A stretch of DNA of 64,000 nucleotides from a virus. Below, one piece after another: positions 1-64,000 of this stretch. Every line of letters begins with the position of its first letter. Positions within the stretch are counted from its first letter, which is position 1. The notes under the pieces were generated by a model. The model was given only the letters and a program-made list of their open reading frames with translations, searched no databases and was not told the origin of the DNA. The stretch covers positions 62,001 to 126,000 of IMG/VR virus record IMGVR_UViG_3300031857_000002. One strand, given 5' to 3'. The translations under genes and the position numbers were made by a program.

Positions 1-883
1 TTACAACCGGTCCGGACATGGCTGCCATGCCAGCCTTGCCAGAATTCTGACGAGTCCAAGATGGATTAAGTCCGTTCATTTCCAAGATGTCATCTCGGAT
101 GTTTTGATTTTTCTTTTCAATGTTTAGGATACGAGTAAAGCTGTTGGTGATAGCTGCCGTGTAGTAGGCAAAGGGATTTTGCGATTTTGATTCATCAAAC
201 TGTAGACCAATTTGACTGAGTTGTAGCAAGGCTTGACCTCGCATCTCTTCGTTGTAGGTATAGCCTCGCCAGTTTGATCTTGTGGCATAGCGTTCACACA
301 GTTTCATAAACATCATGGCCAACTTCTTGGTCATGTTGCCATGATCTCTAGAGAACTCACCTGTTTCTAAATCGCCCCGCCAATGACTACGGCCAACAAG
401 ATACGGATTCTTGTCTTCGTCTAATCGATAATGTTCAAACGGAGGAAAGTTTAGACGCACATAGTTCATGTCTAGTACAGGCACATCCACTAAGTCTGCC
501 AAGGGATCATCTTCTACAGCATCGTCAAGATCCAGAATTTCTTCCAGCTTGCGTTTTTTGGCTTCGGCCTTGGTGATCTTTTTGGGTGCTTTGGGAATGT
601 GATCCCAGCAGGTGATACGAAACACTAGATCAGTGTTGGGAATTTTCTTTTGATCAACAACCACACCTGTTTCACGTTTGATACGATCAGCACGATTCTT
701 ACGTGCATCAACTACAGTGCGTTGATTGATCTTGTCAATGCTGGGCAGAATCAAATCAAACTGGTGATCAGTAGCTCTGTCTTGATACCAACAATAGGTA
801 TTTTTGCTGTGATGAATTTCTTTTAGAATGTCACGATTGTTAAGGTAGTTGACCTTGGCGGCCGGTTTTGGTAATAAAGACAT
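1..883 (-). CDS. 55: T4 gp55-like late transcription sigma factor (3' end outside window)
   Basis: Open frame read from an ATG at 883 to the left window edge (at least 294 residues, C-terminus missing). In T4, gp55 is the small sigma factor that directs host RNA polymerase to TATAAATA late promoters and contacts the sliding clamp through its C-terminal tail. Two blocks match T4 gp55: NYLNNRDILKEI near residues 12-23, and residues about 181-265, containing RSNWRGYTY, LQFDESKSQNPFAYYT and an EKK motif, the sigma region 2 block. About 150 residues separate the two blocks, whereas T4 gp55 has about 30, so there is a large charged insertion. A CAGGAG Shine-Dalgarno at 895-900 fits the start. The clamp-binding tail cannot be checked here. 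The family assignment is by recalled similarity, with good confidence. Confidence 0.8.
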   Translation of the reverse strand, partial: MSLLPKPAAKVNYLNNRDILKEIHHSKNTYCWYQDRATDHQFDLILPSIDKINQRTVVDARKNRADRIKRETGVVVDQKKIPNTDLVFRITCWDHIPKAPKKITKAEAKKRKLEEILDLDDAVEDDPLADLVDVPVLDMNYVRLNFPPFEHYRLDEDKNPYLVGRSHWRGDLETGEFSRDHGNMTKKLAMMFMKLCERYATRSNWRGYTYNEEMRGQALLQLSQIGLQFDESKSQNPFAYYTAAITNSFTRILNIEKKNQNIRDDILEMNGLNPSWTRQNSGKAGMAAMSGPVV

Positions 884-911
884 GGATGTCTGTTCTCCTG
901 AGTGTGTACTT

Positions 912-939
912 ATTGTAGCATAAACACAACAGTTGTCAA
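912..939 (-). promoter_or_regulatory. sigma70-like promoter for the gp55-like gene
   Basis: On the minus strand TTGACA (934-939, perfect -35) is followed after 16 bases by TACAAT (912-917), preceded by TGC as in an extended -10. Transcription would start near 905 and give a leader of about 22 bases carrying CAGGAG before the ATG at 883. This fits a late sigma factor gene that must be read by host holoenzyme before late promoters can be used. Confidence 0.8.
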
Positions 940-974
940 CCAGAATTTGGTAAATATGGTAAACAGGAGCCACC

Positions 975-1835
975 GTGGACTACTCAGCTTATATCGCACA
1001 ACAACAATATTACCAACAGCAAGCACAACAGCAGGCGTATTATCAATACCAGCAACAGCTTGCTCAACAGCAGGCTTATCAGCAATATCAAGCCCAGCAA
1101 CAGCAGGCTCAACAACAGCAGGCCTATGCACAGTATCTAGCGCAACAACAATACCAAGCTCAGCAACAGGCGCAACAGGCGGCACAAGCAGCCGCACAAC
1201 AAGCAGCCATACAAGCTCAGGCTGCTGCCGCACAAGCAGCCGCACAACAAGCTGCCTACCAGGCTGCACAAGAAGCTGCCTACCAAGCACAATTGGCAGC
1301 TCAGGCTCAAGCTTCTCAACAAGCTGCCTATGAAGAAGCCGCACGTCAAGCTGCTTACCAAGCACAGTTGGCTCAACAACAAGCCGAGGCTGCTTATCAG
1401 GCACAGCAACAAGCTCAAATTCAACAACAGATATACCAACAGCAACTGGCCCAAGATGCACAAGAACAACAAATTATTGCACAATCTCAAGCACAGGCTG
1501 AAGCACAAGTGGCAGTCACTGCTGTGGCAGCAGGTAGAACACGTACCATAATTGATGCTGAAGCAGCAGCCGCTGCCGCCACCGCTGCAACAACTCCAAC
1601 CTATTACACTGACCCACAGTACACAGCAACGCAGCCAGTGAATGTGCGCATTGGTCCAACATCCACACAGTCTGATCCCACAGTAACTTCCAGGGTTACC
1701 AGAACCGCCACAGCAGTTTCGCCTGTGGTAAATTACACAGTGAATCCATCCGCAGACCTTCAGTTGGCCATACAGCAGTTGGACAATCAGCCTTTCATTG
1801 GCATACCTGTACAGCCACCTAGAGCAACAGTGTAA
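975..1835 (+). CDS. Gln/Ala-rich low-complexity protein, unknown function
   Basis: GTG start at 975 with AGGAG at 966-970; 286 residues. Residues 1-175 are almost only Gln, Ala and Tyr with scattered Glu, in runs such as QQQAQQQAYYQYQQQ shifting to QAAYQAQLAAQAQ. The second part looks able to form long alpha helix or coiled coil. Residues 185-286 are Thr/Val/Pro-rich and look like an ordered or extended tail. No signal peptide or membrane segment is seen. It is the first gene of the virion module, so a structural or assembly role is an inference. I recognise no family. The opposite-strand and other-frame ORFs over this gene are by-products of its repetitive codons. Confidence 0.75.
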   Translation: MDYSAYIAQQQYYQQQAQQQAYYQYQQQLAQQQAYQQYQAQQQQAQQQQAYAQYLAQQQYQAQQQAQQAAQAAAQQAAIQAQAAAAQAAAQQAAYQAAQEAAYQAQLAAQAQASQQAAYEEAARQAAYQAQLAQQQAEAAYQAQQQAQIQQQIYQQQLAQDAQEQQIIAQSQAQAEAQVAVTAVAAGRTRTIIDAEAAAAAATAATTPTYYTDPQYTATQPVNVRIGPTSTQSDPTVTSRVTRTATAVSPVVNYTVNPSADLQLAIQQLDNQPFIGIPVQPPRATV

Positions 1836-1842
1836 TTTTTAT

Positions 1843-1859
1843 AAACTGCCCAGTTTTTT
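1843..1859 (+). terminator. possible weak intrinsic terminator
   Basis: AAACT, loop GCCC, AGTTT, then a further TTT, just after the stop of the Gln/Ala-rich gene. The stem is only five A/T-rich pairs (six if the loop is closed), so termination would be partial. It lies directly before a second inverted repeat. Confidence 0.35.
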
Positions 1860-1879
1860 ATACCGGTAAATAAGGTATA
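1859..1879 (+). promoter_or_regulatory. inverted repeat enclosing GGTAAATA before the 1891 gene
   Basis: TATACC (1859-1864) pairs with GGTATA (1874-1879) around the nine-base loop GGTAAATAA. The loop contains a variant of the T4-type late box (consensus TATAAATA). A similar arrangement with different arm bases stands before gp6 at 11320-11344. It may be a late promoter, a leader hairpin or both; this is an inference. Confidence 0.35.
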
Positions 1880-1890
1880 GGAACACAAAT

Positions 1891-4494
1891 ATGGCAGCAG
1901 GTTACGATCCAGCAAAAGCAGCAGAGTTTAACAAACTGATTCTTCAGGGCATCGAATACGACGAAGCCCTGATCATGGCTGAAATCTCACTAGAAGAAGT
2001 TGGCAACTACAGTTTTGATCCTGAGACCAGCATACTGAGTCGTCAAGAAGGCCCGCCAGAAACTCAGCCGCCAGTAAATCCTGCCAACGACCCCAACACT
2101 AATGTTGGTGCAGACACGCCAAGAGAAATACCTGTATCTGAATCAGTGTTTGACCCACGACAAGATGTGGGAGAAAATGTATTTGATCCTGCTGCCGCAC
2201 TGCCAAATCCATCATTGATCTCGGCTGCTCCAGTTAACGATCCCTACGCTGGATTGACCAGCGACCAGATACGATTACTAGGTGGTGCTGATCCTACTGA
2301 TCCGTATATTCGTGCCAGACTAGGTATTCCGCAACTGACAGACTCACCGCTGGCAGCAAATGCTAATTTTGGCACAGTTAAAACAGGTGTACCAATACTG
2401 GACACTGCTATAAGTTCGCTTGGCAATTTGTTTGGATTTAACAATACCAAAACAGGAACCACAACAGGATCACCGGCGCCAACACCTGACACTGCTGCCA
2501 CAGCGCAGGCAGCCGCAGCCGTTAGAGTTCAAGACCCTGCCTTGACAGATGATGAAGATCAAAATCTACAAAACATTGTGGGCGCACAAGGAGAAATTGT
2601 ACGGGCTGAGGAAAATATTCAAAGCAACAATCGTCAAATCCTGGCCAACGAAGAAGCACAGGCTGCGGCACAAGAACAACAACGTCAAGCACAAGCAATC
2701 ATTGATCAAAACAATGCTGAACTAGCAGATGACAACTTGCCAGACGATCGTCGTGCTGAACTTGAGGCCAACAATGCCGCACAGCGTGCCAGCATTGCTG
2801 AAAATGCAGTAGTGATTGACGAAGCACAGAACAACATTGACAATGCTACTGCAAACAATGAACAGCAGACAGACTCTATACTAACTAACCAAGGCGTAAT
2901 TGGAGAAAATGCTGAGGCCTTCTCTGCCAATGGTAATGAGCTAGGGGCTCCAGTAGTCGCCGACAATGATCTACAAACTGCTGTGGATCAAAATTTTCTT
3001 GATGCCAATGCAGAAGTTCAATCAGAAACTACTCTAACTATACTAAGCGAAGAAGAAACCAACGCATTGTTTGACGGCGCTGAGCCAGGCCTGGTCAATA
3101 ACTTTGTCGAGGTTGATGCCACAGCCACAGAATTAACTGAAGAAGAAACTGCGGCATTGTTTGACGGTACTGACACTGAATTGATAGTTACCGATGTCAC
3201 TGATCTTGCCGAACCAGTTGATCCCGATGCTGATCCCGAGTTACTGGGAGATCCTGAGTTACAAGACGGAGAAATAACCGATCTTGCTGAGCCAGTTGAT
3301 CCTGATGCTGACCCAGAACTTGTGGAGTTAGGTGACCCCGATTTACAACTAACTGAACTTGCTGAGCCAATTGATCCTGATGCTGATCCTGAACTTGTGG
3401 AGTTAGGCGATCCCAATTTACAAGACGGAGAAATAACTGATCTCGCCGAACCAGTTGATCCTGATGCTGACCCAGAACTTGTGCAGTTAGGCGGCCCACA
3501 GGATGACGAAGAGCTTGTGCAGTTAAGCGGCCCAGAAGATGTCAACACTGAAACTGACCCTTCACTGCCTAGTGGATTGTCTGATGAAGAAATACTTGCA
3601 CGTCAGAATCCAGGTGGATTGTCTGATGAAGAAATACTTGCACGACAAGAAGCTGCCGCAAAACAACGTGCTCAAGAACAAGCCACACTGCAGGCACGTT
3701 ATAAACAGCCAGCAAGCTCAGACTGGCGTGTACGTCTGCAACTGGCACCCAACGCAGATTACCTGTACAAAGATCGCACAGGATCAACTATTCTAGCACC
3801 CTTGTATGAAACTGACGGAGTTATATTTCCATACACTCCGTCAATTGAAACCACATACAATGCCAACTATGAAATGTATGATCTCACACACTCCAACTTT
3901 CGTGGATACTTCTACAAAAACAGTCGTGTGAATGACATCAACATTCGTGCCACATTCACAGCACAGGACACACAAGAAGCCAACTATCTATTGGCAGTGA
4001 TTCACTTTTTCCGATCAGTGACCAAGATGTTCTACGGAGCCAAAGATGCCTTGCGTGGAGCACCACCTCCGTTGACATATCTAAGTGGACTAGGGCAGTA
4101 CCAGTTCAATCAGCATCCTTGTGTGGTATCACAATTCAACTACAGTTTGCCAAACGACGTGGATTACATCCGTGCAGGAGCACCCAACAACTATGGCACT
4201 AACTTGCTGGAACAGCGTGCCAGAACAGGTGCTATTTCTCCCGAAGCAGGCAACCCAAGCCTAACACGTTTGTTAGGTACATTGACCAAACCGCCAGTGG
4301 GTGCAACATCAACGCCCCCGAGTCCCACTATGATCAATCAAAACGTCAACAACCTGGCACAGGCCACCTATGTGCCTACTAAAATTGAGATCAGCCTTAC
4401 ATTATTGCCCATCAACACTCGCAGTCAAGTAAGTACACAGTTCAATATGAAAGATTTTGCATCAGGTGCGCTGATCAAAGGAGGGTTCTGGTAA
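1891..4494 (+). CDS. virion protein, probable T4-type baseplate/tail-tube (gp48/gp54-like) C-terminal domain with acidic repeat region
   Basis: 867 residues. Residues 1-200 are Asp/Pro/Asn-rich. Residues 230-330 are Gln/Ala/Asn-rich and likely coiled. Residues 435-540 hold four copies of an acidic unit containing LAEPVDPDADPEL, followed by two copies of GLSDEEILARQ (about 562-585). From about 605 the protein becomes an ordered domain: FPYTPSIETTYNANYE, THSNFRGYFYKNS, then a helix-like stretch around LLAVIHFFRSVTKMFYG, and YIRAGAPNNYG. That domain reminds me of the tube-initiator/cap baseplate proteins of T4-like aquatic phages, which are usually much shorter. Its position before gp53 agrees. 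The next gene starts in the TAATG of this stop. The role is moderately supported; the long N-terminal linker is unusual. Confidence 0.55.
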   Translation: MAAGYDPAKAAEFNKLILQGIEYDEALIMAEISLEEVGNYSFDPETSILSRQEGPPETQPPVNPANDPNTNVGADTPREIPVSESVFDPRQDVGENVFDPAAALPNPSLISAAPVNDPYAGLTSDQIRLLGGADPTDPYIRARLGIPQLTDSPLAANANFGTVKTGVPILDTAISSLGNLFGFNNTKTGTTTGSPAPTPDTAATAQAAAAVRVQDPALTDDEDQNLQNIVGAQGEIVRAEENIQSNNRQILANEEAQAAAQEQQRQAQAIIDQNNAELADDNLPDDRRAELEANNAAQRASIAENAVVIDEAQNNIDNATANNEQQTDSILTNQGVIGENAEAFSANGNELGAPVVADNDLQTAVDQNFLDANAEVQSETTLTILSEEETNALFDGAEPGLVNNFVEVDATATELTEEETAALFDGTDTELIVTDVTDLAEPVDPDADPELLGDPELQDGEITDLAEPVDPDADPELVELGDPDLQLTELAEPIDPDADPELVELGDPNLQDGEITDLAEPVDPDADPELVQLGGPQDDEELVQLSGPEDVNTETDPSLPSGLSDEEILARQNPGGLSDEEILARQEAAAKQRAQEQATLQARYKQPASSDWRVRLQLAPNADYLYKDRTGSTILAPLYETDGVIFPYTPSIETTYNANYEMYDLTHSNFRGYFYKNSRVNDINIRATFTAQDTQEANYLLAVIHFFRSVTKMFYGAKDALRGAPPPLTYLSGLGQYQFNQHPCVVSQFNYSLPNDVDYIRAGAPNNYGTNLLEQRARTGAISPEAGNPSLTRLLGTLTKPPVGATSTPPSPTMINQNVNNLAQATYVPTKIEISLTLLPINTRSQVSTQFNMKDFASGALIKGGFW
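3202..3498 (+). repeat. four in-frame acidic tandem repeats (LAEPVDPDADPEL units)
   Basis: Four imperfect units start at about 3202, 3280, 3355 and 3439 (period 75-84 bases). Each encodes LAEP(V/I)DPDADPEL followed by a variable GDP-containing spacer. The conservation extends to the DNA, which suggests recent tandem duplication. The encoded stretch is strongly acidic and likely disordered. Confidence 0.85.
3572..3649 (+). repeat. two-copy direct repeat encoding GLSDEEILARQ
   Basis: Two nearly identical 33-base segments, about 42 bases apart, each encode GGLSDEEILARQ or SGLSDEEILARQ. They lie in the linker just before the ordered C-terminal domain of the 867-residue protein. Confidence 0.85.
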
Positions 4495-4793
4495 TGGCAA
4501 ATTATGTAGCAACAAGTCCGTACTATCAAACTGGGTATAGTCAATTCTTTTTGGATGTCATGGTCAATCGGCCCATCCCCAAAGAAACTGACGACTTGGA
4601 ATTTATTATCAATCAAACCTATCAGTATAGACCTGACCTGTTGGCATTTGACTTGTATCAAGATTCAAACCTGTGGTGGGTGTTCTATCAACGCAATCCC
4701 AACACACTCACAGCACCTCCCTTGGATTTCAAGCCGGGTGTAAAAATATTCTTGCCCAAGCTGAACACACTCAAAGAAACACTGGGGTTCTAA
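4494..4793 (+). CDS. 53: baseplate wedge protein gp53-like
   Basis: 99 residues. The core pattern YQYRPDLLAFDLYQDSNLWW, then N..T.P..DFKPG and IFLP, is the one found in gp53-type wedge proteins of T4-like phages, in which a LysM-like fold clamps wedge subunits together. T4 gp53 is about 196 residues, so this is a compact version. The ATG overlaps the previous stop by one base (TAATG), indicating translational coupling, and the next gene starts three bases after the stop. It acts in the baseplate rim or inner wedge, known from T4 and inferred here. Confidence 0.8.
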   Translation: MANYVATSPYYQTGYSQFFLDVMVNRPIPKETDDLEFIINQTYQYRPDLLAFDLYQDSNLWWVFYQRNPNTLTAPPLDFKPGVKIFLPKLNTLKETLGF

Positions 4794-4796
4794 CAT

Positions 4797-7700
4797 ATGG
4801 CAAGAACTGTTGCAGAACTAGAAGCAGAAATTGCCAGACTTCAGGCAGAGTTTAATGCTGTGCAAGCAGCCGCAAGAGCGTCTGGTGATATTAATAGTCC
4901 TCTTCTAAACACAAGAGAAGACTTAAGAACTCAAATAGCTCAACTTAAACGTGAGTTAAAAATTGCGGTTGCACAAGAAAACAGTACACAACCAACTCCG
5001 CCTGCCTCTGCTGGACAAACAGTCAACGATGATGCTGTAAACAATCCCAACAAGCCGCCACCACTGCAGGCCGATCCTGCAACAGGCCGCATAACAACTC
5101 CCAGTGCCACAACTGAACCCTCCAACGCTGAACCGCCCAATGTTGGTCCAGCTAGTACAGGAATAGATGCGCCAACAAAAACTCTCAACACCACACAAGC
5201 CACATACGAAGGCGTGTCTGGCGGAGCACTGCCTGTACCTGGCACATCTACCGCAGCCGCGGATGCTAACAGCGTCAACACTGGCCAAGCAGGAAATTTA
5301 AGTGTTAATGGAGCAGTAACCAACGGAGTTATAACTGGTACTGGCAGTGTGTCTGCGCAGGCAGCAGTGACTCCTGGTATAGCTGCGTCCAACGAAGATC
5401 GTCCACCACCTAGACCAGACAAGGCCACAGTTGAAGTCAACAATGGATTCAACAAGACCACATTAATTGCACCGCAACCCAACATACTTGATCGTTATGC
5501 CAGCTATACCTACAACATTTCAGTGTATCTAACCAGCCCTGAACAGTACAAACAATTGATTACATCCAAGCGTCGCAAGATTAATGGCTACAACTTGTTG
5601 TTTCAATCAGGCGGGGCACCTACCAATGTTGGAGGAGCTCAAGGTGCATTGGGTGCGGCACAAAAAGCGGCACAAGCTGATCTAGAAGCTGAAGGTATTG
5701 GATTTGTTCCTGGTGCTAATACACCGGGCGCCACTGCACCTGATGCCGGACGTAGTCCTTTTTTCCCAGATGACTTTTACATTGACAGCGTGACCATTGA
5801 CAATCAGTTTCCAGGCAAACAAACTGGTGCGGCTCACATGGTCACAAACATGAAGTTCACTGTGATTGAGCCTGCTGGAATTACCTTGCTTGATCGACTG
5901 TATGAAGCTGTGCAAGACTTTGCACCTAAAGATGCCACTGGCGCAATCAACTACACGGCCGCACAGTATCTCATGGTAGTACGCTGGTACGGATATGATC
6001 AGTCAGGCAAATTAGTACGCCCAGGTGCCGCAGGCAAGGATGGACTTAGTGATCCCAATGCTGTGTGCGAAAAGTTTGTTCCTTTTATTATTAAAAAAAT
6101 AAACTGGAGTGTGAGCAACAAATTAGTTAGTTACGACTTTGAATGTGGACCAATTGGACAACAAATTGGCGGAACCACAGCCAGAGGTTCTATTCCGTAT
6201 GACATTGAATTATCAGACTCCACTGTGGAAGGACTGCTAGGTGGTGATGTTAAATATGGCACAGGAACATCATCCAATGCCAATCCGGGCGCAAGCACCA
6301 CCGCGGCTACTAATCAAAGCAATGCTGAAACAGCTCGACTAGCAAGACAAAATTCCGCGGCTGCACCTGTTACATATAATGCCGCAAAAGATAGCCAAGC
6401 GGCAAATGTATCAACAACAACGCCAGCACCGCCCAAAGCCAATCAAGCACCTACACCCAAGAAAACTATCACATCAGGATTGATTGGAGCCATGAACAAG
6501 TTTCAGGCTGAACTTGTGGAAAAGAAGATCTACCAGTATCCTGACGAGTACGAGATTGTATTTGCTGATGGAGCAGATAAAATTAAATCAGCTAAAATCA
6601 CTTTGCCAGGCAAAGTAAAAAATCAAAAAGCCTCACCAATGACAGCGGCCGCAGCCACAGATGTCAAAGGCAAAGACCCTGCAAGACAACGTGTGGACAA
6701 CGACGTAAGAAACTTCAGTATCACAGCTGGTCAACAAATCTTACAAGCTATTGATCTTACTATTCGTAACAGCAGTTTTATCTACGAGCAAGCTGCTGTA
6801 CAAAAATCAGAAACAGTTCCACCAGATCCAGCCAAAGATGATGCTGGCACAGCAGACGAAAATACCAACGATAACAAAGTTCCTGCACAAACAACATTGT
6901 ACTGGTATCTGATTACCATGGAAGCTGTCCCAACCAAGTACGATGAAAAACGCAATGACTATGCCTACAACATCAAGTACATTATCAGTCTGTATCCTAT
7001 ACAGAACTTCAACAGCAAGTATTATCCAATACCCAAGTTCTTGGGACTACACAAACAATACCGCTATTGGTTTACTGGTGAAAACTCTGGAGTGCTGGAT
7101 TACCAAGCCACATTCAATCATCTCTACAACATGACTGTGAGTGGCAGAGAACCAGGTGACAACAATCTCAACCGACTGAGAAAAAAGTATACCAGTAGCA
7201 TGAGAGAACTAACCAAATACACATACCAAGCAGCCAGTTCTGAAAGCCGTGCTGGCGCAGAATCTGATGCCAATGAAGTTGGTGCCAACGCCGGCGAAAG
7301 TTTGTACAGCCCTAGTGACCTAGCCAAAGGCAAGATAAAGATTGTGGGAGATCCTGCCTGGATACAACAAGGCAGTGTGGCAGCAGGTGTAAATGTATCT
7401 GGATTTGATACCAATGGATTTTTGCCTGATGGCACCATTAACTTTGATTCTTCACAAGTGATGTTTGCAATTGAGTGGCAAAAACCACAAGACTATAATT
7501 TAAAAACTGGGTTAGCCGACCCTTATGGAAAAAACAACAAAGAAAGAAAGCCTATCAACAGCTATGTGTATCAAGCTCTCAAATGTGTATCAGAATTTCG
7601 TCAAGGTAGATTTGAACAAACTATTGATGGATCTTTATACTACTATCCAACTGAAAACCTAAAGAACACAGCAACTACACCATCTAACGCAGTGGCTGAT

Positions 7701-8072
7701 CAGACCAATGGCAGACCTACAGATCCTGCAAGTGATCCTAATACCAACACAGGTGCAGGCACAACACAAGCACCTGCTGGTATTGATAACACACGACCAA
7801 TCAACGACTCACCAGGAACGCCGCCAAACAGCAACTCCACATTAGACAACGCAAAACAGTCTGCACCAACCAGTGACGGTCAAGACATTGGTGTTAACTA
7901 TTTGCCGGCCCCTAACTTCTTGGATGCCAATTCTGAGCCTCAAGGTGAAGCTCCTCCGGTTGATCCTAACTTCTTGGATGCCAATTCTGAGCCTCAAGGC
8001 GAGCCTCCACTTGCGATTGATCCAACCAGTGTTACCATACCATCTAACCAGCAAATTGAAAGAGACTTCTAA
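4797..8072 (+). CDS. large baseplate hub-like structural protein
   Basis: 1091 residues. Residues 1-65 form a predicted coiled coil (LEAEIARLQAEF, heptad-like). Residues 65-215 are a Pro/Asn/Thr-rich linker. An ordered domain follows from about 225 (YASYTYNISVYLTSPEQYK), with FFPDDFYIDSVTIDNQFPG, MKFTVIEPAGITLLDRLYEA and WYGYDQSGK. After another Ala/Asn linker (about 480-560) a second ordered part contains TLYWYLITMEAVP and HKQYRYWFTGENSG. The C-terminus is a disordered tail with two copies of NFLDANSEPQGE. Its place directly before the gp5 spike, with a stop-start overlap (TAATG), suggests the gp27-like hub partner. I see no direct signature of gp27, so the role is inferred from order. Confidence 0.5.
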   Translation: MARTVAELEAEIARLQAEFNAVQAAARASGDINSPLLNTREDLRTQIAQLKRELKIAVAQENSTQPTPPASAGQTVNDDAVNNPNKPPPLQADPATGRITTPSATTEPSNAEPPNVGPASTGIDAPTKTLNTTQATYEGVSGGALPVPGTSTAAADANSVNTGQAGNLSVNGAVTNGVITGTGSVSAQAAVTPGIAASNEDRPPPRPDKATVEVNNGFNKTTLIAPQPNILDRYASYTYNISVYLTSPEQYKQLITSKRRKINGYNLLFQSGGAPTNVGGAQGALGAAQKAAQADLEAEGIGFVPGANTPGATAPDAGRSPFFPDDFYIDSVTIDNQFPGKQTGAAHMVTNMKFTVIEPAGITLLDRLYEAVQDFAPKDATGAINYTAAQYLMVVRWYGYDQSGKLVRPGAAGKDGLSDPNAVCEKFVPFIIKKINWSVSNKLVSYDFECGPIGQQIGGTTARGSIPYDIELSDSTVEGLLGGDVKYGTGTSSNANPGASTTAATNQSNAETARLARQNSAAAPVTYNAAKDSQAANVSTTTPAPPKANQAPTPKKTITSGLIGAMNKFQAELVEKKIYQYPDEYEIVFADGADKIKSAKITLPGKVKNQKASPMTAAAATDVKGKDPARQRVDNDVRNFSITAGQQILQAIDLTIRNSSFIYEQAAVQKSETVPPDPAKDDAGTADENTNDNKVPAQTTLYWYLITMEAVPTKYDEKRNDYAYNIKYIISLYPIQNFNSKYYPIPKFLGLHKQYRYWFTGENSGVLDYQATFNHLYNMTVSGREPGDNNLNRLRKKYTSSMRELTKYTYQAASSESRAGAESDANEVGANAGESLYSPSDLAKGKIKIVGDPAWIQQGSVAAGVNVSGFDTNGFLPDGTINFDSSQVMFAIEWQKPQDYNLKTGLADPYGKNNKERKPINSYVYQALKCVSEFRQGRFEQTIDGSLYYYPTENLKNTATTPSNAVADQTNGRPTDPASDPNTNTGAGTTQAPAGIDNTRPINDSPGTPPNSNSTLDNAKQSAPTSDGQDIGVNYLPAPNFLDANSEPQGEAPPVDPNFLDANSEPQGEPPLAIDPTSVTIPSNQQIERDF
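7911..8004 (+). repeat. two-copy 54-base direct repeat encoding NFLDANSEPQGE
   Basis: Two almost identical units start at 7911 and 7965, in frame at the C-terminal end of the hub-like protein. The related motif NFLDANAE occurs once in the 867-residue protein two genes upstream, near nt 2993. Confidence 0.85.
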
Positions 8073-9583
8073 TGTCAGAAAATACACAACGCAGTAGAGG
8101 CCGTCCGGGCAATTACAAACTTGATCGTGGTGGTGTACCTTCAGAAGGCGGTCCGTTCCTGGGCACTGTCATGAACAACATTGACCCTACTCGCAGTGGT
8201 CGACTACAAGTTTTTATTGACAATTTTAATGATGGCAACATGAATGACACTACCAAGTGGACCACTGTGGACTACTTGCCTAGTTTTTATGGTGCAACAC
8301 CTAAATCAGGAACCAGTAGTGGCGATGGCACATACCCAGGTAACAGAAACAGTTACGGCATGTGGTTTACTCCTCCAGATGTGGGTGTTACCGTGGTTTG
8401 TATATTCATCAACGGTGACAGAGATCAAGGATACTATATTGGTGTAGTGCCCGAGCAAGGCATTAATCACATGATTCCTGCTATTGGTGCTTCCACAAAA
8501 TTTGTACCGTCTGATCCTGCCAATGTCAACCAACTGACATATCTTGACAAAGCCACACAAGCCCCTGTAACTGAAATTAACGACAGTAATATTGGTGTAG
8601 CAAACAATCCACGATTCTTTGATCAAGCCAAGCCAGTACACAGTGTGTTGGCTGCTGCCATGTTTCAGCAGGGATTGATCAATGATCCTGAACGTGGACC
8701 TATTGGTAGTTCAAGCCAACGTGAATCACCTAGTGCTGTGTTTGGTGTCAGCACTCCGGGCATATCAATTTATCAAGGCGGCGCAAGTCCCGGTGATATA
8801 CGCAAAAAAATTGAAGCTGGCGAGCTCAAGCCACAAGATGTCAAAGTGATTGGACGTATGGGTGGACACACACTGACCATGGACGATGGCAACGTTGACG
8901 GCAACAATGCCCTGTTCCGGTTCAGATCAGCCAAAGGTCATCAGATCACCATGAGTGATTCGGGAAACTTCTTTTACATTATACATGCCAACGGACAAAC
9001 TTGGATAGAGCTGGGCAAAGAAGGTACTGTGGATATTTTCAGCACCAACTCTGTCAATGTACGAACACAAGGCGACATCAACTTGCATGCTGATCGTGAT
9101 ATCAACATGTATGCCGGCCGCAACATCAATGCCAAGTCCAAAGAAAATATAACACTAGAAGCTGAATTAAATTTAACTGCCACTGCACAAGAAAACTTAA
9201 AACTCTATAGCAAGAGTTATATTGGCGTACTAGCCGACGGCACCCTGGCACTAAACAGCGCAGGATCTGGCAGTTGGAACGGCGGCAGTACACTAACATT
9301 CTCCGCAGGCGGCATTGATCTCAACGGACCGTCCGCAGCCACAGTACCAGCACCTAGACCTCTAGTTAAAACAGTCATGGACGACACAGAGTTCAACACC
9401 AGTACTGGTTGGCAAACACTACCAGACGGACTTGAAAGCATTGTGAGCCGAGCACCCACACATGAACCCTACAGCTATCATAACGAAGGCGTAGATGTCA
9501 AAGTTGCACTGGAAGAAGGCACACCTACACCACCACCAGGTGCTGAGCCTGTGCCTGCAGGTGTAGAAATAAGGGCAGAATAA
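8072..9583 (+). CDS. 5: baseplate central spike gp5-like, without lysozyme domain
   Basis: 503 residues. The N-terminal OB-fold block of T4 gp5 is clear: GPFLGTVMNNIDPTRSGR (about 27-44), YGMWFTPPDVGV and GYYIGVVPEQGINHMIP (about 127-143). A middle part contains VIGRMGGHTLTMDDG, which leads into a VgrG/gp5-type needle with repeats such as GDINLHADRDINMYAGRNIN and ENITLEAELNLTATAQENL (about 330-385). T4 gp5 carries a lysozyme between the OB fold and the needle; no lysozyme catalytic block is visible here. The protein would form the trimeric spike under the hub. It is coupled to the preceding gene by overlap and lies two bases from the next. Confidence 0.87.
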   Translation: MSENTQRSRGRPGNYKLDRGGVPSEGGPFLGTVMNNIDPTRSGRLQVFIDNFNDGNMNDTTKWTTVDYLPSFYGATPKSGTSSGDGTYPGNRNSYGMWFTPPDVGVTVVCIFINGDRDQGYYIGVVPEQGINHMIPAIGASTKFVPSDPANVNQLTYLDKATQAPVTEINDSNIGVANNPRFFDQAKPVHSVLAAAMFQQGLINDPERGPIGSSSQRESPSAVFGVSTPGISIYQGGASPGDIRKKIEAGELKPQDVKVIGRMGGHTLTMDDGNVDGNNALFRFRSAKGHQITMSDSGNFFYIIHANGQTWIELGKEGTVDIFSTNSVNVRTQGDINLHADRDINMYAGRNINAKSKENITLEAELNLTATAQENLKLYSKSYIGVLADGTLALNSAGSGSWNGGSTLTFSAGGIDLNGPSAATVPAPRPLVKTVMDDTEFNTSTGWQTLPDGLESIVSRAPTHEPYSYHNEGVDVKVALEEGTPTPPPGAEPVPAGVEIRAE

Positions 9584-9584
9584 C

Positions 9585-10922
9585 ATGGGAAGTTACACAT
9601 TTAATCTAAATCAATATGTAAAGTCGCCAAGCGATGCTGAGGGTACTGCTAAACAGTTTACTATTGAAGGTCCTGCTACGCTAACTAGAGAGCAAGCGCA
9701 GGCAATATTTGAAAAACAAGTTAACACTGGCGCACTAACTGGGTTCAAAGCTGGAGACGTACTCAGCGCAGCCACTCAAGCAGCCGCTGGACTTGCTGGA
9801 GCACAAGCACAGCTGGCAGGCGGTATAAGCAGTCTAGGTGCCTTGGTCAGCAAAGCTACCAATGGTGCAACATCAGCGTTGACCAAATTGCCAGTATTAA
9901 ATGGTATTAACCCAGGAGACTTTGCAAAACAGTTGCCTGGACTATCCAGCATTGGATCTATAGATGCCAGTCAAGTCACAGGCGTGCTAGCACAGGCTGG
10001 CAAACTAACAGGACAACCATCAGATCTGTTGACCAATGCTGTGGGTGTGGGAAATTTTGGACTTGACGCTACGCAATTAGAAAAAGCTGGATACGTTAAG
10101 CCAGGTACTGCTGCCAAATATTTAACAACAGGCCAAAACTCATTGACATCAGTGCTCAAAAGTCCTTCAGTATGGACAGGCAAGGACGGCATCAATGAAG
10201 TACAAAATTTGCTAACAAACCCTTCGGCGCAGAACAAAATACAACAAGGACTCATGTCCACAGGAATAGAGCAAGTCAAACAACTTGGCTTGCCCACAGA
10301 CAAACTCAGTCCTCAACTGTTGAGCGGAGTGGCATTGAATGCTGCCAAGAGCGTGACAGATACTGTAAACTGGGCCAAAGGACAAATCTCTGGAATACCA
10401 TCTGACATCACTGCTGGGTTTGACCAAGTGGCCAAAGATGCTGCCTTTGCAGTTAATTTGGTTGATGAAAAAATTGGCAACGAAACTCTAAATATCAAGG
10501 CAATCACAGGATCAACAAACACAATTAATCGAGCCACACTAAATGCCGCGCTCGGCCGTGTTGTTGGCAATGAAAAAATACCAAAACTTGATTTCAGTGG
10601 TGACACATTTGATGAAGTAGCTACCCTGGCGCTGAAAACGCTCAGTCAAAACATTGCAATCGTCGAATCCAAAGCCAACAATATCTTTGGCGAAACACTA
10701 ACGTCTGACACTGTAGATGCAAGAGAAGCCAGAATAACTGCACTAAAAAGCGAAGCAACTGCATTGTTAGCCAGTTTGCGCAGTCTAAAAACTACTAGCA
10801 CATCACTGGCATTTCTCGGCAAAATTGATTTGGCCATAGTGAATGTTGAGTTATTGATAGAACTGTTGGACAAAGACATAACAAACATTCAGCGGTTCAA
10901 AGCTGATTTACAGAGTATATAA
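9585..10922 (+). CDS. virion protein of unknown function, Ala/Gly-rich, with a hydrolase-like block
   Basis: 445 residues. Residues 55-120 are Ala/Gly/Leu-rich. Around 145-230 there is a block NFGLDATQLEKAGYVKPGT, then SPSVWTGKDGINEVQNLL and Q..IQQGLM. The spacing and the WTGKDG motif resemble segments of phage tail-associated peptidoglycan hydrolases, but I cannot point to a catalytic Glu. The rest is alpha-helical and Ala/Lys-rich. It stands between gp5 and gp25, so a hub or spike-associated role is likely. It may supply, or descend from, the wall-degrading part absent from the gp5 homologue; this is speculative. The ATG at 9585 follows the previous stop by one base. Confidence 0.5.
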   Translation: MGSYTFNLNQYVKSPSDAEGTAKQFTIEGPATLTREQAQAIFEKQVNTGALTGFKAGDVLSAATQAAAGLAGAQAQLAGGISSLGALVSKATNGATSALTKLPVLNGINPGDFAKQLPGLSSIGSIDASQVTGVLAQAGKLTGQPSDLLTNAVGVGNFGLDATQLEKAGYVKPGTAAKYLTTGQNSLTSVLKSPSVWTGKDGINEVQNLLTNPSAQNKIQQGLMSTGIEQVKQLGLPTDKLSPQLLSGVALNAAKSVTDTVNWAKGQISGIPSDITAGFDQVAKDAAFAVNLVDEKIGNETLNIKAITGSTNTINRATLNAALGRVVGNEKIPKLDFSGDTFDEVATLALKTLSQNIAIVESKANNIFGETLTSDTVDAREARITALKSEATALLASLRSLKTTSTSLAFLGKIDLAIVNVELLIELLDKDITNIQRFKADLQSI

Positions 10923-10925
10923 ATA
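10918..10925 (+). promoter_or_regulatory. TATAAATA late-promoter box directly before gp25
   Basis: Exact T4-type late box, overlapping the TAA stop of the upstream gene. Only five bases separate it from the ATG at 10931. With late-promoter geometry, transcription would begin at or next to the start codon. No Shine-Dalgarno sequence precedes gp25. It may be a leaderless late start or a chance match. Confidence 0.4.
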
Positions 10926-10930
10926 TTAAC

Positions 10931-11305
10931 ATGACTACATTCGTTGGGTTCAACACCATCAATCAATACAAAAAGTTCACTCTGACAGATTTTGAGTTGA
11001 TCAAGCGTGACCTGCTGAATGCATTTAACATACGTCAAGGACAACTGCCGGGACGTCCTGGATATGGCACAGTGCTGTGGGACTATGTGTTTGAACCACA
11101 GACAACTCAGACTCAAAACTCAATCAATGCCGAAGTACAACGTGTAGCTGGTGGCGACCCTAGGATATTCATCAGTGACGTTCAAAGTTATCCGCAAGAA
11201 AATGGTATCCTGATTGAAATACAACTCACTGTGGTGCCTACACAGAATGCTGAAATACTCAGCATATTCTTTGATCAACAACAGCGCAAAGCCACCTACG
11301 TATAA
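10931..11305 (+). CDS. 25: baseplate wedge protein gp25
   Basis: 124 residues, close to the T4 gp25 length (132). It shows the GPW/gp25 family pattern: IKRDLLNAFNIRQGQLPGRP, then GYGTVLWDYVFEP, a helix with NSINAEVQRVAGGDPR and a strand around NGILIEIQLTV. gp25 joins wedge to hub and starts sheath polymerisation in contractile tails. The start has no Shine-Dalgarno, and a TATAAATA box lies just upstream. gp6 follows after 45 bases, the same gp25-gp6 order as in T4-like phages. Confidence 0.92.
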   Translation: MTTFVGFNTINQYKKFTLTDFELIKRDLLNAFNIRQGQLPGRPGYGTVLWDYVFEPQTTQTQNSINAEVQRVAGGDPRIFISDVQSYPQENGILIEIQLTVVPTQNAEILSIFFDQQQRKATYV

Positions 11306-11319
11306 CTACGCCGTTTTTA

Positions 11320-11344
11320 GTAACCATAAATACTCTGAGGTTAC
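11320..11344 (+). promoter_or_regulatory. late-promoter-like CATAAATA within an inverted repeat before gp6
   Basis: CATAAATA (11325-11332) fits the NATAAATA late box of T4-like aquatic phages. A start near 11338 would give a short leader with GAGG before the ATG at 11351. The box is enclosed by GTAACC (11320-11325) and GGTTAC (11339-11344), six pairs with a 13-base loop. Confidence 0.5.
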
Positions 11345-11350
11345 AAAACA

Positions 11351-14300
11351 ATGGCAACAACCACTAGACAAACAGCAATATTTGGCGTAGAAGATTGGAA
11401 GCAGATCTATCAAACGTATAGAGAAGCAGACTTCCAAAGCTACGATTTTGAAACTCTACGCAAGAGTTTTGTAGATTATCTACGTTTGTACTACCCAGAA
11501 ACATTCAATGACTATATTGAGTCAAGTGAATTTATTGCGCTATTGGACATTATTGCGTTCATGGGGCAAAGTCTTGCATTCCGTACTGACCTTAACACTC
11601 GTGAAAACTACATGGACACTGCTGAACGTAGAGATTCAGTAGTGCGTCTTGCCAATCTAGTAAGCTACAGTCCCAAACGCAACACGGCCTCGCAAGGCCT
11701 GTTAAAAGTATTCAATGTTACCACAACAGAAAACGTTGTGGACTACAACGGCATTAACTTGGCCAACGTCACAGTGGACTGGGCCGATCCCACAAACCCA
11801 GACTGGCAAGAACAGTTCACTGCGATTCTCAATGCTGCCATGGTTGATACCCAACGTGTGGGTCGTCCTGCAAATCGTCAAACTTTGCTAGGTGTGCGTA
11901 CTGATGAATACGCATTAAATTTGATTCCTGGCTTCTTGCCTGTGATTCCTTACACAGCCACCGTTGATGGAGTAAACATGCCATTTGAAGCAATTACTTC
12001 TACGTCAGTTGGCAGAGATTACTTGTATGAACCAAGTCCTGTGCCTAACGCACCATTTAATATTTTGTTTCGCAATGACCAGTTAGGATTTGCCAGCGCC
12101 AACACTGGCTACTTCTTTGCATTCAAACAAGGTACATTGCAAAACACAGACTTTAACTTGGCCGAACGTATCAGCAATCGCACAGTCAACATCAACGTGG
12201 AAGGCGTCAACAACGAAGACCGTTGGTTGTTTCAGTTGGACAATGTTGGTAATATCAATCGTGAGTGGGACTATGTAGAAAGTGTATACACCGCGGCCGC
12301 AGAGCAACAAGTAGAACTGCGCCCAATTTATTCAACTACCAGTCGTGCCAACGATCAGATCACGTTGGTATTTGGCGACGGCGTGTTCTCAGAGATTCCT
12401 GTGGGTATCTTCCGTTGCTACACTCGTGCAAGTAATGGATTGCAATACATTATCAATCCTGAAGAAATGCAAAACGTTACATTGCCAATCAGTTATACCG
12501 ATCGTAACGGCAACTTGCAAACTATCACATTCACCTGTGGCATTACACAACCTGTGAGCAATGCACAAGCACGTGAAACTATTGACCAGATCAAGCAACG
12601 TGCTCCTGCTCAGTATTACACACAGAACCGCATGGTCAATGGCGAAGACTATAACTTGTTTCCGTACACTGCTTACAACTCAATTATCAAAAGCAAAGCC
12701 TTGAACCGTAGCTCAATTGGTACAAGTCGATATTTGGATCTTGTGGACAACACAGGCAAGTATAGTTCAACCAACACCTTTTCCAGTGATGGTGCACTAT
12801 GGGAAGAAAACATTCTTCCTACTATCTTGTTCTCTTGGATTAATCGTAACGAAATTGCTGACTTTATTACAAACCAAGCGCAACCTGCACTAGGTGCGGA
12901 TACAATGAAACAGTTTTACTACGCTAACTTTCCGCGCATTGATACTATCAATACAGGCGCAACTGCCGGAAGCACTTGGCAGCAGTCAACTACGTTAGCC
13001 AACGAAACCACAGGCTACTTTAAAAATTCTGTAGGCAATGCTATTCCTGTTGGATCAAGTACCTCAACAGATTTTAAATACGTGCAAGTAGGTAGCCTCA
13101 TTGAGTTTGTTGCCCCCACCATCAATGGTGTAGCATATTACTTTGACAAAAATAATAAATTGCAACCAGGTACACCAACCAAGCCTGATGAAAAAACTTC
13201 TATCTGGGCTGCTCCGCAAGCCATTATTGGCGATGGATACAACGGCGGTCAAGGCAACTTGTTGAGTGGTGCTGGTCCTGTTACTATCAATAACTTTGTG
13301 CCCACAGGTGCAGTGGTCAATACTATTATTCCATTGTTTACAACAGACTTGCCAGTGAGTATTGAACAACAAATGGCTGAACAGATTGAGTTGTTCCGTA
13401 ATTTTGGTCTAGGCTATGCCAACACCACTATTACCACGCCACAAGGTGCTACTATTCCTGCAGGTACTTGGTACTTAATAACACAACAAAACTTAGATGC
13501 ATACTCATCTACTAATCCAGCTACCTGGAGCCAAACTTATGCAGGCGATACATCTGGTGGCAACGACGATGCCAGTTGGCTGGTACAATTTGTGGTTGAA
13601 AATCAAAACTACACAGTGACCTTGCGTGGGCTGGCCTATTCTTTTGGTTCAGTACTACAGACACGATTCTTCTTTTATGATAATCAATTGATCTACGACA
13701 GCAGAACTGGCACTATCATCAAAGACTTTATCAACGTGCTGGCCATGAATTCGCAGCCTGATTCATCTTCTCCATTGCAAGGCGATGTAGTAATGAACAT
13801 TATTGGACAACCAGTAGAGAGTGATGGATACGTTGATGACTTCCAGGTGTTGGTCAGCTATCGCGATTCAGACAATGATGGTGTGCCCGATGATCCTGAC
13901 TTCTTTGATACTATTGTAGGCACAGTACCTGCTACTCCTAGTGCAAGCTCTCCGTGGATTTTCTTGCAACAAACAGTGGACTTTGACAACTTGCAACGCT
14001 ACTTGTTAGTAGAGCCTGGTGTGGTAAACGCAGATTATGCCACAATTGATGCCATTGAATTGGTCAAGACTGAGTGGACGCCAGGACAGATATTCTACGC
14101 ATATAGCCAAGGCACATTCTGGTTATTGAGTATCAACGTAAACAATGTTCGTACATTAGTTGAACAATCAGGTTGGATTGCTCGTAACGGACGCCAGGCA
14201 TTGTACTTCCAGTATCGTCATAACTCACCACTAACCAATCGTATTGATCCAGGTACCACAAACATTATTGACTTGTATGTGGTCACACAAAGTTATTACA

Positions 14301-14833
14301 CTGCCTATCAAAACTGGATTCGTGACACAACAGGTACCGTGATTGAGCCAAGTGTGCCCACAATTGATGAACTGTCAACTGCCTATCAAGGACTTGACGA
14401 CTACAAGATGATTTCAGACAACATTGTGTTGAACTCTGTAAACTTCAAGCCGTTGTTTGGTGCCAAGGCCGCACAACAATTGCGAGCCACAATCAAAGTG
14501 ATTCGTGCTCAAGGCTCAACAGCATCAACCAGTGAGATCAAGAGTTCAGTAGTGGCAGAGATGAATAGTTATTTCAGCATAGACAAATGGAACTTTGGTG
14601 ACACCTTCTACTTCTCTGAGCTGGCAGCATACTTGCACAGACAACTAGGCACAATCATCAGCTCTGTTGTGTTGGTACCACTGGACACACAAAAGAGTTT
14701 TGGAGACTTGTATGAGATTAGATCTGAACCCAACCAAATCTTTGTGAATGCAGCGGACATAACTAATATAGATGTGATTGAAGCCTTGACCAGCACCAAT
14801 CTTAGAACAGCACCAGGCAGTGGAGTCATTTAA
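11351..14833 (+). CDS. 6: baseplate wedge protein gp6
   Basis: 1160 residues. The N-terminus (WKQIYQTYREADFQSYDFET, then YYPETFNDYIESSEFIALLD, then RTDLNTRENYMDTA and RRDSVVRLANLVSY) matches gp6 of T4-like cyanophage-type genomes very well. gp6 dimers form the iris-like ring that links wedges around the hub. T4 gp6 is 660 residues, so this protein is nearly twice as long. The extra length is Asn/Thr/Gly-rich beta material in the middle (about 330-900), with the C-terminal region from about 1000 again wedge-like (SVNFKPLFGAKAAQQLRATI). The stop overlaps the next ATG (TAATG). Confidence 0.92.
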   Translation: MATTTRQTAIFGVEDWKQIYQTYREADFQSYDFETLRKSFVDYLRLYYPETFNDYIESSEFIALLDIIAFMGQSLAFRTDLNTRENYMDTAERRDSVVRLANLVSYSPKRNTASQGLLKVFNVTTTENVVDYNGINLANVTVDWADPTNPDWQEQFTAILNAAMVDTQRVGRPANRQTLLGVRTDEYALNLIPGFLPVIPYTATVDGVNMPFEAITSTSVGRDYLYEPSPVPNAPFNILFRNDQLGFASANTGYFFAFKQGTLQNTDFNLAERISNRTVNINVEGVNNEDRWLFQLDNVGNINREWDYVESVYTAAAEQQVELRPIYSTTSRANDQITLVFGDGVFSEIPVGIFRCYTRASNGLQYIINPEEMQNVTLPISYTDRNGNLQTITFTCGITQPVSNAQARETIDQIKQRAPAQYYTQNRMVNGEDYNLFPYTAYNSIIKSKALNRSSIGTSRYLDLVDNTGKYSSTNTFSSDGALWEENILPTILFSWINRNEIADFITNQAQPALGADTMKQFYYANFPRIDTINTGATAGSTWQQSTTLANETTGYFKNSVGNAIPVGSSTSTDFKYVQVGSLIEFVAPTINGVAYYFDKNNKLQPGTPTKPDEKTSIWAAPQAIIGDGYNGGQGNLLSGAGPVTINNFVPTGAVVNTIIPLFTTDLPVSIEQQMAEQIELFRNFGLGYANTTITTPQGATIPAGTWYLITQQNLDAYSSTNPATWSQTYAGDTSGGNDDASWLVQFVVENQNYTVTLRGLAYSFGSVLQTRFFFYDNQLIYDSRTGTIIKDFINVLAMNSQPDSSSPLQGDVVMNIIGQPVESDGYVDDFQVLVSYRDSDNDGVPDDPDFFDTIVGTVPATPSASSPWIFLQQTVDFDNLQRYLLVEPGVVNADYATIDAIELVKTEWTPGQIFYAYSQGTFWLLSINVNNVRTLVEQSGWIARNGRQALYFQYRHNSPLTNRIDPGTTNIIDLYVVTQSYYTAYQNWIRDTTGTVIEPSVPTIDELSTAYQGLDDYKMISDNIVLNSVNFKPLFGAKAAQQLRATIKVIRAQGSTASTSEIKSSVVAEMNSYFSIDKWNFGDTFYFSELAAYLHRQLGTIISSVVLVPLDTQKSFGDLYEIRSEPNQIFVNAADITNIDVIEALTSTNLRTAPGSGVI

Positions 14834-17800
14834 TGGCAAAAGTACGAAGCGTAGATTTTTTACCTGAAATTTTTCAGACTGATGTAAACAAACAGTTCCT
14901 GGCGGCCACGCTGGATCAGTTGATACAAGAGCCTAAGTTTAAAAAGACTCAAGGATTCATTGGCCGCACTGTGGGACCTGGTGTGAACCCCAATGAAAAA
15001 TATGTTGTAGAGCCAACCAAGGTTCGTGCAGATTATCAGCTGGAAGCAGGTATCATTAGTCTTGAGCCTGACACAGACATCATCAAAGATGCAATCACTT
15101 ATCCAGGACTGTTAGACAGCATCAGTTATCAAGGCGGTAATGCTACCAAACCTGATCGCCTGTTTGAAAGTCAATACTACACCTGGGATCCGTTTATTTC
15201 CTGGGATACGTTTATTAACTTCAGCCAATATTTCTGGCTGCCCAATGGCCCTGACGCAGTAGATGTGGCAGCCACAGGCGTTCCAGCTACAAACAATTTC
15301 ACAGTTAATCGTGCCAACGGAGTGTACACATTCTCTGGCCTGCAAGGAAACAATCCCACAGTTGATTTGGTTCGTGGCGGTAGTTATGCATTTGATGTTG
15401 CACAAAATGCCAAAGAAACAGTGAACTACAGTGTAGGCAATGCTGGCAACAGTGCATTTGTTATTGACTTTGCTAACAATCCCACATTGACTTTGGTGCG
15501 CGGCGACACCTATGTGTTTACTATGAATCTCTCTGCGCCTTATCCTTTTTATATCAAATCAGCACCTAGCACTGGATTGAATAATATCTACAGCTCAGGT
15601 GTGACCAACAATGGTGCTGTAACTGGGCAAGTGATTTTTGTTGTTCCACAAGATGCGCCAGATACCCTATACTATTCTACCACAACACAGACCAACCTTA
15701 AAGGACAGATCAACATTGTAGATGGCACACCAGGCACTGGTCCAGGATTTTGGATTCAAACAGCACCTGGGGTCAACGGAAAAGTTCCAACTACTCCAAA
15801 CATCAGTAGCCGTGATGTGTTTGGTGTGACCAACAATGGTGAAGACCTTGGCACCATTACATTTAACGTTCCTACTAAAACTGCACAACAGTTTTATTAC
15901 GGCCTGCCACTGATTGCCTACAACAACGGTGCTGTTGATTTGATCACTGATCTCAAGTTTGATCAAATCAACAATATCACTGTAGACGATTTCTTAAACA
16001 CCTATGGCGGCATTGACGGAATTCAAGAACTTAATGATCGTACTCTGGTATTTGAAAATCCCACAGTAGATCCTGAAACAGGTGGATGGTATAGAACCAC
16101 ATTCTTTGATCCCTTGGCACAAGGCGCAGCTAATAATGGTCTACCAGGTAGCTACGACAGTTTGTTGTATGCACAACAAACAGAAGTACCAGTCGGCGAA
16201 CGCTTTAGCGTATGGCAGATTAGCTATGTGACCAACAATGGAGTTACATATCTTCAATTGAACAGCATAGCATCCATTGGAGAGTTAGAAAAATTTCAAA
16301 TTTTATACGGAACAACTTACGCTAGTACATATTGGTTTAAAAATGATGCTGGTATATTTCGTCAGGTACCTTTGCTGAGCGCACTACAAGATACCTTGTA
16401 CTACCAAGACGGTACAGATCCAGAAATCTTTGGTCGTATCAGATTAATTGAACAAACACAAAGTTCAACATTGTACATTGACGAAATCTTAGGCAAGACC
16501 ACTTACACAAGTCCTAACGGTGTTACGTTTACCAACGGAATCAAGGTGGTATTCCGTGGAGATGTTGAGCCAGCCAGTTATATCAACAACGAATACTATG
16601 TCAGTGGTGTAGGCGTGGCCATTGAGTTGTTGCCTGTAGAAAATTTTATTACTCCTGAAACTTACGTTGTTAACAACAACGACAGTAGTCTTCCCATCCC
16701 AGAAGATTTAGATTACTTGACCATTGATCGTGCCAGCAAGGATCTAAATGCCTGGACTCGCAGTAACCGATGGTTCCACATTGATGTTATCAATGCCACA
16801 GCAGAATACAACAACACTGACATCACAATTGACAATCAATACAGAGCCAAGCGTCCTATTGTACAGTTTCGCCCAGGCGTGCGACTGTTTAATATGGGCA
16901 CTGAAGGCAAACAACCAATTGATGTAATTGACTTTGAAGAAACTGATGCATTTAGCAATGTTGAAGGCACTACAAGTTACAACATTGATGGATATGCAGT
17001 AGTCAATGGCAGCCGAGTAATTTTTGCCGCCGACGAAGATGCCAATGTGCGTAACAAAATTTGGGTGGTAAACTTTGTTGAGCCAGACTCAGTACCTCCG
17101 TTAATTGCGCAACCTATTATTAACTTGACACTTGCCACTGACGGAGAAGTACTAGTAGATCAATCAACTGTGTGTCTCAAAGGTGATACTCTTACAGGAT
17201 TGACTTTTTGGTACGATGGTGTTGCTTGGATAGAATCACAGCTTAAAACTAGCATTCAACAAGCACCGTTATTCAATGTCTACGATGCCAATGGCATAAG
17301 TTTTGGCAATAGAGTAACCTACCCATCAAGTACGTTTGCAGGATCAAAGTTGTTTAGTTACGCTGTTGGTGATACCACTGTGCTTGATCCTATCTTACAG
17401 TTCCCATTGCAGTATTTGAATCTTAACAACGTTGGTGATATTGTATTTGAAAACAACTTGTATAAAGATACATTCTTGTATGTGCAAGACAACGTCAGCG
17501 TTACTGATCCCATCAGCTCAGGTTTTGTTAGAGAATATGCAAGCAGAACATTGTTTGACCGTCTGATTGGTTGGACTGATGCTGCCACTCAAACACAAAT
17601 ACGCCAACAGTTTAAATTTACGTTTAATGGTTCACCTTTAAAGTTAGATGTACAGGCGCAAAGCACTGGAGTATTGCCAGCGGTCAAAGTATATGTAGGC
17701 AGTAATTATCGAGATCCTGACACTTACACTGTGTCAACTACAGCCACCACTACTACTATTACCTTGGACAACACATATGCTGTGGGAGACATTGTTGAAG

Positions 17801-20800
17801 TGCTAGCACTCAGCGACCAGACCAGTCAAGTAGCGTTTTATCAAGTTCCTATCAACTTAGAGAAAAACCCACTCAATGGCAACAGCAATAGCTTTACTTT
17901 GGGTACTATTCGCACACACTACGAAAGCATCTGCGAAAACTTAACCACCCTTGTGGGTCCTATCAATGGCGCCAACAACACACGTGATCTAGGTGAAATT
18001 GGTCCTTACGGCTTGATCATCTTGCAACAGAGTGCTCCACTGACCTTGACAGGATATTTTAATCGCAGTAAAGACTACAATATTTTTGCCAGCTTGCAAT
18101 ACAACTCAAGAGAGTATCAAAAGTTTAAAAACTTGCTGATGCAAGAAGTAACAAACTTGACCATACAGTATGATACCACAGTAGCAGACATTTTGGTTGA
18201 CGCTATGACCAATATCACGCTGGGCAAAGTTGAATCAAACCCGTTCTATTGGTCAGACATGATTCCGACTGGTTCTGTGTACACACAGACCAATTACACT
18301 GTGAGCTTGATTACCACCAACGTGTTTGATACTACACAAGTTTATAACTATACTTCTGCAAATTATCTTGGATTGAATGTGTTCAAGAACAATGTGTTGT
18401 TGACACGCGGATTTGATTACACTGTGGCCACTGACGGACCTCGTATCACTGTGTTGACCACACTGGCTGTTGGCGACATTATCAGCATACAAGAATACTC
18501 AGCCACCTATGGCAGTTTCGTGCCCAACACTCCTACCAAAGTAGGATTGTATCCAGCATACCGTCCTGAAATTGCCACAGTAAGTACAACCACAGGCACA
18601 GCTCTGGTCATTGTTGGGCACGATGGCAGCCAAACTCCTATGTTTGGTGATGTACGAGATGATGTGTTGTTGGAATTTGAAAAACGAATTTATAACAATT
18701 TGAAACTGGATGGCAATCCAGTACCATTAACAATCACAGATGTACTGCCAGGTCAGTTCCGCGAAACAGGATACACGTTTGAAGAAATTTCAAGCATCTT
18801 GAATCTTGACTTTTTGAGCTATGTGGGCTGGAACAAACTGGATTATACCACACAGAATTACATTGTCAACAATGAGTTCTCTTGGAATTATTCTCAAGCA
18901 CAGAACAAACTCACCCCAAGTGAAACATTAATTGGTGCCTGGCGAGGTATCAACCGATACTTCTACGACACAGAAGATCCAGCAAATACTCCTTGGGAGA
19001 TGTTGGGACTGTCTATTAAACCTACCTGGTGGAATACTGTGTACGGTCCAGGTCCATACACTAGCGACAACTTGGTGTTGTGGGACGATCTTGAACTAGG
19101 TCGTGTGGCTGATCCTGCTGGTGCTTACATACTGCCTGCATATGCCCGTCCTGGACTAAGTGGAGTAATTCCTGTAAATTCAGAAGGTGCATTGTTGAGC
19201 CCATTTGATTCTGTGGTAGGCAATTATACTGATAACACATTCCAGAAAAGCTGGGTAGCAGGAGACGGTAGCCCTGTAGAATCATCATGGTGGAACTCTA
19301 GTGCATATCCATTTGCTGTGATGCGTGTGTTAGCGTTGACTCGGCCTGCCAAGTTTTACAGCTTGTTTGCTGATCGTGACTTATACAGGTATAGCAGTGA
19401 GTTTGGACAGTACTTGTACAACGATCGTTATCGACTAGATGCCAACGGTATACAAGTTTACGGCAACGGCACAAGCAAAGCCAGCTACATTGACTGGATT
19501 GTTGACTACAATCGTCAAACTGGTATTGACAGTACCACGGCATTAGAAACAGATCTAGCCAGCATTGATGTTCGACTGTGCTACAGAATGGCCAGCTTCA
19601 GTGACAAACAATACATTAAAATTTACACTGAAAAATCAAGTCCTAACTCAGTTAACTCAACACTATTGATACCTGACGAAAGCTACAACTTGTTGTTGTA
19701 CAAAAATCAGCCGTTTGATCGCGTGATCTACAGCAGTATTATTGTGCAAATAGTTGAAGGCGGATATGCAGTATTTGGATACTCAAATGCGCAGCCATAT
19801 TTTAACATTTTGGTTAGTCAGTCCATTGGCCGACTACAACCATACACTGTGGGCGATGTCACTGTTCGCGTACCCACGGCTTACACCAACACAGTAGCAC
19901 AGATCCCATACGGATATGTGTTTACCAATCAAACCAGCGTGTGTGACTTCTTGTTAAGTTATGGCCGGTTGTTGGAAGAACAAGGTCTTGAGTTCACTGA
20001 CCGTGCCAATGGATATACCTTGGACTGGTCACAAATGGTTGTGGAATTTTTGTACTGGAGTCAACAGGGATGGGACGCCAATGCACTTATCAATCTTAAC
20101 CCATTGGCCAGTGCGTTAACTATAACCAAGCCTGGTGCAGTAGTAGACAGTATTTCTACGCAAACCAATGAAAATGTGTTGTTGGATCAGAACAAGCGTG
20201 AACTGCCCACACGTGATATCAACATTGTGCGTCTTGAAAATACCCTGACATTGCAACCGTTGACTAATCAAAGTTTGAGCTTTGCTGATTTACGATTCAC
20301 AAACTTTGAACACATGATTGTGTTGAACAATCAGTCAGTGTTTGGCGACTTGATCTATGAACCTATCACAGGTGCTCGTCAGAGTCGTCTGAACTTTGTG
20401 GGCGTTACCACAACTGAGTGGAACGGCACAGTTGATGCACAAGGCTTTATTTTAAATCAGGACAATGTAGAAGAGTGGTCTGGTTTGAAGAAGTATACCA
20501 AAGGTCAGATTGTCAAGTACAAAGATCAGTATTGGTCAGCCGCCACAATAGTTGATCCAAGTATTGACTTTGATTTCAACAACTGGATCAAGAGTGATTA
20601 CACACAGATTGAACTGGGCTTGTTGCCTAACATTGCCAACAAAGCCAATCAGTTACAAAACTCATACAGTATCAACACTGCCAACTTGGAAAGCGATAAT
20701 GACTTGTTGAGCTACGGCTTGATTGGTTTCCGTACTCGACAGTACATGGCAGCATTGAATCTTGATGATGTTAGCCAGGTAAATGTTTACTCACAGTTCT

Positions 20801-23800
20801 TGGGCTCAAAAGGTACAATTCTTTCAGCAGAGTTGTTGAGCAATGCCAACCTTGGTAAAGAATCTGCAGACTATCAAATCTATGAAAACTGGGCGGTACA
20901 ACGTGCAGTGTATGGGGCCAATGCTAACCGCAGTTTTGTTGAATTGAGATTGGATCGTGCATTGCTAAATGCCAACCCGAGCTTGGTACAAGTGATCAAC
21001 CCACAGCAACAAAGCCAAGCTGATCAACAGATCTTGTTGAGCAACGTGTGGCGCCAGAGTTATAAGTTGCCATCGCCAGACTTCTTGCCCACAACACTGA
21101 CTACCAACACAGATACTGCTCTGCCTACAGCTGGTTACGTAAGTCTTGATGATGTAGACATCACTACATTTGATCTTGGAACTGGTTCTACAATCTTGGC
21201 CAATATTGATGCAGTTCGCGTTGGCGCTACTGTATGGGTAGCCAAAGTCAACAACTACGACTGGGACATTTATCGTTGTGTATCAGTACCAGGCTATATT
21301 GATCACGTGTGTGACAACTTAGATGGCACATCCATTGTTAACTTTACCAAAGAACATGGATTGTCTATAGGTGATCGACTGATCATCAAACAATTTGATG
21401 ATCGTGTTAACGGTGTTTATCGAGTGTTAACTGTACCCGGTGTCAACAGAGTCACTGTAGCATACAGTTTTGTACCTGGCGGCCAAACAGTAATCAACGG
21501 GATTGGCATTGGCTTTACACTACAAACGCAACGGGTAGTGCAAGCCAGCGATATTTTAGATTTGCCGTACTCTACTGATATTCAAGCTGGTGCAAAAGTT
21601 TGGGTTGATGATGACGGCACAGGTCATTGGGAAGTGTTAGAAAAACAAGAACAATTCTCTGCTGTTACAGAACTAGCCCCAGTATTACTTGATGCTACTG
21701 AACAGTACGGACAAAGCGTTGCACAGGCCAACAATCGTCTGGCAGCCTTGGTGGGCAGTCCTCGATATGGTTCCAGCATACCAAGTGACACCAACAAAGG
21801 TGGCGTGTATGTGTATGTTAAAAACTATTCAGATCAATACATTCCAGTAAGTCCAGTAGGCGAAGTTGATGCTATTTTAACTTTAGATGTTACAGGAGTT
21901 AGAGGTTATGGCAATGCTGTGGATTTTGGTTATCAAGACTGGGCAGTAGCAGGTGCTAGCAAAAGCCGAGGACCTGCTGACCAGGCCGATGTTGGATATG
22001 CCGCAGTTATCTATAGAGACCCTGATCTTGGAGAGCCTGGCACCAATCCGTTTACACAGTCACAACTGTTGATTTCCCCAGATAGTACATCTCCTGGAGA
22101 ATTTGGGTACAGTGTTGCTATCAGTCAAGATGAACGTTGGATGTACATTGGTGCCCCTGGTGTGAACAAAGTACATGCTTATGGCAGAGTTGACTGGCAA
22201 GATCAAATAATCAAAGTATTTGCTGATGGCACGTCAACTACATGGGCTATCAACGACACTATTCAGATTGGCAACAAGTACCAAGTAAAAGTCACATTAA
22301 ATGGACAGTTACAAACAGTTGATGTTGACTACACGGTCAGCGCAGACGAAAGCTCAGTTACGTTTGCTACTGCGCCTGGTGTTGTAGCGGCTACTGGCAT
22401 TGTGGTTGATAATACCTATACAATTTTGTCTGTGGGTACTACTGACTTTACTTTGATTGGCGCACCCAACAACAATGTTGGCACAACATTTGTAGCCACA
22501 GCGGCAGGCACTGGTACAGGTACTGTGTTGTTTGAAACACTAATTGAGTTTGCAAGATACAACGACGTTCAAATTCCTTATAATGCAGCCACGTTTGATT
22601 TGTCTCAAGATACTGATGCCATTGGAGTAGAAGTTGGTTTGTTTACAGCTACAAACATCTACTCGTTTAGTATTTTTGTTAACGACGTATTGCAACGTCC
22701 TGGAATTGATTACACCTTTGCTGGAACCACAGTTACACTGACTCCAGTGACACCGTTTATATCTACAGACACCATTGTTGCTTCAGCTCAAAGCTACTTT
22801 GAATTTGTTGATACTTTAACGGTTGCAGGACTTGCAGCCGATGCAAGATTTGGACACAGCGTAACTACTACTACAGATGGTAGACAAGTTATGATTGGCT
22901 GTAAAGACAACGACATCACAGTGGACGGCACCACTTATACCGAAGCAGGTAGTGTGTATGTGTTTGATCGCAATGTACAAAAATTCATTTACAACTCAGA
23001 CGACAGCACTAATTATATCCCTGTAATAGGTACTATAGATTCGCCAGTTAGCGTAATTGTAAACAATCAATTTTTGATAAATCGAACCGACAGTGTATAT
23101 GGTGCAAACGGAACGTTCTGGGTAAGCGGCAACGATGTTTACATCGAAGATCCGTTGCAGAACGGAGACATTGTTGAAATTGAAACCAATCAGTTTACAC
23201 AAGTACAAGAAATTACACAAAACACAGTGGCTGAGTTTGTTAACTTTGGCCAAGCTGTAGAGATTTGCAGTTACAATTGCAGTTTGTATGTTGGTGCACC
23301 ACAAGACAGTGTGAGTGGATGGAAAGCTGGGGCGGTAGAGCGTCAAGTAAATCAAAGTCGGGTTTATGGAACAATCACAAGTCTGTACACTTACCAAGCA
23401 GTGCAAGACCCCACAGCAGACTACACACCAAGTTTCACTCCAGGCATGTATGAAAATACTGGCGTAGTTAACAACAGAACTCAATATAGTTTTATTTCTG
23501 CACTTACTGCCACTGAAACTTTGCGTGTAAACGATATTGATGTAGCAGTTCCTGCCAGTCCAAACAACACACTTGCAGGATTAGCTTCTGCAATTAATTC
23601 TGCAGTACCAAACGTTACTGCCACAGTTTCTACCACCGGATATCTGACACTGACTGTTACAAACGCCACGGCCGCAATCACAGGCAACAAACTACAAGTA
23701 GCCCCGGGCTCATCAACAGGCAGCACAGTATTCGAGGACATTGGGTTTGATACATTTGTTTACACTCAAACAATTTACAGCCCATACCCTGTGGACTTTG

Positions 23801-26800
23801 CAGGCTTTGGATCCAGCCTGAGCATTGACTCCACTGCTACTAACCTCGTGGTAGGATCACCTCGCGGTACATTGTATTATTTTGTTATCTTTGATGATGG
23901 CACCACAATCTTTGACGAAGACAGTACAGAGTTTTTCAGCATTGCTACACAAAGTGGAGCAGTTTACACATACGACTATTTGCCCAGCGCCAGTGATAAT
24001 GTAACTGATCCAGGCAAGTTTGTGTTTGGCCTGCAATTATACGACAGCAATGTTGAGTCGTATGACAGTTTTGGTACTGCTGTAGACTACACTGATGGTG
24101 TGCTGATGATTGGTGCTCCAGGCAACGACAGCAACGACAGCGCAGGTGGAGACCAAGGTCGTGTGTTTGTGTTTGAAAATCCCAACCGTGTGCCTGCGTG
24201 GACCATCATCCGCACACAACAACCTGTGGTAGATGTTCAACTATTAAACAGTGTGTTCACATATGACAAACTGACGTCAGCAAGAACTCAGCAGTTTGAT
24301 TTCTTTAATCCCTTACAAGGTAAGATACTTGGTGCTGCCAAACAAAATATCAATTATATTGGCGCTGTAGATCCTGCGGCCTACAATGTTGGTGCTGCCA
24401 ACAATATTGGTAACTCTTGGACTGCAGAGCACGTAGGTGAAATGTGGTGGGATATTAGCACAGTGCGATTCATTGACCCCAACCAAGATGACATTGTGTA
24501 CGCAAGTCGTCGATGGGGTCAAGTATTCCCAGGGTCAACTGTGGACATTTACCAGTGGACACAAAGCTCAGTACCTCCAGCAAACTACACTGGTACAGGT
24601 ACACCACTGAACATTCTTAGTTACACAATAAGTAGTCGTCTTGGCATTGATGGTGTGTTTAACACTTACTATTATTTCTGGGTACGTGGTGTTACTACAG
24701 TTGCAACTCAACAAGGCAAGACGCTGAGTGCGCAAACTGTATCTGAATACATTGCCAACCCCAAGAGCAGTGGTATTTCGTATGTGGCACCTATTAATGC
24801 CAGCACCATTGCCATCTACAATGGCGGCACAGTAATTGAAGCTGGTGACACTATCATTAGTATTGAATACGATAGAGAATACACTGATGACAACGTTCAC
24901 GTTGAATATGAATTAATTGCACAAGGTCGAGCAGATGCATTCTTGAGCACCAATTTATACCGTAAACTGCAAGATTCATTCTGTGGGGTTGATACCACTG
25001 GTGGTCTGGTTCCTGATCCTGCGCTGAATGAAGCTGAACGTTATGGCGTACAGTTTAGACCTCGACAATCAATGTTTGTGGATCGCTTTGCGGCATTGAA
25101 AAACTATATTCAACGTGCCAATTCTGTGTTAGCCCTGTATCCTATTGCAGAGAATCGTAGTTTTGTGTTGCTGAACTCTAGTGAACCAGAACCACCTGCA
25201 ACAGAAATTGTTGATGGGGTAACACAAACCAATTGGAACCTGCGTGTTGCTAACTTGGAAATATTAAGTTTCCAAGATATTGACACAGTTGTGTTGGGAT
25301 ACAAGTACCTTGTGGCCACTGACAGTCGTAACAATGGTTTGTGGACCATTTATACTGTGCAGTTGGTACCTGGCGGCTTGCTAGGTGCTCGCGAACTGAT
25401 ACTGACTCGTGTACAGAATTATGATACAAGACGCTACTGGAGTTATATCAATTGGTACTTGCCGGGATACAATTCCAGCACCAAGGTAATTGCTGAAGTT
25501 CCAAACTACAGTGCTCTGGTTACATTAACAGTCACAATTGGATCTAGTGTAAAAGTCACCGCCAATGCACAAGGCAAGTTTGAAATTTACTTGTTGACTG
25601 ATCTTGGATGGGAACGTGTGGGCTTAGAAGATGGTACCATTGAAATCTCAGCAGAAATTTATGACTATGCGCTAGGGCGATTTGGATTTGACGTTGAAGT
25701 GTTTGATGCACAGTACTTTGACCAAGAGCCTGTGATTGAAACTCGCAAGATTATTCAAGCCATCAACGAAGAATTGTTTGTGGATGACCTGTTGATTGAA
25801 CGCAACAAAGCATTGACCTTGATGTTTAACTTTGTGCTGAGTGAATTCTCTGCACCTGAGTGGTTGGTTAAAACCTCATTGATTGACGTGGATCACCGTA
25901 TTCGTAACCTGGAACCATTCCAGAACTATCGTCAAGACAATCAGGAATTCGTATTAGATTACATCCAAGAAGTCAAGCCATACCACGTGCAAATACGTGC
26001 GTTCAACTTGTTGTACAACGGTCAGGATCAATATCTTGGTGATGTCACAGACTTTGATGTACCAGCTTTCTACAACACTGATCTAACTGTACCACAGTAT
26101 ACTAGCCCTATACTGACACCATACGCACAAAGTTCATACCAACCAAACAACACACTTAGCAACGCTGACAGCACTTCGCTAATTTGGCAAGCCTGGCCTT
26201 ACACACAATGGTACGGCAACTATTTGCTGACCTTGGAAACAATTCGAGTAGTTGACAGCGGATCAAGTTACACTGATGCACCACTTGTGACCATTGTAGG
26301 TGATGCTGAAACACCTGCAACTGCGGTGGCATTCCTGAACAGTCAAGGACAAGTGGCATTTATCACAGTAACTGATGCAGGATCAGGATACGGAGCCACT
26401 CCAACAGTTGTGTTTGAAGGCGGCAACGGTTCTGGTGCTCGTGCATATGCAGTGATGAATGCTGTGATTGCAACAAATCCAGTAACTGGATTACCAATCA
26501 CACGTTACACTGGTCTAACTCGTGAATTCAAGACCACAATCAAGTATGACCGCATCACTTACCAAACTCAAGTGCTGACATGGACTGCTAATGTTACATA
26601 TGAAGATGGTACCTTAGTAAGGTATGATGACAGGGTATGGAGAGCCGCCAGTACAGATTCCACAGCAGTCTCTGGTCCTACATTTGAATTAGATCAATGG
26701 CAATTGGTACCTGCTAGCGAACTATCAGGTATTGATCGTACATTTGGTTACTATGTTGCTGGCGTAAACGAACCAGGACTTGACATACCATTGTTGATTG

Positions 26801-29160
26801 ATGGCATCAGCTACCCAGGTGTACAAGTGTATGGCAAAGACTTTGCAGGTGTTGATGTACTAGATGCAACTTATGCTAGCAGTTTTACAGACGTGTATCT
26901 TGGCACACGATTCTCAGATATCAATGTAAGTGGCGGTGAGTTTATTGGTCCTTACGAAGGACATGCTCCTGAAGAACTAGTTAATGGTGCAGAATACGAC
27001 ACACTTGATATTCGTGTTTACACTCGTCCAGGATCTGACTGGGACGGTGACGGCCACGGATTCCAAATTGGTAGCCGACGCTATATTTACTTTGCGGCAG
27101 ACTCGTTCCTTGACTGGAACGGTATTGTTGAAAATCCAGTGCAGTTGGTTGTGAGCAATGCAACCACTGGCGTTGACTTGATAGCCAATGTAGATTATGC
27201 TGTAGATTGGGTCAACAGAATTGTAGAGATACTAGGCTCTGTAACAGAGAACGATGTTGTTAACATTTCTGCTTACGAACTTGGTGGCGGTAGCCAGTTA
27301 TACAGACAAAACTATGTGGGCAGTGACTTGGAAGATTTTATTATTATTCCTGTTAATGCTACAGAAATTTATGAAATAGCTTTGTTTGTCAACGGAGAAA
27401 TTACTCCTGTGATTGATTGGGAACCGTATTACCCAGGCATACTATGGAATCAACTCAACAGCTACAATCGGTTGGATGTAGTGTATACTACTGGTCCTAC
27501 CACCTATTACCGAGCACTACAGTCAGTACCTGGAGGTATTGCTATCACCAATACTGATTACTGGTTTGAATTTGTGCCAGCAACTTTGAGCAAAGTGACA
27601 CTATCAACAACATACTTGGCAACTGATGCATTGAATCTCACAGCACTGGGTATCACTTCTCCTCAACGGTCATGGAGCACAGCACAAACTCAAAACTTCT
27701 TAGTCGATGCCACAATCAATTCTTCTAAAACAGTAAACTTGGCCAACTCCTTGATGGGAACCAATATTCCCAACATGGTAGTTGAGATAGATGGAATAAG
27801 ATTACGCCCATATGAAGGAATTGAGCATGTAGGTGACGGTGCTACAATCAGTTTTGGATTGCCACAACGTGGCGGATACTTACAAAGCATTATCAATCCT
27901 ACAACTGATATCACAGTTTATGTAAACAGTGTTTTGCAAACACAAGGTACTGTGTATAGTGTTACTAACTGGACTGGCAGTAACACTCCAGGCCGACAAG
28001 TTGTGTTTGTAACAGCTCCTGTGTCAGGCGCAACAATTTTAATATCAGTAAGCTCGGCTGCTGAATATTATGTTGCAGGATCTCAATTACAATTGATAAG
28101 TGCTCCGGCCATTGGCGCCACAATTGCTGTGACTACCTGGAACGATACATCACAACAAAACGCACTAACCTTGGTGTTTGAAGGGCCAGACACTTCGTTA
28201 ACTCCAGTGTCAAACAATTTTGATCTTGATCGAGTGATCACAAATTCAGGACGTTTGTGGGTTACACTAAACGGTTACAGATTATTTGACGGTGAAGATT
28301 TCTTGGTAAATGGACAATATCTAGTGTTAGCCACAGGAACTATTGGGTCTTCAGATGTGTTAGCAGTTACTGAGTTTACAGAAAGTATCGTACCAGAGGC
28401 CATGGCATTCCGTATATTTCAGGACATGCGTGGAGTACAAGCAACATACCGAATCACTGATTCAACTAGCACATTCCTTACAGCCACATTGAGTGCCACT
28501 GCAGATATAATCTATGTTGACGATGCAGGTAAATTGACACAACCAGACTTGCCAAACGGTGTGTTTGGTGTGATCACAATCAATGGCGAACGAATTATGT
28601 ATCGCAATTGCAATGTTGGCGCAAACACAATAACTGGACTCATGCGAGGAACTGCCGGTACAGGGGCAGCAGAACATGTTATCAGTACTCCTGTGTACGA
28701 CATGGGTCGTGGTAATTTGCTATACGCTTCATATCAAGACTACGTGGTCAAAGACACTATTCCTGCGTATGATCCTGCAAACCCAAGCCCCGAGCGTCCG
28801 GTGCCTGGACAAACAGAGTTTGTGGCACCTAACATTGTGATACAAGATTTCTTGGATAGCTCGTCAGAAGCTTTGAGCCTTGAAGTGTACGTGGGCGGAA
28901 TACGCCAATACAAATACAGTGATACCACAGCAACCAGCCAATATCGTTGGGTACAAAACCAATTTGATCCAGTATCAGTTGAGTTTATTGTAAACAGCAC
29001 ACTAGTGCCACCATTGTCTGCCCCGCTAGACAGCGCAGAAGTAACTATACTGGTGCGTCAGGGCAAAACTTGGTATCAACCAACTGCAACTGAGCCTAGC
29101 GATGGGCAAGCACTGCAAGAAACACAAACGCAGGCCGCAAGGTTCTTGCGTGGATTATAA
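14833..29160 (+). CDS. giant (4775 aa) tail/baseplate structural protein with FG-GAP propeller
   Basis: Single uninterrupted frame of 14.3 kb. The N-terminus (VRSVDFLPEIFQTDVNKQFL and KKTQGFIGRTVGPG) resembles the large wedge-associated protein that follows gp6 in T4-like aquatic phages, in the gp7 position. Residues about 210-290 look like a cupredoxin-type beta domain (LVRGDTYVFTM, TLYYSTTTQTNLKGQINIVD). Residues about 2290-3110 contain FG-GAP-like blades: EFGYSVAISQDERWMYIGAP, DARFGHSVTTTTDGRQVMIG, GFGSSLSI and YDSFGTAVDYTDGVLMIGAP. Near 3800-3890 two GSGY-type beta repeats occur. Near 4560-4625 an IMYRNCNVG...GLMRGTAGTG block known from phage fibres is seen. Probably an extended baseplate or side-fibre component; the propeller suggests binding. 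No catalytic motif is recognised. Confidence 0.75.
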   Translation: MAKVRSVDFLPEIFQTDVNKQFLAATLDQLIQEPKFKKTQGFIGRTVGPGVNPNEKYVVEPTKVRADYQLEAGIISLEPDTDIIKDAITYPGLLDSISYQGGNATKPDRLFESQYYTWDPFISWDTFINFSQYFWLPNGPDAVDVAATGVPATNNFTVNRANGVYTFSGLQGNNPTVDLVRGGSYAFDVAQNAKETVNYSVGNAGNSAFVIDFANNPTLTLVRGDTYVFTMNLSAPYPFYIKSAPSTGLNNIYSSGVTNNGAVTGQVIFVVPQDAPDTLYYSTTTQTNLKGQINIVDGTPGTGPGFWIQTAPGVNGKVPTTPNISSRDVFGVTNNGEDLGTITFNVPTKTAQQFYYGLPLIAYNNGAVDLITDLKFDQINNITVDDFLNTYGGIDGIQELNDRTLVFENPTVDPETGGWYRTTFFDPLAQGAANNGLPGSYDSLLYAQQTEVPVGERFSVWQISYVTNNGVTYLQLNSIASIGELEKFQILYGTTYASTYWFKNDAGIFRQVPLLSALQDTLYYQDGTDPEIFGRIRLIEQTQSSTLYIDEILGKTTYTSPNGVTFTNGIKVVFRGDVEPASYINNEYYVSGVGVAIELLPVENFITPETYVVNNNDSSLPIPEDLDYLTIDRASKDLNAWTRSNRWFHIDVINATAEYNNTDITIDNQYRAKRPIVQFRPGVRLFNMGTEGKQPIDVIDFEETDAFSNVEGTTSYNIDGYAVVNGSRVIFAADEDANVRNKIWVVNFVEPDSVPPLIAQPIINLTLATDGEVLVDQSTVCLKGDTLTGLTFWYDGVAWIESQLKTSIQQAPLFNVYDANGISFGNRVTYPSSTFAGSKLFSYAVGDTTVLDPILQFPLQYLNLNNVGDIVFENNLYKDTFLYVQDNVSVTDPISSGFVREYASRTLFDRLIGWTDAATQTQIRQQFKFTFNGSPLKLDVQAQSTGVLPAVKVYVGSNYRDPDTYTVSTTATTTTITLDNTYAVGDIVEVLALSDQTSQVAFYQVPINLEKNPLNGNSNSFTLGTIRTHYESICENLTTLVGPINGANNTRDLGEIGPYGLIILQQSAPLTLTGYFNRSKDYNIFASLQYNSREYQKFKNLLMQEVTNLTIQYDTTVADILVDAMTNITLGKVESNPFYWSDMIPTGSVYTQTNYTVSLITTNVFDTTQVYNYTSANYLGLNVFKNNVLLTRGFDYTVATDGPRITVLTTLAVGDIISIQEYSATYGSFVPNTPTKVGLYPAYRPEIATVSTTTGTALVIVGHDGSQTPMFGDVRDDVLLEFEKRIYNNLKLDGNPVPLTITDVLPGQFRETGYTFEEISSILNLDFLSYVGWNKLDYTTQNYIVNNEFSWNYSQAQNKLTPSETLIGAWRGINRYFYDTEDPANTPWEMLGLSIKPTWWNTVYGPGPYTSDNLVLWDDLELGRVADPAGAYILPAYARPGLSGVIPVNSEGALLSPFDSVVGNYTDNTFQKSWVAGDGSPVESSWWNSSAYPFAVMRVLALTRPAKFYSLFADRDLYRYSSEFGQYLYNDRYRLDANGIQVYGNGTSKASYIDWIVDYNRQTGIDSTTALETDLASIDVRLCYRMASFSDKQYIKIYTEKSSPNSVNSTLLIPDESYNLLLYKNQPFDRVIYSSIIVQIVEGGYAVFGYSNAQPYFNILVSQSIGRLQPYTVGDVTVRVPTAYTNTVAQIPYGYVFTNQTSVCDFLLSYGRLLEEQGLEFTDRANGYTLDWSQMVVEFLYWSQQGWDANALINLNPLASALTITKPGAVVDSISTQTNENVLLDQNKRELPTRDINIVRLENTLTLQPLTNQSLSFADLRFTNFEHMIVLNNQSVFGDLIYEPITGARQSRLNFVGVTTTEWNGTVDAQGFILNQDNVEEWSGLKKYTKGQIVKYKDQYWSAATIVDPSIDFDFNNWIKSDYTQIELGLLPNIANKANQLQNSYSINTANLESDNDLLSYGLIGFRTRQYMAALNLDDVSQVNVYSQFLGSKGTILSAELLSNANLGKESADYQIYENWAVQRAVYGANANRSFVELRLDRALLNANPSLVQVINPQQQSQADQQILLSNVWRQSYKLPSPDFLPTTLTTNTDTALPTAGYVSLDDVDITTFDLGTGSTILANIDAVRVGATVWVAKVNNYDWDIYRCVSVPGYIDHVCDNLDGTSIVNFTKEHGLSIGDRLIIKQFDDRVNGVYRVLTVPGVNRVTVAYSFVPGGQTVINGIGIGFTLQTQRVVQASDILDLPYSTDIQAGAKVWVDDDGTGHWEVLEKQEQFSAVTELAPVLLDATEQYGQSVAQANNRLAALVGSPRYGSSIPSDTNKGGVYVYVKNYSDQYIPVSPVGEVDAILTLDVTGVRGYGNAVDFGYQDWAVAGASKSRGPADQADVGYAAVIYRDPDLGEPGTNPFTQSQLLISPDSTSPGEFGYSVAISQDERWMYIGAPGVNKVHAYGRVDWQDQIIKVFADGTSTTWAINDTIQIGNKYQVKVTLNGQLQTVDVDYTVSADESSVTFATAPGVVAATGIVVDNTYTILSVGTTDFTLIGAPNNNVGTTFVATAAGTGTGTVLFETLIEFARYNDVQIPYNAATFDLSQDTDAIGVEVGLFTATNIYSFSIFVNDVLQRPGIDYTFAGTTVTLTPVTPFISTDTIVASAQSYFEFVDTLTVAGLAADARFGHSVTTTTDGRQVMIGCKDNDITVDGTTYTEAGSVYVFDRNVQKFIYNSDDSTNYIPVIGTIDSPVSVIVNNQFLINRTDSVYGANGTFWVSGNDVYIEDPLQNGDIVEIETNQFTQVQEITQNTVAEFVNFGQAVEICSYNCSLYVGAPQDSVSGWKAGAVERQVNQSRVYGTITSLYTYQAVQDPTADYTPSFTPGMYENTGVVNNRTQYSFISALTATETLRVNDIDVAVPASPNNTLAGLASAINSAVPNVTATVSTTGYLTLTVTNATAAITGNKLQVAPGSSTGSTVFEDIGFDTFVYTQTIYSPYPVDFAGFGSSLSIDSTATNLVVGSPRGTLYYFVIFDDGTTIFDEDSTEFFSIATQSGAVYTYDYLPSASDNVTDPGKFVFGLQLYDSNVESYDSFGTAVDYTDGVLMIGAPGNDSNDSAGGDQGRVFVFENPNRVPAWTIIRTQQPVVDVQLLNSVFTYDKLTSARTQQFDFFNPLQGKILGAAKQNINYIGAVDPAAYNVGAANNIGNSWTAEHVGEMWWDISTVRFIDPNQDDIVYASRRWGQVFPGSTVDIYQWTQSSVPPANYTGTGTPLNILSYTISSRLGIDGVFNTYYYFWVRGVTTVATQQGKTLSAQTVSEYIANPKSSGISYVAPINASTIAIYNGGTVIEAGDTIISIEYDREYTDDNVHVEYELIAQGRADAFLSTNLYRKLQDSFCGVDTTGGLVPDPALNEAERYGVQFRPRQSMFVDRFAALKNYIQRANSVLALYPIAENRSFVLLNSSEPEPPATEIVDGVTQTNWNLRVANLEILSFQDIDTVVLGYKYLVATDSRNNGLWTIYTVQLVPGGLLGARELILTRVQNYDTRRYWSYINWYLPGYNSSTKVIAEVPNYSALVTLTVTIGSSVKVTANAQGKFEIYLLTDLGWERVGLEDGTIEISAEIYDYALGRFGFDVEVFDAQYFDQEPVIETRKIIQAINEELFVDDLLIERNKALTLMFNFVLSEFSAPEWLVKTSLIDVDHRIRNLEPFQNYRQDNQEFVLDYIQEVKPYHVQIRAFNLLYNGQDQYLGDVTDFDVPAFYNTDLTVPQYTSPILTPYAQSSYQPNNTLSNADSTSLIWQAWPYTQWYGNYLLTLETIRVVDSGSSYTDAPLVTIVGDAETPATAVAFLNSQGQVAFITVTDAGSGYGATPTVVFEGGNGSGARAYAVMNAVIATNPVTGLPITRYTGLTREFKTTIKYDRITYQTQVLTWTANVTYEDGTLVRYDDRVWRAASTDSTAVSGPTFELDQWQLVPASELSGIDRTFGYYVAGVNEPGLDIPLLIDGISYPGVQVYGKDFAGVDVLDATYASSFTDVYLGTRFSDINVSGGEFIGPYEGHAPEELVNGAEYDTLDIRVYTRPGSDWDGDGHGFQIGSRRYIYFAADSFLDWNGIVENPVQLVVSNATTGVDLIANVDYAVDWVNRIVEILGSVTENDVVNISAYELGGGSQLYRQNYVGSDLEDFIIIPVNATEIYEIALFVNGEITPVIDWEPYYPGILWNQLNSYNRLDVVYTTGPTTYYRALQSVPGGIAITNTDYWFEFVPATLSKVTLSTTYLATDALNLTALGITSPQRSWSTAQTQNFLVDATINSSKTVNLANSLMGTNIPNMVVEIDGIRLRPYEGIEHVGDGATISFGLPQRGGYLQSIINPTTDITVYVNSVLQTQGTVYSVTNWTGSNTPGRQVVFVTAPVSGATILISVSSAAEYYVAGSQLQLISAPAIGATIAVTTWNDTSQQNALTLVFEGPDTSLTPVSNNFDLDRVITNSGRLWVTLNGYRLFDGEDFLVNGQYLVLATGTIGSSDVLAVTEFTESIVPEAMAFRIFQDMRGVQATYRITDSTSTFLTATLSATADIIYVDDAGKLTQPDLPNGVFGVITINGERIMYRNCNVGANTITGLMRGTAGTGAAEHVISTPVYDMGRGNLLYASYQDYVVKDTIPAYDPANPSPERPVPGQTEFVAPNIVIQDFLDSSSEALSLEVYVGGIRQYKYSDTTATSQYRWVQNQFDPVSVEFIVNSTLVPPLSAPLDSAEVTILVRQGKTWYQPTATEPSDGQALQETQTQAARFLRGL

Positions 29161-29173
29161 GCAAGGTAAATAT

Positions 29174-29326
29174 ATGACCATGTCAAATACAACGCAAAAT
29201 ACGCCTGTTCAGCCCGCACCGCAAGTGCGTCGCAAGCCCAACGAAACGGGCACTATTTCAGTGCAAGCGCACTTCAAAATCAGTGATCCGCAAACACAAA
29301 AAACTATTGTGGAGGGCAGAGGATGA
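29174..29326 (+). CDS. small 50-residue protein, tail/baseplate accessory
   Basis: The frame is open upstream to 29102, but the ATG at 29174 lies just after the stop of the giant gene and is the sensible start; AAGG at 29163-29166 is a weak Shine-Dalgarno. The protein is polar, with a central basic stretch (QVRRKPNETG) and a C-terminus GTISVQAHFKISDP followed by a variable end. That end resembles the N-terminus of the next protein (KITGHVKIHDP). The stop overlaps the next ATG in ATGA. Unknown role; a truncated paralogue or adaptor of the next protein is possible. Confidence 0.6.
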   Translation: MTMSNTTQNTPVQPAPQVRRKPNETGTISVQAHFKISDPQTQKTIVEGRG

Positions 29327-29928
29327 TAACTTCAGGATTGGCTAAAATTACTGGGCATGTCAAAATACATGACCCTGCTAGCGGGGAAATCTTCTATGAT
29401 GATCACAACGCTATTCACTATGAAAACATTTCAATTGCTATGGCACAAACCTTGGCAGATCGTAACCTAGGCTACATCTACGAAATGGCATTTGGCAACG
29501 GTGGATCCAGTGTAGACCCCACAGGCGTTATCACTTATTTGCCCCCAAACACCACAGGACAAAATGCTGACTTGTATAACCAAACCTATCAAAAGGTTGT
29601 GAACGACAATTCAGCCGCTGACACTGACCCAGAAAACAACTACATGACTGTGTTACACACTTCTGGGAATGTGTACACTGATATTTTGGTAACTTGCTTG
29701 CTAGACTATGGTGAACCACCTACGCAACAAGCATTTGACAACTCCACAAACTTCAACGGTGAGTTTGTGTTTGATGAACTAGGACTCAAAACCTGGGACG
29801 GATCAGCAGATAATCTGCGGTTGATTACACATGTGATCTTTCACCCAGTACAAAAGAGCTTGAATCGACAGATTCAAATTGATTACACACTGAGAATCCA
29901 GACATTGAGCAACATCAATGCTGTATAA
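29323..29928 (+). CDS. conserved phage tail/baseplate protein, unknown exact role
   Basis: 201 residues. The N-terminus ITGHVKIHDPASGEIFYDDH is followed by NAIHYENISIAMAQTLADR, a pattern I associate with small virion proteins next to tail-fibre genes in T4-like aquatic phages. The middle is variable (PPNTTGQNADLYNQTYQ), and the C-terminus is beta-rich with DELGLKTWDG and LITHVIFHPVQKSLNR. No membrane segment, signal or enzyme motif is seen. It is coupled through ATGA to the preceding 50-residue protein and followed by a late-promoter-like box. A fibre-attachment or baseplate-tip role is inferred from position. Confidence 0.65.
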   Translation: MITSGLAKITGHVKIHDPASGEIFYDDHNAIHYENISIAMAQTLADRNLGYIYEMAFGNGGSSVDPTGVITYLPPNTTGQNADLYNQTYQKVVNDNSAADTDPENNYMTVLHTSGNVYTDILVTCLLDYGEPPTQQAFDNSTNFNGEFVFDELGLKTWDGSADNLRLITHVIFHPVQKSLNRQIQIDYTLRIQTLSNINAV

Positions 29929-29931
29929 ATA
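29924..29931 (+). promoter_or_regulatory. TATAAATA late-promoter box before the fibre-like gene
   Basis: Exact late box overlapping the upstream stop codon. Expected initiation near 29938 leaves a leader of about 20 bases with AGGAACAGG before the ATG at 29957. Short CTGT/ACAG arms flank a 13-base stretch beginning ATAAATA. Confidence 0.55.
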
Positions 29932-29956
29932 TTGAAAACAGGAACAGGTATCTGAC

Positions 29957-31747
29957 ATGGCATATAATATTACACTTACTGATGGCACCGCATTTGCTAC
30001 CATAGCAGACGGTACCATCAACACTGACAGTAGTGTTACTTTGGTTGGCAAAAACTACGCTGGCTACGGTATATTTTTGGATGAAAACTTTATCCAGATG
30101 TTGGAGAACTTTTCAGATAACACTGCTCCCCCAACACCACTTACTGGACAGATTTGGTGGGATTCTGGCAACACCCTACTCAAAGTGTACAATGGTACAA
30201 TTTGGAAAACAATTTCAGCAGCCACATCCAGTGGTACTGCTCCAACTTCAAACGTAACTGGCGATTTATGGTACGATAGTACTAACCAGCAGTTGAAAGT
30301 ATACACTGGATCCAGCTTTATTGTGGTTGGACCAGCATTTACCAGCAGCGAAGGAACAGCCGGTGCAATACCTGAATCCATCAACGATATCGGTTCAACC
30401 CCACACTTTGTTACCAGCCTGTATGTAAACAGCAATCGAGTGGCCATTGTCAGTTACGATTCAGTGTTTACCCCACAATCACCTATCAGTACCTGGTTTC
30501 CAAGAATATATCCAGGTATCACTGCCAACATTGCAATTGGAGGCAGCTTTTCAGGCAACTTGATCAGCCTTGGCAACATCACAGCCAGTGCAGGCGGAAC
30601 GTCAAACGTGGCAGTGTTGTCTGCACTGGGTGTTGGCGTTACAGGAATTGTTAGTGCAAGTGGCAACATCACTGGTGGAAACATTACCACAGGCGGAACA
30701 GCCACAGTTACCGGTAACGTCACAGGCGGAAATTTAGCCATTGGCGGTCTTGCCACAATTACAGGCAATATCACAGGCGGCAATGTCACCACAGGCGGAT
30801 CTATCACTGCCACAGGAACTGGTAACATCACTGGCAACGTCAACGGCGGCAACTTACGCACCACAGGATTAATTACTGCAACTGGTACAGTCACTGGGGG
30901 CAATGTAGCATCAGGTGGGTTTATCACTGCTGGTAGCACTGTTAGTTCTGTGGGCAACATTACATCAGCAGCCAACGTTGCAGGTGCTAACGTTATTGCT
31001 AGTGTAAATGTCAGTGCAGTAGGTAACGTTGCTGGCACATACTTTATTGGTAACGGGTCTCAACTGACAGGTATTAGTGCGGCAGTTAGTGTGTCCAAAA
31101 TTGAAAGTGGATTGTCAAATGTTCAAATTGCATCAGCCAATGCAAACATCACAATGGCGGTTAGCACCACAGCCAACGTAGTTGTGGTATCACAAAATGG
31201 TTTGAGTATTACAACACAAAGTGCCAACGCAACATCGCCGGGCACAAGCGGATTGTCTACAGCTTATATTGAACACCTGGGTAGCAACGCCGTGGGTAAT
31301 ATTGGGTCAAGTGCTAGTTACTTTAACCGTATCTTTGCCACAGCCACCACAGCATTGTACGCTGACGTTGCTGAACGTTTTGAATCTGACGAACTATTGG
31401 ATCCAGGCACCGTGGTTGAACTGGGCGGATCCAAAGAAATCACACGTAGTCGCCTAGAATTAAGCGAAAACGTATTTGGTGTGATAAGTACAAGACCAGC
31501 GTTTACCATGAATGGTGGAGCAGGTGAAGATGATACACATCCAGCTGTGGCCATGACAGGTCGCGTTCCAGTCAAGGTTACGGGTATAATTAACAAAGGC
31601 GATCGACTAGTTTCAGCAGGCGATGGCATAGCACGAGCCGCACAACCTGGCGAAGCAACTTCCTTCAACGTGATTGGTAGAGCATTGGTATCAAAATCAA
31701 CCAATGATCTAGGTACAGTTGAAGCAATTGTAAATATACAGATATAA
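29957..31747 (+). CDS. tail fibre-like virion protein with Gly/Asn/Thr repeat shaft
   Basis: 596 residues. Residues 1-130 hold a globular start with two similar WW/WY turns (GQIWWDSGNTLLKVYNG and GDLWYDSTNQQLKVYTG). From about 200 to 360 the chain becomes a repetitive shaft of GNITGGN, TTGG and TATGT-type units, as in trimeric beta-roll fibres. The C-terminal third contains YFNRIFATATTALYADVAER followed by a segment with PGTVVELGG, typical of the head domain of phage fibres in T4-like aquatic phages. The last 100 residues are beta-rich. Likely a receptor-facing fibre or whisker. The start at 29957 has a moderate Shine-Dalgarno. Confidence 0.75.
   Translation: MAYNITLTDGTAFATIADGTINTDSSVTLVGKNYAGYGIFLDENFIQMLENFSDNTAPPTPLTGQIWWDSGNTLLKVYNGTIWKTISAATSSGTAPTSNVTGDLWYDSTNQQLKVYTGSSFIVVGPAFTSSEGTAGAIPESINDIGSTPHFVTSLYVNSNRVAIVSYDSVFTPQSPISTWFPRIYPGITANIAIGGSFSGNLISLGNITASAGGTSNVAVLSALGVGVTGIVSASGNITGGNITTGGTATVTGNVTGGNLAIGGLATITGNITGGNVTTGGSITATGTGNITGNVNGGNLRTTGLITATGTVTGGNVASGGFITAGSTVSSVGNITSAANVAGANVIASVNVSAVGNVAGTYFIGNGSQLTGISAAVSVSKIESGLSNVQIASANANITMAVSTTANVVVVSQNGLSITTQSANATSPGTSGLSTAYIEHLGSNAVGNIGSSASYFNRIFATATTALYADVAERFESDELLDPGTVVELGGSKEITRSRLELSENVFGVISTRPAFTMNGGAGEDDTHPAVAMTGRVPVKVTGIINKGDRLVSAGDGIARAAQPGEATSFNVIGRALVSKSTNDLGTVEAIVNIQI
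30655..31050 (+). repeat. short degenerate in-frame repeats in the fibre shaft
   Basis: Serial units encode G-N-(I/V)-T/N-G-G-N or TTGG/ATGT patterns with a period of roughly 10-12 residues. Bases such as ggcaacatcac and acaggcgga recur many times. Such DNA is prone to slippage and recombination, which may vary fibre length. Confidence 0.7.
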
Positions 31748-31764
31748 TTATTTAGGACAACAGT

Positions 31765-32730
31765 ATGACATACACAAGCGGTGGCTTAATTCAAGCCACA
31801 GACTACAATGGATTTGTTAGCACCACAGCAGGAGCCAACGTCAATGACGTTTGGTCAACTGGCGCCAGCGACAAAGGTTGGGGACAAAGTGCGGTGGCCA
31901 CTGTTAGTGCTACCAATACTGTCACTGCTACACAGTGGGCAAGTTTGGTCAACACACTCGCAAGCATGGGCAGTCAAACTGGCACCACAATCACAGCAAG
32001 AACTGCACCTACCGCGGGAACTGTGATTGGTATTTTAGCAGCCGTCAACACTGACTTGACCAATGTTACCACAAACAGAAACAATGCAGCCGCTGTTGGC
32101 ACACAATACACAGCGTGGACCGGTACTAACTCCAAGACAGCCGCAACTTCTGGCAGTCCATGGACCATTACTTTTACTAACACAGTAACATTTGCCAGCG
32201 CAAATGCCATGCGTTATTTCTTCAATGCAGGCGGCCTAATCAAACTAGATGTAGCAAAAAGTTCTACTGGTGCCACAGGTGATCCTGAATGGAATGACTT
32301 GGCCACTACGCTATGCGGTGACATTTATTTTTCAGGTGTGGCAGCAAGTCACACCATTGCTGGCGTGGCATACACAGGTACTACCAAAATTGGCGGCACA
32401 GGTACACCAAACACTCTAAGTACTGCTACTGGTCGGTATGCATTGACTCCTGGAGCAGCCGCTACCATCATCTACAAACAGTTTGCTGATACAGCCCCGT
32501 ACACTGCAAACTTTATTCAACACTCAGTAGCACTAGATGCCACACAGGCTATTTTGACATTTACTACACTTTGGTCAGCATCAGATGGTGACCCAATCAC
32601 AGGCGGTACAGCAAGTTCAGGCGCAACTCCAGGCACCGCGGCTACAACAATTTGTACCTATTTCCCACCTTCAACAACCTATTTGAGCAACAGCTGGGGC
32701 ACACCAACTGTGGCAGCCACAACAGCTTAA
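31765..32730 (+). CDS. virion structural protein, Thr/Ala-rich, probable tail/fibre accessory
   Basis: 321 residues, very rich in Thr, Ala, Ser and Gly. The block TVTFASANAMRYFFNAGGLI (about 148-167) is one I know from structural proteins near the fibre genes of T4-like aquatic phages. An N-terminal part (SGGLIQATDYNGFVS and WASLVNTLASMGSQTG) precedes it. No signal peptide or membrane helix. AGGAC before the ATG serves as the ribosome site. It is the last gene before a strong terminator, so it closes the virion transcription unit. Confidence 0.65.
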   Translation: MTYTSGGLIQATDYNGFVSTTAGANVNDVWSTGASDKGWGQSAVATVSATNTVTATQWASLVNTLASMGSQTGTTITARTAPTAGTVIGILAAVNTDLTNVTTNRNNAAAVGTQYTAWTGTNSKTAATSGSPWTITFTNTVTFASANAMRYFFNAGGLIKLDVAKSSTGATGDPEWNDLATTLCGDIYFSGVAASHTIAGVAYTGTTKIGGTGTPNTLSTATGRYALTPGAAATIIYKQFADTAPYTANFIQHSVALDATQAILTFTTLWSASDGDPITGGTASSGATPGTAATTICTYFPPSTTYLSNSWGTPTVAATTA

Positions 32731-32734
32731 CCAA

Positions 32735-32753
32735 AAAGGGGCAATGCCCCTTT
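32735..32753 (+). terminator. intrinsic terminator closing the virion module
   Basis: AAAGGGGC (32735-32742), loop AAT, GCCCCTTT (32746-32753), followed by ACTTTTC. A stem of eight pairs with four G-C pairs in a row and a T-rich tail, four bases after the TAA of the upstream gene. Confidence 0.82.
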
Positions 32754-32779
32754 ACTTTTCCCCGTAAACCCTGTACAAT
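32751..32779 (+). promoter_or_regulatory. sigma70-like promoter at the head of the modification cluster
   Basis: TTTACT (32751-32756), 17-base spacer, TACAAT (32774-32779). Initiation would fall at about 32786, which is the A of the ATG, and no Shine-Dalgarno precedes the gene. TACAAT is also the -10 of the gp55 promoter. It follows the terminator directly, so the enzymes from 32786 onward form a separate unit. Confidence 0.5.
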
Positions 32780-32785
32780 ACAGTT

Positions 32786-33091
32786 ATGGATACTAATGAC
32801 TTGATTGCTCACGCACGAGCACGGTTTGATCACGTTGCCGCAAAACGTGTGCTAAAAGAAAAATACGAAGCTCGTATGTTGTTTGCCTTAGCTGGAGGCA
32901 TGTGGCGAGCAGGCCCCGAACTGTTGACATTACTAGCTGTATGCCCAGATGAAACCGCAGTGATTTTAGATTTGTATGAGAATCCTGTGCAAGTCAACAT
33001 AGCAGAACTCGAACTGGCAGCACAACAACGTTGGCAAGAGCAAATGAACGGCTGGCTTGCTGAATACACAGACTTGAGTAAACAACGATGA
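32786..33091 (+). CDS. conserved hypothetical phage protein (101 aa)
   Basis: 101 residues, mostly helical and charged. Its features are HARARFDHVAAKRVLKEKYE near the N-terminus, a hydrophobic middle (MLFALAGGMWRAGPELLTLL) and a C-terminal helix QRWQEQMNGWLAEYTDL. I have seen this layout in T4-like aquatic phages without an assigned function and give none. The start lacks a Shine-Dalgarno and sits about seven bases after a TACAAT box. The stop overlaps the next ATG (ATGA). Confidence 0.65.
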   Translation: MDTNDLIAHARARFDHVAAKRVLKEKYEARMLFALAGGMWRAGPELLTLLAVCPDETAVILDLYENPVQVNIAELELAAQQRWQEQMNGWLAEYTDLSKQR

Positions 33092-33918
33092 CACAAGGCG
33101 TGCTAATATTTGCCTTTAACAACGAAGAAACAGACTACCTAGCCATGGCCGAGTGGTCAGCTCACAATGTGCGTCGCCATTTGAACTTGCCCACAAGTGT
33201 TGTTACCAATGCCAGATACACAGGCACAGCATTTGATCATGTGATACATGCTGATGCTGAGTCAGGTGGCACACGATACTTTGAAGACTACAACAGCACA
33301 GTGACCTGGCACAATGCCGGACGTGTTGACGCATACCGCCTGACACCCTATGATCAAACCATTGTGCTGGATGCAGACTATGTTGTGGCCAGTAACAACT
33401 TAAAACGTCTGATGAATGCAGACCAAGACTTCTTGTGTCATAGAATAGCATTTGATCTAGCAGGACAAACAGACATGCGTGGTCTGAACACATTTGGCCA
33501 GTATGACATGCCCATGTGGTGGGCCACAGTGATGATGTTTCGTCGATCAAACACAGCACAATACATATTTGACTCAATGCAAATGGTACGTGACAACTGG
33601 CAACACTACCGAGATTTATACAACATTGATCGTGCAACATATCGCAATGACTTTGCACTGAGTATTGCACTGGGTATTGTGAGTGGACACACCATGAAGG
33701 TGGACGAAATACCTTGGGCACTGCCCAGTGTCATGCCCAACACCAAGCTATCAAGAAATCTGGATGCAGATTCCTACATGATAGAATACACAGACATCGA
33801 GCAAAAGCTCAAGCGCATGGGATTTGAAGGCTTGGACTTTCATGCCATGGGCAAAAAACATCTAGGAGACATCGTTGAAACCGATCGCCGAACAAGGTTA
33901 TCTAATAGTAGCCATTAA
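33088..33918 (+). CDS. GT-A-like glycosyltransferase with DAD motif
   Basis: 276 residues. The N-terminus (GVLIFAFNNEETDYLAMAE) is a strand-turn-helix typical of nucleotide-sugar binding folds. At about residue 88-99, QTIVLDADYVV supplies a DxD motif for metal and sugar-nucleotide binding. FGQYDMPMWWATVMMFRRS follows, as the acceptor-side region of GT8-like phage enzymes. No membrane segment, so probably cytosolic. ATGA overlap with the upstream gene; the downstream gene, a related enzyme, overlaps its end by 44 bases. Donor and acceptor are unknown. Confidence 0.65.
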   Translation: MTQGVLIFAFNNEETDYLAMAEWSAHNVRRHLNLPTSVVTNARYTGTAFDHVIHADAESGGTRYFEDYNSTVTWHNAGRVDAYRLTPYDQTIVLDADYVVASNNLKRLMNADQDFLCHRIAFDLAGQTDMRGLNTFGQYDMPMWWATVMMFRRSNTAQYIFDSMQMVRDNWQHYRDLYNIDRATYRNDFALSIALGIVSGHTMKVDEIPWALPSVMPNTKLSRNLDADSYMIEYTDIEQKLKRMGFEGLDFHAMGKKHLGDIVETDRRTRLSNSSH

Positions 33919-34660
33919 CACACCTGATATCAACTATGTAGGTTGTGCAGAAACGCTGGCCAAGACCATCAAGTACTGGCATCCTGATGCTGAAATTTGT
34001 TTGTTGACCAATGCTACAGACGCCAGTAATCCGCCATTGTTTGACTATGTGCGAGAGTTTCCGTATCCGTTAGATATGACAAATCCCTGGGCCAACGACT
34101 GGCAAGTATTTAGAGCAACACCTTTCCGTGAAACAATCAAGTTGGAAGCAGACATGATGATCACCAGTGCAATTGATCACTGGTGGACCTTGTTACGCAA
34201 CCGTGATGTTGTTGTGTCAACAGGCTGTAGAGACTGGCGAGATCAACGTGCTGTGAGTAGACACTATAGAAAAGTATTTGATGCTAATGGGTTGCCTGAT
34301 GTGTACAATGCTATCACGTACTGGCGTCTTAGCGAAACAGCCAAGGAGTTCTTTGACACCGTTCGAAACATATTTGAAAACTGGCCTGAGTATCGCAAAC
34401 TCATAAAGTTTCCCGAAGATGTGCCCTCAACTGATCTAGTGTATGCCATGGCAGCCAACATTGTTGGTGCTGATCGGTGTACCATGCCATTTGCTAGTTA
34501 TCCGCAGATCGTACACATGAAACGGCACCATGCAGGCAGTCAAACTGAAGCATGGTTAAACGAGTTTGTGCTTGAGTACAAAAACTACATGGCTAGAATA
34601 AACACCATTGCACAGTGGGGTGCATTACACTACAGAGTCAAGGAGTGGACACATGACTGA
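33875..34660 (+). CDS. GT-A-like glycosyltransferase, paralogue with EAD motif
   Basis: 261 residues. It uses a TTG start at 33875, supported by AGGAG six bases upstream and by alignment with its neighbour (EQGYLIVAINTPDINYVGCA versus the GVLIFAFNN start). In place of the DAD of its paralogue it has IKLEADMMI (about 87-95), so the first Asp is Glu. CRDWRDQRAVSRHYRKVF and DVPSTDLVYAMAANIVGA follow. Probably a sugar transferase or a diverged partner of the preceding protein. The two genes look like an old tandem duplication. The overlap with the 34653 gene (ATGACTGA) indicates coupling. Confidence 0.6.
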   Translation: MKPIAEQGYLIVAINTPDINYVGCAETLAKTIKYWHPDAEICLLTNATDASNPPLFDYVREFPYPLDMTNPWANDWQVFRATPFRETIKLEADMMITSAIDHWWTLLRNRDVVVSTGCRDWRDQRAVSRHYRKVFDANGLPDVYNAITYWRLSETAKEFFDTVRNIFENWPEYRKLIKFPEDVPSTDLVYAMAANIVGADRCTMPFASYPQIVHMKRHHAGSQTEAWLNEFVLEYKNYMARINTIAQWGALHYRVKEWTHD

Positions 34661-34994
34661 TGAAGAATTTTGGCAAGCTCTAAGAGACATGCCCGAGCCC
34701 AAACCTGTTGATTATAGAATCTACTACAACGAACAAGGTGAGTTGTTATTCTACAGCATGGAAGATGTGCCAGGTACATACTTGACTATTGATGCAGAGA
34801 CCTTTTCCCGTAGTGCAACCAATGTAATTGTGCAAGATGGCCAGCTGTTTGAGATCATCAACGCAACTACAGCAAAACTAGAACACTCAGACACAGGTAC
34901 ACCTTGTGACCCCGATGATGTGTGCATTGTAGTACCTGAAACACAACAACACCAAAGATGGAGCAAACAAAGACATGGCCTTAAACCAAATTGA
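34653..34994 (+). CDS. hypothetical acidic protein (113 aa)
   Basis: An upstream in-frame GTG/TTG-type start at 34608 is possible, but the ATG at 34653 has AAGGAG at 34640-34645 and overlaps the previous stop as its neighbours do, so I prefer it. 113 residues, beginning MTDEEFWQALRDMPEPKP. The central part is beta-like (YRIYYNEQGELLFYSMEDVP) and the end basic (HQRWSKQRHG). No known motif. It lies between glycosyltransferase-like genes, which hints at a shared pathway but shows no function. Confidence 0.6.
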   Translation: MTDEEFWQALRDMPEPKPVDYRIYYNEQGELLFYSMEDVPGTYLTIDAETFSRSATNVIVQDGQLFEIINATTAKLEHSDTGTPCDPDDVCIVVPETQQHQRWSKQRHGLKPN

Positions 34995-35907
34995 TGTAGC
35001 AGACTTAGACTGCATTTACTTGACATATGATGAACCTGAGAAAGAAGAATTCTGGGTAAAAATACGCAACATGGTGCCTTGGGCCAAACGTGTGGACGGA
35101 GTCAAAGGCAGTGATGCCGCACACAAGGCAGCCGCTGCCGCTAGCGACACAGAACGTTTTATTCTTATTGACGGCGACAACATGCCGGATCCTGAGTTCT
35201 TCAATCAGACATTGACATTTCCCACAGCAGAATATGAACAAGCAGTATTTAGATGGAGAGCTCGTAATCACATCAACGGACTCATGTACGGCAATGGCGG
35301 CTTGAGCTCATGGACTAGAACGTTTGTGAACCGCATGCGCACACACGAAGCCACTGATGGACGCACAGAAACTGAAGTAGAGTTTTGTTTCGATCCGCTA
35401 TACTGGCCCATGTATGACTGCTACTCCACAACCTATCCCAATGGGTCGGCGTTTCATGCATGGCGTGCCGGTTTCCGAGAAGGTGTAAAGATGTGCCTAA
35501 ACAAAGGTGCCCGGCCCACAGTAGAAGACTTCAAAGAACAAGCGCACCGGAAGAATCTAGAGAACTTGACCATCTGGCACAACGTGGGCACAGATGTTGA
35601 ATACGGAGAGTGGGCCATAATGGGCGCACGCCAGGGCACATACATGACCATGCTCACAGGATGGGATCATCGAGACGTACAGAGTTTTGATGCACTAGCA
35701 GAGCTGTGGGAAACTGTAAAAAACAGTCAGCCCAGAATGATCAGCAATCAACTGGGACCTGAACTGGGCACACAACTGGATTTGCCCATGGCCATACTAG
35801 AAAGTGAACAAAGTGTTTTTTTCAAACGTCACTATCGTAGCAACTGGCACAATCAAGGCATAATGACACGCGAAATTGATGTTATCCGTCGACAGGAAGG
35901 ATGGTAA
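34975..35907 (+). CDS. phage glycosyltransferase-like protein (GT-A-type, DGD motif)
   Basis: 310 residues. N-terminal LDCIYLTYDEPEKEEFW and WAKRVDGVKG are the opening of a phage family of GT-A-like transferases; RFILIDGDNMPDPEFF (about 62-77) supplies the DxD-like site. Then RNHINGLMYGNGGLSSW and PNGSAFHAWRAGFREGVKM follow. The same order is found at the C-terminus of the repeat protein at 54337 (NGLVYGHQAM, WMAWRTAFREVLKLK), so the two are homologous. Cytosolic, soluble. A weak GGAG lies 13 bases before the ATG, which overlaps the previous gene by 20 bases. Confidence 0.6.
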   Translation: MALNQIDVADLDCIYLTYDEPEKEEFWVKIRNMVPWAKRVDGVKGSDAAHKAAAAASDTERFILIDGDNMPDPEFFNQTLTFPTAEYEQAVFRWRARNHINGLMYGNGGLSSWTRTFVNRMRTHEATDGRTETEVEFCFDPLYWPMYDCYSTTYPNGSAFHAWRAGFREGVKMCLNKGARPTVEDFKEQAHRKNLENLTIWHNVGTDVEYGEWAIMGARQGTYMTMLTGWDHRDVQSFDALAELWETVKNSQPRMISNQLGPELGTQLDLPMAILESEQSVFFKRHYRSNWHNQGIMTREIDVIRRQEGW

Positions 35908-36572
35908 TGCTAACTGTTTTTGAAAATACAGTAACCTCTGCTGAAATAGCAAATATGCAACAGCAGTTCAGTCACTTACATACCACTGTTAAATTTACTG
36001 ATACGTATCATATTACATCTCGTGAAGAAATACATGAACTTTATAACTCAAACGCAGAATCATTGATTCAACAACAACGTATTGACATACATACGCATCC
36101 GATTGCAGATGTTGTTAGGAATATAGTTAATAGGATTTTACCGTCGCCGTTGAATTTGTCAGTTCCTATACTTTTTTCAAGATCAGTTTATCCTATTGGA
36201 ATTCATATTGATTCAAACAAGAAAGAGCATAATGGACACACTCTAATGATTCCGTTGACGTTTGACACACGTATCAAGACACTAGTATGGAAAGAAACTG
36301 CTATTGATCCAATTGCACTGAATGAGATATTTTATCGTTTTCAACACAATATTAAATCGTTTACATTACAGCCAAAAATTTCTAACAGATTTGATTTAAG
36401 AAACTGTTGGCTAGGAACACCATCCATTGTGGATTTTTTAGAACTAGATGGAATAGCCGAATGGCAAGAAGGATCTATATTTAAATTTAATCGTCAACAA
36501 TTGCATGCCAGTAATAACTTCAAGGCATCTGTAGAGTTTAAAGATTACGTCTTGATACATAATAATGAATAA
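35907..36572 (+). CDS. 2-oxoglutarate/Fe(II) oxygenase-like protein
   Basis: About 221 residues from the ATG at 35907. An ATG at 35901 is in frame, but the Shine-Dalgarno AGGAAGG (35894-35900) would then touch it, so I favour 35907, in the TAATG of the previous stop. YPIGIHIDSNKKEHNGHT (about 100-117) gives the HxD pair. FNRQQLHASNNFKASVEFKD near the end supplies the distal His and a basic residue, the order expected for a double-stranded beta-helix dioxygenase. The gene is visibly more AT-rich than its neighbours, suggesting separate acquisition. Substrate unknown; hydroxylation of the material being glycosylated is possible. Confidence 0.55.
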   Translation: MLTVFENTVTSAEIANMQQQFSHLHTTVKFTDTYHITSREEIHELYNSNAESLIQQQRIDIHTHPIADVVRNIVNRILPSPLNLSVPILFSRSVYPIGIHIDSNKKEHNGHTLMIPLTFDTRIKTLVWKETAIDPIALNEIFYRFQHNIKSFTLQPKISNRFDLRNCWLGTPSIVDFLELDGIAEWQEGSIFKFNRQQLHASNNFKASVEFKDYVLIHNNE

Positions 36573-37944
36573 CAAGAGTAATTTTATGAGCTCAGCAGAG
36601 CAAATGAAAGAGGATTTAGGTTCTGCACTATGCCTTGCCAAATGGAAACAGGTCAGTTTGCACTTGCCCACAGGGCTCAACAACTCTTGTTACCATCCGC
36701 CGCTGCATCAGATCACTGCAGATGACTTGACACGTACAGGCGGCCTGCATAATACAGCACACAAGAAGGCACAACGTGTGATGATGATACAGGGCGAAAA
36801 ACCTGCTGAATGTCAGTACTGCTGGAACATGGAAAGCCTGGATAAACTAAGCGATAGACATTATCGTTCTGGTGAGCCCTGGGCTGCTGTGGATCTGGAT
36901 CGCATTAAAAACTCTACAGGCATGGAAGATGATGTTGTTCCCAGTTACGTAGAAGTCAACTTCAACCATGCTTGCAATCTAAAGTGTAGCTATTGCTCGC
37001 CGCAGTTTAGTAGCAGTTGGCAGGACGAAATAGAACGACTGGGTGCGTACCCTACATCAAAGCCGCACAATGCACCAGAGCACTTTATGGGCAACCGCAG
37101 ACCCATACCTGCACGTGAAGCCAATCCTTATGTGGATGCGTTTTGGGAATGGTGGCCCACACTATATCCACAGCTGGAACACTTTCGTATGACCGGAGGC
37201 GAACCGCTAATGGATCGGAATACCTATAGAGTGTTTGATTATGTGCTAGAGCACCCTAGTCCCAAGCTACACCTGAATGTCACAAGTAACTTTTCAGTAG
37301 AAGATGTGTTGTTTGAAAAGTACATGGGCTACGCTAAAAATCTATGTACACCCAACATAGAGCACTTCATGCAGTATGTTAGCCTGGACTCGGGCATTGC
37401 CACACAAGCAGAATACCTACGCCACGGCCTGGACTATGCTCGCATGAGTCGCAATGTTGAACGTTTCTTAACTGAAGTTCCTACTCGTAACAGCCTAACG
37501 TTTATTATCACAATGAACAATTTGAGTGTTACAGGCATGCAACCCATGCTGGAATGGATCTTAAACCTACGCAAGACGCACAGCAGTACATACCAACGTG
37601 TGTGGTTTGATACTCCTGTACTGCGTGAACCTGCGTGGCAGAGTCTACAAATCTTGCCCGAAAGCTACGTGGCGCAACTGGAACGTGCCAAAGACTATAT
37701 GCTGGCTAACTTGATCACAGATGCCAATCCCTTACACGGATTTAAAGATTATGAAGTACAACGGCTAGAACGTGACATTGCCTGGATGCGCGAAGGACAA
37801 TCACAAGATAATAACACAGCAAAGGCAGACTTCTATCGTTTCTTTGCGGAACACGACCGTCGTAGAGGCACGGACTTTTTGCGATCCTTTCCTGAAATGC
37901 GCTCCTGGTGGGCAGAATGCGAGTATCATGCTAGGACAGCATAA
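36565..37944 (+). CDS. radical SAM protein 1 (N-terminal Cys cluster type)
   Basis: 459 residues. CNLKCSYC at residues 137-144 is the canonical CX3CX2C [4Fe-4S]-SAM motif; MTGGEPLMD follows as the SAM-binding GGE. Before the core there is an accessory Cys region: ALCLAKWKQVS, NSCYHPPLH and ECQYCWNME. Such Cys-rich clusters usually lie after the core in SPASM/twitch enzymes, so this one is permuted. A C-terminal motif DRRRGTDFLRSFPEM recurs in the related proteins at 39030, 41641 and 48750. It overlaps both neighbours. Reaction unknown: C-H activation on a peptide or sugar is known for the superfamily. Confidence 0.85.
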   Translation: MNNKSNFMSSAEQMKEDLGSALCLAKWKQVSLHLPTGLNNSCYHPPLHQITADDLTRTGGLHNTAHKKAQRVMMIQGEKPAECQYCWNMESLDKLSDRHYRSGEPWAAVDLDRIKNSTGMEDDVVPSYVEVNFNHACNLKCSYCSPQFSSSWQDEIERLGAYPTSKPHNAPEHFMGNRRPIPAREANPYVDAFWEWWPTLYPQLEHFRMTGGEPLMDRNTYRVFDYVLEHPSPKLHLNVTSNFSVEDVLFEKYMGYAKNLCTPNIEHFMQYVSLDSGIATQAEYLRHGLDYARMSRNVERFLTEVPTRNSLTFIITMNNLSVTGMQPMLEWILNLRKTHSSTYQRVWFDTPVLREPAWQSLQILPESYVAQLERAKDYMLANLITDANPLHGFKDYEVQRLERDIAWMREGQSQDNNTAKADFYRFFAEHDRRRGTDFLRSFPEMRSWWAECEYHARTA

Positions 37945-39064
37945 GCTCATAATTGATGAGTGGGCAGAAGTAGTAGACTTGTTGGACCCATATGCCGACG
38001 GGGAATTCTGGACCTGGGCAGATGTTGACTTTGATCCCGCTTGTGTATACATTGTGGGCAGGGTTGTGCTTAAAGATAATTGGCAAGTGATAATAGACTT
38101 GGCCACACAATATCCTGGACGCATTGTGTTCTGTAATCCTGCTGAAGGGTCAGAAACCATCTTGTTACAACTCCGACGCCTGCGTATAGAACCACATGTG
38201 CGTGACGGCCGTATCTTGCTGTTGACATCCGGTGATCTAGAACCCGGGTGGAATCAGATGAGTACAGACTGTTACTTTACCAACATAGTGGACTACACAG
38301 AAAACCAGTCAGCACAGTCACAGGCAGCACTAGACTATAAACAACACAGACCCTACGAGTTTCTATTCTTAAATGGACGACTGCGTCCACATCGCAAAGC
38401 TCTAATAGACGGCCTGCGAGATCAACGGCTATTAGCAAACGCATTGTGGACCAATTTGGGCAGTCATGTAGAAATGGCATTTACTTCCCAACTAGAAACT
38501 CTTGCCACAGAACCCATACGTTTGCTGCCGCCTGAATATGAAATAGAACGTGCTCGTGATAAACTAGCACCCGAGCTATATGCCCGTGGTGGATTTATCA
38601 AACATGAACTGTTTAGCAACACCTGGGGCGATGCTATAGTTAACCCATGTTGCTACACAGACACCTGGTACAGTCTAGTAACAGAAACCATATTTGATTA
38701 CCCACATTCATTTAGAACAGAAAAAATCTACAAGCCCATTTTGATGGCACATCCATTTGTGGTCGCTGCCAACTCTGGCTACTTACGAGACTTGCGTAAC
38801 GCAGGATTTCAGACGTTTGATAGCATAATAGATGAACGCTACGACCAAATTGATTGCCCGCACACACGAATACAGCGTATAATAGAAACAGTGCGGTCGA
38901 TCAGTTGTGGCGGCGCTGAACATTTCTGGGAGGCCTCACGTGACATCTGTAAATACAATCAACAACATCTTGTGGAGTACAATCGCAAACAGCGTACCCT
39001 GCTCCCACAACAATTAGAGCAATTTTTAAATGAACGATCTAGAATTCCGTCAACAACATCTTGA
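37928..39064 (+). CDS. glycosyltransferase/exostosin-like protein with EKxxKPI module
   Basis: The frame is open from 37772, but that part lies inside the preceding radical SAM gene; the ATG at 37928 is the likely start (378 residues). YEFLFLNGRLRPHRKALIDG (about 140-159) opens the second half. The C-terminus has SFRTEKIYKPILMAHPFVV, LRDLRNAGFQTFDSIIDERY and a helical end. The same C-terminal module occurs in the proteins at 52094 and 53232, giving three paralogues. The family is found in phages beside sugar genes and resembles GT-B-type transferases. No DxD is needed for such a fold. The specific donor is unknown. The stop overlaps the next gene by 35 bases. Confidence 0.6.
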   Translation: MLGQHKLIIDEWAEVVDLLDPYADGEFWTWADVDFDPACVYIVGRVVLKDNWQVIIDLATQYPGRIVFCNPAEGSETILLQLRRLRIEPHVRDGRILLLTSGDLEPGWNQMSTDCYFTNIVDYTENQSAQSQAALDYKQHRPYEFLFLNGRLRPHRKALIDGLRDQRLLANALWTNLGSHVEMAFTSQLETLATEPIRLLPPEYEIERARDKLAPELYARGGFIKHELFSNTWGDAIVNPCCYTDTWYSLVTETIFDYPHSFRTEKIYKPILMAHPFVVAANSGYLRDLRNAGFQTFDSIIDERYDQIDCPHTRIQRIIETVRSISCGGAEHFWEASRDICKYNQQHLVEYNRKQRTLLPQQLEQFLNERSRIPSTTS

Positions 39065-40358
39065 CACCAAGTCAGCTAGTTTTTGCGCAGCCAAATGGTA
39101 CAATGCCACAATATGGCTGGGATCGGGACAGACCACAAGTTGCCATCACCCGCCAGCACATCATGTGACTGAAAAAGAAGTAATTATTAATCCTGCTGCC
39201 TTGCACAACACCAAGCAAAAACGTGATGATCGTGCAAAAATGCTGTCAGGTGAACGTCCAGCAGGTTGTGAATACTGCTGGAAGATTGAAGACATGGGCC
39301 GTGATGCTATTAGCGACCGTGTGTATAAATCACGAATATATCCTATAGAATCATTAAATGAAGCATTTGCTACTCCTGTACATGAAGATGTCAACCTACG
39401 CACCTTGGAAATTGCTTTTGATCGCACTTGCCAGCTTGCTTGCAGTTATTGTAACCCTGCATTTTCAAGCACTTGGGTCAATGATATCAAACGACACGGA
39501 CCTTATATTAAGCTGGAGTCAGATGGTCGCAACCACTTTACTCATGAGCATAATAGTGCTCAACTTTATAAATTCGGTGAGGATAATCCTTACGTCAACG
39601 CCTTCTTTGAATGGTGGGAAACAGACCTCCATCGAACCTTACAAGAACTAAGAATCACAGGCGGCGAGCCCTTGATGTCAGGTTATACTTGGAAGCTGAT
39701 AGACTGGTTCAAATTGAACCAAGGCAAGTCCAATACAAAACTAGCTATTAACTCAAATTTGAGTTTTGAAACTGAAAAGCTCACTGAGTTCATTGACGCC
39801 ATCCGTCCACTTCCGCATGTGGAACTGTACACCTCAATGGAAGCAGTAGGACGCCAGGCCGAATACATACGTGATGGTCTAGACTATGCACAATGGCTGA
39901 CCAACATGCACACGCTGTTAAGCAGTAACACAGTAAAAGCAGTTCATGTGATGTGTACAATCAATGCACTATGCTTGACCACCCTGCCTGAACTACTGGA
40001 TCAGTTGTTGGAAATGAAGCGCACATACGGGCGCGAGCGTGTGAACTTTACATTAAATATATTACGATTCCCTAGCTTTCAATCAGCACTAGTATTACCC
40101 AATGAACTACGCAATCAATTCCGGGACAACTTACAAGCCTGGGCAAACGCCAACAAAAATGATCCTGTGTTGCACGAGCACGAAATCAATCATACACAAC
40201 GTCTAATAGACTATTTGGATGTGGTCAAAACACCGCATTCAGACACATTTGAAATGCCCAAGTTGCATAATGATTTCCGTGAATTTTACACACAGTACGA
40301 TTCTCGTAGAAATCACAACTTTGCAACGACATTTCCTGAATTAAAGAAATTGCTATGA
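39030..40358 (+). CDS. radical SAM protein 2 (N-terminal Cys cluster type)
   Basis: 442 residues. CQLACSYC at 134-141 is the cluster motif, with ITGGEPLMSG as the GGE segment. The N-terminal accessory region contains SFCAAKWYNATIW, TTSCHHPPAHH and GCEYCWKIED, aligning with radical SAM protein 1. The end has DSRRNHNFATTFPELKK, again the shared C-terminal signature. It overlaps the glycosyltransferase-like gene upstream and the next radical SAM gene (ATGA). Its closest relative in the window is the protein at 36565, so at least one duplication has happened inside the cluster. Confidence 0.85.
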   Translation: MNDLEFRQQHLDTKSASFCAAKWYNATIWLGSGQTTSCHHPPAHHVTEKEVIINPAALHNTKQKRDDRAKMLSGERPAGCEYCWKIEDMGRDAISDRVYKSRIYPIESLNEAFATPVHEDVNLRTLEIAFDRTCQLACSYCNPAFSSTWVNDIKRHGPYIKLESDGRNHFTHEHNSAQLYKFGEDNPYVNAFFEWWETDLHRTLQELRITGGEPLMSGYTWKLIDWFKLNQGKSNTKLAINSNLSFETEKLTEFIDAIRPLPHVELYTSMEAVGRQAEYIRDGLDYAQWLTNMHTLLSSNTVKAVHVMCTINALCLTTLPELLDQLLEMKRTYGRERVNFTLNILRFPSFQSALVLPNELRNQFRDNLQAWANANKNDPVLHEHEINHTQRLIDYLDVVKTPHSDTFEMPKLHNDFREFYTQYDSRRNHNFATTFPELKKLL

Positions 40359-41644
40359 CACAATACAAATACAACAGCAGTGATCTAGTTCGCGGCAATA
40401 TGTCAGAATTAACTGAACGTGAGCATTTTCTTTTAACAGAATCTAAAACATTCTGCATTTATCCTTGGATTCATTTACATGCTTATCCCACAGGCGAAGC
40501 ATATCCTTGCTGTCATGCTGAAATGGGTGTGGGACAAATTGGTAATTGCCGTACAAACACATTAAAAGAAATATGGAATAGTCCTGCACAAAAGAAACTA
40601 CGCACAGACATGCTGTCAGAAACACCCAATGCTGCCTGTGGACGTTGTTACGAACAGGAAAAGTCTGGCTTCTTTACAGGGCGCCAGAGTGCAAACAAAC
40701 ATCATGGGCATCATGTGGACCGTGTGCATTCTACAGATAGCACAGGGCAAGTTGATCAATTTGAAATGACCTATTGGGATATCCGTTTCTCAAACCTATG
40801 CAATTTAAAGTGCCGTAGTTGTGGGCATATCTTTAGTTCACAGTGGTATCAAGATCAAGCAAAATTAGCCGGCGGCGACTGGAAAGATCGCAACACAGTA
40901 CTAAACTACGCAGGCCGTACAGAAACCGACATGTGGGAACAACTAGAGCCCCATTTAGACTATGTAGAACAGATCTACTTTGCTGGTGGCGAACCCTTGT
41001 TGATGGAAGAACACTATCATATTCTTGATGAATTGGTCAAGCGCGGCCGCTTTGATGTGCGACTGATATACAACACCAACTTCACGCACACAGACCTTAA
41101 AGGGCGCAGTGTGTTTGAATACTGGAAACAATTTAAATCAGTTGCTGTAGGTGCCAGTCTGGATGCACACGGAGCACCAGCAGAGTACATACGCAAAGGC
41201 ACAGTATGGCGAGACGTAATAAAGAACCGTCATGACATGTTGCGCATTTGTCCCCAAGTGGACTTTTACATTTCGCCCACACTCAGCATATTAAATGCAC
41301 GACACTTGCCTGGATTCCATCGTGAATGGGTTGCTGCCGGACTGCTACGCCCACAGGATCTAAACGTAAACATCCTACAAGACCCTGCGTATTTGCGCAT
41401 AGACATTGCGCCGCCTGAATACAAAGCAGAACTAATCCAACTGTATCAACAGCATATTTTGTGGTTGCAAGGCCAAGACCCCTTGGGCCGTGCTACACAA
41501 GGATTTGAATCAGCTATCAACTATCTGCAGGCCACTGATAACTCGCATCTAATACCTAAATTCTGGGCCAAAACCCATGAACTAGATGCAATTAGAAAAG
41601 AAAACATCCTGGAGGTTATTCCTGAATTGGCAGCATTAAAATGA
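40355..41644 (+). CDS. radical SAM protein 3 (SPASM-like domain placed N-terminally)
   Basis: 429 residues. Residues about 33-102 read like a SPASM/twitch domain: TFCIYPWIHLHAYPTGEAYP followed by CC, then IGNCRTNTLKEIWNS and CGRCYEQE. The radical SAM core comes after it: CNLKCRSC at 149-156 and FAGGEPLLMEEH. In ordinary SPASM enzymes (for example anaerobic sulfatase maturases or peptide-modifying enzymes) the order is core then SPASM, so this is reversed. Both the auxiliary and the SAM cluster ligands are intact. Coupled by ATGA to genes on both sides. The substrate is not visible. Confidence 0.85.
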   Translation: MTQYKYNSSDLVRGNMSELTEREHFLLTESKTFCIYPWIHLHAYPTGEAYPCCHAEMGVGQIGNCRTNTLKEIWNSPAQKKLRTDMLSETPNAACGRCYEQEKSGFFTGRQSANKHHGHHVDRVHSTDSTGQVDQFEMTYWDIRFSNLCNLKCRSCGHIFSSQWYQDQAKLAGGDWKDRNTVLNYAGRTETDMWEQLEPHLDYVEQIYFAGGEPLLMEEHYHILDELVKRGRFDVRLIYNTNFTHTDLKGRSVFEYWKQFKSVAVGASLDAHGAPAEYIRKGTVWRDVIKNRHDMLRICPQVDFYISPTLSILNARHLPGFHREWVAAGLLRPQDLNVNILQDPAYLRIDIAPPEYKAELIQLYQQHILWLQGQDPLGRATQGFESAINYLQATDNSHLIPKFWAKTHELDAIRKENILEVIPELAALK

Positions 41645-43023
41645 GCACCTGGCAGGAATTTTATTCAGCAGTACGAGCCCCGCAGTGGCCCGACTGTGAT
41701 CACGAAGAAAATTTCACACAGCTTCCTGAGTTAATTCAATTGGAATGCATCAATCAATTTGGCTATGTGCCAAATAGTTTTCAAAATAAATCCAAGTTGG
41801 TTAACAAACGTTTTCCAATTGTGAGCAACACAGCTTGCCAGCTCAAATGGACCTGGAGCACTATATATCTAACCACCGAAAACACAGCCAGTTGTCACAG
41901 GACCAATCATCATCAGTTTGGGGATGACTTTGATTTTCATAACACAGCCAGTAAAATAGATGATCGTAAGAGAATGCTTGATGGCAAATGGCCCACAAAA
42001 GGATGTACCTACTGTCAAGATATTGAAACAGCCGGTGGACAAAGTGATCGAATCACAAACTTGAATTTTCCAGGAATTCATGCGCCTCCTGAACTGGATC
42101 AGAATCCTGTGGCAGTGCATGTTACTCCTAGAATACTGGAAGTGTACTTTGACAACACTTGCAATTTAAAATGTCTTTATTGCGGTCCGCACTTTAGCAG
42201 TTTATGGGACGCTGAGAATGTGCGGCATGGTGTGCCCGCATTTGCCAAGAGCAAAAATATTGAAAGCAACAAACAAAAACTATTTGAATGGTTAAAACTT
42301 CACGGGCACACGCTCACAGTGTTTAACATCCTAGGTGGCGAACCCTTATATCAGCCCGAATTAGAACAAGTGCTTGCACTGTTTGAACAGCATCCGGCAC
42401 CCGAGCTTAAACTACAAATGTTCACAAATTTAAATGCTCGATTGCCATACTTGCAAAAAATAATTCAACGAGTTCGAAAGCTAATTGACCGTGGTTGCAT
42501 TAGAGAATTTGAAATAACTGCCAGTCTAGACTGTTGGGGTGCGCCGCAAGAGTATGTGCGATATCCCCTAAACTTGCAAGAGTGGGAACGGAATTTTGAA
42601 TACCTGCTGGATCAATCCTGGATCAATTTGATCATAAACTCAACTGTGACTCCATTGACTGTGAAAACACTGCCAGACTTATTGGAAAAAATAAATCATT
42701 GGAATCATAAACGAAAAGTCTATCACTATCAAAACTCTGTGAACGATCCTGACCATATGTTCATTGATCTGTTTGGAGGTATATTTCAACAAGACTTTGA
42801 TCGTGCCATTGAATTAAAACCTGCACAAACGCCAGAAGAAATTGCCAGCAAGAATTATCTAATAGGTATAGCAAAACAAAGCCGCCACGGTGGACCCAAA
42901 CCAAAACAAATACGTCAACTGTTTAATTTTTTAAATACAATGGATCAAAGACGCAACACACATTGGCCCACTGTATTTCCTTGGTTGGTTGATGAATTTA
43001 AAAAATATAACTTAACACTATGA
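41641..43023 (+). CDS. radical SAM protein 4 (N-terminal Cys cluster type)
   Basis: 460 residues. CNLKCLYC at 174-181, with ILGGEPLYQPE as the GGE segment. The N-terminus is about 45 residues longer than in its relatives and includes WQEFYSAVRAPQWPDCDHEE. The accessory motifs follow: ACQLKWTWSTIYLTTENTAS with CHRTN, and GCTYCQDIETAGGQSDR. Its closest relative is the protein at 48750 (both share ITASLD/ITGSLD, WGAPQEYVRYPL-like motifs and a PWL-type end). The shared MDQRRNTHWPTVFPWL motif marks the C-terminus. ATGA overlaps on both sides. Confidence 0.85.
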   Translation: MSTWQEFYSAVRAPQWPDCDHEENFTQLPELIQLECINQFGYVPNSFQNKSKLVNKRFPIVSNTACQLKWTWSTIYLTTENTASCHRTNHHQFGDDFDFHNTASKIDDRKRMLDGKWPTKGCTYCQDIETAGGQSDRITNLNFPGIHAPPELDQNPVAVHVTPRILEVYFDNTCNLKCLYCGPHFSSLWDAENVRHGVPAFAKSKNIESNKQKLFEWLKLHGHTLTVFNILGGEPLYQPELEQVLALFEQHPAPELKLQMFTNLNARLPYLQKIIQRVRKLIDRGCIREFEITASLDCWGAPQEYVRYPLNLQEWERNFEYLLDQSWINLIINSTVTPLTVKTLPDLLEKINHWNHKRKVYHYQNSVNDPDHMFIDLFGGIFQQDFDRAIELKPAQTPEEIASKNYLIGIAKQSRHGGPKPKQIRQLFNFLNTMDQRRNTHWPTVFPWLVDEFKKYNLTL

Positions 43024-43604
43024 ATGGACTAGCACTAGGTTGTAGCCACACAGCAGGAGTTGGGGTTGATCCCTCAGAATGCTATGTGTCATTGTTGGCT
43101 AAACACTATAACATTAACATTATCAATACTGGAGTTCCTGGCGGCAATGCAAATCACAGTATTGAAACTCTAGTAGCCCACATGCGCAACACTCCGCCTA
43201 AGTTTGTTATAGCACAATGGCCCAATCCCATTAGACGCACTATTTGGCATGGTCATCGTGCCAACAATGAAAATGTAAGTACTGCTGGTGTTGCGTTTCG
43301 TTCTTTATTGGCCGCTGGTGAAAAAAACTTTATTCTACCCTGGTTACAAAATATTATAACAGCTGACACATTGTGTAAACTGGCAGATGTGCCGATTGTT
43401 CACATTCTATTGGAAAATTTAGATTTAAAATATGTTGATATATTGAACAATCAAGGCATAGAGTTACACATGGATTTAAAATTAGAAGGCCGGACTTGGT
43501 TGTTTGATTCGCAAGGGTCGGACAATTTGCACCATTCAGCTCGATGTCATGCCCAATGGGCCGAAAGATTAATTGGATTATTAGATGAAATTACCACACG
43601 ATAA
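43020..43604 (+). CDS. SGNH/GDSL hydrolase-like protein
   Basis: 194 residues. The start LALGCSHTAGVGVDPSECYV shows a GxSH block I version, with Ser as the presumed nucleophile. NTGVPGGNANHSIETLVAHM gives the Gly/Asn block II-III, and DNLHHSARCHAQWAERL near the end provides a late His. SGNH proteins act as esterases or acyl transferases, including O-acetyl removal or addition on glycans. No signal peptide, so it would act in the cytosol. ATGA overlap upstream; the downstream radical SAM gene starts 20 bases before its stop. The enzyme class is fairly likely, the substrate unknown. Confidence 0.6.
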   Translation: MNGLALGCSHTAGVGVDPSECYVSLLAKHYNINIINTGVPGGNANHSIETLVAHMRNTPPKFVIAQWPNPIRRTIWHGHRANNENVSTAGVAFRSLLAAGEKNFILPWLQNIITADTLCKLADVPIVHILLENLDLKYVDILNNQGIELHMDLKLEGRTWLFDSQGSDNLHHSARCHAQWAERLIGLLDEITTR

Positions 43605-44802
43605 ATTTTGCGTGTTACCTTGGGTCAGCCTAGAAGCCAGCCCCATTGGTACAGTACGTCCTTGTTGCTTAGCCGACGATGAGTTGGTTGATGACACAGG
43701 CGAGAAGTTCAGCTTGCTCACTGCTGACTTTGCTGACATACAAAACTCAGCCAGCATGCGTGGCCTACGTGAGCAGTTTCTAGCAGGAGAAAAGCCACAA
43801 ACATGTCGCAAATGCTGGATGGAAGAACGTGCAGGACGCACATCAAAACGCATGCACACTCTGGACCGAATGAAGCACATGGGCATTAGTTCAGACTGGA
43901 CAGCAGATGCCAAACCCTTGATGTTCTTAGATCTAAAGCTGGGCAACATTTGCAACTTGAAATGCCGTATTTGTGGATCCTGGAGTTCAAGTCAATTTGC
44001 CACAGAAGAAATCAATCAATTGCCCCGTGAAGAACAAAAACAATCATTTCCCTATCAGATGCTACGAGCCGGAGCATGGCCTAGAGAAAATGAAACTTTC
44101 TGGAACGAAATTGATCAGTGCTTAAATGACATACGTTATATTGAATTCACAGGCGGCGAGCCATTCATGATTGATCAACACTTTGTGATGTTGCAGGGCA
44201 TTGTGGATCGCGGTATTGCACATCAAGTGGAAATACATTACAATACAAATGGCACACACTATCCCGAGCAGGCCGAGCACATTTGGAAGCATTTTAAAAC
44301 AGTGGAAATAGCATTCTCTATTGATGACGTGGGTGAGCGTTTTGAATATCAGCGTAGCAATGCTGTGTGGACAGAAGTATGTGCCAATCTAGATCGTTTC
44401 CGTGATTTGAAAGAAATCCATTCCAATATTGTGCTACAAGTATGCACCACTGTGAATGTGTTTAATGTGCGCTACCTAGGCGAAGTTGCTGAGTGGATAG
44501 AAAAGAATCGTGACACATTTAATTTTGTGTACTGGAACATGATGCACGATGCTTGGTATTTTTCCATTGCCACATTACCTGATGTGGCCAAAGCAGCCAT
44601 TACAGAATATTTAGACTCAGTGGATACCATTTATAGAGATGAATTTGATCGCATAAGAGACTTTATGAACCGTGGTGCTTCGACAGATGGCAACATCCTG
44701 CGTATGCGTGTGCGTGATCTAGACCGTAAACGTGCGCAGAATCTTGCCACGGTAGAACCAGAATTTGCAGAATTAATTGATTATGACTACAACAAAACCT
44801 GA
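43585..44802 (+). CDS. radical SAM protein 5 (SPASM-like domain placed N-terminally)
   Basis: 405 residues. The N-terminal KFCVLPWVSLEASPIGTVRP is followed by CC, and TCRKCWMEERAGRTSKR closes the auxiliary domain at about residue 83. The core follows: CNLKCRIC at 123-130 and FTGGEPFMID. Later motifs are HYNTNGTHYPEQ and VQVCTTVNVFNVRYL-like segments. Closest in layout to the proteins at 40355 and 44783. The ATG lies within the SGNH gene, and the stop overlaps the next radical SAM gene, so four radical SAM or hydrolase genes in a row are translationally coupled. Confidence 0.85.
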   Translation: MKLPHDKFCVLPWVSLEASPIGTVRPCCLADDELVDDTGEKFSLLTADFADIQNSASMRGLREQFLAGEKPQTCRKCWMEERAGRTSKRMHTLDRMKHMGISSDWTADAKPLMFLDLKLGNICNLKCRICGSWSSSQFATEEINQLPREEQKQSFPYQMLRAGAWPRENETFWNEIDQCLNDIRYIEFTGGEPFMIDQHFVMLQGIVDRGIAHQVEIHYNTNGTHYPEQAEHIWKHFKTVEIAFSIDDVGERFEYQRSNAVWTEVCANLDRFRDLKEIHSNIVLQVCTTVNVFNVRYLGEVAEWIEKNRDTFNFVYWNMMHDAWYFSIATLPDVAKAAITEYLDSVDTIYRDEFDRIRDFMNRGASTDGNILRMRVRDLDRKRAQNLATVEPEFAELIDYDYNKT

Positions 44803-46123
44803 CACCTTGTGCATGGCGCCATGGACGCACACATATCTGAGCCCGCAAACTGAGCGTAGAATGTGTTGTGCCAGTCGCGAGCCTGCACAAAACTTTGAAC
44901 AATATATAGACACAGCCGCAGGCACAGGTGTATACACGCCGATGTCGTTGGATGAACACTGGAATTCAGATCACATGAAGTCAGTGCGTCGTAGAATGAT
45001 GTCAGGAGAAACTTTGCCCGAATGCGATGTATGCAATTCAAAGCTGTTGAACACTGATGTGTATCGCAATTACTTTTGGTATTTGTTCAAACACAAATAC
45101 AGTGAAATAGCTACCACAACAGATGAAACAGGCCATACCACCATGCAGCCTGTAAGCTGGGATTATCGATTCTCTAATCTTTGCAATTTTAAATGTAGAA
45201 CATGTGGCGACATGCTGAGTTCAAGCTGGGAAACAGAGCAAAAGAAACACAACACCATTCACTGGGCCGACTCCAAAAACAACTGGATGTTGCCGGCTGT
45301 GCGTGATCAAATTTCAGCATTTCAAGACAGTCAAATTGAAGCAGAATTTGCTGAGGCCGTGGAACAACATCGTATAGAAGAAATATACTGGGTAGGTGGT
45401 GAGCCGTTAATGTATGAACAGCACTGGCGCTACATGAAACGCATAGTAGAGCTGGGCGATGGACCTAGAGTATATGCACGTTACAACACCAATCTGTCTA
45501 GAGTAGAATATAAAGGTATCAATCTTTACACAGACATTCTTGCGCACATACGTGATTGGCAAATTTGTGCCAGCTTAGACGGCACAGGTGCTGTGGGCGA
45601 ATACATACGCACTGGATTAAACTACGCAGAGTTTTTGGAAAACTTCAAGCAAGGCCAACATCATGCTCGCAAAACATTTAGAACGTTTAATGCCAAACAA
45701 ATGCGCTTGGACTTTACATTGACTCTGCCGGGCATGTTTGAAATTGCCAACATGGAAAAGTTGGCACGTGAACTAGATGTGGATTTGCTGACCAAGGTAA
45801 TCTTTAGCTTTGGCCCAGAAATTGTAATGAGTCCATTATGCTTGCCCCGTTCTTTATTGGAACCTTGGATAGATGAGTCACTGGCACAATGTCAAACCAG
45901 GGTCATGCGCGAAATGCTGGAGCAACTAAAGAAAAGACCCACGTTTGAAGAACAATGGCCAGATGAATACGCTGAAGGCATTCGACAAGGCAAAGCTCGT
46001 GTGTTACAGCTAGAAAGCATACGCACAGCGCCTACAGACATGGCTTCTATCCTGGCCCAGCGCCCAGAAATTAAACAATGGTGGGATCAAATTGCCGCCG
46101 TTCGTCGCTATGAAACAGATTAA
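44783..46123 (+). CDS. radical SAM protein 6 (SPASM-like domain placed N-terminally)
   Basis: An in-frame TTG lies at 44777, but the ATG at 44783 (MTTTKPDTLCMAPWTHTYL) is the better start; 446 residues. The auxiliary N-terminal part includes RRMCCASREP, SLDEHWNSDHMKSVRRRMM and ECDVCN. The core has CNFKCRTC at 134-141 and WVGGEPLMYEQH. ASLDGTGAVGEYIRTGLNYA corresponds to the ASLDAHGAPAEYIRKG region of protein 3. The C-terminal region is long and helical. Overlaps upstream and downstream genes by 20 and 14 bases. Confidence 0.85.
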   Translation: MTTTKPDTLCMAPWTHTYLSPQTERRMCCASREPAQNFEQYIDTAAGTGVYTPMSLDEHWNSDHMKSVRRRMMSGETLPECDVCNSKLLNTDVYRNYFWYLFKHKYSEIATTTDETGHTTMQPVSWDYRFSNLCNFKCRTCGDMLSSSWETEQKKHNTIHWADSKNNWMLPAVRDQISAFQDSQIEAEFAEAVEQHRIEEIYWVGGEPLMYEQHWRYMKRIVELGDGPRVYARYNTNLSRVEYKGINLYTDILAHIRDWQICASLDGTGAVGEYIRTGLNYAEFLENFKQGQHHARKTFRTFNAKQMRLDFTLTLPGMFEIANMEKLARELDVDLLTKVIFSFGPEIVMSPLCLPRSLLEPWIDESLAQCQTRVMREMLEQLKKRPTFEEQWPDEYAEGIRQGKARVLQLESIRTAPTDMASILAQRPEIKQWWDQIAAVRRYETD

Positions 46124-47177
46124 AATAACTCTACGTGACTTTGCAACAGGCGATTTGTTGCCTGTGTACATAGATGTTGCAGACAACAGTCTAAGCCGCC
46201 GTTGGTTAACAGCACTAAATGAATTATTGCAAAACAATTATCATTTGGAAAAGAACTACTGCTGGTTTGGCTGGCCCAACGGTCCACGCACAGCAGAATA
46301 TATCTGTGATCAAATAAATCAATCAATTGCTGCCATTAATTTAGCCGATATGGGCTATCAAATTACAGATCATTTTGATACCTTGAATACCATTACAGCA
46401 GGTGCTGTGGGAGAAGGCCTGCCAGGCGGCAAACTCATACACGATAAACTAAACTGGTTGCATCGTTATTTTGAAGATTTACAAGGCGTTTCAGGTTCAA
46501 TGAGTCCATTTTACACTCGTGCTGATGCTGCCACACGCTGGCATATCCGACAGTTAAATCTCTTGTGTCACGAATACGAAAGTCTAGTGCTGAGCATGCG
46601 CAAGGCACAACACGCACCTGAATGGGTGCGCCCTAGCCAACTCATGTGTTGGCTAAATGCTCCACGTTTTGAACTAGAACCCGAAGACTACGAACTGTTT
46701 GGTATAGAAACAATCAATCGCAGCCTGGGCGGTGTGTATGCGGGAGTTAACAAAGCAGTAGGTAAGCATCACTGGGAAGTGTTCCATGACGAAGGGCGTG
46801 ACAGTCGTATTGACGAATTAACTACCACAAGTCTAAGAGCACAAACAGAAGCCGCAGGAGATTTTGATATAGAGTGGGCAAGAGATCCTGGCAAGTTCCA
46901 TTGGCAACAACAGCAGTTGAATGAGTTTCGAGACTGGCTAGTAGCCAATGGATTTGATCCCGACAACAAAGCACTCACAATAGGACATCCCAAAGTGGCG
47001 CAAGTTGATTTACTCAAGAGCTTTGGTACAGAAGATCACACAGAAATATGGTGTCAATTGAATGATCATTTAGACGTGTATAAAATAGAGACTGATCAGT
47101 GCGAAGCTACATACAACTATCACTGGAGCGACGCAGACTTTAAACAACGACAAATCCAGTGCATACAAGGAGCATAA
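46110..47177 (+). CDS. hypothetical protein found within the radical SAM cluster (355 aa)
   Basis: A TTG at 46092 is in frame, but the ATG at 46110 (MKQIKITLRDFATGDLLPVY) gives a clean N-terminus. 355 residues, soluble, rich in Trp, His and Asp. NYCWFGWPNGPRTAEYICDQ, LPGGKLIHDKLNWLHRYFED and WLNAPRFELEPEDYELFGIE are the most distinctive segments. I recognise no enzyme motif. Its fixed place between radical SAM protein 6 and the carbamoyltransferase, with a 14-base overlap upstream, points to a role in the same pathway, perhaps as a carrier or partner protein. That is inference only. Confidence 0.65.
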   Translation: MKQIKITLRDFATGDLLPVYIDVADNSLSRRWLTALNELLQNNYHLEKNYCWFGWPNGPRTAEYICDQINQSIAAINLADMGYQITDHFDTLNTITAGAVGEGLPGGKLIHDKLNWLHRYFEDLQGVSGSMSPFYTRADAATRWHIRQLNLLCHEYESLVLSMRKAQHAPEWVRPSQLMCWLNAPRFELEPEDYELFGIETINRSLGGVYAGVNKAVGKHHWEVFHDEGRDSRIDELTTTSLRAQTEAAGDFDIEWARDPGKFHWQQQQLNEFRDWLVANGFDPDNKALTIGHPKVAQVDLLKSFGTEDHTEIWCQLNDHLDVYKIETDQCEATYNYHWSDADFKQRQIQCIQGA

Positions 47178-47179
47178 TA

Positions 47180-47281
47180 ATGAACTGGATTAAAAACTTA
47201 TACCATAGAATTCGATTAGAAATTCGTTATCGTCGCAAGCTAAAAGAACTGCGCAAAAGAGACCCATTTATCTACAAATGA
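47180..47281 (+). CDS. very small basic protein (33 aa)
   Basis: ATG at 47180 with AAGGAG eight bases upstream, ending in ATGA that overlaps the carbamoyltransferase start. It begins MNWIKNLYHRIRLEIRYRRK and ends RDPFIYK: 33 residues, about one third Arg/Lys, predicted to be a single amphipathic helix. It is shorter than the usual cutoff for automatic gene calling. The ribosome site and both-sided spacing make it convincing. Function unknown; a nucleic-acid or membrane-surface binding helix is possible. Confidence 0.65.
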   Translation: MNWIKNLYHRIRLEIRYRRKLKELRKRDPFIYK

Positions 47282-48753
47282 AAATACTGGGAATTTCAGC
47301 AGGTTTTCACGACGCTGCCGCTACTGTGCTCCAGGATGGCAATATTCTTTTTGCTGGACATTCAGAACGATACTCAAAGCAAAAGAATGATGCCAACATA
47401 CATGCAGATCTACTAAAGGATGCACTGACACACAGAATAGATCATGTGGCCTATTACGAACGTCCGTGGCTGAAACAACTGCGTCAGTGGTATGCAGGAC
47501 AGGGTATTGAGTGGGATAAAATAACACTAAAACAGGTGCTGGAAAAACAGGTGCCTGAAGCCATGCAGTACATGCCTGCCACAAGCACACACAATCATCA
47601 TGCTTGCCATGCGGCAGCAGGATTCCAAACAAGCCCATACGATCGTGCCACTGTGGTGGTAATAGATGCAGTAGGCGAGTTTGACACAATAACAATCTGG
47701 GCGGCTGAATATGATTCAAAAGGCATGGCAAAGTATCGAAAACTTTGGGCACAACATTATCCACATTCAATTGGACTGTTCTACTCTGCGGCTACTAGCA
47801 GTGTTGGCCTACGCCCATTAGACGAAGAGTACATCTTGATGGGTATGGCCGCTTATGGCAATGCTATACAAGCGGTTAGCATGCAAAAACTAGTTGAAGA
47901 TTCAGATCAAATAAGATTCCGTGATAATCTACACACAGGAATAGACAGTCGATATCTGCAGGATCTTGAAGAATTTGATATTGCCTCTGGCGCACAAGCC
48001 ATTGCAGAACAACTAATCAACAGCGTCATGCGCAGAGCACGTGACTTCAAATTCAGCACTAATTTAGTTTACATGGGCGGCGTTGCTCTTAACTGTAGTG
48101 CTAACCGTAATTTAGGAAAGTATTTTGATAACATATGGATTATGCCTTGTCCTAGCGACGCTGGCAGTAGCCTGGGTGCGGCAGCACTGGCATACAGGAA
48201 ACAGATACATTGGACCAATGCCTACTTGGGTCGCAATATCCCTGGTGATTATCCTGTGGACGATATTATCACTGGCCTGCTACATGATAAAATTGTGGGT
48301 GTGGCCAGTGGTCGTGCCGAATTTGGGCCCAGGGCTCTGGGCAATAGATCACTATTGGCAGACCCCCGTGGCGCAGACATAAAAGATCGTGTGAATGACA
48401 TCAAGCGCAGACAGCAATTCAGACCGTTTGCGCCAGTCATTTTGGAGGAGCATGTTGATATGTATTTTGATATGCCTCATGGCTTCCATAACAGTAGGTA
48501 TATGCAAGTCATTGCTCGCTGTAGGCATCCTCACATATTTCCTGCTATCGTTCATAAGGACGGCACTAGTAGGGTACAGACTGTTCCCCAAGACGGATCG
48601 GGTATAAGGCAGCTACTAGAAGCATGGTACCGGGCAACAGGTTGTCCTATGTTGCTTAACACAAGTCTTAACATACGTGGAGAACCCATGGTAAATGATC
48701 GCGCAGACGCTGATAGATTTGAACAATTATACAGAGTAAAAGTCTGCTCATGA
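47278..48753 (+). CDS. carbamoyltransferase, NodU/CmcH family
   Basis: 491 residues, slightly shorter than the usual 550-600. The N-terminal Kae1-like domain shows ILGISAGFHDAAATVLQDG, the HNHHACHAAAGF metal-binding His motif (about 102-113) and VVVIDAVGEFDTITIW. YMGGVALNCSANR and GSSLGAAALAYR follow, and the C-terminal YrdC-like domain has GRAEFGPRALGNRSLLADPR and LLNTSLNIRGEPMV. The family uses carbamoyl phosphate and ATP to carbamoylate a hydroxyl group on sugars or natural products (Nod factor in NodU). In this cluster a sugar hydroxyl is the likely acceptor. Coupled by ATGA on both sides. Confidence 0.95.
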   Translation: MKILGISAGFHDAAATVLQDGNILFAGHSERYSKQKNDANIHADLLKDALTHRIDHVAYYERPWLKQLRQWYAGQGIEWDKITLKQVLEKQVPEAMQYMPATSTHNHHACHAAAGFQTSPYDRATVVVIDAVGEFDTITIWAAEYDSKGMAKYRKLWAQHYPHSIGLFYSAATSSVGLRPLDEEYILMGMAAYGNAIQAVSMQKLVEDSDQIRFRDNLHTGIDSRYLQDLEEFDIASGAQAIAEQLINSVMRRARDFKFSTNLVYMGGVALNCSANRNLGKYFDNIWIMPCPSDAGSSLGAAALAYRKQIHWTNAYLGRNIPGDYPVDDIITGLLHDKIVGVASGRAEFGPRALGNRSLLADPRGADIKDRVNDIKRRQQFRPFAPVILEEHVDMYFDMPHGFHNSRYMQVIARCRHPHIFPAIVHKDGTSRVQTVPQDGSGIRQLLEAWYRATGCPMLLNTSLNIRGEPMVNDRADADRFEQLYRVKVCS

Positions 48754-50024
48754 GCGATAAAGTATTTCCAATAAAGAGTGACACAGCCTGTTTGTTAAAA
48801 TGGGCGTGGTCAACAGTGTATCTAGGGCAGGGCACAAGCTCTAGTTGTCATAGAACAGATCAAGCACCTATTCCTGTAGACAACTTTGCGAGTTTTCACA
48901 ATCTACCCAATAAAGTACGTGCTAGAGAAATGATGCGTCGTGGAGAATGGCCACAAGAAGGCTGTCAGTACTGTGAAAAGATTGAGGCAGCAGGCGGACT
49001 CAGTGATAGACAATATCAATTAAAAGCTGGACACGAACGAGACCGCACTCCTGAAGAATTAATTGTTGATCCAGAAACAAATGAAGTAGTGCCCACTATC
49101 TTAGAAGTGTACTTCAGCAACGTGTGTAACATGGCTTGCTTGTACTGCGGAAGTCACTTTAGTACAAAATGGGAAGAAGAAAACAAAAGATTTGGCATAT
49201 TTGAACAAGGGCGTGTGAAGTTTGGATTTAATCAGCCCTCAAACCCCAATTACGAAAAACAACTGGCAGACTTTTGGCAGTATCTAGAAGATAAAGATCG
49301 CTATAAACACATACGCTACTATCAGATCTTGGGCGGGGAACCGTTCTTTCAAAAGGAATTTGATACCAGCTTGGACTTCTGGGAAGCACACCCTAACCCT
49401 GAACTAACGTTCAATATCATTACCAACTTGAAAGTGCCCACAAAGAAGTTCCGAGCATATATTGATCGCTTTGGGGCAATGGTTGAATCAGGTGCGTTGA
49501 AAAGATTACAAATTACAGGCAGCTTAGACGCATGGGGACCGCAAGAAGAATATGTACGCTGGGGACTAGACTTGGCTGAATGGCAAGAGAACTGGGAATA
49601 TCTCTTGGATAAAGACTGGGTTGTGATGTGTATGAATACAGCTATTAGTGCATTGACAATCAAAACACTTCCTGATCTAGTGGAACGCATTAATGGCTGG
49701 AACGCTAGACGCAATCCCTGGAATCCCATCAGCTTCAGTTTTATGAGTGTAATGACACCGCCCGAAATGGTTCCGGACATATTTGGTGCAGGTGTATTTG
49801 ATCAGGATTTTGAGCGTGTGTTAGCAGCCATGCCCACAGACAAGCCAGGATCCCAAGATGCACGTGAACACATGGCAGGCATCATGCGACAGATATCTGC
49901 AGGCCCACGTGATGTTTCACGTATAGAAGATCTAAAGGTTTATTTGACTGAAATAGATCGACGCAGAGGAACCCGTTGGCAAGACTTGTTCCCTTGGCTG
50001 GATCAGCCTTTTATTGTGGTATGA
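48750..50024 (+). CDS. radical SAM protein 7 (N-terminal Cys cluster type)
   Basis: 424 residues. CNMACLYC at 126-133 and ILGGEPFFQKEF as the GGE segment. The N-terminal accessory region ACLLKWAWSTVYLGQGTSSS is followed by CHRTD and GCQYCEKIEAAGGLSDRQY; it aligns closely with radical SAM protein 4. ITGSLDAWGPQEEYVRWGLD and the C-terminal TEIDRRRGTRWQDLFPWL also correspond. It ends convergently with the minus-strand radical SAM gene, overlapping it by 22 bases. Together with proteins 1, 2 and 4 it forms one subfamily. Confidence 0.85.
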   Translation: MSDKVFPIKSDTACLLKWAWSTVYLGQGTSSSCHRTDQAPIPVDNFASFHNLPNKVRAREMMRRGEWPQEGCQYCEKIEAAGGLSDRQYQLKAGHERDRTPEELIVDPETNEVVPTILEVYFSNVCNMACLYCGSHFSTKWEEENKRFGIFEQGRVKFGFNQPSNPNYEKQLADFWQYLEDKDRYKHIRYYQILGGEPFFQKEFDTSLDFWEAHPNPELTFNIITNLKVPTKKFRAYIDRFGAMVESGALKRLQITGSLDAWGPQEEYVRWGLDLAEWQENWEYLLDKDWVVMCMNTAISALTIKTLPDLVERINGWNARRNPWNPISFSFMSVMTPPEMVPDIFGAGVFDQDFERVLAAMPTDKPGSQDAREHMAGIMRQISAGPRDVSRIEDLKVYLTEIDRRRGTRWQDLFPWLDQPFIVV

Positions 50025-51085
50025 TTGTCTGTGGGATTGACTTGTTGATCAACGCCCAGGAACTGCTGTAATCCAGAAGAAAAGAATATGTGAAACGAGT
50101 ACTTTTCGTAGGTTTCACGTAAAAATTCAGCAGCCGCTATATGCTCAGGATTGTCGGGGTCGAGCACATCATGCTCGCTGAAGTCGTGCCATGTGCCCCA
50201 ATCTTCTAGCTTGGTAATGCTGCCAATAAATCCAAAATACAAACACAGTTCACAAAAGTTCTTCATGTCTCTGTAGTTGTTTTTTTGCATGACCATTGTG
50301 AGTGCTACATTATGACTGGAACCGTCGGGTTTACTGGTGTTTTCTTTGAGGAATATAAAGTTATCCATGAGCTGTTCCCAGCGTCCGCCCAGTCTAACTT
50401 GTTCATACACATCTGCTGAACCTGCATCTATGCTAATCAAATATTCGTCAATGTGCGCTGTAACAGGATTGTCTGTGAGTTGTTTGCGCAATAACAAGCC
50501 ATTAGTAAACAGTTTGATCCACTGCTTTTCGCGTGGTTTGTATCTGTGTAGCAACGGACGCATGATACTGCTGGCAAGTGGATCGCCATTGCCACTCATG
50601 ATAATTCTGCAAGGTTGTTCAAACTGCTCTAGCATGTCCACTAGATGATTGACCCATGCTAGCTTTTCTTCGTATTTGTCACCACTGGTAATCATTACAG
50701 CATCTTTTCTACAGCTGGGACAATGTAAATTACAGCTTTCATCTATGTTGATACTGATAGTGTATTCAGTTTCAACCATGTCATAGTGCATGACACCACA
50801 ACGTGTGACAGCACAGTTATCAAATGTTCGGTTGTCAATGCTTTGTTGTAGAGCCTGTGCTGTAGGGCTGGCCCACACATCTTCCAGTCGTACAAAGTCT
50901 GTGATTTTGCCCACACTGATAGGCAACCACAGTTCACAACCACACACAAAACAATCGCCTTTCCAATCTACTAGCAGTTTCCTACTGGGTGCGTTACAGT
51001 GATGATCTACCTGTAACTTCAAGTCCTTGTTACGTGGAACAGTGTTCCAGTGAAACTGATTTTCAATTGGAATAACAAACTTCAT
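50003..51085 (-). CDS. radical SAM protein 8 (distinct subtype)
   Basis: The frame opens at 51133, but the ATG at 51085 (MKFVIPIENQFHW) overlaps the upstream stop as ATGA and is preferred; 360 residues. CNLHCPSC at 118-125 is the cluster motif. GGE is replaced by MSGNGDPLASSIM, where NGDP takes the place of GGEP. DYLI-like strands lead to YLISIDAGSADVYEQVRLGG. The N-terminal region carries CNAPSRKLLVDWKGDCFVCG, a short Cys-rich SPASM-like segment. It differs from the other seven in strand, length and GGE variant, and pairs with the amidinotransferase. It could act on the amidino-modified product or on an independent substrate. Confidence 0.82.
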   Translation of the reverse strand: MKFVIPIENQFHWNTVPRNKDLKLQVDHHCNAPSRKLLVDWKGDCFVCGCELWLPISVGKITDFVRLEDVWASPTAQALQQSIDNRTFDNCAVTRCGVMHYDMVETEYTISINIDESCNLHCPSCRKDAVMITSGDKYEEKLAWVNHLVDMLEQFEQPCRIIMSGNGDPLASSIMRPLLHRYKPREKQWIKLFTNGLLLRKQLTDNPVTAHIDEYLISIDAGSADVYEQVRLGGRWEQLMDNFIFLKENTSKPDGSSHNVALTMVMQKNNYRDMKNFCELCLYFGFIGSITKLEDWGTWHDFSEHDVLDPDNPEHIAAAEFLRETYEKYSFHIFFSSGLQQFLGVDQQVNPTDNHTTIKG

Positions 51086-52101
51086 AGATATGTCTCTAAA
51101 CCGCCACGACGTGTCAAGTCCTGTGTACAGCATGAGATACCACCATCCCAGAAGTAGCTGTGACGCAGTTCACTGATAATAGGATTGATTCTGTGCTTTT
51201 TGCAGTAGTCAAACACTTCTTTGTTGTAGGCACTGAAGATGACGTTTTCTTCGTCTAGTGCCAAGCAGTTGACGTCAAACACAGTTTCGGCAACAAAGCC
51301 AGTCCACTTATTTAGATATTTGTCCACAAATTGTGTAAATTCGGGTGTGGGTGTTTGTCCTTGCACATACCATGCACCGGGGCTTTGTTCGTACTTGAAC
51401 TTGCCTATTTCCATGGCAGCCCAGATCGAGCTGTCCCAGATTTTACAAACGTCCCATCCTGGGAAGTCTTTGGCCAGATCCAAGTTGACATCGTGTTTGC
51501 TGCTCAGTAGTACGCCAGGCTTGAGAATGGCAAACACAGCATCACCGTGTCCGTCAGTAATTGCTTCGTGTATTCTGTACTCAGGACCCAGAACATTGTC
51601 CACGATCCATCGTGTTTGATCTGGACGTAAAAAGTCTGAATTGTCAAAAAACACATCGCGACCCACACGCACAATACAACTAGCACTGGCCCCGTTGAGG
51701 ATACAGTTTTCGTCCCAGCGCCCTTGATGCGGGTTAACCACTTGATCCTTGTAGTCAGCACAAATTTCATCTAGTTCTTCCATGTTTAGCACACGTAGCA
51801 GTTTGTCGCCCAGGGTGATTTGCCAATCGCGTGGGGTCAGTGGCGGCAGCGGAGCACCTCCTCCTTCAGTTTGATGCCAAATAAATTGATCTTTACTGGG
51901 CAGATTGGGCCTGCGTACTCGTGCACCATATTTCTCAATTGTGCGTTGTAGGCCGTTGAGATCTTCTTCAGTTTCGTAGAGAATCTGTTGCAGTTGATTA
52001 CGCACTTGTGGATTGTCGATAAAGTCAAAGTAATCAGGTGAGTAGGCGCGACCCACAATGACCTCTTCAAGAGGCTGCCAACTGGTGTAAGAATTAATCA
52101 T
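51082..52101 (-). CDS. amidinotransferase (glycine amidinotransferase family)
   Basis: 339 residues. It starts INSYTSWQPLEEVIVGRA, the characteristic beginning of the family. VGRDVFFDNSDFLRPDQ (active-site Asp region), ITDGHGDAVFAILKPG (catalytic His) and the C-terminal GGISCCTQDLTRRG with the nucleophilic Cys are all present, so it appears active. The family moves an amidino group from arginine to an amine; phage copies are uncommon. An amino sugar made by the DegT-type enzyme downstream would be a plausible acceptor (inference). Overlaps the genes on both sides (ATGA at 51082; 8 bases at 52094). Confidence 0.92.
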   Translation of the reverse strand: MINSYTSWQPLEEVIVGRAYSPDYFDFIDNPQVRNQLQQILYETEEDLNGLQRTIEKYGARVRRPNLPSKDQFIWHQTEGGGAPLPPLTPRDWQITLGDKLLRVLNMEELDEICADYKDQVVNPHQGRWDENCILNGASASCIVRVGRDVFFDNSDFLRPDQTRWIVDNVLGPEYRIHEAITDGHGDAVFAILKPGVLLSSKHDVNLDLAKDFPGWDVCKIWDSSIWAAMEIGKFKYEQSPGAWYVQGQTPTPEFTQFVDKYLNKWTGFVAETVFDVNCLALDEENVIFSAYNKEVFDYCKKHRINPIISELRHSYFWDGGISCCTQDLTRRGGLETYL

Positions 52102-53248
52102 AGGATTGTAGTTTAGTGAATAAAGTATTTAAACGATGGCTCTTGTTGGCCAAAAATAACTGCTGGTTGTGTTGTATATCGTCCCAACAGCGTAGAAAAT
52201 GCCCATGCGGGTCTTGTTGTATTTGCTTGAGTGTGTGTTTTACTTTTAACCAACGTTGTGTGTTGTTGGTTTCCGTGTCGTATGTGTTATCTAGTACTGA
52301 ATCAAATGTTTTATAACCCAAATCACGCAAGCATTGTAAGCTGCCTGCGGGTGCTACTAGCACAAATGGCTGGCCATTCTTTATGGGCTTGAAAGTCTTT
52401 TCGGTTAGGAATGTGCCGCCAGAGCCGTCGGCATCAAAATGAGTTTCTAACACTAGATTAAAGTATGCATTGGCATAGTGCTCATTAACCGTTAAACTGT
52501 GATCATTATGTTGTTCAGTAGTTAAATTGTCACAGGTATAAGGTCCTGCTCGCATAAAGGCAGGAATGTCTATGCCAGGCAACTGCTCTATGGGATTGTC
52601 GCTGGGCGCATCACCTAGTACTAAATTAGTATTGTAACTCCACAGGCTGTGCCCCAACATGCCAGATTGTTGCAAGTCAGACATGACACTAGCCCGCCAC
52701 CATTTGTGTGTTCTACTGAGCGCAACAAATTCGTACGTTCTAGCACAACGATGCAACTCAGCAGGTGCAACTGCTCGATTCCTTCGCCAATACAGTAGTT
52801 CATGATCAGGAAAGTACACAAAGCCTGGTACGGAATCTGCTGTGGTGTTACCTGAAACAAATCTATAACAGGCAACGGACAAGTTGTGTTGCACACACAA
52901 CGCATCTAGTCTAGCTTTGATGTTGTGGGGATTATCGCCTTCGTGATAGTAAAACAACACAGTGATCGTGCCTTGGCAAACGCCCTGCATGATGCTGGGC
53001 TGTATTAGTGCAAAGTAGTCTATCGAGAAATCAAAGAAGCCCAAGCCTATGGTGTAGTATTGTCCACCATCAGTGTTTAGTGAGTATTCAACGCCATGAT
53101 CGTCCATGTGAGCAAACAGTTCTGCAGGTGTGGTATGTGGCCAGTGTTGCCCAAACTCACGCCAGGCCTGTGTATAAGGTCTAGCTTGATGCTGTGCCAA
53201 TGCAGGATATGGCTGACCTTTAATAATCGAATCAGCTACGAAGTTCAT
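52094..53248 (-). CDS. glycosyltransferase-like protein with EKTFKPI module (paralogue 2)
   Basis: 384 residues. The N-terminal half (MDDHGVEYSLNTDGGQYYTI, ITVLFYYHEGDNPHNIKARL) differs from its paralogues. The C-terminal half carries ANAYFNLVLETHFDADGSGG, FLTEKTFKPIKNGQPFVLVA and LGYKTFDSVLDNTYDTE. This is the module shared with the proteins at 37928 and 53232; it resembles the nucleotide-sugar half of GT-B-type transferases of phages. No membrane anchor. The start lies within the stop region of the 53232 gene by 17 bases. Donor unknown. Confidence 0.6.
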   Translation of the reverse strand: MNFVADSIIKGQPYPALAQHQARPYTQAWREFGQHWPHTTPAELFAHMDDHGVEYSLNTDGGQYYTIGLGFFDFSIDYFALIQPSIMQGVCQGTITVLFYYHEGDNPHNIKARLDALCVQHNLSVACYRFVSGNTTADSVPGFVYFPDHELLYWRRNRAVAPAELHRCARTYEFVALSRTHKWWRASVMSDLQQSGMLGHSLWSYNTNLVLGDAPSDNPIEQLPGIDIPAFMRAGPYTCDNLTTEQHNDHSLTVNEHYANAYFNLVLETHFDADGSGGTFLTEKTFKPIKNGQPFVLVAPAGSLQCLRDLGYKTFDSVLDNTYDTETNNTQRWLKVKHTLKQIQQDPHGHFLRCWDDIQHNQQLFLANKSHRLNTLFTKLQSYD

Positions 53249-54338
53249 TTAGCATGTTAATCAGTTCAGGCCACAGGATGTTTTCCAGCCCAGTGCCATA
53301 AAAGTGTTCAAAGTTGTGTTCTACAATAGGCAGACAAGCACGATGTATTTGTTGCCGTTCAGTCTCACTTAGTGAATCTAGATCTTTTAACAGTTGGGTA
53401 ACTTTTTCAATTCGCTTGACGTCATCTTCTTCTAGGTCATAGCTTTCATCAAATATGCCGTCAAATGTTCGAAATCCATAACTGCGCATGTACTCTAGGC
53501 TGTGTGCAGGCGCTACCAACGCAAAAGGCATTTCCAGTGCAATAGCCTTGAATGTTTTTTCAGTAATATGTAATCTCTTGCCAAAGTAAACAGTTTCGGT
53601 AGGAACATACACAAGACTGTCTTGCGCCTCTGCATAATTGCTTAACCAACAGCTGGTCATGACTTGAGTTTCTTCACCTACAAATAATCTTGGCAACTCT
53701 GCTGCCAAGAACACTTGCTCTATGTCAGGATATATGTTATTATACTTGAGTGCTATTTGTGAGATGTCCACGTGTTCGTAAGGACATATCCTAGGAGCCG
53801 AAATATAATTCTTTTCTAACCCTTGCTTGAATATATTATACAAAAACAAAACTCTATGATCGCGTTTGCCAGCAACAATTCTATTGGGGCTCATAAAAGT
53901 GCGAGTAGGTGTTCTATCAACGGCTCTGGGAATCAAAAAAGTTTTATCGTACCCGCGAAACCAGTCTTTACAGGCCCATCCGTGATAAAAATAATAATGA
54001 CTTTTCCAACCATATATATTACGAAGTTTTTCAACATATTCCCCTTGCTCACTAACAATTACATGTCCACCTTCAAAAGGATCGTTGTTATCTACTCTTA
54101 TTTGCTGAGTATACTCTTTAACTTTTTGAAACAATGGTCTGTGAATATCTAAATGTACAGGTTCTTGATCGTGAAAAAATACAAAATTATTTTCTGGGAT
54201 ATCATCTCTCCCATAGTTGAACAATGCGTCGGGGTCAGTGCATCCAGGAGGATCGCAAAAATATGCTTGGGTACCAGGAATATGTTTGTTAATCCAGGGC
54301 CAAAAAGTGTTGTTGTAAATTTCGTCTATTCTAATCAT
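53232..54338 (-). CDS. glycosyltransferase-like protein with EKTFKAI module (paralogue 3)
   Basis: 368 residues. The N-terminus (IRIDEIYNNTFWPWINKHIP, VFFHDQEPVHLDIHRPLF) and middle (VIVSEQGEYVEKL, SHYYFYHGWACKDWFRGYDK) are followed by the shared module: FGKRLHITEKTFKAIALEMP, HSLEYMRSYGFRTFDGIFDE. HDQEP and the HGW motif recur in phage transferases of this type, so the match to a sugar transferase is fair. The 5' half is more AT-rich than the surroundings. Its ATG shares the tetranucleotide CATG with the start of the divergent gene at 54337, so its promoter must lie inside that gene. Confidence 0.6.
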   Translation of the reverse strand: MIRIDEIYNNTFWPWINKHIPGTQAYFCDPPGCTDPDALFNYGRDDIPENNFVFFHDQEPVHLDIHRPLFQKVKEYTQQIRVDNNDPFEGGHVIVSEQGEYVEKLRNIYGWKSHYYFYHGWACKDWFRGYDKTFLIPRAVDRTPTRTFMSPNRIVAGKRDHRVLFLYNIFKQGLEKNYISAPRICPYEHVDISQIALKYNNIYPDIEQVFLAAELPRLFVGEETQVMTSCWLSNYAEAQDSLVYVPTETVYFGKRLHITEKTFKAIALEMPFALVAPAHSLEYMRSYGFRTFDGIFDESYDLEEDDVKRIEKVTQLLKDLDSLSETERQQIHRACLPIVEHNFEHFYGTGLENILWPELINMLNELRS

Positions 54339-57300
54339 GTTTGATATTTTTTATTCAGGTAAGAAGCCAGGGTTGTTTGCGCATGAGCGTGCGGCAGATA
54401 GTATTGAGCATGCACAAAGTTTGAGTCGCACAAGGTTCTTTTGGTGGGTGTCATACTTATGTGACTACTCTAGCTGGGATTGGTTTTACGAACCGCCACC
54501 TTGGCAAGCTCAACAGAACCATGTGTGGCCGTCAAAGTGGCATCAGTACTCGGGCACATGCCTCATACCCAAGGCACCTACAGACCAATGGAACTTTCAT
54601 AAAGATGATGTAGCAACACGGCCTGTGGAACAAAACTGGAAGGTGTTGCATGCTATTGATCATGCACAGTTTGATTTCTCCTGGCATCCACACCCATTAG
54701 ACCCACCATACATTTACGTGTGGGGCAATCAGCACTGGCCTGGGGAAAAGATGCCCACAGTGGAATATCATGTGGAAGGCGCAACAGAACGCAAGTACAT
54801 GGACTGGTCGGCCTCACTACGCCCAAGAACTACAAATTGGACAACACCTACCTTGATTGATCCTAATAGTGTAGATTATTCTTGGCAACCAGACCCACAA
54901 GACCCTCCCTACATCTACGAGTTTGCTACACAATGGCAGCCCAATGGAGGTGCTGTGTACACAGTACCAGGCGCAACTGAACGAAAGTATGTGCAAATTC
55001 AACATCGTAGATTGCCCAACAAGGCAGCGTTTACCAAGCTAGAGGTTGTGCAGGACTTTGACTATTCATGGCACCCAGACAACACTGAGCTGCCTTACAC
55101 GTATGTGTTTGGTAATCAGCATTGGGCAGGTACCGAAATGCCCACAATGGTGTATAAGATGACCGGCGCCACACAAGAGAAGTTTGTGGACAATGTTGTT
55201 GCTCGCCTGGCCAGTAACATGGGCAATTGGGAGTTTGGTGAAGACATTGACCAGGAAGCATGGGACTGGACCTGGGTGCCTAATCCCAAAGAGCCGCCTT
55301 ACACGTATGTGTTTGGTAATCAGTGGAATCCCCCAGAGTTCAAAGCCAGTATAAAATATCATGTGCCTGGAGCGACCAACGTCAAGTACATGGAACGCCG
55401 CACCACAAGATTACCACAGCCCGCACAGTTTAGATACAATGTTGCTGTGAGCAAGTTTGATTACTCGTGGGAGCCCAATCCTTTTGATCCGCCTATGACC
55501 TATGTGTTTGGCAATCAATGGAACTCGGCTGTGCTAGAACCCACTGTGGTCTACAGCACCGGCGGCACAGAAATCAAGTATGTGGATGATATCATTGCCA
55601 CAGTAGCACAAGATGTTGGTGCTTGGGAATTGTTGGATAACATTGAATCGTTTGATTACTCCTGGAGACCCAATCCCACAGACCCTCCTTATATCTATGT
55701 GTTTGGTAATCAGTGGCTCACACCAGAACAACGCCCTGCACTACAGTATCGAGTTGAAGGTGCCACACAAATCAAATACATGGATCATCCACGGGCACAA
55801 CGTCGTGGCGATCACACACGATTTGTACAGCACTATCCTGCAGATTTTGATTGGTCCTGGGAACCAGAGCCAGGATCTCCGCCTTACATGTATGTGTTTG
55901 GCAATCAATACTATTCAGCAGAAGTCATGCCCACTGTAGAATATCGCATGCCTGGCGCAACTGAATACAAGTACATGGATCTAGCCGCACAATTGATGCC
56001 AAATCACAGCAATCATTGGCATACACTTGTTGATTGTGAATGGGATTATGCCTGGCGCCCGGAGCCTGGATCTCCCGCCTATATCTATGTGTTTGGCAAT
56101 CAATGGTGGTCAGCTGAGAAAATGCCCACAGTGGAATATCACATGCCTGGCGCTACAGAACGCAAGTACATGTCAGGACCTGTAGCACAGTTACTAATAG
56201 ACATGAGCAAGTGGACTATTCCTGAACATGTGAACACTACTGACATGGACTTTTCATGGTGTCCGGATCCAGGCGAACCTCCTTACATTTATCAGTTTGC
56301 CACACAGCACCAAAAGACAGGTGGCCCACAGTATCGCATGCCAGGGGCCACTGAGTTCAAGTATGTGGACATGATGCGAGCCGAAGTCAAGCGAGAAGCC
56401 GCTCCCATATTTGAAATAGATCACTTAGATGGTGCCGCAGGCCAGATTCCTGATGTAGTCAAGAAAGTGCGTTACTTTGACAACTACAGAGATACACTAA
56501 TACGCCTAGCTAAAAGTTTAGCAGGTGAATACGAACATGTATGGGTGTGTAGCAGTATATGTGATTACACAGACTTTGATTTTTCGTGGCATCCCGAAAC
56601 ATGGCAGTCAACAATGTTGCATGTGTTTGCATCGGATAAAGAAAAATTTGGCGACACATTCTATATGCATGTGCCTACCTTTGCTGAACGTGCTGAAAAG
56701 AAAGCCTTATTAGAATGGTATAGCGTAAACTATGTGCCACGCCGGAGTGTACCACGTAGACCCATGCCTGTGATTCAACACACAGCAGACAGTCATGTGG
56801 ATGCAGTTAAAAACATAGCATGGGCAGGACCACTTGCTACATTTACCACAACAGATTATGTTCCGGGTAACATGATTACTGTTCCGCTATGGCGCAAAGA
56901 AACCAAAACTATTGTTCCATTAAGTGCAGGTGCATCAAGTGTGATTGTGCCAAGAGTAGCAGTAGGAGATGTTCGTACACAGCTATATGATTATGCTTAC
57001 ATAGACAAAACACATCGTATGTTAAAAGATCATCCCTTGGATATTGTGTTTATTTCAAATGGCGAACCCTATGCTGAGTTTAACTATGAACACTTGAAGT
57101 GGGCTGTGCAAATGGAAGGGTTAGATTGTAATCACATACATCACTCAAAGGGCGTGAACGGACGTGTGGCAGCATATCAGGCAGCTGCCAGAATGAGCAC
57201 GACACCTTGGTTCTTTGCAGTGTTTGCCAAGCTAGAAGTTGATCATAGATTTGACTGGACTTGGCAACCAGATCGCATGCAACAGCCCAAGCACTATATC

Positions 57301-57735
57301 TTCCATGCACACAATCCTGTGAATGGTCTAGTGTACGGTCATCAGGCCATGATTGCCTACAACAAAAAAATGGTGCTAGAGAACACAGGTAACGGCTTGG
57401 ACTTTACCATGGACCAACCGCACGAAGTTGTGCCTATCATATCAGGCACAGCCAACTACACAGAGTCACCTTGGATGGCCTGGCGTACAGCATTCCGCGA
57501 AGTACTTAAACTCAAGCACAGTTTACCTGATGTGGAAAATGAGTACAGACTCAACATGTGGCTTAGCGATGCAGGAGAAGTCAAGAATGCAGAGTGGAGC
57601 CGCTTTGGAGCAGAGGATGCTGTAGAATACTACGATCAAGTTGCTGGAGATTTTGCAGCTCTTAAGAAGAGCTATGAATGGACCTGGCTGGCAAGTTATG
57701 CGTTTATGCGACGCAGTCTAACACCTGATCGCTGA
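54337..57735 (+). CDS. aromatic-repeat protein fused to a glycosyltransferase-like domain
   Basis: 1132 residues. Residues 1-95 (WWVSYLCDYSSWDWFYEPPP, then GTCLIPK) are a unit related to the repeats. Residues about 110-680 hold nine repeats of 62-70 residues, each with FDYSWxPxPxDPPY, YVFGNQW, a YHVPGATE-like block and KYMD. Residues 730-790 hold a diverged copy (CDYTDFDFSWHPETWQS). From about 905 a GT-A-like domain follows (LDIVFISNGEP, KGVNGRVAAYQAAARMS, HRFDWTWQPDRM, NPVNGLVYGHQAM, WMAWRTAFREVLKL), homologous to the 34975 protein. The repeat core itself resembles the segment after the metal-site position of that domain. Multi-site transferase, scaffold or modification substrate are all possible. 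Confidence 0.7.
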   Translation: MFDIFYSGKKPGLFAHERAADSIEHAQSLSRTRFFWWVSYLCDYSSWDWFYEPPPWQAQQNHVWPSKWHQYSGTCLIPKAPTDQWNFHKDDVATRPVEQNWKVLHAIDHAQFDFSWHPHPLDPPYIYVWGNQHWPGEKMPTVEYHVEGATERKYMDWSASLRPRTTNWTTPTLIDPNSVDYSWQPDPQDPPYIYEFATQWQPNGGAVYTVPGATERKYVQIQHRRLPNKAAFTKLEVVQDFDYSWHPDNTELPYTYVFGNQHWAGTEMPTMVYKMTGATQEKFVDNVVARLASNMGNWEFGEDIDQEAWDWTWVPNPKEPPYTYVFGNQWNPPEFKASIKYHVPGATNVKYMERRTTRLPQPAQFRYNVAVSKFDYSWEPNPFDPPMTYVFGNQWNSAVLEPTVVYSTGGTEIKYVDDIIATVAQDVGAWELLDNIESFDYSWRPNPTDPPYIYVFGNQWLTPEQRPALQYRVEGATQIKYMDHPRAQRRGDHTRFVQHYPADFDWSWEPEPGSPPYMYVFGNQYYSAEVMPTVEYRMPGATEYKYMDLAAQLMPNHSNHWHTLVDCEWDYAWRPEPGSPAYIYVFGNQWWSAEKMPTVEYHMPGATERKYMSGPVAQLLIDMSKWTIPEHVNTTDMDFSWCPDPGEPPYIYQFATQHQKTGGPQYRMPGATEFKYVDMMRAEVKREAAPIFEIDHLDGAAGQIPDVVKKVRYFDNYRDTLIRLAKSLAGEYEHVWVCSSICDYTDFDFSWHPETWQSTMLHVFASDKEKFGDTFYMHVPTFAERAEKKALLEWYSVNYVPRRSVPRRPMPVIQHTADSHVDAVKNIAWAGPLATFTTTDYVPGNMITVPLWRKETKTIVPLSAGASSVIVPRVAVGDVRTQLYDYAYIDKTHRMLKDHPLDIVFISNGEPYAEFNYEHLKWAVQMEGLDCNHIHHSKGVNGRVAAYQAAARMSTTPWFFAVFAKLEVDHRFDWTWQPDRMQQPKHYIFHAHNPVNGLVYGHQAMIAYNKKMVLENTGNGLDFTMDQPHEVVPIISGTANYTESPWMAWRTAFREVLKLKHSLPDVENEYRLNMWLSDAGEVKNAEWSRFGAEDAVEYYDQVAGDFAALKKSYEWTWLASYAFMRRSLTPDR
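54670..56378 (+). repeat. nine tandem aromatic repeats (about 190-205 bp each)
   Basis: Units begin at about 54670, 54872, 55060, 55261, 55458, 55650, 55846, 56041 and 56248. The protein pattern is strongly kept (SW, PPY, GNQW, GAT, KYM) while the DNA is diverged. Short stretches such as tatgtgtttggtaatcag and catgcctggcgc recur. Units 2 and 9 share the variant FATQ instead of FGNQ. Confidence 0.9.
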
Positions 57736-58834
57736 TGTACTCAACTTCTAGATCTGTTAGTTCAGGGTAGATAGGTAAGCTGAGTACACGCCGAGCAAGA
57801 CTAGAACTTGCTGCCAACATATCAGGACCTGGATATGCACGATACAAACTCATTTCATGCAAGGGATTTGCATAGTGAACTCGTGTGTCAATTTTACGCA
57901 GAGAGAGATTGGCCTTTAGCGTATCTCGACCATCAACATCTATTACAAACTTATGCACAGCATGATTGTGTGCATTAGAGTCGTTGATCAAACAGCGTAT
58001 GTTTGCATTTTTAAATCTTTCACCCCAGTGATCAGCAATACTTTGTCTACGTGTCTGCCATTGATCAATGTGTTTTGCTTTGACCAACATATGAGCACAA
58101 TCTAGTTCACTCATGCGGCTATTGGTACCAGGATTACGATGTGTAGGTTTGCCATTGTCTCTCCAGGCTCTTGCATATTCTGCTAGATCCAAATTGTCTG
58201 TAACAACAGCACCACCGTTGCCATAACAAGCAAGGTTTTTCATGGGATCAAAGCTAATTGCGCCACCGCCTCGCCCGGTTCTTTGACCATCCGCTGCCAG
58301 CCAATGCTGTGCGGCATCTTCAATTATAACAGTATCGTGTCGTAGCCATTCATTCCACGCACGAAGATTACCGTGATGAGTCATGGACGCACCATACAAG
58401 CCAACTAGCACTACAGCTTGATAACTCAAGTCATGTGGAATTTTATTAACATCTATTAAGCCGTGTATGTCTGTGTCAATGATGTGTATATCCCACCCTG
58501 CACGTATAAATGCGTTGGCTGTGGCCACATAAGTCATCGAGGGTATTAACACAGTGGGAGGATGTGGTATGGGTGACTCCATAGCCCAGTAACTGGCCAG
58601 GATCTCAAGTGCGTGGGTACCTGAGTGGCAAGTTACTGCATAGCGCACACGATTTTTTTTAGCAAGCCAAGATTCAAACTCAACGGTGTTGTTGCCGTTC
58701 ATGAGTTGACCACTGCGAAGTACTTCGTCAGTGGCGTCTAAAATCTCTGTGCGGAGATTGTTATACTGCTTTCGGAGACCAGTAAACGGAATTGTTAAGC
58801 CAGTTGAAGTAATTTTGAAATCCTTCTTGTACAT
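57704..58834 (-). CDS. DegT/DnrJ/EryC1-type sugar aminotransferase
   Basis: 376 residues. IPFTGLRKQYNNLRTEILDA is the family N-terminus, so the true start may lie a little inside the ATG at 58834, although no other standard start codon is in frame before it. AVTCHSGTHALEIL, VVLVGLYGAS, IEDAAQHWLA and SFDPMKNLACYGNGGAVV (Lys for the PLP Schiff base) are present, then NSRMSELDCA. These enzymes transfer an amino group from glutamate to a keto sugar nucleotide. It overlaps the epimerase upstream by 74 bases and the plus-strand repeat gene downstream by 32. It likely supplies an amino sugar for the cluster. Confidence 0.93.
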   Translation of the reverse strand: MYKKDFKITSTGLTIPFTGLRKQYNNLRTEILDATDEVLRSGQLMNGNNTVEFESWLAKKNRVRYAVTCHSGTHALEILASYWAMESPIPHPPTVLIPSMTYVATANAFIRAGWDIHIIDTDIHGLIDVNKIPHDLSYQAVVLVGLYGASMTHHGNLRAWNEWLRHDTVIIEDAAQHWLAADGQRTGRGGGAISFDPMKNLACYGNGGAVVTDNLDLAEYARAWRDNGKPTHRNPGTNSRMSELDCAHMLVKAKHIDQWQTRRQSIADHWGERFKNANIRCLINDSNAHNHAVHKFVIDVDGRDTLKANLSLRKIDTRVHYANPLHEMSLYRAYPGPDMLAASSSLARRVLSLPIYPELTDLEVEYISDQVLDCVA

Positions 58835-59729
58835 CTACTTTGGGATCATATCCTAGAATGGTTCTAGCACGATCAATATTTAATGCGCCACGTGACGGGA
58901 AGTCTGCGTCTTTGTCTTTGCACTCAATAGTACCCTTGCCAACAATTTTAACAATCATTTCTGCGGCTTCTAACAAGCTCACACTATGTGATTTAGTAAT
59001 GTTATAGGTGCTGTTACGACTCATAATACGAGTAGCAGCCGCCACAATGCCATCTGCGGCATCATCTACATAGGTAAAGTCTAGCGTCTCCCCTGCCCCA
59101 TTAACTTTGAGAACGCCTCCTCGCATGGCGCCGAGCATAAATTTTGCCACAACTCGGTCTTCCACATCCAAGGGGCCGTATACAGCACTAGGCCTAATAA
59201 CAGCGTAATCGAAAGCGCCGCGGCGATGGTAGTCTTTGACAATGTCTTCTCCAGTTAATTTTAAGATGCCATATTGGCCAATGGGTTTACAGTCGTAGTC
59301 TTCTTCTACTTGATCTTCAAAGTCGCCATACACCATTGAACTGGAAATGTACACCACCCGTTCCACACCGTGCTTTTTGGCACTCTCACAAACGTTGATC
59401 AAACCTTCCATCATAACACGGCTACCCCAGGCAGGGTTGGCATTGACAACTTTCTGTCGGGGAAAACTTGCCATGTGAATAATCACTTCAGGCTTGTGTT
59501 TGTTTACTAACCAATCAAAGTTGTCAGCATCGGTAATATCAATATGATAGATATTTTTGCCTGATATCTTCTTTAACCGTTCCGACATCAAGTAGTCAAG
59601 TTCCGCTTGTGGAATGATTCCGTAGTTAGTACGTGTGTCTGTTATGATCACTTCGTGTTCTAGAGATTCTAATCGTTGTACCACGTTGTGGCCAATGAGC
59701 CCTAGGCCGCCTGTTACTAATATTTTCAT
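58761..59729 (-). CDS. NAD-dependent epimerase/dehydratase (extended SDR)
   Basis: The frame opens at 59753, but the ATG at 59729 (MKILVTGGLGLIGHNVVQRL) overlaps the upstream stop in ATGA and starts at the beta strand of the nucleotide fold; 322 residues. GGLGLIG is the NAD-binding loop, HMASFPRQK the sugar loop, ISSSMVYGD and QYGILKLTGE supply Ser and the YxxxK pair (Tyr-Lys). RPSAVYGP and DFTYVDDAADGIV complete the UDP/dTDP-sugar epimerase signature. It probably prepares the nucleotide sugar that the adjacent DegT enzyme aminates. The pair is typical of amino-sugar synthesis. Confidence 0.94.
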   Translation of the reverse strand: MKILVTGGLGLIGHNVVQRLESLEHEVIITDTRTNYGIIPQAELDYLMSERLKKISGKNIYHIDITDADNFDWLVNKHKPEVIIHMASFPRQKVVNANPAWGSRVMMEGLINVCESAKKHGVERVVYISSSMVYGDFEDQVEEDYDCKPIGQYGILKLTGEDIVKDYHRRGAFDYAVIRPSAVYGPLDVEDRVVAKFMLGAMRGGVLKVNGAGETLDFTYVDDAADGIVAAATRIMSRNSTYNITKSHSVSLLEAAEMIVKIVGKGTIECKDKDADFPSRGALNIDRARTILGYDPKVDVQEGFQNYFNWLNNSVYWSPKAV

Positions 59730-60055
59730 TTGTTGCCCCACTTCAATGTCCAAAAGGTTTGATCCTGTTCACTTAATCTTGCCATGATACGATACAAGTG
59801 TCCGTAACTAGAAATATCTGCTTGACGAGTCCAGTAAGGTTTTTCCACAGCATGTTCCATGATGAACTTACCAGCATCTGATTCTTGCCACTCGTATATG
59901 GGTTGTGCCACATACAAATCAGGATCTTCTACATCGCCCATGCGGATCTGGTGTACACACACGTCACGAAACTTTACAGCTTTGTCTCCAATGATTTCAA
60001 CCCGTTCAGGTTGCCATTGCTTGTATTCGTCTGGATAAGTGCTTGTTATTGCCAT
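59726..60055 (-). CDS. conserved hypothetical phage protein (109 aa)
   Basis: 109 residues, soluble. VKFRDVCVHQIRMGDVEDPD, VAQPIYEWQESDAGKF and ISSYGHLYRIMARLSEQDQT are distinctive. I recall similar small proteins in T4-like aquatic phages without function. No Shine-Dalgarno before the ATG; instead a TATACT box ends five bases upstream. It precedes the epimerase by ATGA overlap, but its relatives are not tied to sugar genes, so its place here may be fortuitous. Confidence 0.65.
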   Translation of the reverse strand: MAITSTYPDEYKQWQPERVEIIGDKAVKFRDVCVHQIRMGDVEDPDLYVAQPIYEWQESDAGKFIMEHAVEKPYWTRQADISSYGHLYRIMARLSEQDQTFWTLKWGNK

Positions 60056-60060
60056 ATGCT

Positions 60061-60089
60061 AGTATAGCATACGGATTAGTCTTTAGCAA
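60061..60089 (-). promoter_or_regulatory. sigma70-like promoter abutting the 60055 start
   Basis: On the minus strand TTGCTA (60084-60089), 17-base spacer, TATACT (60061-60066), preceded by TGC. Initiation is expected about seven bases on, at the ATG of the 109-residue protein, giving an essentially leaderless message. The -10 lies within the inverted repeat ATGCTA/TAGCAT (60056-60070). Confidence 0.45.
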
Positions 60090-60747
60090 CCAAGTCGGCT
60101 GCCATTGGGAAGATTGCTGTGATGGCCTGAGCACAAGCTCGTGCAATCTCTTGATGTTCTTTTTGTGTGCCGTTGGCACTGCGTAATTCGATAAAGTGAA
60201 TCCAGGAACGCAAGGTTCCATTCATGTACAACCGACTTTCAATCAGGCCTTCGGGTAACACAGCCCGGGCTTGTTCTTTAGCAATGCCATTTTTGATTGC
60301 CCATTCATATTCACGTTTGGCAGCATAGATAACTCGTTGTTGAGCTCTGTACCATTCGTTCTGTAACAGCACATCATCTGTCTCTACGCTGTTTTGTCTA
60401 TTTGATGTGTCTTGAAGTCGGGCATCTCGGGTAACAAAGTTAAGATCCTTTGTTGGGTCAGCGTAACGCTGGCTAAACTCTTGGAAACTAAAACTTCTGT
60501 GACGTAACATCTGCCTTGCAATATCTCTTGTTGTCGTAATCTCCATGCAAGCTGATACCATTTCGAGAGGGCTCCAGTGCTGGTGCTTAACGAGGTACCT
60601 AATGAGCTTGTCTGAAGTGCTGGTGTTGAGTTGGTTACTTGGATTGGAGACTCTTGCACAGTAGGCAATGAGTTCTTGTGCGTCTGCAATTCCCTGGCTC
60701 GCGAAATCTGCAGTGGGTTGGCTGTAACTGAGTAGTCTGACATCCAT
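60076..60747 (-). CDS. thyX: FAD-dependent thymidylate synthase ThyX
   Basis: 223 residues, normal family length. The ThyX signature RHRSFSFQEFSQRY (RHRxxSxxxxSQR, about residues 83-96) is intact. HWSPLEMVSACMEI precedes it, and ARAVLPEGLIESRLYMNGTL with WIHFIELR completes the dUMP/FAD site. It makes dTMP from dUMP using methylene-tetrahydrofolate and NADPH, supporting phage DNA synthesis. ThyX is common in T4-like aquatic phages. The start at 60747 has no Shine-Dalgarno and lies two bases after a TATAAATA box that overlaps the upstream stop. Confidence 0.96.
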   Translation of the reverse strand: MDVRLLSYSQPTADFASQGIADAQELIAYCARVSNPSNQLNTSTSDKLIRYLVKHQHWSPLEMVSACMEITTTRDIARQMLRHRSFSFQEFSQRYADPTKDLNFVTRDARLQDTSNRQNSVETDDVLLQNEWYRAQQRVIYAAKREYEWAIKNGIAKEQARAVLPEGLIESRLYMNGTLRSWIHFIELRSANGTQKEHQEIARACAQAITAIFPMAADLVAKD

Positions 60748-60749
60748 AA

Positions 60750-60757
60750 TATTTATA
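60750..60757 (-). promoter_or_regulatory. TATAAATA box before thyX
   Basis: Exact late-type box on the minus strand, overlapping the TAA stop of the upstream gene and ending two bases before the ATG. That is closer than expected for a promoter of thyX itself, since initiation would fall within the first codons. May be coincidence of a TAA stop in AT-rich sequence. Confidence 0.25.
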
Positions 60758-61055
60758 GTCCGTTGAGGAGTTTGTCGGTTTCAGGTTGTAGAATTTTGGC
60801 TACTTCACTAACGTCAACAACAAAGTCAATATCCTTGACTTCGTCGCCTAGTTCAGTAAGTGTGCGGGTCAAGACAATTTCTAATTCGTCCATGTCAAGA
60901 CCCTGTTTTTTAAGTGTAGCTAGATTGATAGTACGTTGTTTTTTACCATGCAATCTAATTACAACTTTTTTAATGCATTCAAGTGGGATCTCAGTCTTGT
61001 TGACTTCTTCAATGATGTGTTCCCACTTGTCAAGGAACTCATTACTGAACTGCAT
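60753..61055 (-). CDS. conserved hypothetical phage protein (100 aa)
   Basis: 100 residues, strongly charged and helical: MQFSNEFLDKWEHIIEEVN, KKVVIRLHGKKQRTINLATL, then a helix around MDELEIVLTRTLTEL and an acidic end with LQPETDKLLNGL. Similar proteins occur near small regulatory genes in T4-like aquatic phages; no function is known to me. The alternating basic and acidic surfaces suggest a partner-binding or nucleic-acid role, without direct evidence. The start overlaps the end of the AT-hook protein gene by 14 bases. Confidence 0.7.
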   Translation of the reverse strand: MQFSNEFLDKWEHIIEEVNKTEIPLECIKKVVIRLHGKKQRTINLATLKKQGLDMDELEIVLTRTLTELGDEVKDIDFVVDVSEVAKILQPETDKLLNGL

Positions 61056-61779
61056 CTGCTGACACTACCTTGGCCTTGGGAGGACGACCACGGCGAGGTG
61101 CTGTGGCAGTAGGTTGTGCCTGCTCTTGGGCTGGCTCAGAATAGTGATTCAAGTTCACGGCCGGATACATGCGTTGAGCATCTTTCTTCATTCTAGCAGC
61201 CTCGGAGATCATGCCTTTGGCTTCCGATTCCATGCGTTTGGCCTGCGCCAACATGTTCATGGCCAGTGACTTGTCATCAAGTGCACCATCAGTTGATGCA
61301 AGTAATGGTTCCGGCTGTTGTGTTTTGCGCTCCTGGACACGTTTGAATTCTGCTTCGGCTTTGCGCTTCACAGCAGGATCAACTAGGCCAGTGCTTTTGT
61401 CAATTTCACGCAGGCGATTAATTGCTGCCTCACCTGTTTCCATCTCTTTGATAATACGATTGAGTTCGTCTAGCTTGACATTGCTTTGAGCATTGGGTGT
61501 GACAATAACTTGATTGCTAGGAATCTTCTTGATCATGCCTTCTCGATGCAAGGCTTCTAGTTGCGGACGACCATCTGGCAGTACTCCGCGGTGTAAGGCA
61601 TCTGCCAAGTTGGTAGCTTGTTGGCCCACAGGGCTTTCTAACGTTTTCATGATTGAGTCATGAATATGTGTAGGAAGTGTCTCGGGATAGATGACCAAAC
61701 ACATGTGGTCCTCGCCGGGTACTTCTCTAAATAAGATAGCAACCTTGCGGTCACCGTGTCTTCCGATGTGTTTAAGCAT
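61042..61779 (-). CDS. conserved phage protein with C-terminal AT-hook motif
   Basis: The frame is open to 61881, but the ATG at 61779 has AAGGAG six bases upstream and starts a sensible N-terminus (MLKHIGRHGDRKVAILFREV); 245 residues. Residues 1-110 form an ordered domain with PGEDHMCLVIYPETLPTHIH and VGQQATNLADALHRG. A helical, likely coiled middle follows (LNRIIKEMETGEAAINRLRE and AKRMESEAKGMISEAARMK). The end APRRGRPPKAKV is an AT-hook (RGRP core). A DNA-binding or nucleoid/replication-associated role is plausible from the hook only. Confidence 0.7.
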   Translation of the reverse strand: MLKHIGRHGDRKVAILFREVPGEDHMCLVIYPETLPTHIHDSIMKTLESPVGQQATNLADALHRGVLPDGRPQLEALHREGMIKKIPSNQVIVTPNAQSNVKLDELNRIIKEMETGEAAINRLREIDKSTGLVDPAVKRKAEAEFKRVQERKTQQPEPLLASTDGALDDKSLAMNMLAQAKRMESEAKGMISEAARMKKDAQRMYPAVNLNHYSEPAQEQAQPTATAPRRGRPPKAKVVSADAVQ

Positions 61780-61981
61780 TTTCTTCTCCTTGTGGGGTTT
61801 GTGCTTGGGCTTGCTGAGCAGCCAATTGGGCTTGAGTAGCTTCAATAAAGTTGGTGATCTTTTCGTATAGTTCGCCAACACTTTTCATCTCATGAGCTTT
61901 GAATGCTCCGCGAGTACACGAAGCATCAATCAAGTTCTTGATTGAAACGATGTCTGTGATTGTTAGTTGTGCGTTTTCCAT
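61772..61981 (-). CDS. small conserved phage protein (69 aa)
   Basis: 69 residues. LTITDIVSIKNLIDASCTRG and HEMKSVGELYEKITNFIEAT are helical, followed by a Gln/Ala tail (AQLAAQQAQAQ). No Shine-Dalgarno is seen before the ATG. A pattern like this, small and helical with a Gln-rich end, occurs beside the AT-hook gene in related phages as far as I remember. Overlaps the next gene by eight bases. Function unknown. Confidence 0.7.
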   Translation of the reverse strand: MENAQLTITDIVSIKNLIDASCTRGAFKAHEMKSVGELYEKITNFIEATQAQLAAQQAQAQTPQGEENA

Positions 61982-62017
61982 GTAAATATTTAACGAGAAT
62001 ATATCTAGTGGAGATTT

Positions 62018-62206
62018 TTATTCAATCCCAAAATGTTTCAACACATAAGATCCTGCTGAATCATGTTGAAATTGATTTATTGTGGCAATATCCGCACATT
62101 CTCTCACAATCAAATTGGCCAGTTGATCAATTTTATCAACTGCAATCCACTTACCGCTTACGTCGGTTCCTATTTGATTTACTAATTCCTGTAGTTTGGG
62201 TTCCAT
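62018..62206 (-). CDS. small hypothetical protein (62 aa)
   Basis: 62 residues starting at 62206 with AAGAAG just upstream. IDQLANLIVRECADI and the C-terminal VLKHFGIE form a layout that recurs in many small proteins of aquatic phages (variable start, a helix with IVRECA, an end KxHFGxE). It overlaps the end of the upstream gene by 56 bases in another frame, which is much but both frames have convincing ends. Function unknown. Confidence 0.6.
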   Translation of the reverse strand: MEPKLQELVNQIGTDVSGKWIAVDKIDQLANLIVRECADIATINQFQHDSAGSYVLKHFGIE

Positions 62207-62390
62207 ACTTCTTTTCCATAACTGGTTTGATGTTGATATCGTATATCTGTTCCATCACACGCCACAATCCTCGGCGTTCAAGTGCGGTCATGCCACGTAC
62301 CCAAGGTGGGTCAGTGGCTAATTTTGGCACTTCATAATCTTCTCTGTACATCACACACATTGAGTGAATGATCTCTTCTCGAGTTTTCAC
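62151..62390 (-). CDS. small hypothetical protein (79 aa)
   Basis: 79 residues. MKTREEIIHSMCVMYREDYE and WVRGMTALERRGLWRVMEQI are typical of a small conserved protein of T4-like aquatic phages; the end is very basic (ISKSNRNRRKR). The basic tail is encoded in the stretch overlapping the 62018 gene and may be a recent extension. The ATG is four bases inside the previous gene. Function unknown. Confidence 0.6.
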   Translation of the reverse strand: MKTREEIIHSMCVMYREDYEVPKLATDPPWVRGMTALERRGLWRVMEQIYDINIKPVMEKKYGTQTTGISKSNRNRRKR

Positions 62391-62626
62391 TTGTATTCCT
62401 TGATGTCCTTGTGCGTGACCACAATGATGTAATGCACTTGGCCATTGTATTTGATAGGCAAATCCAAATGCACAGTAATGCGTGGACCCTCAATGTGATT
62501 GATCACTGTATCGTTACCTACTGTACCTACAAAGGGAATCTTGTTCCAATGTCCGAACACACGATCCCCTAAGTACCATATAGGGTAGTAACCGATACGT
62601 TCAAAGTAATCGGTTTGATTACCCAT
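62387..62626 (-). CDS. small hypothetical protein (79 aa)
   Basis: 79 residues, beta-rich: YFERIGYYPIWYLGDRVFGH, then KIPFVGTVGNDTVINHIEGP and a strand region VHLDLPIKYNGQVHYIIVV. It could be an SH3- or OB-like small barrel by strand pattern only. The ATG lies in the TAATG of the upstream membrane protein gene; its own stop overlaps the next start. Function unknown. Confidence 0.65.
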   Translation of the reverse strand: MGNQTDYFERIGYYPIWYLGDRVFGHWNKIPFVGTVGNDTVINHIEGPRITVHLDLPIKYNGQVHYIIVVTHKDIKEYK

Positions 62627-62805
62627 TACAATTTCATCTTATGTTTATTGAGAAAGTAGTTAACGGCAGCAATGGCAAAATTAAATGCGGCACTAACATA
62701 GTTTCCAACCGCTAGCGAACTCAATCCTGCCATAACACAGATACCAATGATGAACCAAGTAATAGCATCTTGGTGTGTAATATACCACGTTCTAAAAGCA
62801 CTCAT
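62626..62805 (-). CDS. small two-helix membrane protein (59 aa)
   Basis: ATG at 62805 with AAAGGAA upstream, stop TAA overlapping the next ATG (TAATG). Two hydrophobic segments are seen: AITWFIIGICVMAGLSSLAV (about 15-34) and VSAAFNFAIAAVNYFL (about 37-52), with a basic end NKHKMKL. Likely an inner-membrane protein. Too short for common gene-length cutoffs. It could be a holin-like, superinfection or lysis-timing protein, but nothing specific supports this. Confidence 0.7.
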   Translation of the reverse strand: MSAFRTWYITHQDAITWFIIGICVMAGLSSLAVGNYVSAAFNFAIAAVNYFLNKHKMKL

Positions 62806-62990
62806 GTTAGTTTCCTTTCGTGTACAAGAGTTTCAAACTGTTCAAACAGTTCTTCAAACTTATGATGATAAACAGCAGACAATGCCTCAAAATCGGCACT
62901 CTCTGCATTCCGCTTGGCCAACAACTTAACGTCATCAACCATGCCCCAGCAACTCATAATCTGTTGCTCAAAATCAAAACGGTCTGTCAT
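62802..62990 (-). CDS. small hypothetical helical protein (62 aa)
   Basis: The ATG at 62990 forms ATGA with the upstream stop and is preferred over 62999. 62 residues: TDRFDFEQQIMSCWGMVDD, AKRNAESADFEALSAVYHHK and a helical end with EELFEQFETL. I recall similar short proteins (starting near DRFDxEQQIM) in T4-like aquatic phages. No known function. The stop overlaps the membrane protein start. Confidence 0.65.
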   Translation of the reverse strand: MTDRFDFEQQIMSCWGMVDDVKLLAKRNAESADFEALSAVYHHKFEELFEQFETLVHERKLT

Positions 62991-63121
62991 TGCTTCCATT
63001 CCTGTCTGGCCTTAAGGGCCTCTGTAAAAATCTTCTTAGCTATTTCCCAAATTGGATGCCAACAGTATCCTACTGCGGCACCCGCTACAAACCAATTTAA
63101 TGCATTAAGAAAGTCTTGCAT
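62987..63121 (-). CDS. very small membrane-associated protein (44 aa)
   Basis: ATG at 63121 shares a base with the TAA of the VWA-like gene (TAATG), and its TGA overlaps the next ATG. 44 residues: one hydrophobic segment, LNALNWFVAGAAVGYCWHP, and a charged helix EIAKKIFTEALKARQEWKQ. Single-pass or surface-bound membrane peptide. Below usual length cutoffs but both junctions fit exactly. Confidence 0.6.
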   Translation of the reverse strand: MQDFLNALNWFVAGAAVGYCWHPIWEIAKKIFTEALKARQEWKQ

Positions 63122-64000
63122 TAGTGAGACTTCTCCTCGTCATAGTAAGCATATTGACCCCATGGTGGCTCAATAGTTGTGGTACCGTGCAAGATCCAAA
63201 CTGTATCTGCATAGTTCTCATCACCCCAGCTACCGAATGGGTATCCGTCTGTAAACACTACAAGACGCTTGGGCTCAATCTCGTTCTCTTTTAAGTAACT
63301 GTAGATGGCGTCAAAGTCTGTGCCGCCGCCACCTTTGACCTCGTAGTCGCAAATGTCATCTAAGTTGTCACTGTCGTATTGTGCAGGGTTATATGCTTCT
63401 GTGTCAAAAGTAAACACATGGATCTTGTACGCAGGGAACGAGTCCATGATACCTTGAATCTCACCCAAGAAGTCTTTTAGCATGGTCTCGCTAATTGAAC
63501 CAGAAGCGTCCAGTGCCACAGCAATGTCAATCATGGGATCCACCTTCATGCCGGGCATGACAGCATCCATGTGCCAGCCTTTGCGGCTTGCTCTCATCCA
63601 TGTGTAGTCACTTTTAATTGTAGATTCCAATTGCATACGGAGCAGTTCACGCCAGTTCATCTGGGGCTCTGTGAGCTCTTGTATAAGACGCTTGACACCT
63701 GCGGGCAAGTTACCTGCGCCATCCACTGTAGCGGCAGCCGCCAACATGGCTTCTTTAATCTCATCCTTAATTTGCTGACGCTCTTCTGCTGTGAGCTTGG
63801 GACGACCCTTGCCTTCTTTCTCGTTGCCATCGCCATCTTGTTCCTCATCGCCTTCGCCATCTAAGTGCTCGTCGATCATCTGGTCCAGCAATTTGCCAAT
63901 GTCAAGTTTTTCTGCTTTCTCGTACAAGATATCGTAGATCTCTTCCGAGCTCATGCCGTCATACTTGGGATTGTGCAAACACGGCACTGTGGTGATCTTC
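63121..64000 (-). CDS. VWA-like domain protein, putative metallopeptidase family (5' end outside window)
   Basis: The frame continues to the right edge; the GTG at 63987 is not a convincing start, since VPCLHNPKYDGMSSEEIYDI looks like the interior of the VWA-like/metallopeptidase family (DUF2201 type), whose N-terminal HExxH part would be outside. An acidic linker (GEGDEEQDGDGNEKEG) leads to a VWA domain with intact metal site: VALDASGSISETM, KGGGGTDFDAIY and VVFTDGYPFGSW. T4-like aquatic phages often carry this family together with an AAA+ MoxR-like ATPase; that partner would lie to the right. The exact role in infection is unknown. Confidence 0.82.
   Translation of the reverse strand, partial: KITTVPCLHNPKYDGMSSEEIYDILYEKAEKLDIGKLLDQMIDEHLDGEGDEEQDGDGNEKEGKGRPKLTAEERQQIKDEIKEAMLAAAATVDGAGNLPAGVKRLIQELTEPQMNWRELLRMQLESTIKSDYTWMRASRKGWHMDAVMPGMKVDPMIDIAVALDASGSISETMLKDFLGEIQGIMDSFPAYKIHVFTFDTEAYNPAQYDSDNLDDICDYEVKGGGGTDFDAIYSYLKENEIEPKRLVVFTDGYPFGSWGDENYADTVWILHGTTTIEPPWGQYAYYDEEKSH

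Follow-up and report, generated by a model that had tools for sequence, protein, structure and literature searches.

An ordered operon with a core of five radical SAM genes in a jumbo phage, possibly for tailoring a surface glycan

The operon, its genes and its promoter

The window, a 64,000-nucleotide stretch, belongs to an IMG/VR virus record of 320,175 bases that is clearly a phage, as it encodes T4-like head proteins (portal, protease and major head protein) as well as baseplate and tail genes. On shared structural genes it is classed as a predicted jumbo myovirus of the PBECO4/Atu_ph07-like kind; a29, a gene of the structural region, shows 58% identity to Phosso, 53% to Atu_ph07 and about 45% to PBECO4-type phages. 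The record also encodes IscU (about 310.3 kb) and IscA (about 308.2 kb), kept in nine and ten of ten phage records, respectively.

The genes of interest are listed in Table 1. A first-pass annotation had placed the cluster at 36565-51085; the cluster is real, but the conserved block extends past both ends, from about 32786 to about 59753. Its genes do overlap as first described, by 4-53 bases (tool starts) rather than 4-35, and the chain is unbroken from 33088 to 47177. A single 100-base gap (47178-47277) lies ahead of the carbamoyltransferase gene, and R7 and R8 are convergent, sharing 22 bases. The start of gtC is probably the ATG at 37928 rather than the GTG at 37772, with which the gene overlaps its neighbour by 173 bases.

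Table 1. Features in and next to the operon, in window coordinates
Feature	Positions	Strand	Basis or remark
TATAAATA, late-type promoter motif	29924..29931	+	upstream of tail-fibre gene b30
b30, probable tail fibre/virion structural protein	29957..31747	+	N-terminus PHROG virion-structural match; tail-fibre reading by eye
c32, probable virion protein, Ser/Thr 29%	31765..32730	+	putative acceptor
Intrinsic terminator, stem-loop and T-rich tail	32735..32756	+	after c32; conserved in IMG/VR relatives
Sigma70-like promoter, TTTACT-17-TACAAT	32751..32779	+	6 nt ahead of ATG 32786
w32786, first gene of operon, no assigned function	32786..33091	+	
d33, GT-A-like glycosyltransferase	33088..33918	+	motif only
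gtA, GT-A-like glycosyltransferase	33875..34660	+	motif only
gtB, GT-A-like	34975..35907	+	DGDN motif; homologues adjoin N_Twi rSAMs in Bacteriovoracales
2OG-oxygenase-like, cassette	35901..36572	+	motif only
R1, N-twitch rSAM, core	36565..37944	+	motif, profile, order, tree
gtC, GT-B glycosyltransferase, core	37928..39064	+	fold
R2, N-twitch rSAM, core	39030..40358	+	motif, profile, order, tree
R3, N-twitch rSAM, core	40355..41644	+	motif, profile, order, tree
R4, N-twitch rSAM, cassette, sister of R7	41641..43023	+	profile, tree
SGNH-like, cassette	43020..43604	+	motif only
R5, N-twitch rSAM, core	43585..44802	+	motif, profile, order, tree
R6, N-twitch rSAM, core	44777..46123	+	motif, profile, order, tree
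u46, core, no assigned function	46092..47177	+	fold without PDB match
Carbamoyltransferase, NodU/TobZ type	47278..48753	+	Pfam domains
R7, N-twitch rSAM, cassette	48750..50024	+	profile, tree
R8, SPASM-type rSAM, cassette	50003..51133	-	profiles
Amidinotransferase, AGAT/StrB type	51082..52101	-	phmmer, Cys/His motifs
gtD, gtC-like GT-B	52094..53248	-	
gtE, gtC-like GT-B	53232..54338	-	
rep54, tandem-repeat protein	54337..57735	+	gtB-like C-terminus, by eye
DegT/DnrJ/EryC1 aminotransferase	57704..58834	-	
NAD-dependent sugar epimerase/dehydratase	58761..59753	-	

Judged by motif and profile, the eight radical SAM (rSAM) genes first noted, seven on the plus strand and one on the minus strand, are all real. 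The CX3CX2C motif is intact in every one of the eight reading frames and each product matches Radical_SAM (PF04055), R2 weakly (E = 0.003). The whole record holds 21 PF04055 matches, R2 not among them, giving about 22 rSAM genes, so that the initial figure of eight is correct for the operon and too low for the phage. Seven products exceed the 170-bit cut-off of the N-terminal-twitch family (NCBIfam NF033640, N_Twi_rSAM), with 297 bits for R1, 318 for R2, 400 for R3, 223 for R4, 328 for R5, 280 for R6 and 226 for R7. They share seven invariant cysteines, three of the rSAM motif and four N-terminal, and a GGEP motif. R8 reaches only 20 bits and is, by its profiles, a SPASM-type enzyme outside this family. 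Viperin-type defence was ruled out, as NF038283 scores do not exceed 32 bits against a cut-off of 180. In this record a further rSAM gene, R9, comes 36 nt after the major capsid gene; a capsid-tied role was rejected because its best relatives elsewhere sit far from that gene, and R9 is taken as an independent, scattered acquisition, like R4, R7 and R8. No experimental work on the N-twitch family was found in the open-access literature.

Among the partner enzymes, gtC has the fold of a GT-B glycosyltransferase, which bears out its original label: its top Foldseek matches are the GT-B enzymes TreT, WaaG, PglA and POGLUT1, with probabilities up to 0.99 and a modest TM-score of about 0.40. Both gtD and gtE are relatives of gtC. 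DxD-like motifs occur in gtA, gtB and d33, and a gtB profile found no meaningful match among PDB sequences; for these three and rep54, glycosyltransferase activity is predicted from motifs only. The carbamoyltransferase label also held, with matches to both Pfam domains (N-terminal 2.3e-35, C-terminal 1.5e-48) and a score below the NodU equivalog cut-off. The amidinotransferase matches AGAT, StrB and SxtG by phmmer. Its Cys and His motifs are kept in 39 sequences and the catalytic Asp is not evident; at what we take to be the AGAT position of this residue, it appears replaced. The motifs behind the earlier SGNH and 2OG-oxygenase-like labels are plausible, but neither gene has a Pfam match. The u46 protein is confidently modelled (pLDDT 85) and its model has no fold match in the PDB, so a function by fold was not obtained; its fold relatives among viral proteins come from phages only, Atu_ph07 included.

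Between the tail genes and the operon stand a terminator and a second promoter. The -10 hexamer of this promoter lies 5-9 nt upstream of the start in 45 of 45 distinct sequences (5-7 nt in 43), and in three marine relatives the hexamer at this spacing reads TATAAT. With the control pattern, it was found ahead of 32 of 35 copies of w32786, and for any other gene in the tally ahead of 0-3 copies. The late-type motif TATAAATA occurs in five of eight b30 upstream regions and ahead of none of the other genes tallied. The operon apparently has its own conserved sigma70-like promoter and would be leaderless. Since this promoter, and not TATAAATA, would serve it behind a terminator, its expression does not just follow that of the tail genes, and plain late co-transcription is unsupported; early or late timing is a point that we infer.

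Such a promoter would favour an earlier action on the host, as expression need not await the late phase. The same pathway might then modify the host envelope: the LPS or capsule of the infected cell would be remodelled, for instance to shut out rival phages. This idea has already been put forward for islands of related phages (PMC7029224, PMC7824862). Other parts of the record encode an epimerase and an HldE-like kinase and cytidylyltransferase, which fit this reading. It is nevertheless somewhat unlikely. The locus is fixed in position behind the tail genes, and the initiating transferase (PF02397) and the flippase Wzx (PF01943) were found in none of ten phage records, which disfavours an autonomous lipid-linked polysaccharide (Wzx/Wzy) locus and means that the lipid-linked route of the host would be needed.

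A fixed core and exchangeable cassettes

Relatives were collected from IMG/VR with R3 as query (209, of which 80 were fetched) and with u46 (16). The core order gtB-R1-gtC-R2-R3-R5-R6-u46-carbamoyltransferase-(amidinotransferase)-gtE-rep54 is held in 85 of 86 distinct related layouts, and the gene set behaves as a single pathway, as originally suggested. The counts below take in a gene only where it falls within the span from the first to the last core gene detected at a locus. These two end genes are present by construction, whereas inner genes are not; R3 and u46 are partly so, because loci were chosen through them. The rSAM genes are present as R1 81/81, R2 84/84, R3 86/86, R5 86/86 and R6 83/83, the glycosyltransferase-type genes as gtB 72/72, gtC 80/83 and gtE 36/36, and the others as u46 77/77, rep54 25/25, carbamoyltransferase 72/72 and amidinotransferase 49/57. 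The core rSAMs are therefore five (R1, R2, R3, R5 and R6). The eight rSAMs do not form one set, as had been thought: R4, R7 and R8 are exchangeable cassettes, as are the SGNH-like and oxygenase-like genes.

Insertions occur mainly between gtB and R1, R3 and R5, R5 and R6, and the carbamoyltransferase and amidinotransferase. These slots hold SGNH-like genes, extra glycosyltransferases of the gtC/D/E type, extra rSAMs and epimerases; genes confirmed by Pfam include an AMP-binding enzyme (AMP-ligase), an epimerase, FkbM and class-I methyltransferases, GT25 and a Trp halogenase (E = 4.5e-91). The major head protein is 90-98% identical in the eight relatives where one was found while the slots differ, so turnover is much quicker in the cassettes than in the capsid. 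Bacterial antigen loci likewise diversify; here this takes place through cassette exchange between fixed core genes.

Amidino-, carbamoyl- and aminotransferases in the company of rSAMs recall aminoglycoside clusters. With a halogenase and an AMP-ligase in the slots of relatives, the operon might instead yield a diffusible, aminocyclitol-like secondary metabolite acting on the host or on competitors; such a product has been proposed for cyanophage S-SSM6a (PMC7824862). We hold this to be very doubtful. An exporter or resistance gene was not recognised in the block examined, and the link to the tail is constant, with tail genes adjoining the operon wherever a locus extends that far.

Marine and bacterial counterparts

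A genome scan recovered marine contigs, placed in MAGs, with the phage order b30-c32-d33-gtA-gtB-R1-R2-R3-R6-R5; a scan with R3 orthologues alone gave no matches. The Bacteriovoracaceae contig UBA6144 carries homologues in the order R2, R6, R5, R3, R5, R1, R2, R1, next to obg-, rpmA- and rplU-like genes (by eye). Identities to the phage proteins are 31-50% for R1, 48-50% for R2, 41% for R3, 43% for R6 and 26-36% for R5. The same five families thus lie side by side, as in the phage, but on a chromosome and in another order. In the stretch examined no carbamoyltransferase was found. The order that contains UBA6144 has 58 of 116 genomes above the NF033640 cut-off, against none of 14 controls, and in some Bacteriovoracales clusters N_Twi rSAMs adjoin gtB homologues, GT2 and a UDP-sugar dehydrogenase.

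R1, R2, R3, R5 and R6 each form their own clade in a tree built from 108 rSAMs, and every one of these clades unites phages from IMG/VR and from marine contigs with a homologue from Bacteriovoracaceae; R4 and R7 pair with each other in this phage. SH-aLRT values on the branches holding bacterial members vary from 87 to 98%. Separate clades common to phages and Bacteriovoracaceae indicate that the rSAM set is old and non-redundant. Scattered, independent acquisition, which the first-pass annotation had named as the contrary case, describes R4, R7 and R8; the core escapes it by its order and its five shared clades.

No glycosyltransferase was recognised among the neighbours of the rSAM set in UBA6144, and this speaks against glycan tailoring. 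It would suit rSAMs that act directly on protein or peptide side chains in the manner of RiPP maturases, with the glycan enzymes partly separate; c32 and b30 are adjoining Ser/Thr-rich candidates, and many SPASM rSAMs are peptide maturases. This explanation is nonetheless unlikely. All scores against RiPP-maturase models (StsB, PapB, mycofactocin and others) fall far below the curated NCBIfam cut-offs, no conserved small precursor gene (at least 80 aa) was noticed between the core genes, and glycosyltransferase, DegT, carbamoyl- and amidinotransferase genes constantly accompany the rSAMs.

A putative glycan-tailoring pathway

The presence of carbamoyl-, amidino- and DegT aminotransferase, epimerase and gtC in one conserved block with five rSAMs points to a glycan pathway; taken with the cassette arrangement and the setting in bacteria, this enzyme company points to a tailored aminosugar glycan. 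The best reading is an aminosugar-type tailored surface glycan with the phage tail as favoured acceptor, owing to the placement of the operon, and the host envelope next. We put a phage-encoded tailoring pathway of this kind, with the phage's own tail proteins favoured, at a probability of roughly 0.4; as in the original suggestion of virion, host surface or peptide, the decorated target is one that we infer.

In such a pathway the epimerase and DegT enzyme would make aminosugars, to which the carbamoyl- and amidinotransferase would attach groups. GT-A-like (d33, gtA, gtB, rep54) and GT-B (gtC, gtD, gtE) enzymes would move them onto the acceptor. BtrN, NeoN and SpeY are SPASM/twitch rSAMs acting on aminocyclitols; by analogy, each of the five core rSAMs may alter a single C-H position, whether by epimerisation, by dehydrogenation or by deoxygenation. 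Cassette enzymes would vary the product from phage to phage. The acceptor could be b30, c32 or a 4775-aa protein, which would receive the glycan in the cytoplasm, ahead of virion assembly.

So high a count of rSAM genes is not new, contrary to the initial impression, since rSAM-rich phages have been published. The isolated Aeromonas phage 332-Vera (Chimallinviridae; PQ474292) has eight in a structural cluster with baseplate and tail fibres; the likeness rests on the published description, and the relevant passage proposes no pathway (PMC12390700). The 183-kb T4-like marine genome TARA_ERS488813_N000010 has 12 and an A-type Fe-S carrier gene, and the part of the source dealing with them does not describe a core set, operon order or glycan link (PMC5332604). 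The host recognition cluster of pelagimyophages and cyanomyophages is a hypervariable island of tail fibres, glycosyltransferases and rSAM cassettes (PMC7029224), in contrast to the strictly ordered five-rSAM core, fixed slots and own promoter found here. The sugar/amino-acid cluster of S-SSM6a has carbamoyltransferases (about 28% identical to that of the operon), a halogenase and oxygenases, and no rSAM core is described for it (PMC7824862). A tblastn search with R1, gtB and c32 against 50,697 phage records gave no match. Nor did the open-access literature yield a description of the core of five rSAMs, of the fixed gene order with its slots, of the counterpart in bacteria or of the promoter. 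It is tentatively suggested that five distinct N-twitch rSAMs, as a fixed set, would form a new pathway to a radical-modified glycan common to Bacteriovoracales and jumbo phages, each phage reshaping the product through its cassette slots.

A single genome, whether of a phage or of a bacterium, can hold many N-twitch members. The minimal co-inherited set of R1, R2, R3, R5 and R6 is a bounded pathway that biochemists could reconstitute. A common enzyme set ties large phages to Bacteriovoracaceae, and the operon represents a surface-type locus that diversifies through cassette swaps between fixed core genes.

The gtE/rep54 junction

The gene for a gtC-like GT-B protein (gtE, minus strand) and the tandem-repeat gene that comes last in the conserved gene order (rep54, plus strand) share the CATG of their start codons. 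This overlap is conserved in 17 of 22 relatives and leaves no room between the genes for promoters. The rep54 repeats take the form D(Y/F)SWxPxPxxPPYIYVFGNQW, and by eye the C-terminal part of the protein looks like gtB, a GT-A-like gene product assigned by motif only. No match to rep54 was found in phages by tblastn, nor did any Pfam family match it.

Radical SAM proteins outside the phage

Radical SAM (rSAM) proteins of the N-twitch family (NF033640, cut-off 170 bits) are greatly expanded in the order of Bacteriovoracaceae UBA6144, where 58 of 116 genomes exceed the cut-off and many hold at least a dozen matches. In Paenibacillus sp. (L123), an N-twitch rSAM resembling R3 of the operon lies within what appears by eye to be a fatty-acid/polyketide-like biosynthetic cluster. 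Phage-like contigs with the phage rSAM cluster (L118-L122, L129) sit in MAGs whose labels include Pelagibacter, Verrucomicrobia, Flavobacterium and Pacearchaeota, placements that are probably binning errors.

Other features of the record and of a related phage

Features and their positions (L-numbers, stretches of this record or of related loci)
Feature	Position	Strand	Remarks
4775-aa single ORF	window 14833-29160		FG-GAP repeat match
Shared CATG	window 54335-54339		gtE/rep54 start codons
rep54	window 54337-57735	plus	~10 tandem repeats, ~65-aa spacing
R9, R2-clade rSAM	L010:9316-11979 (record 39.3-42.0 kb)		immediately after major capsid gene
TATAAT	record 61971 (L011)	minus
TATAAT	record 140987 (L012)	plus
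PfkB-kinase half, cytidylyltransferase half (HldE-like), epimerase	L012:7194-9412		near R13
IscA, IscU (phage-encoded)	L017:8160-10757 (record 308.2-310.8 kb)		two rSAM genes adjoin
Trp_halogenase homologue	L052:18484-19728		E = 4.5e-91; in slot of related jumbo phage

The giant ORF is flanked by baseplate genes on one side and tail-fibre genes on the other. In relatives, R9's position directly behind the major capsid gene was not observed. Another gene run with an rSAM gene, and R14, a further rSAM gene, also have TATAAT 6-8 nt before the ATG. Almost every related phage record tested retains IscA and IscU, and the HldE-like halves with the epimerase near the rSAM gene R13 suggest a supply of activated heptose.
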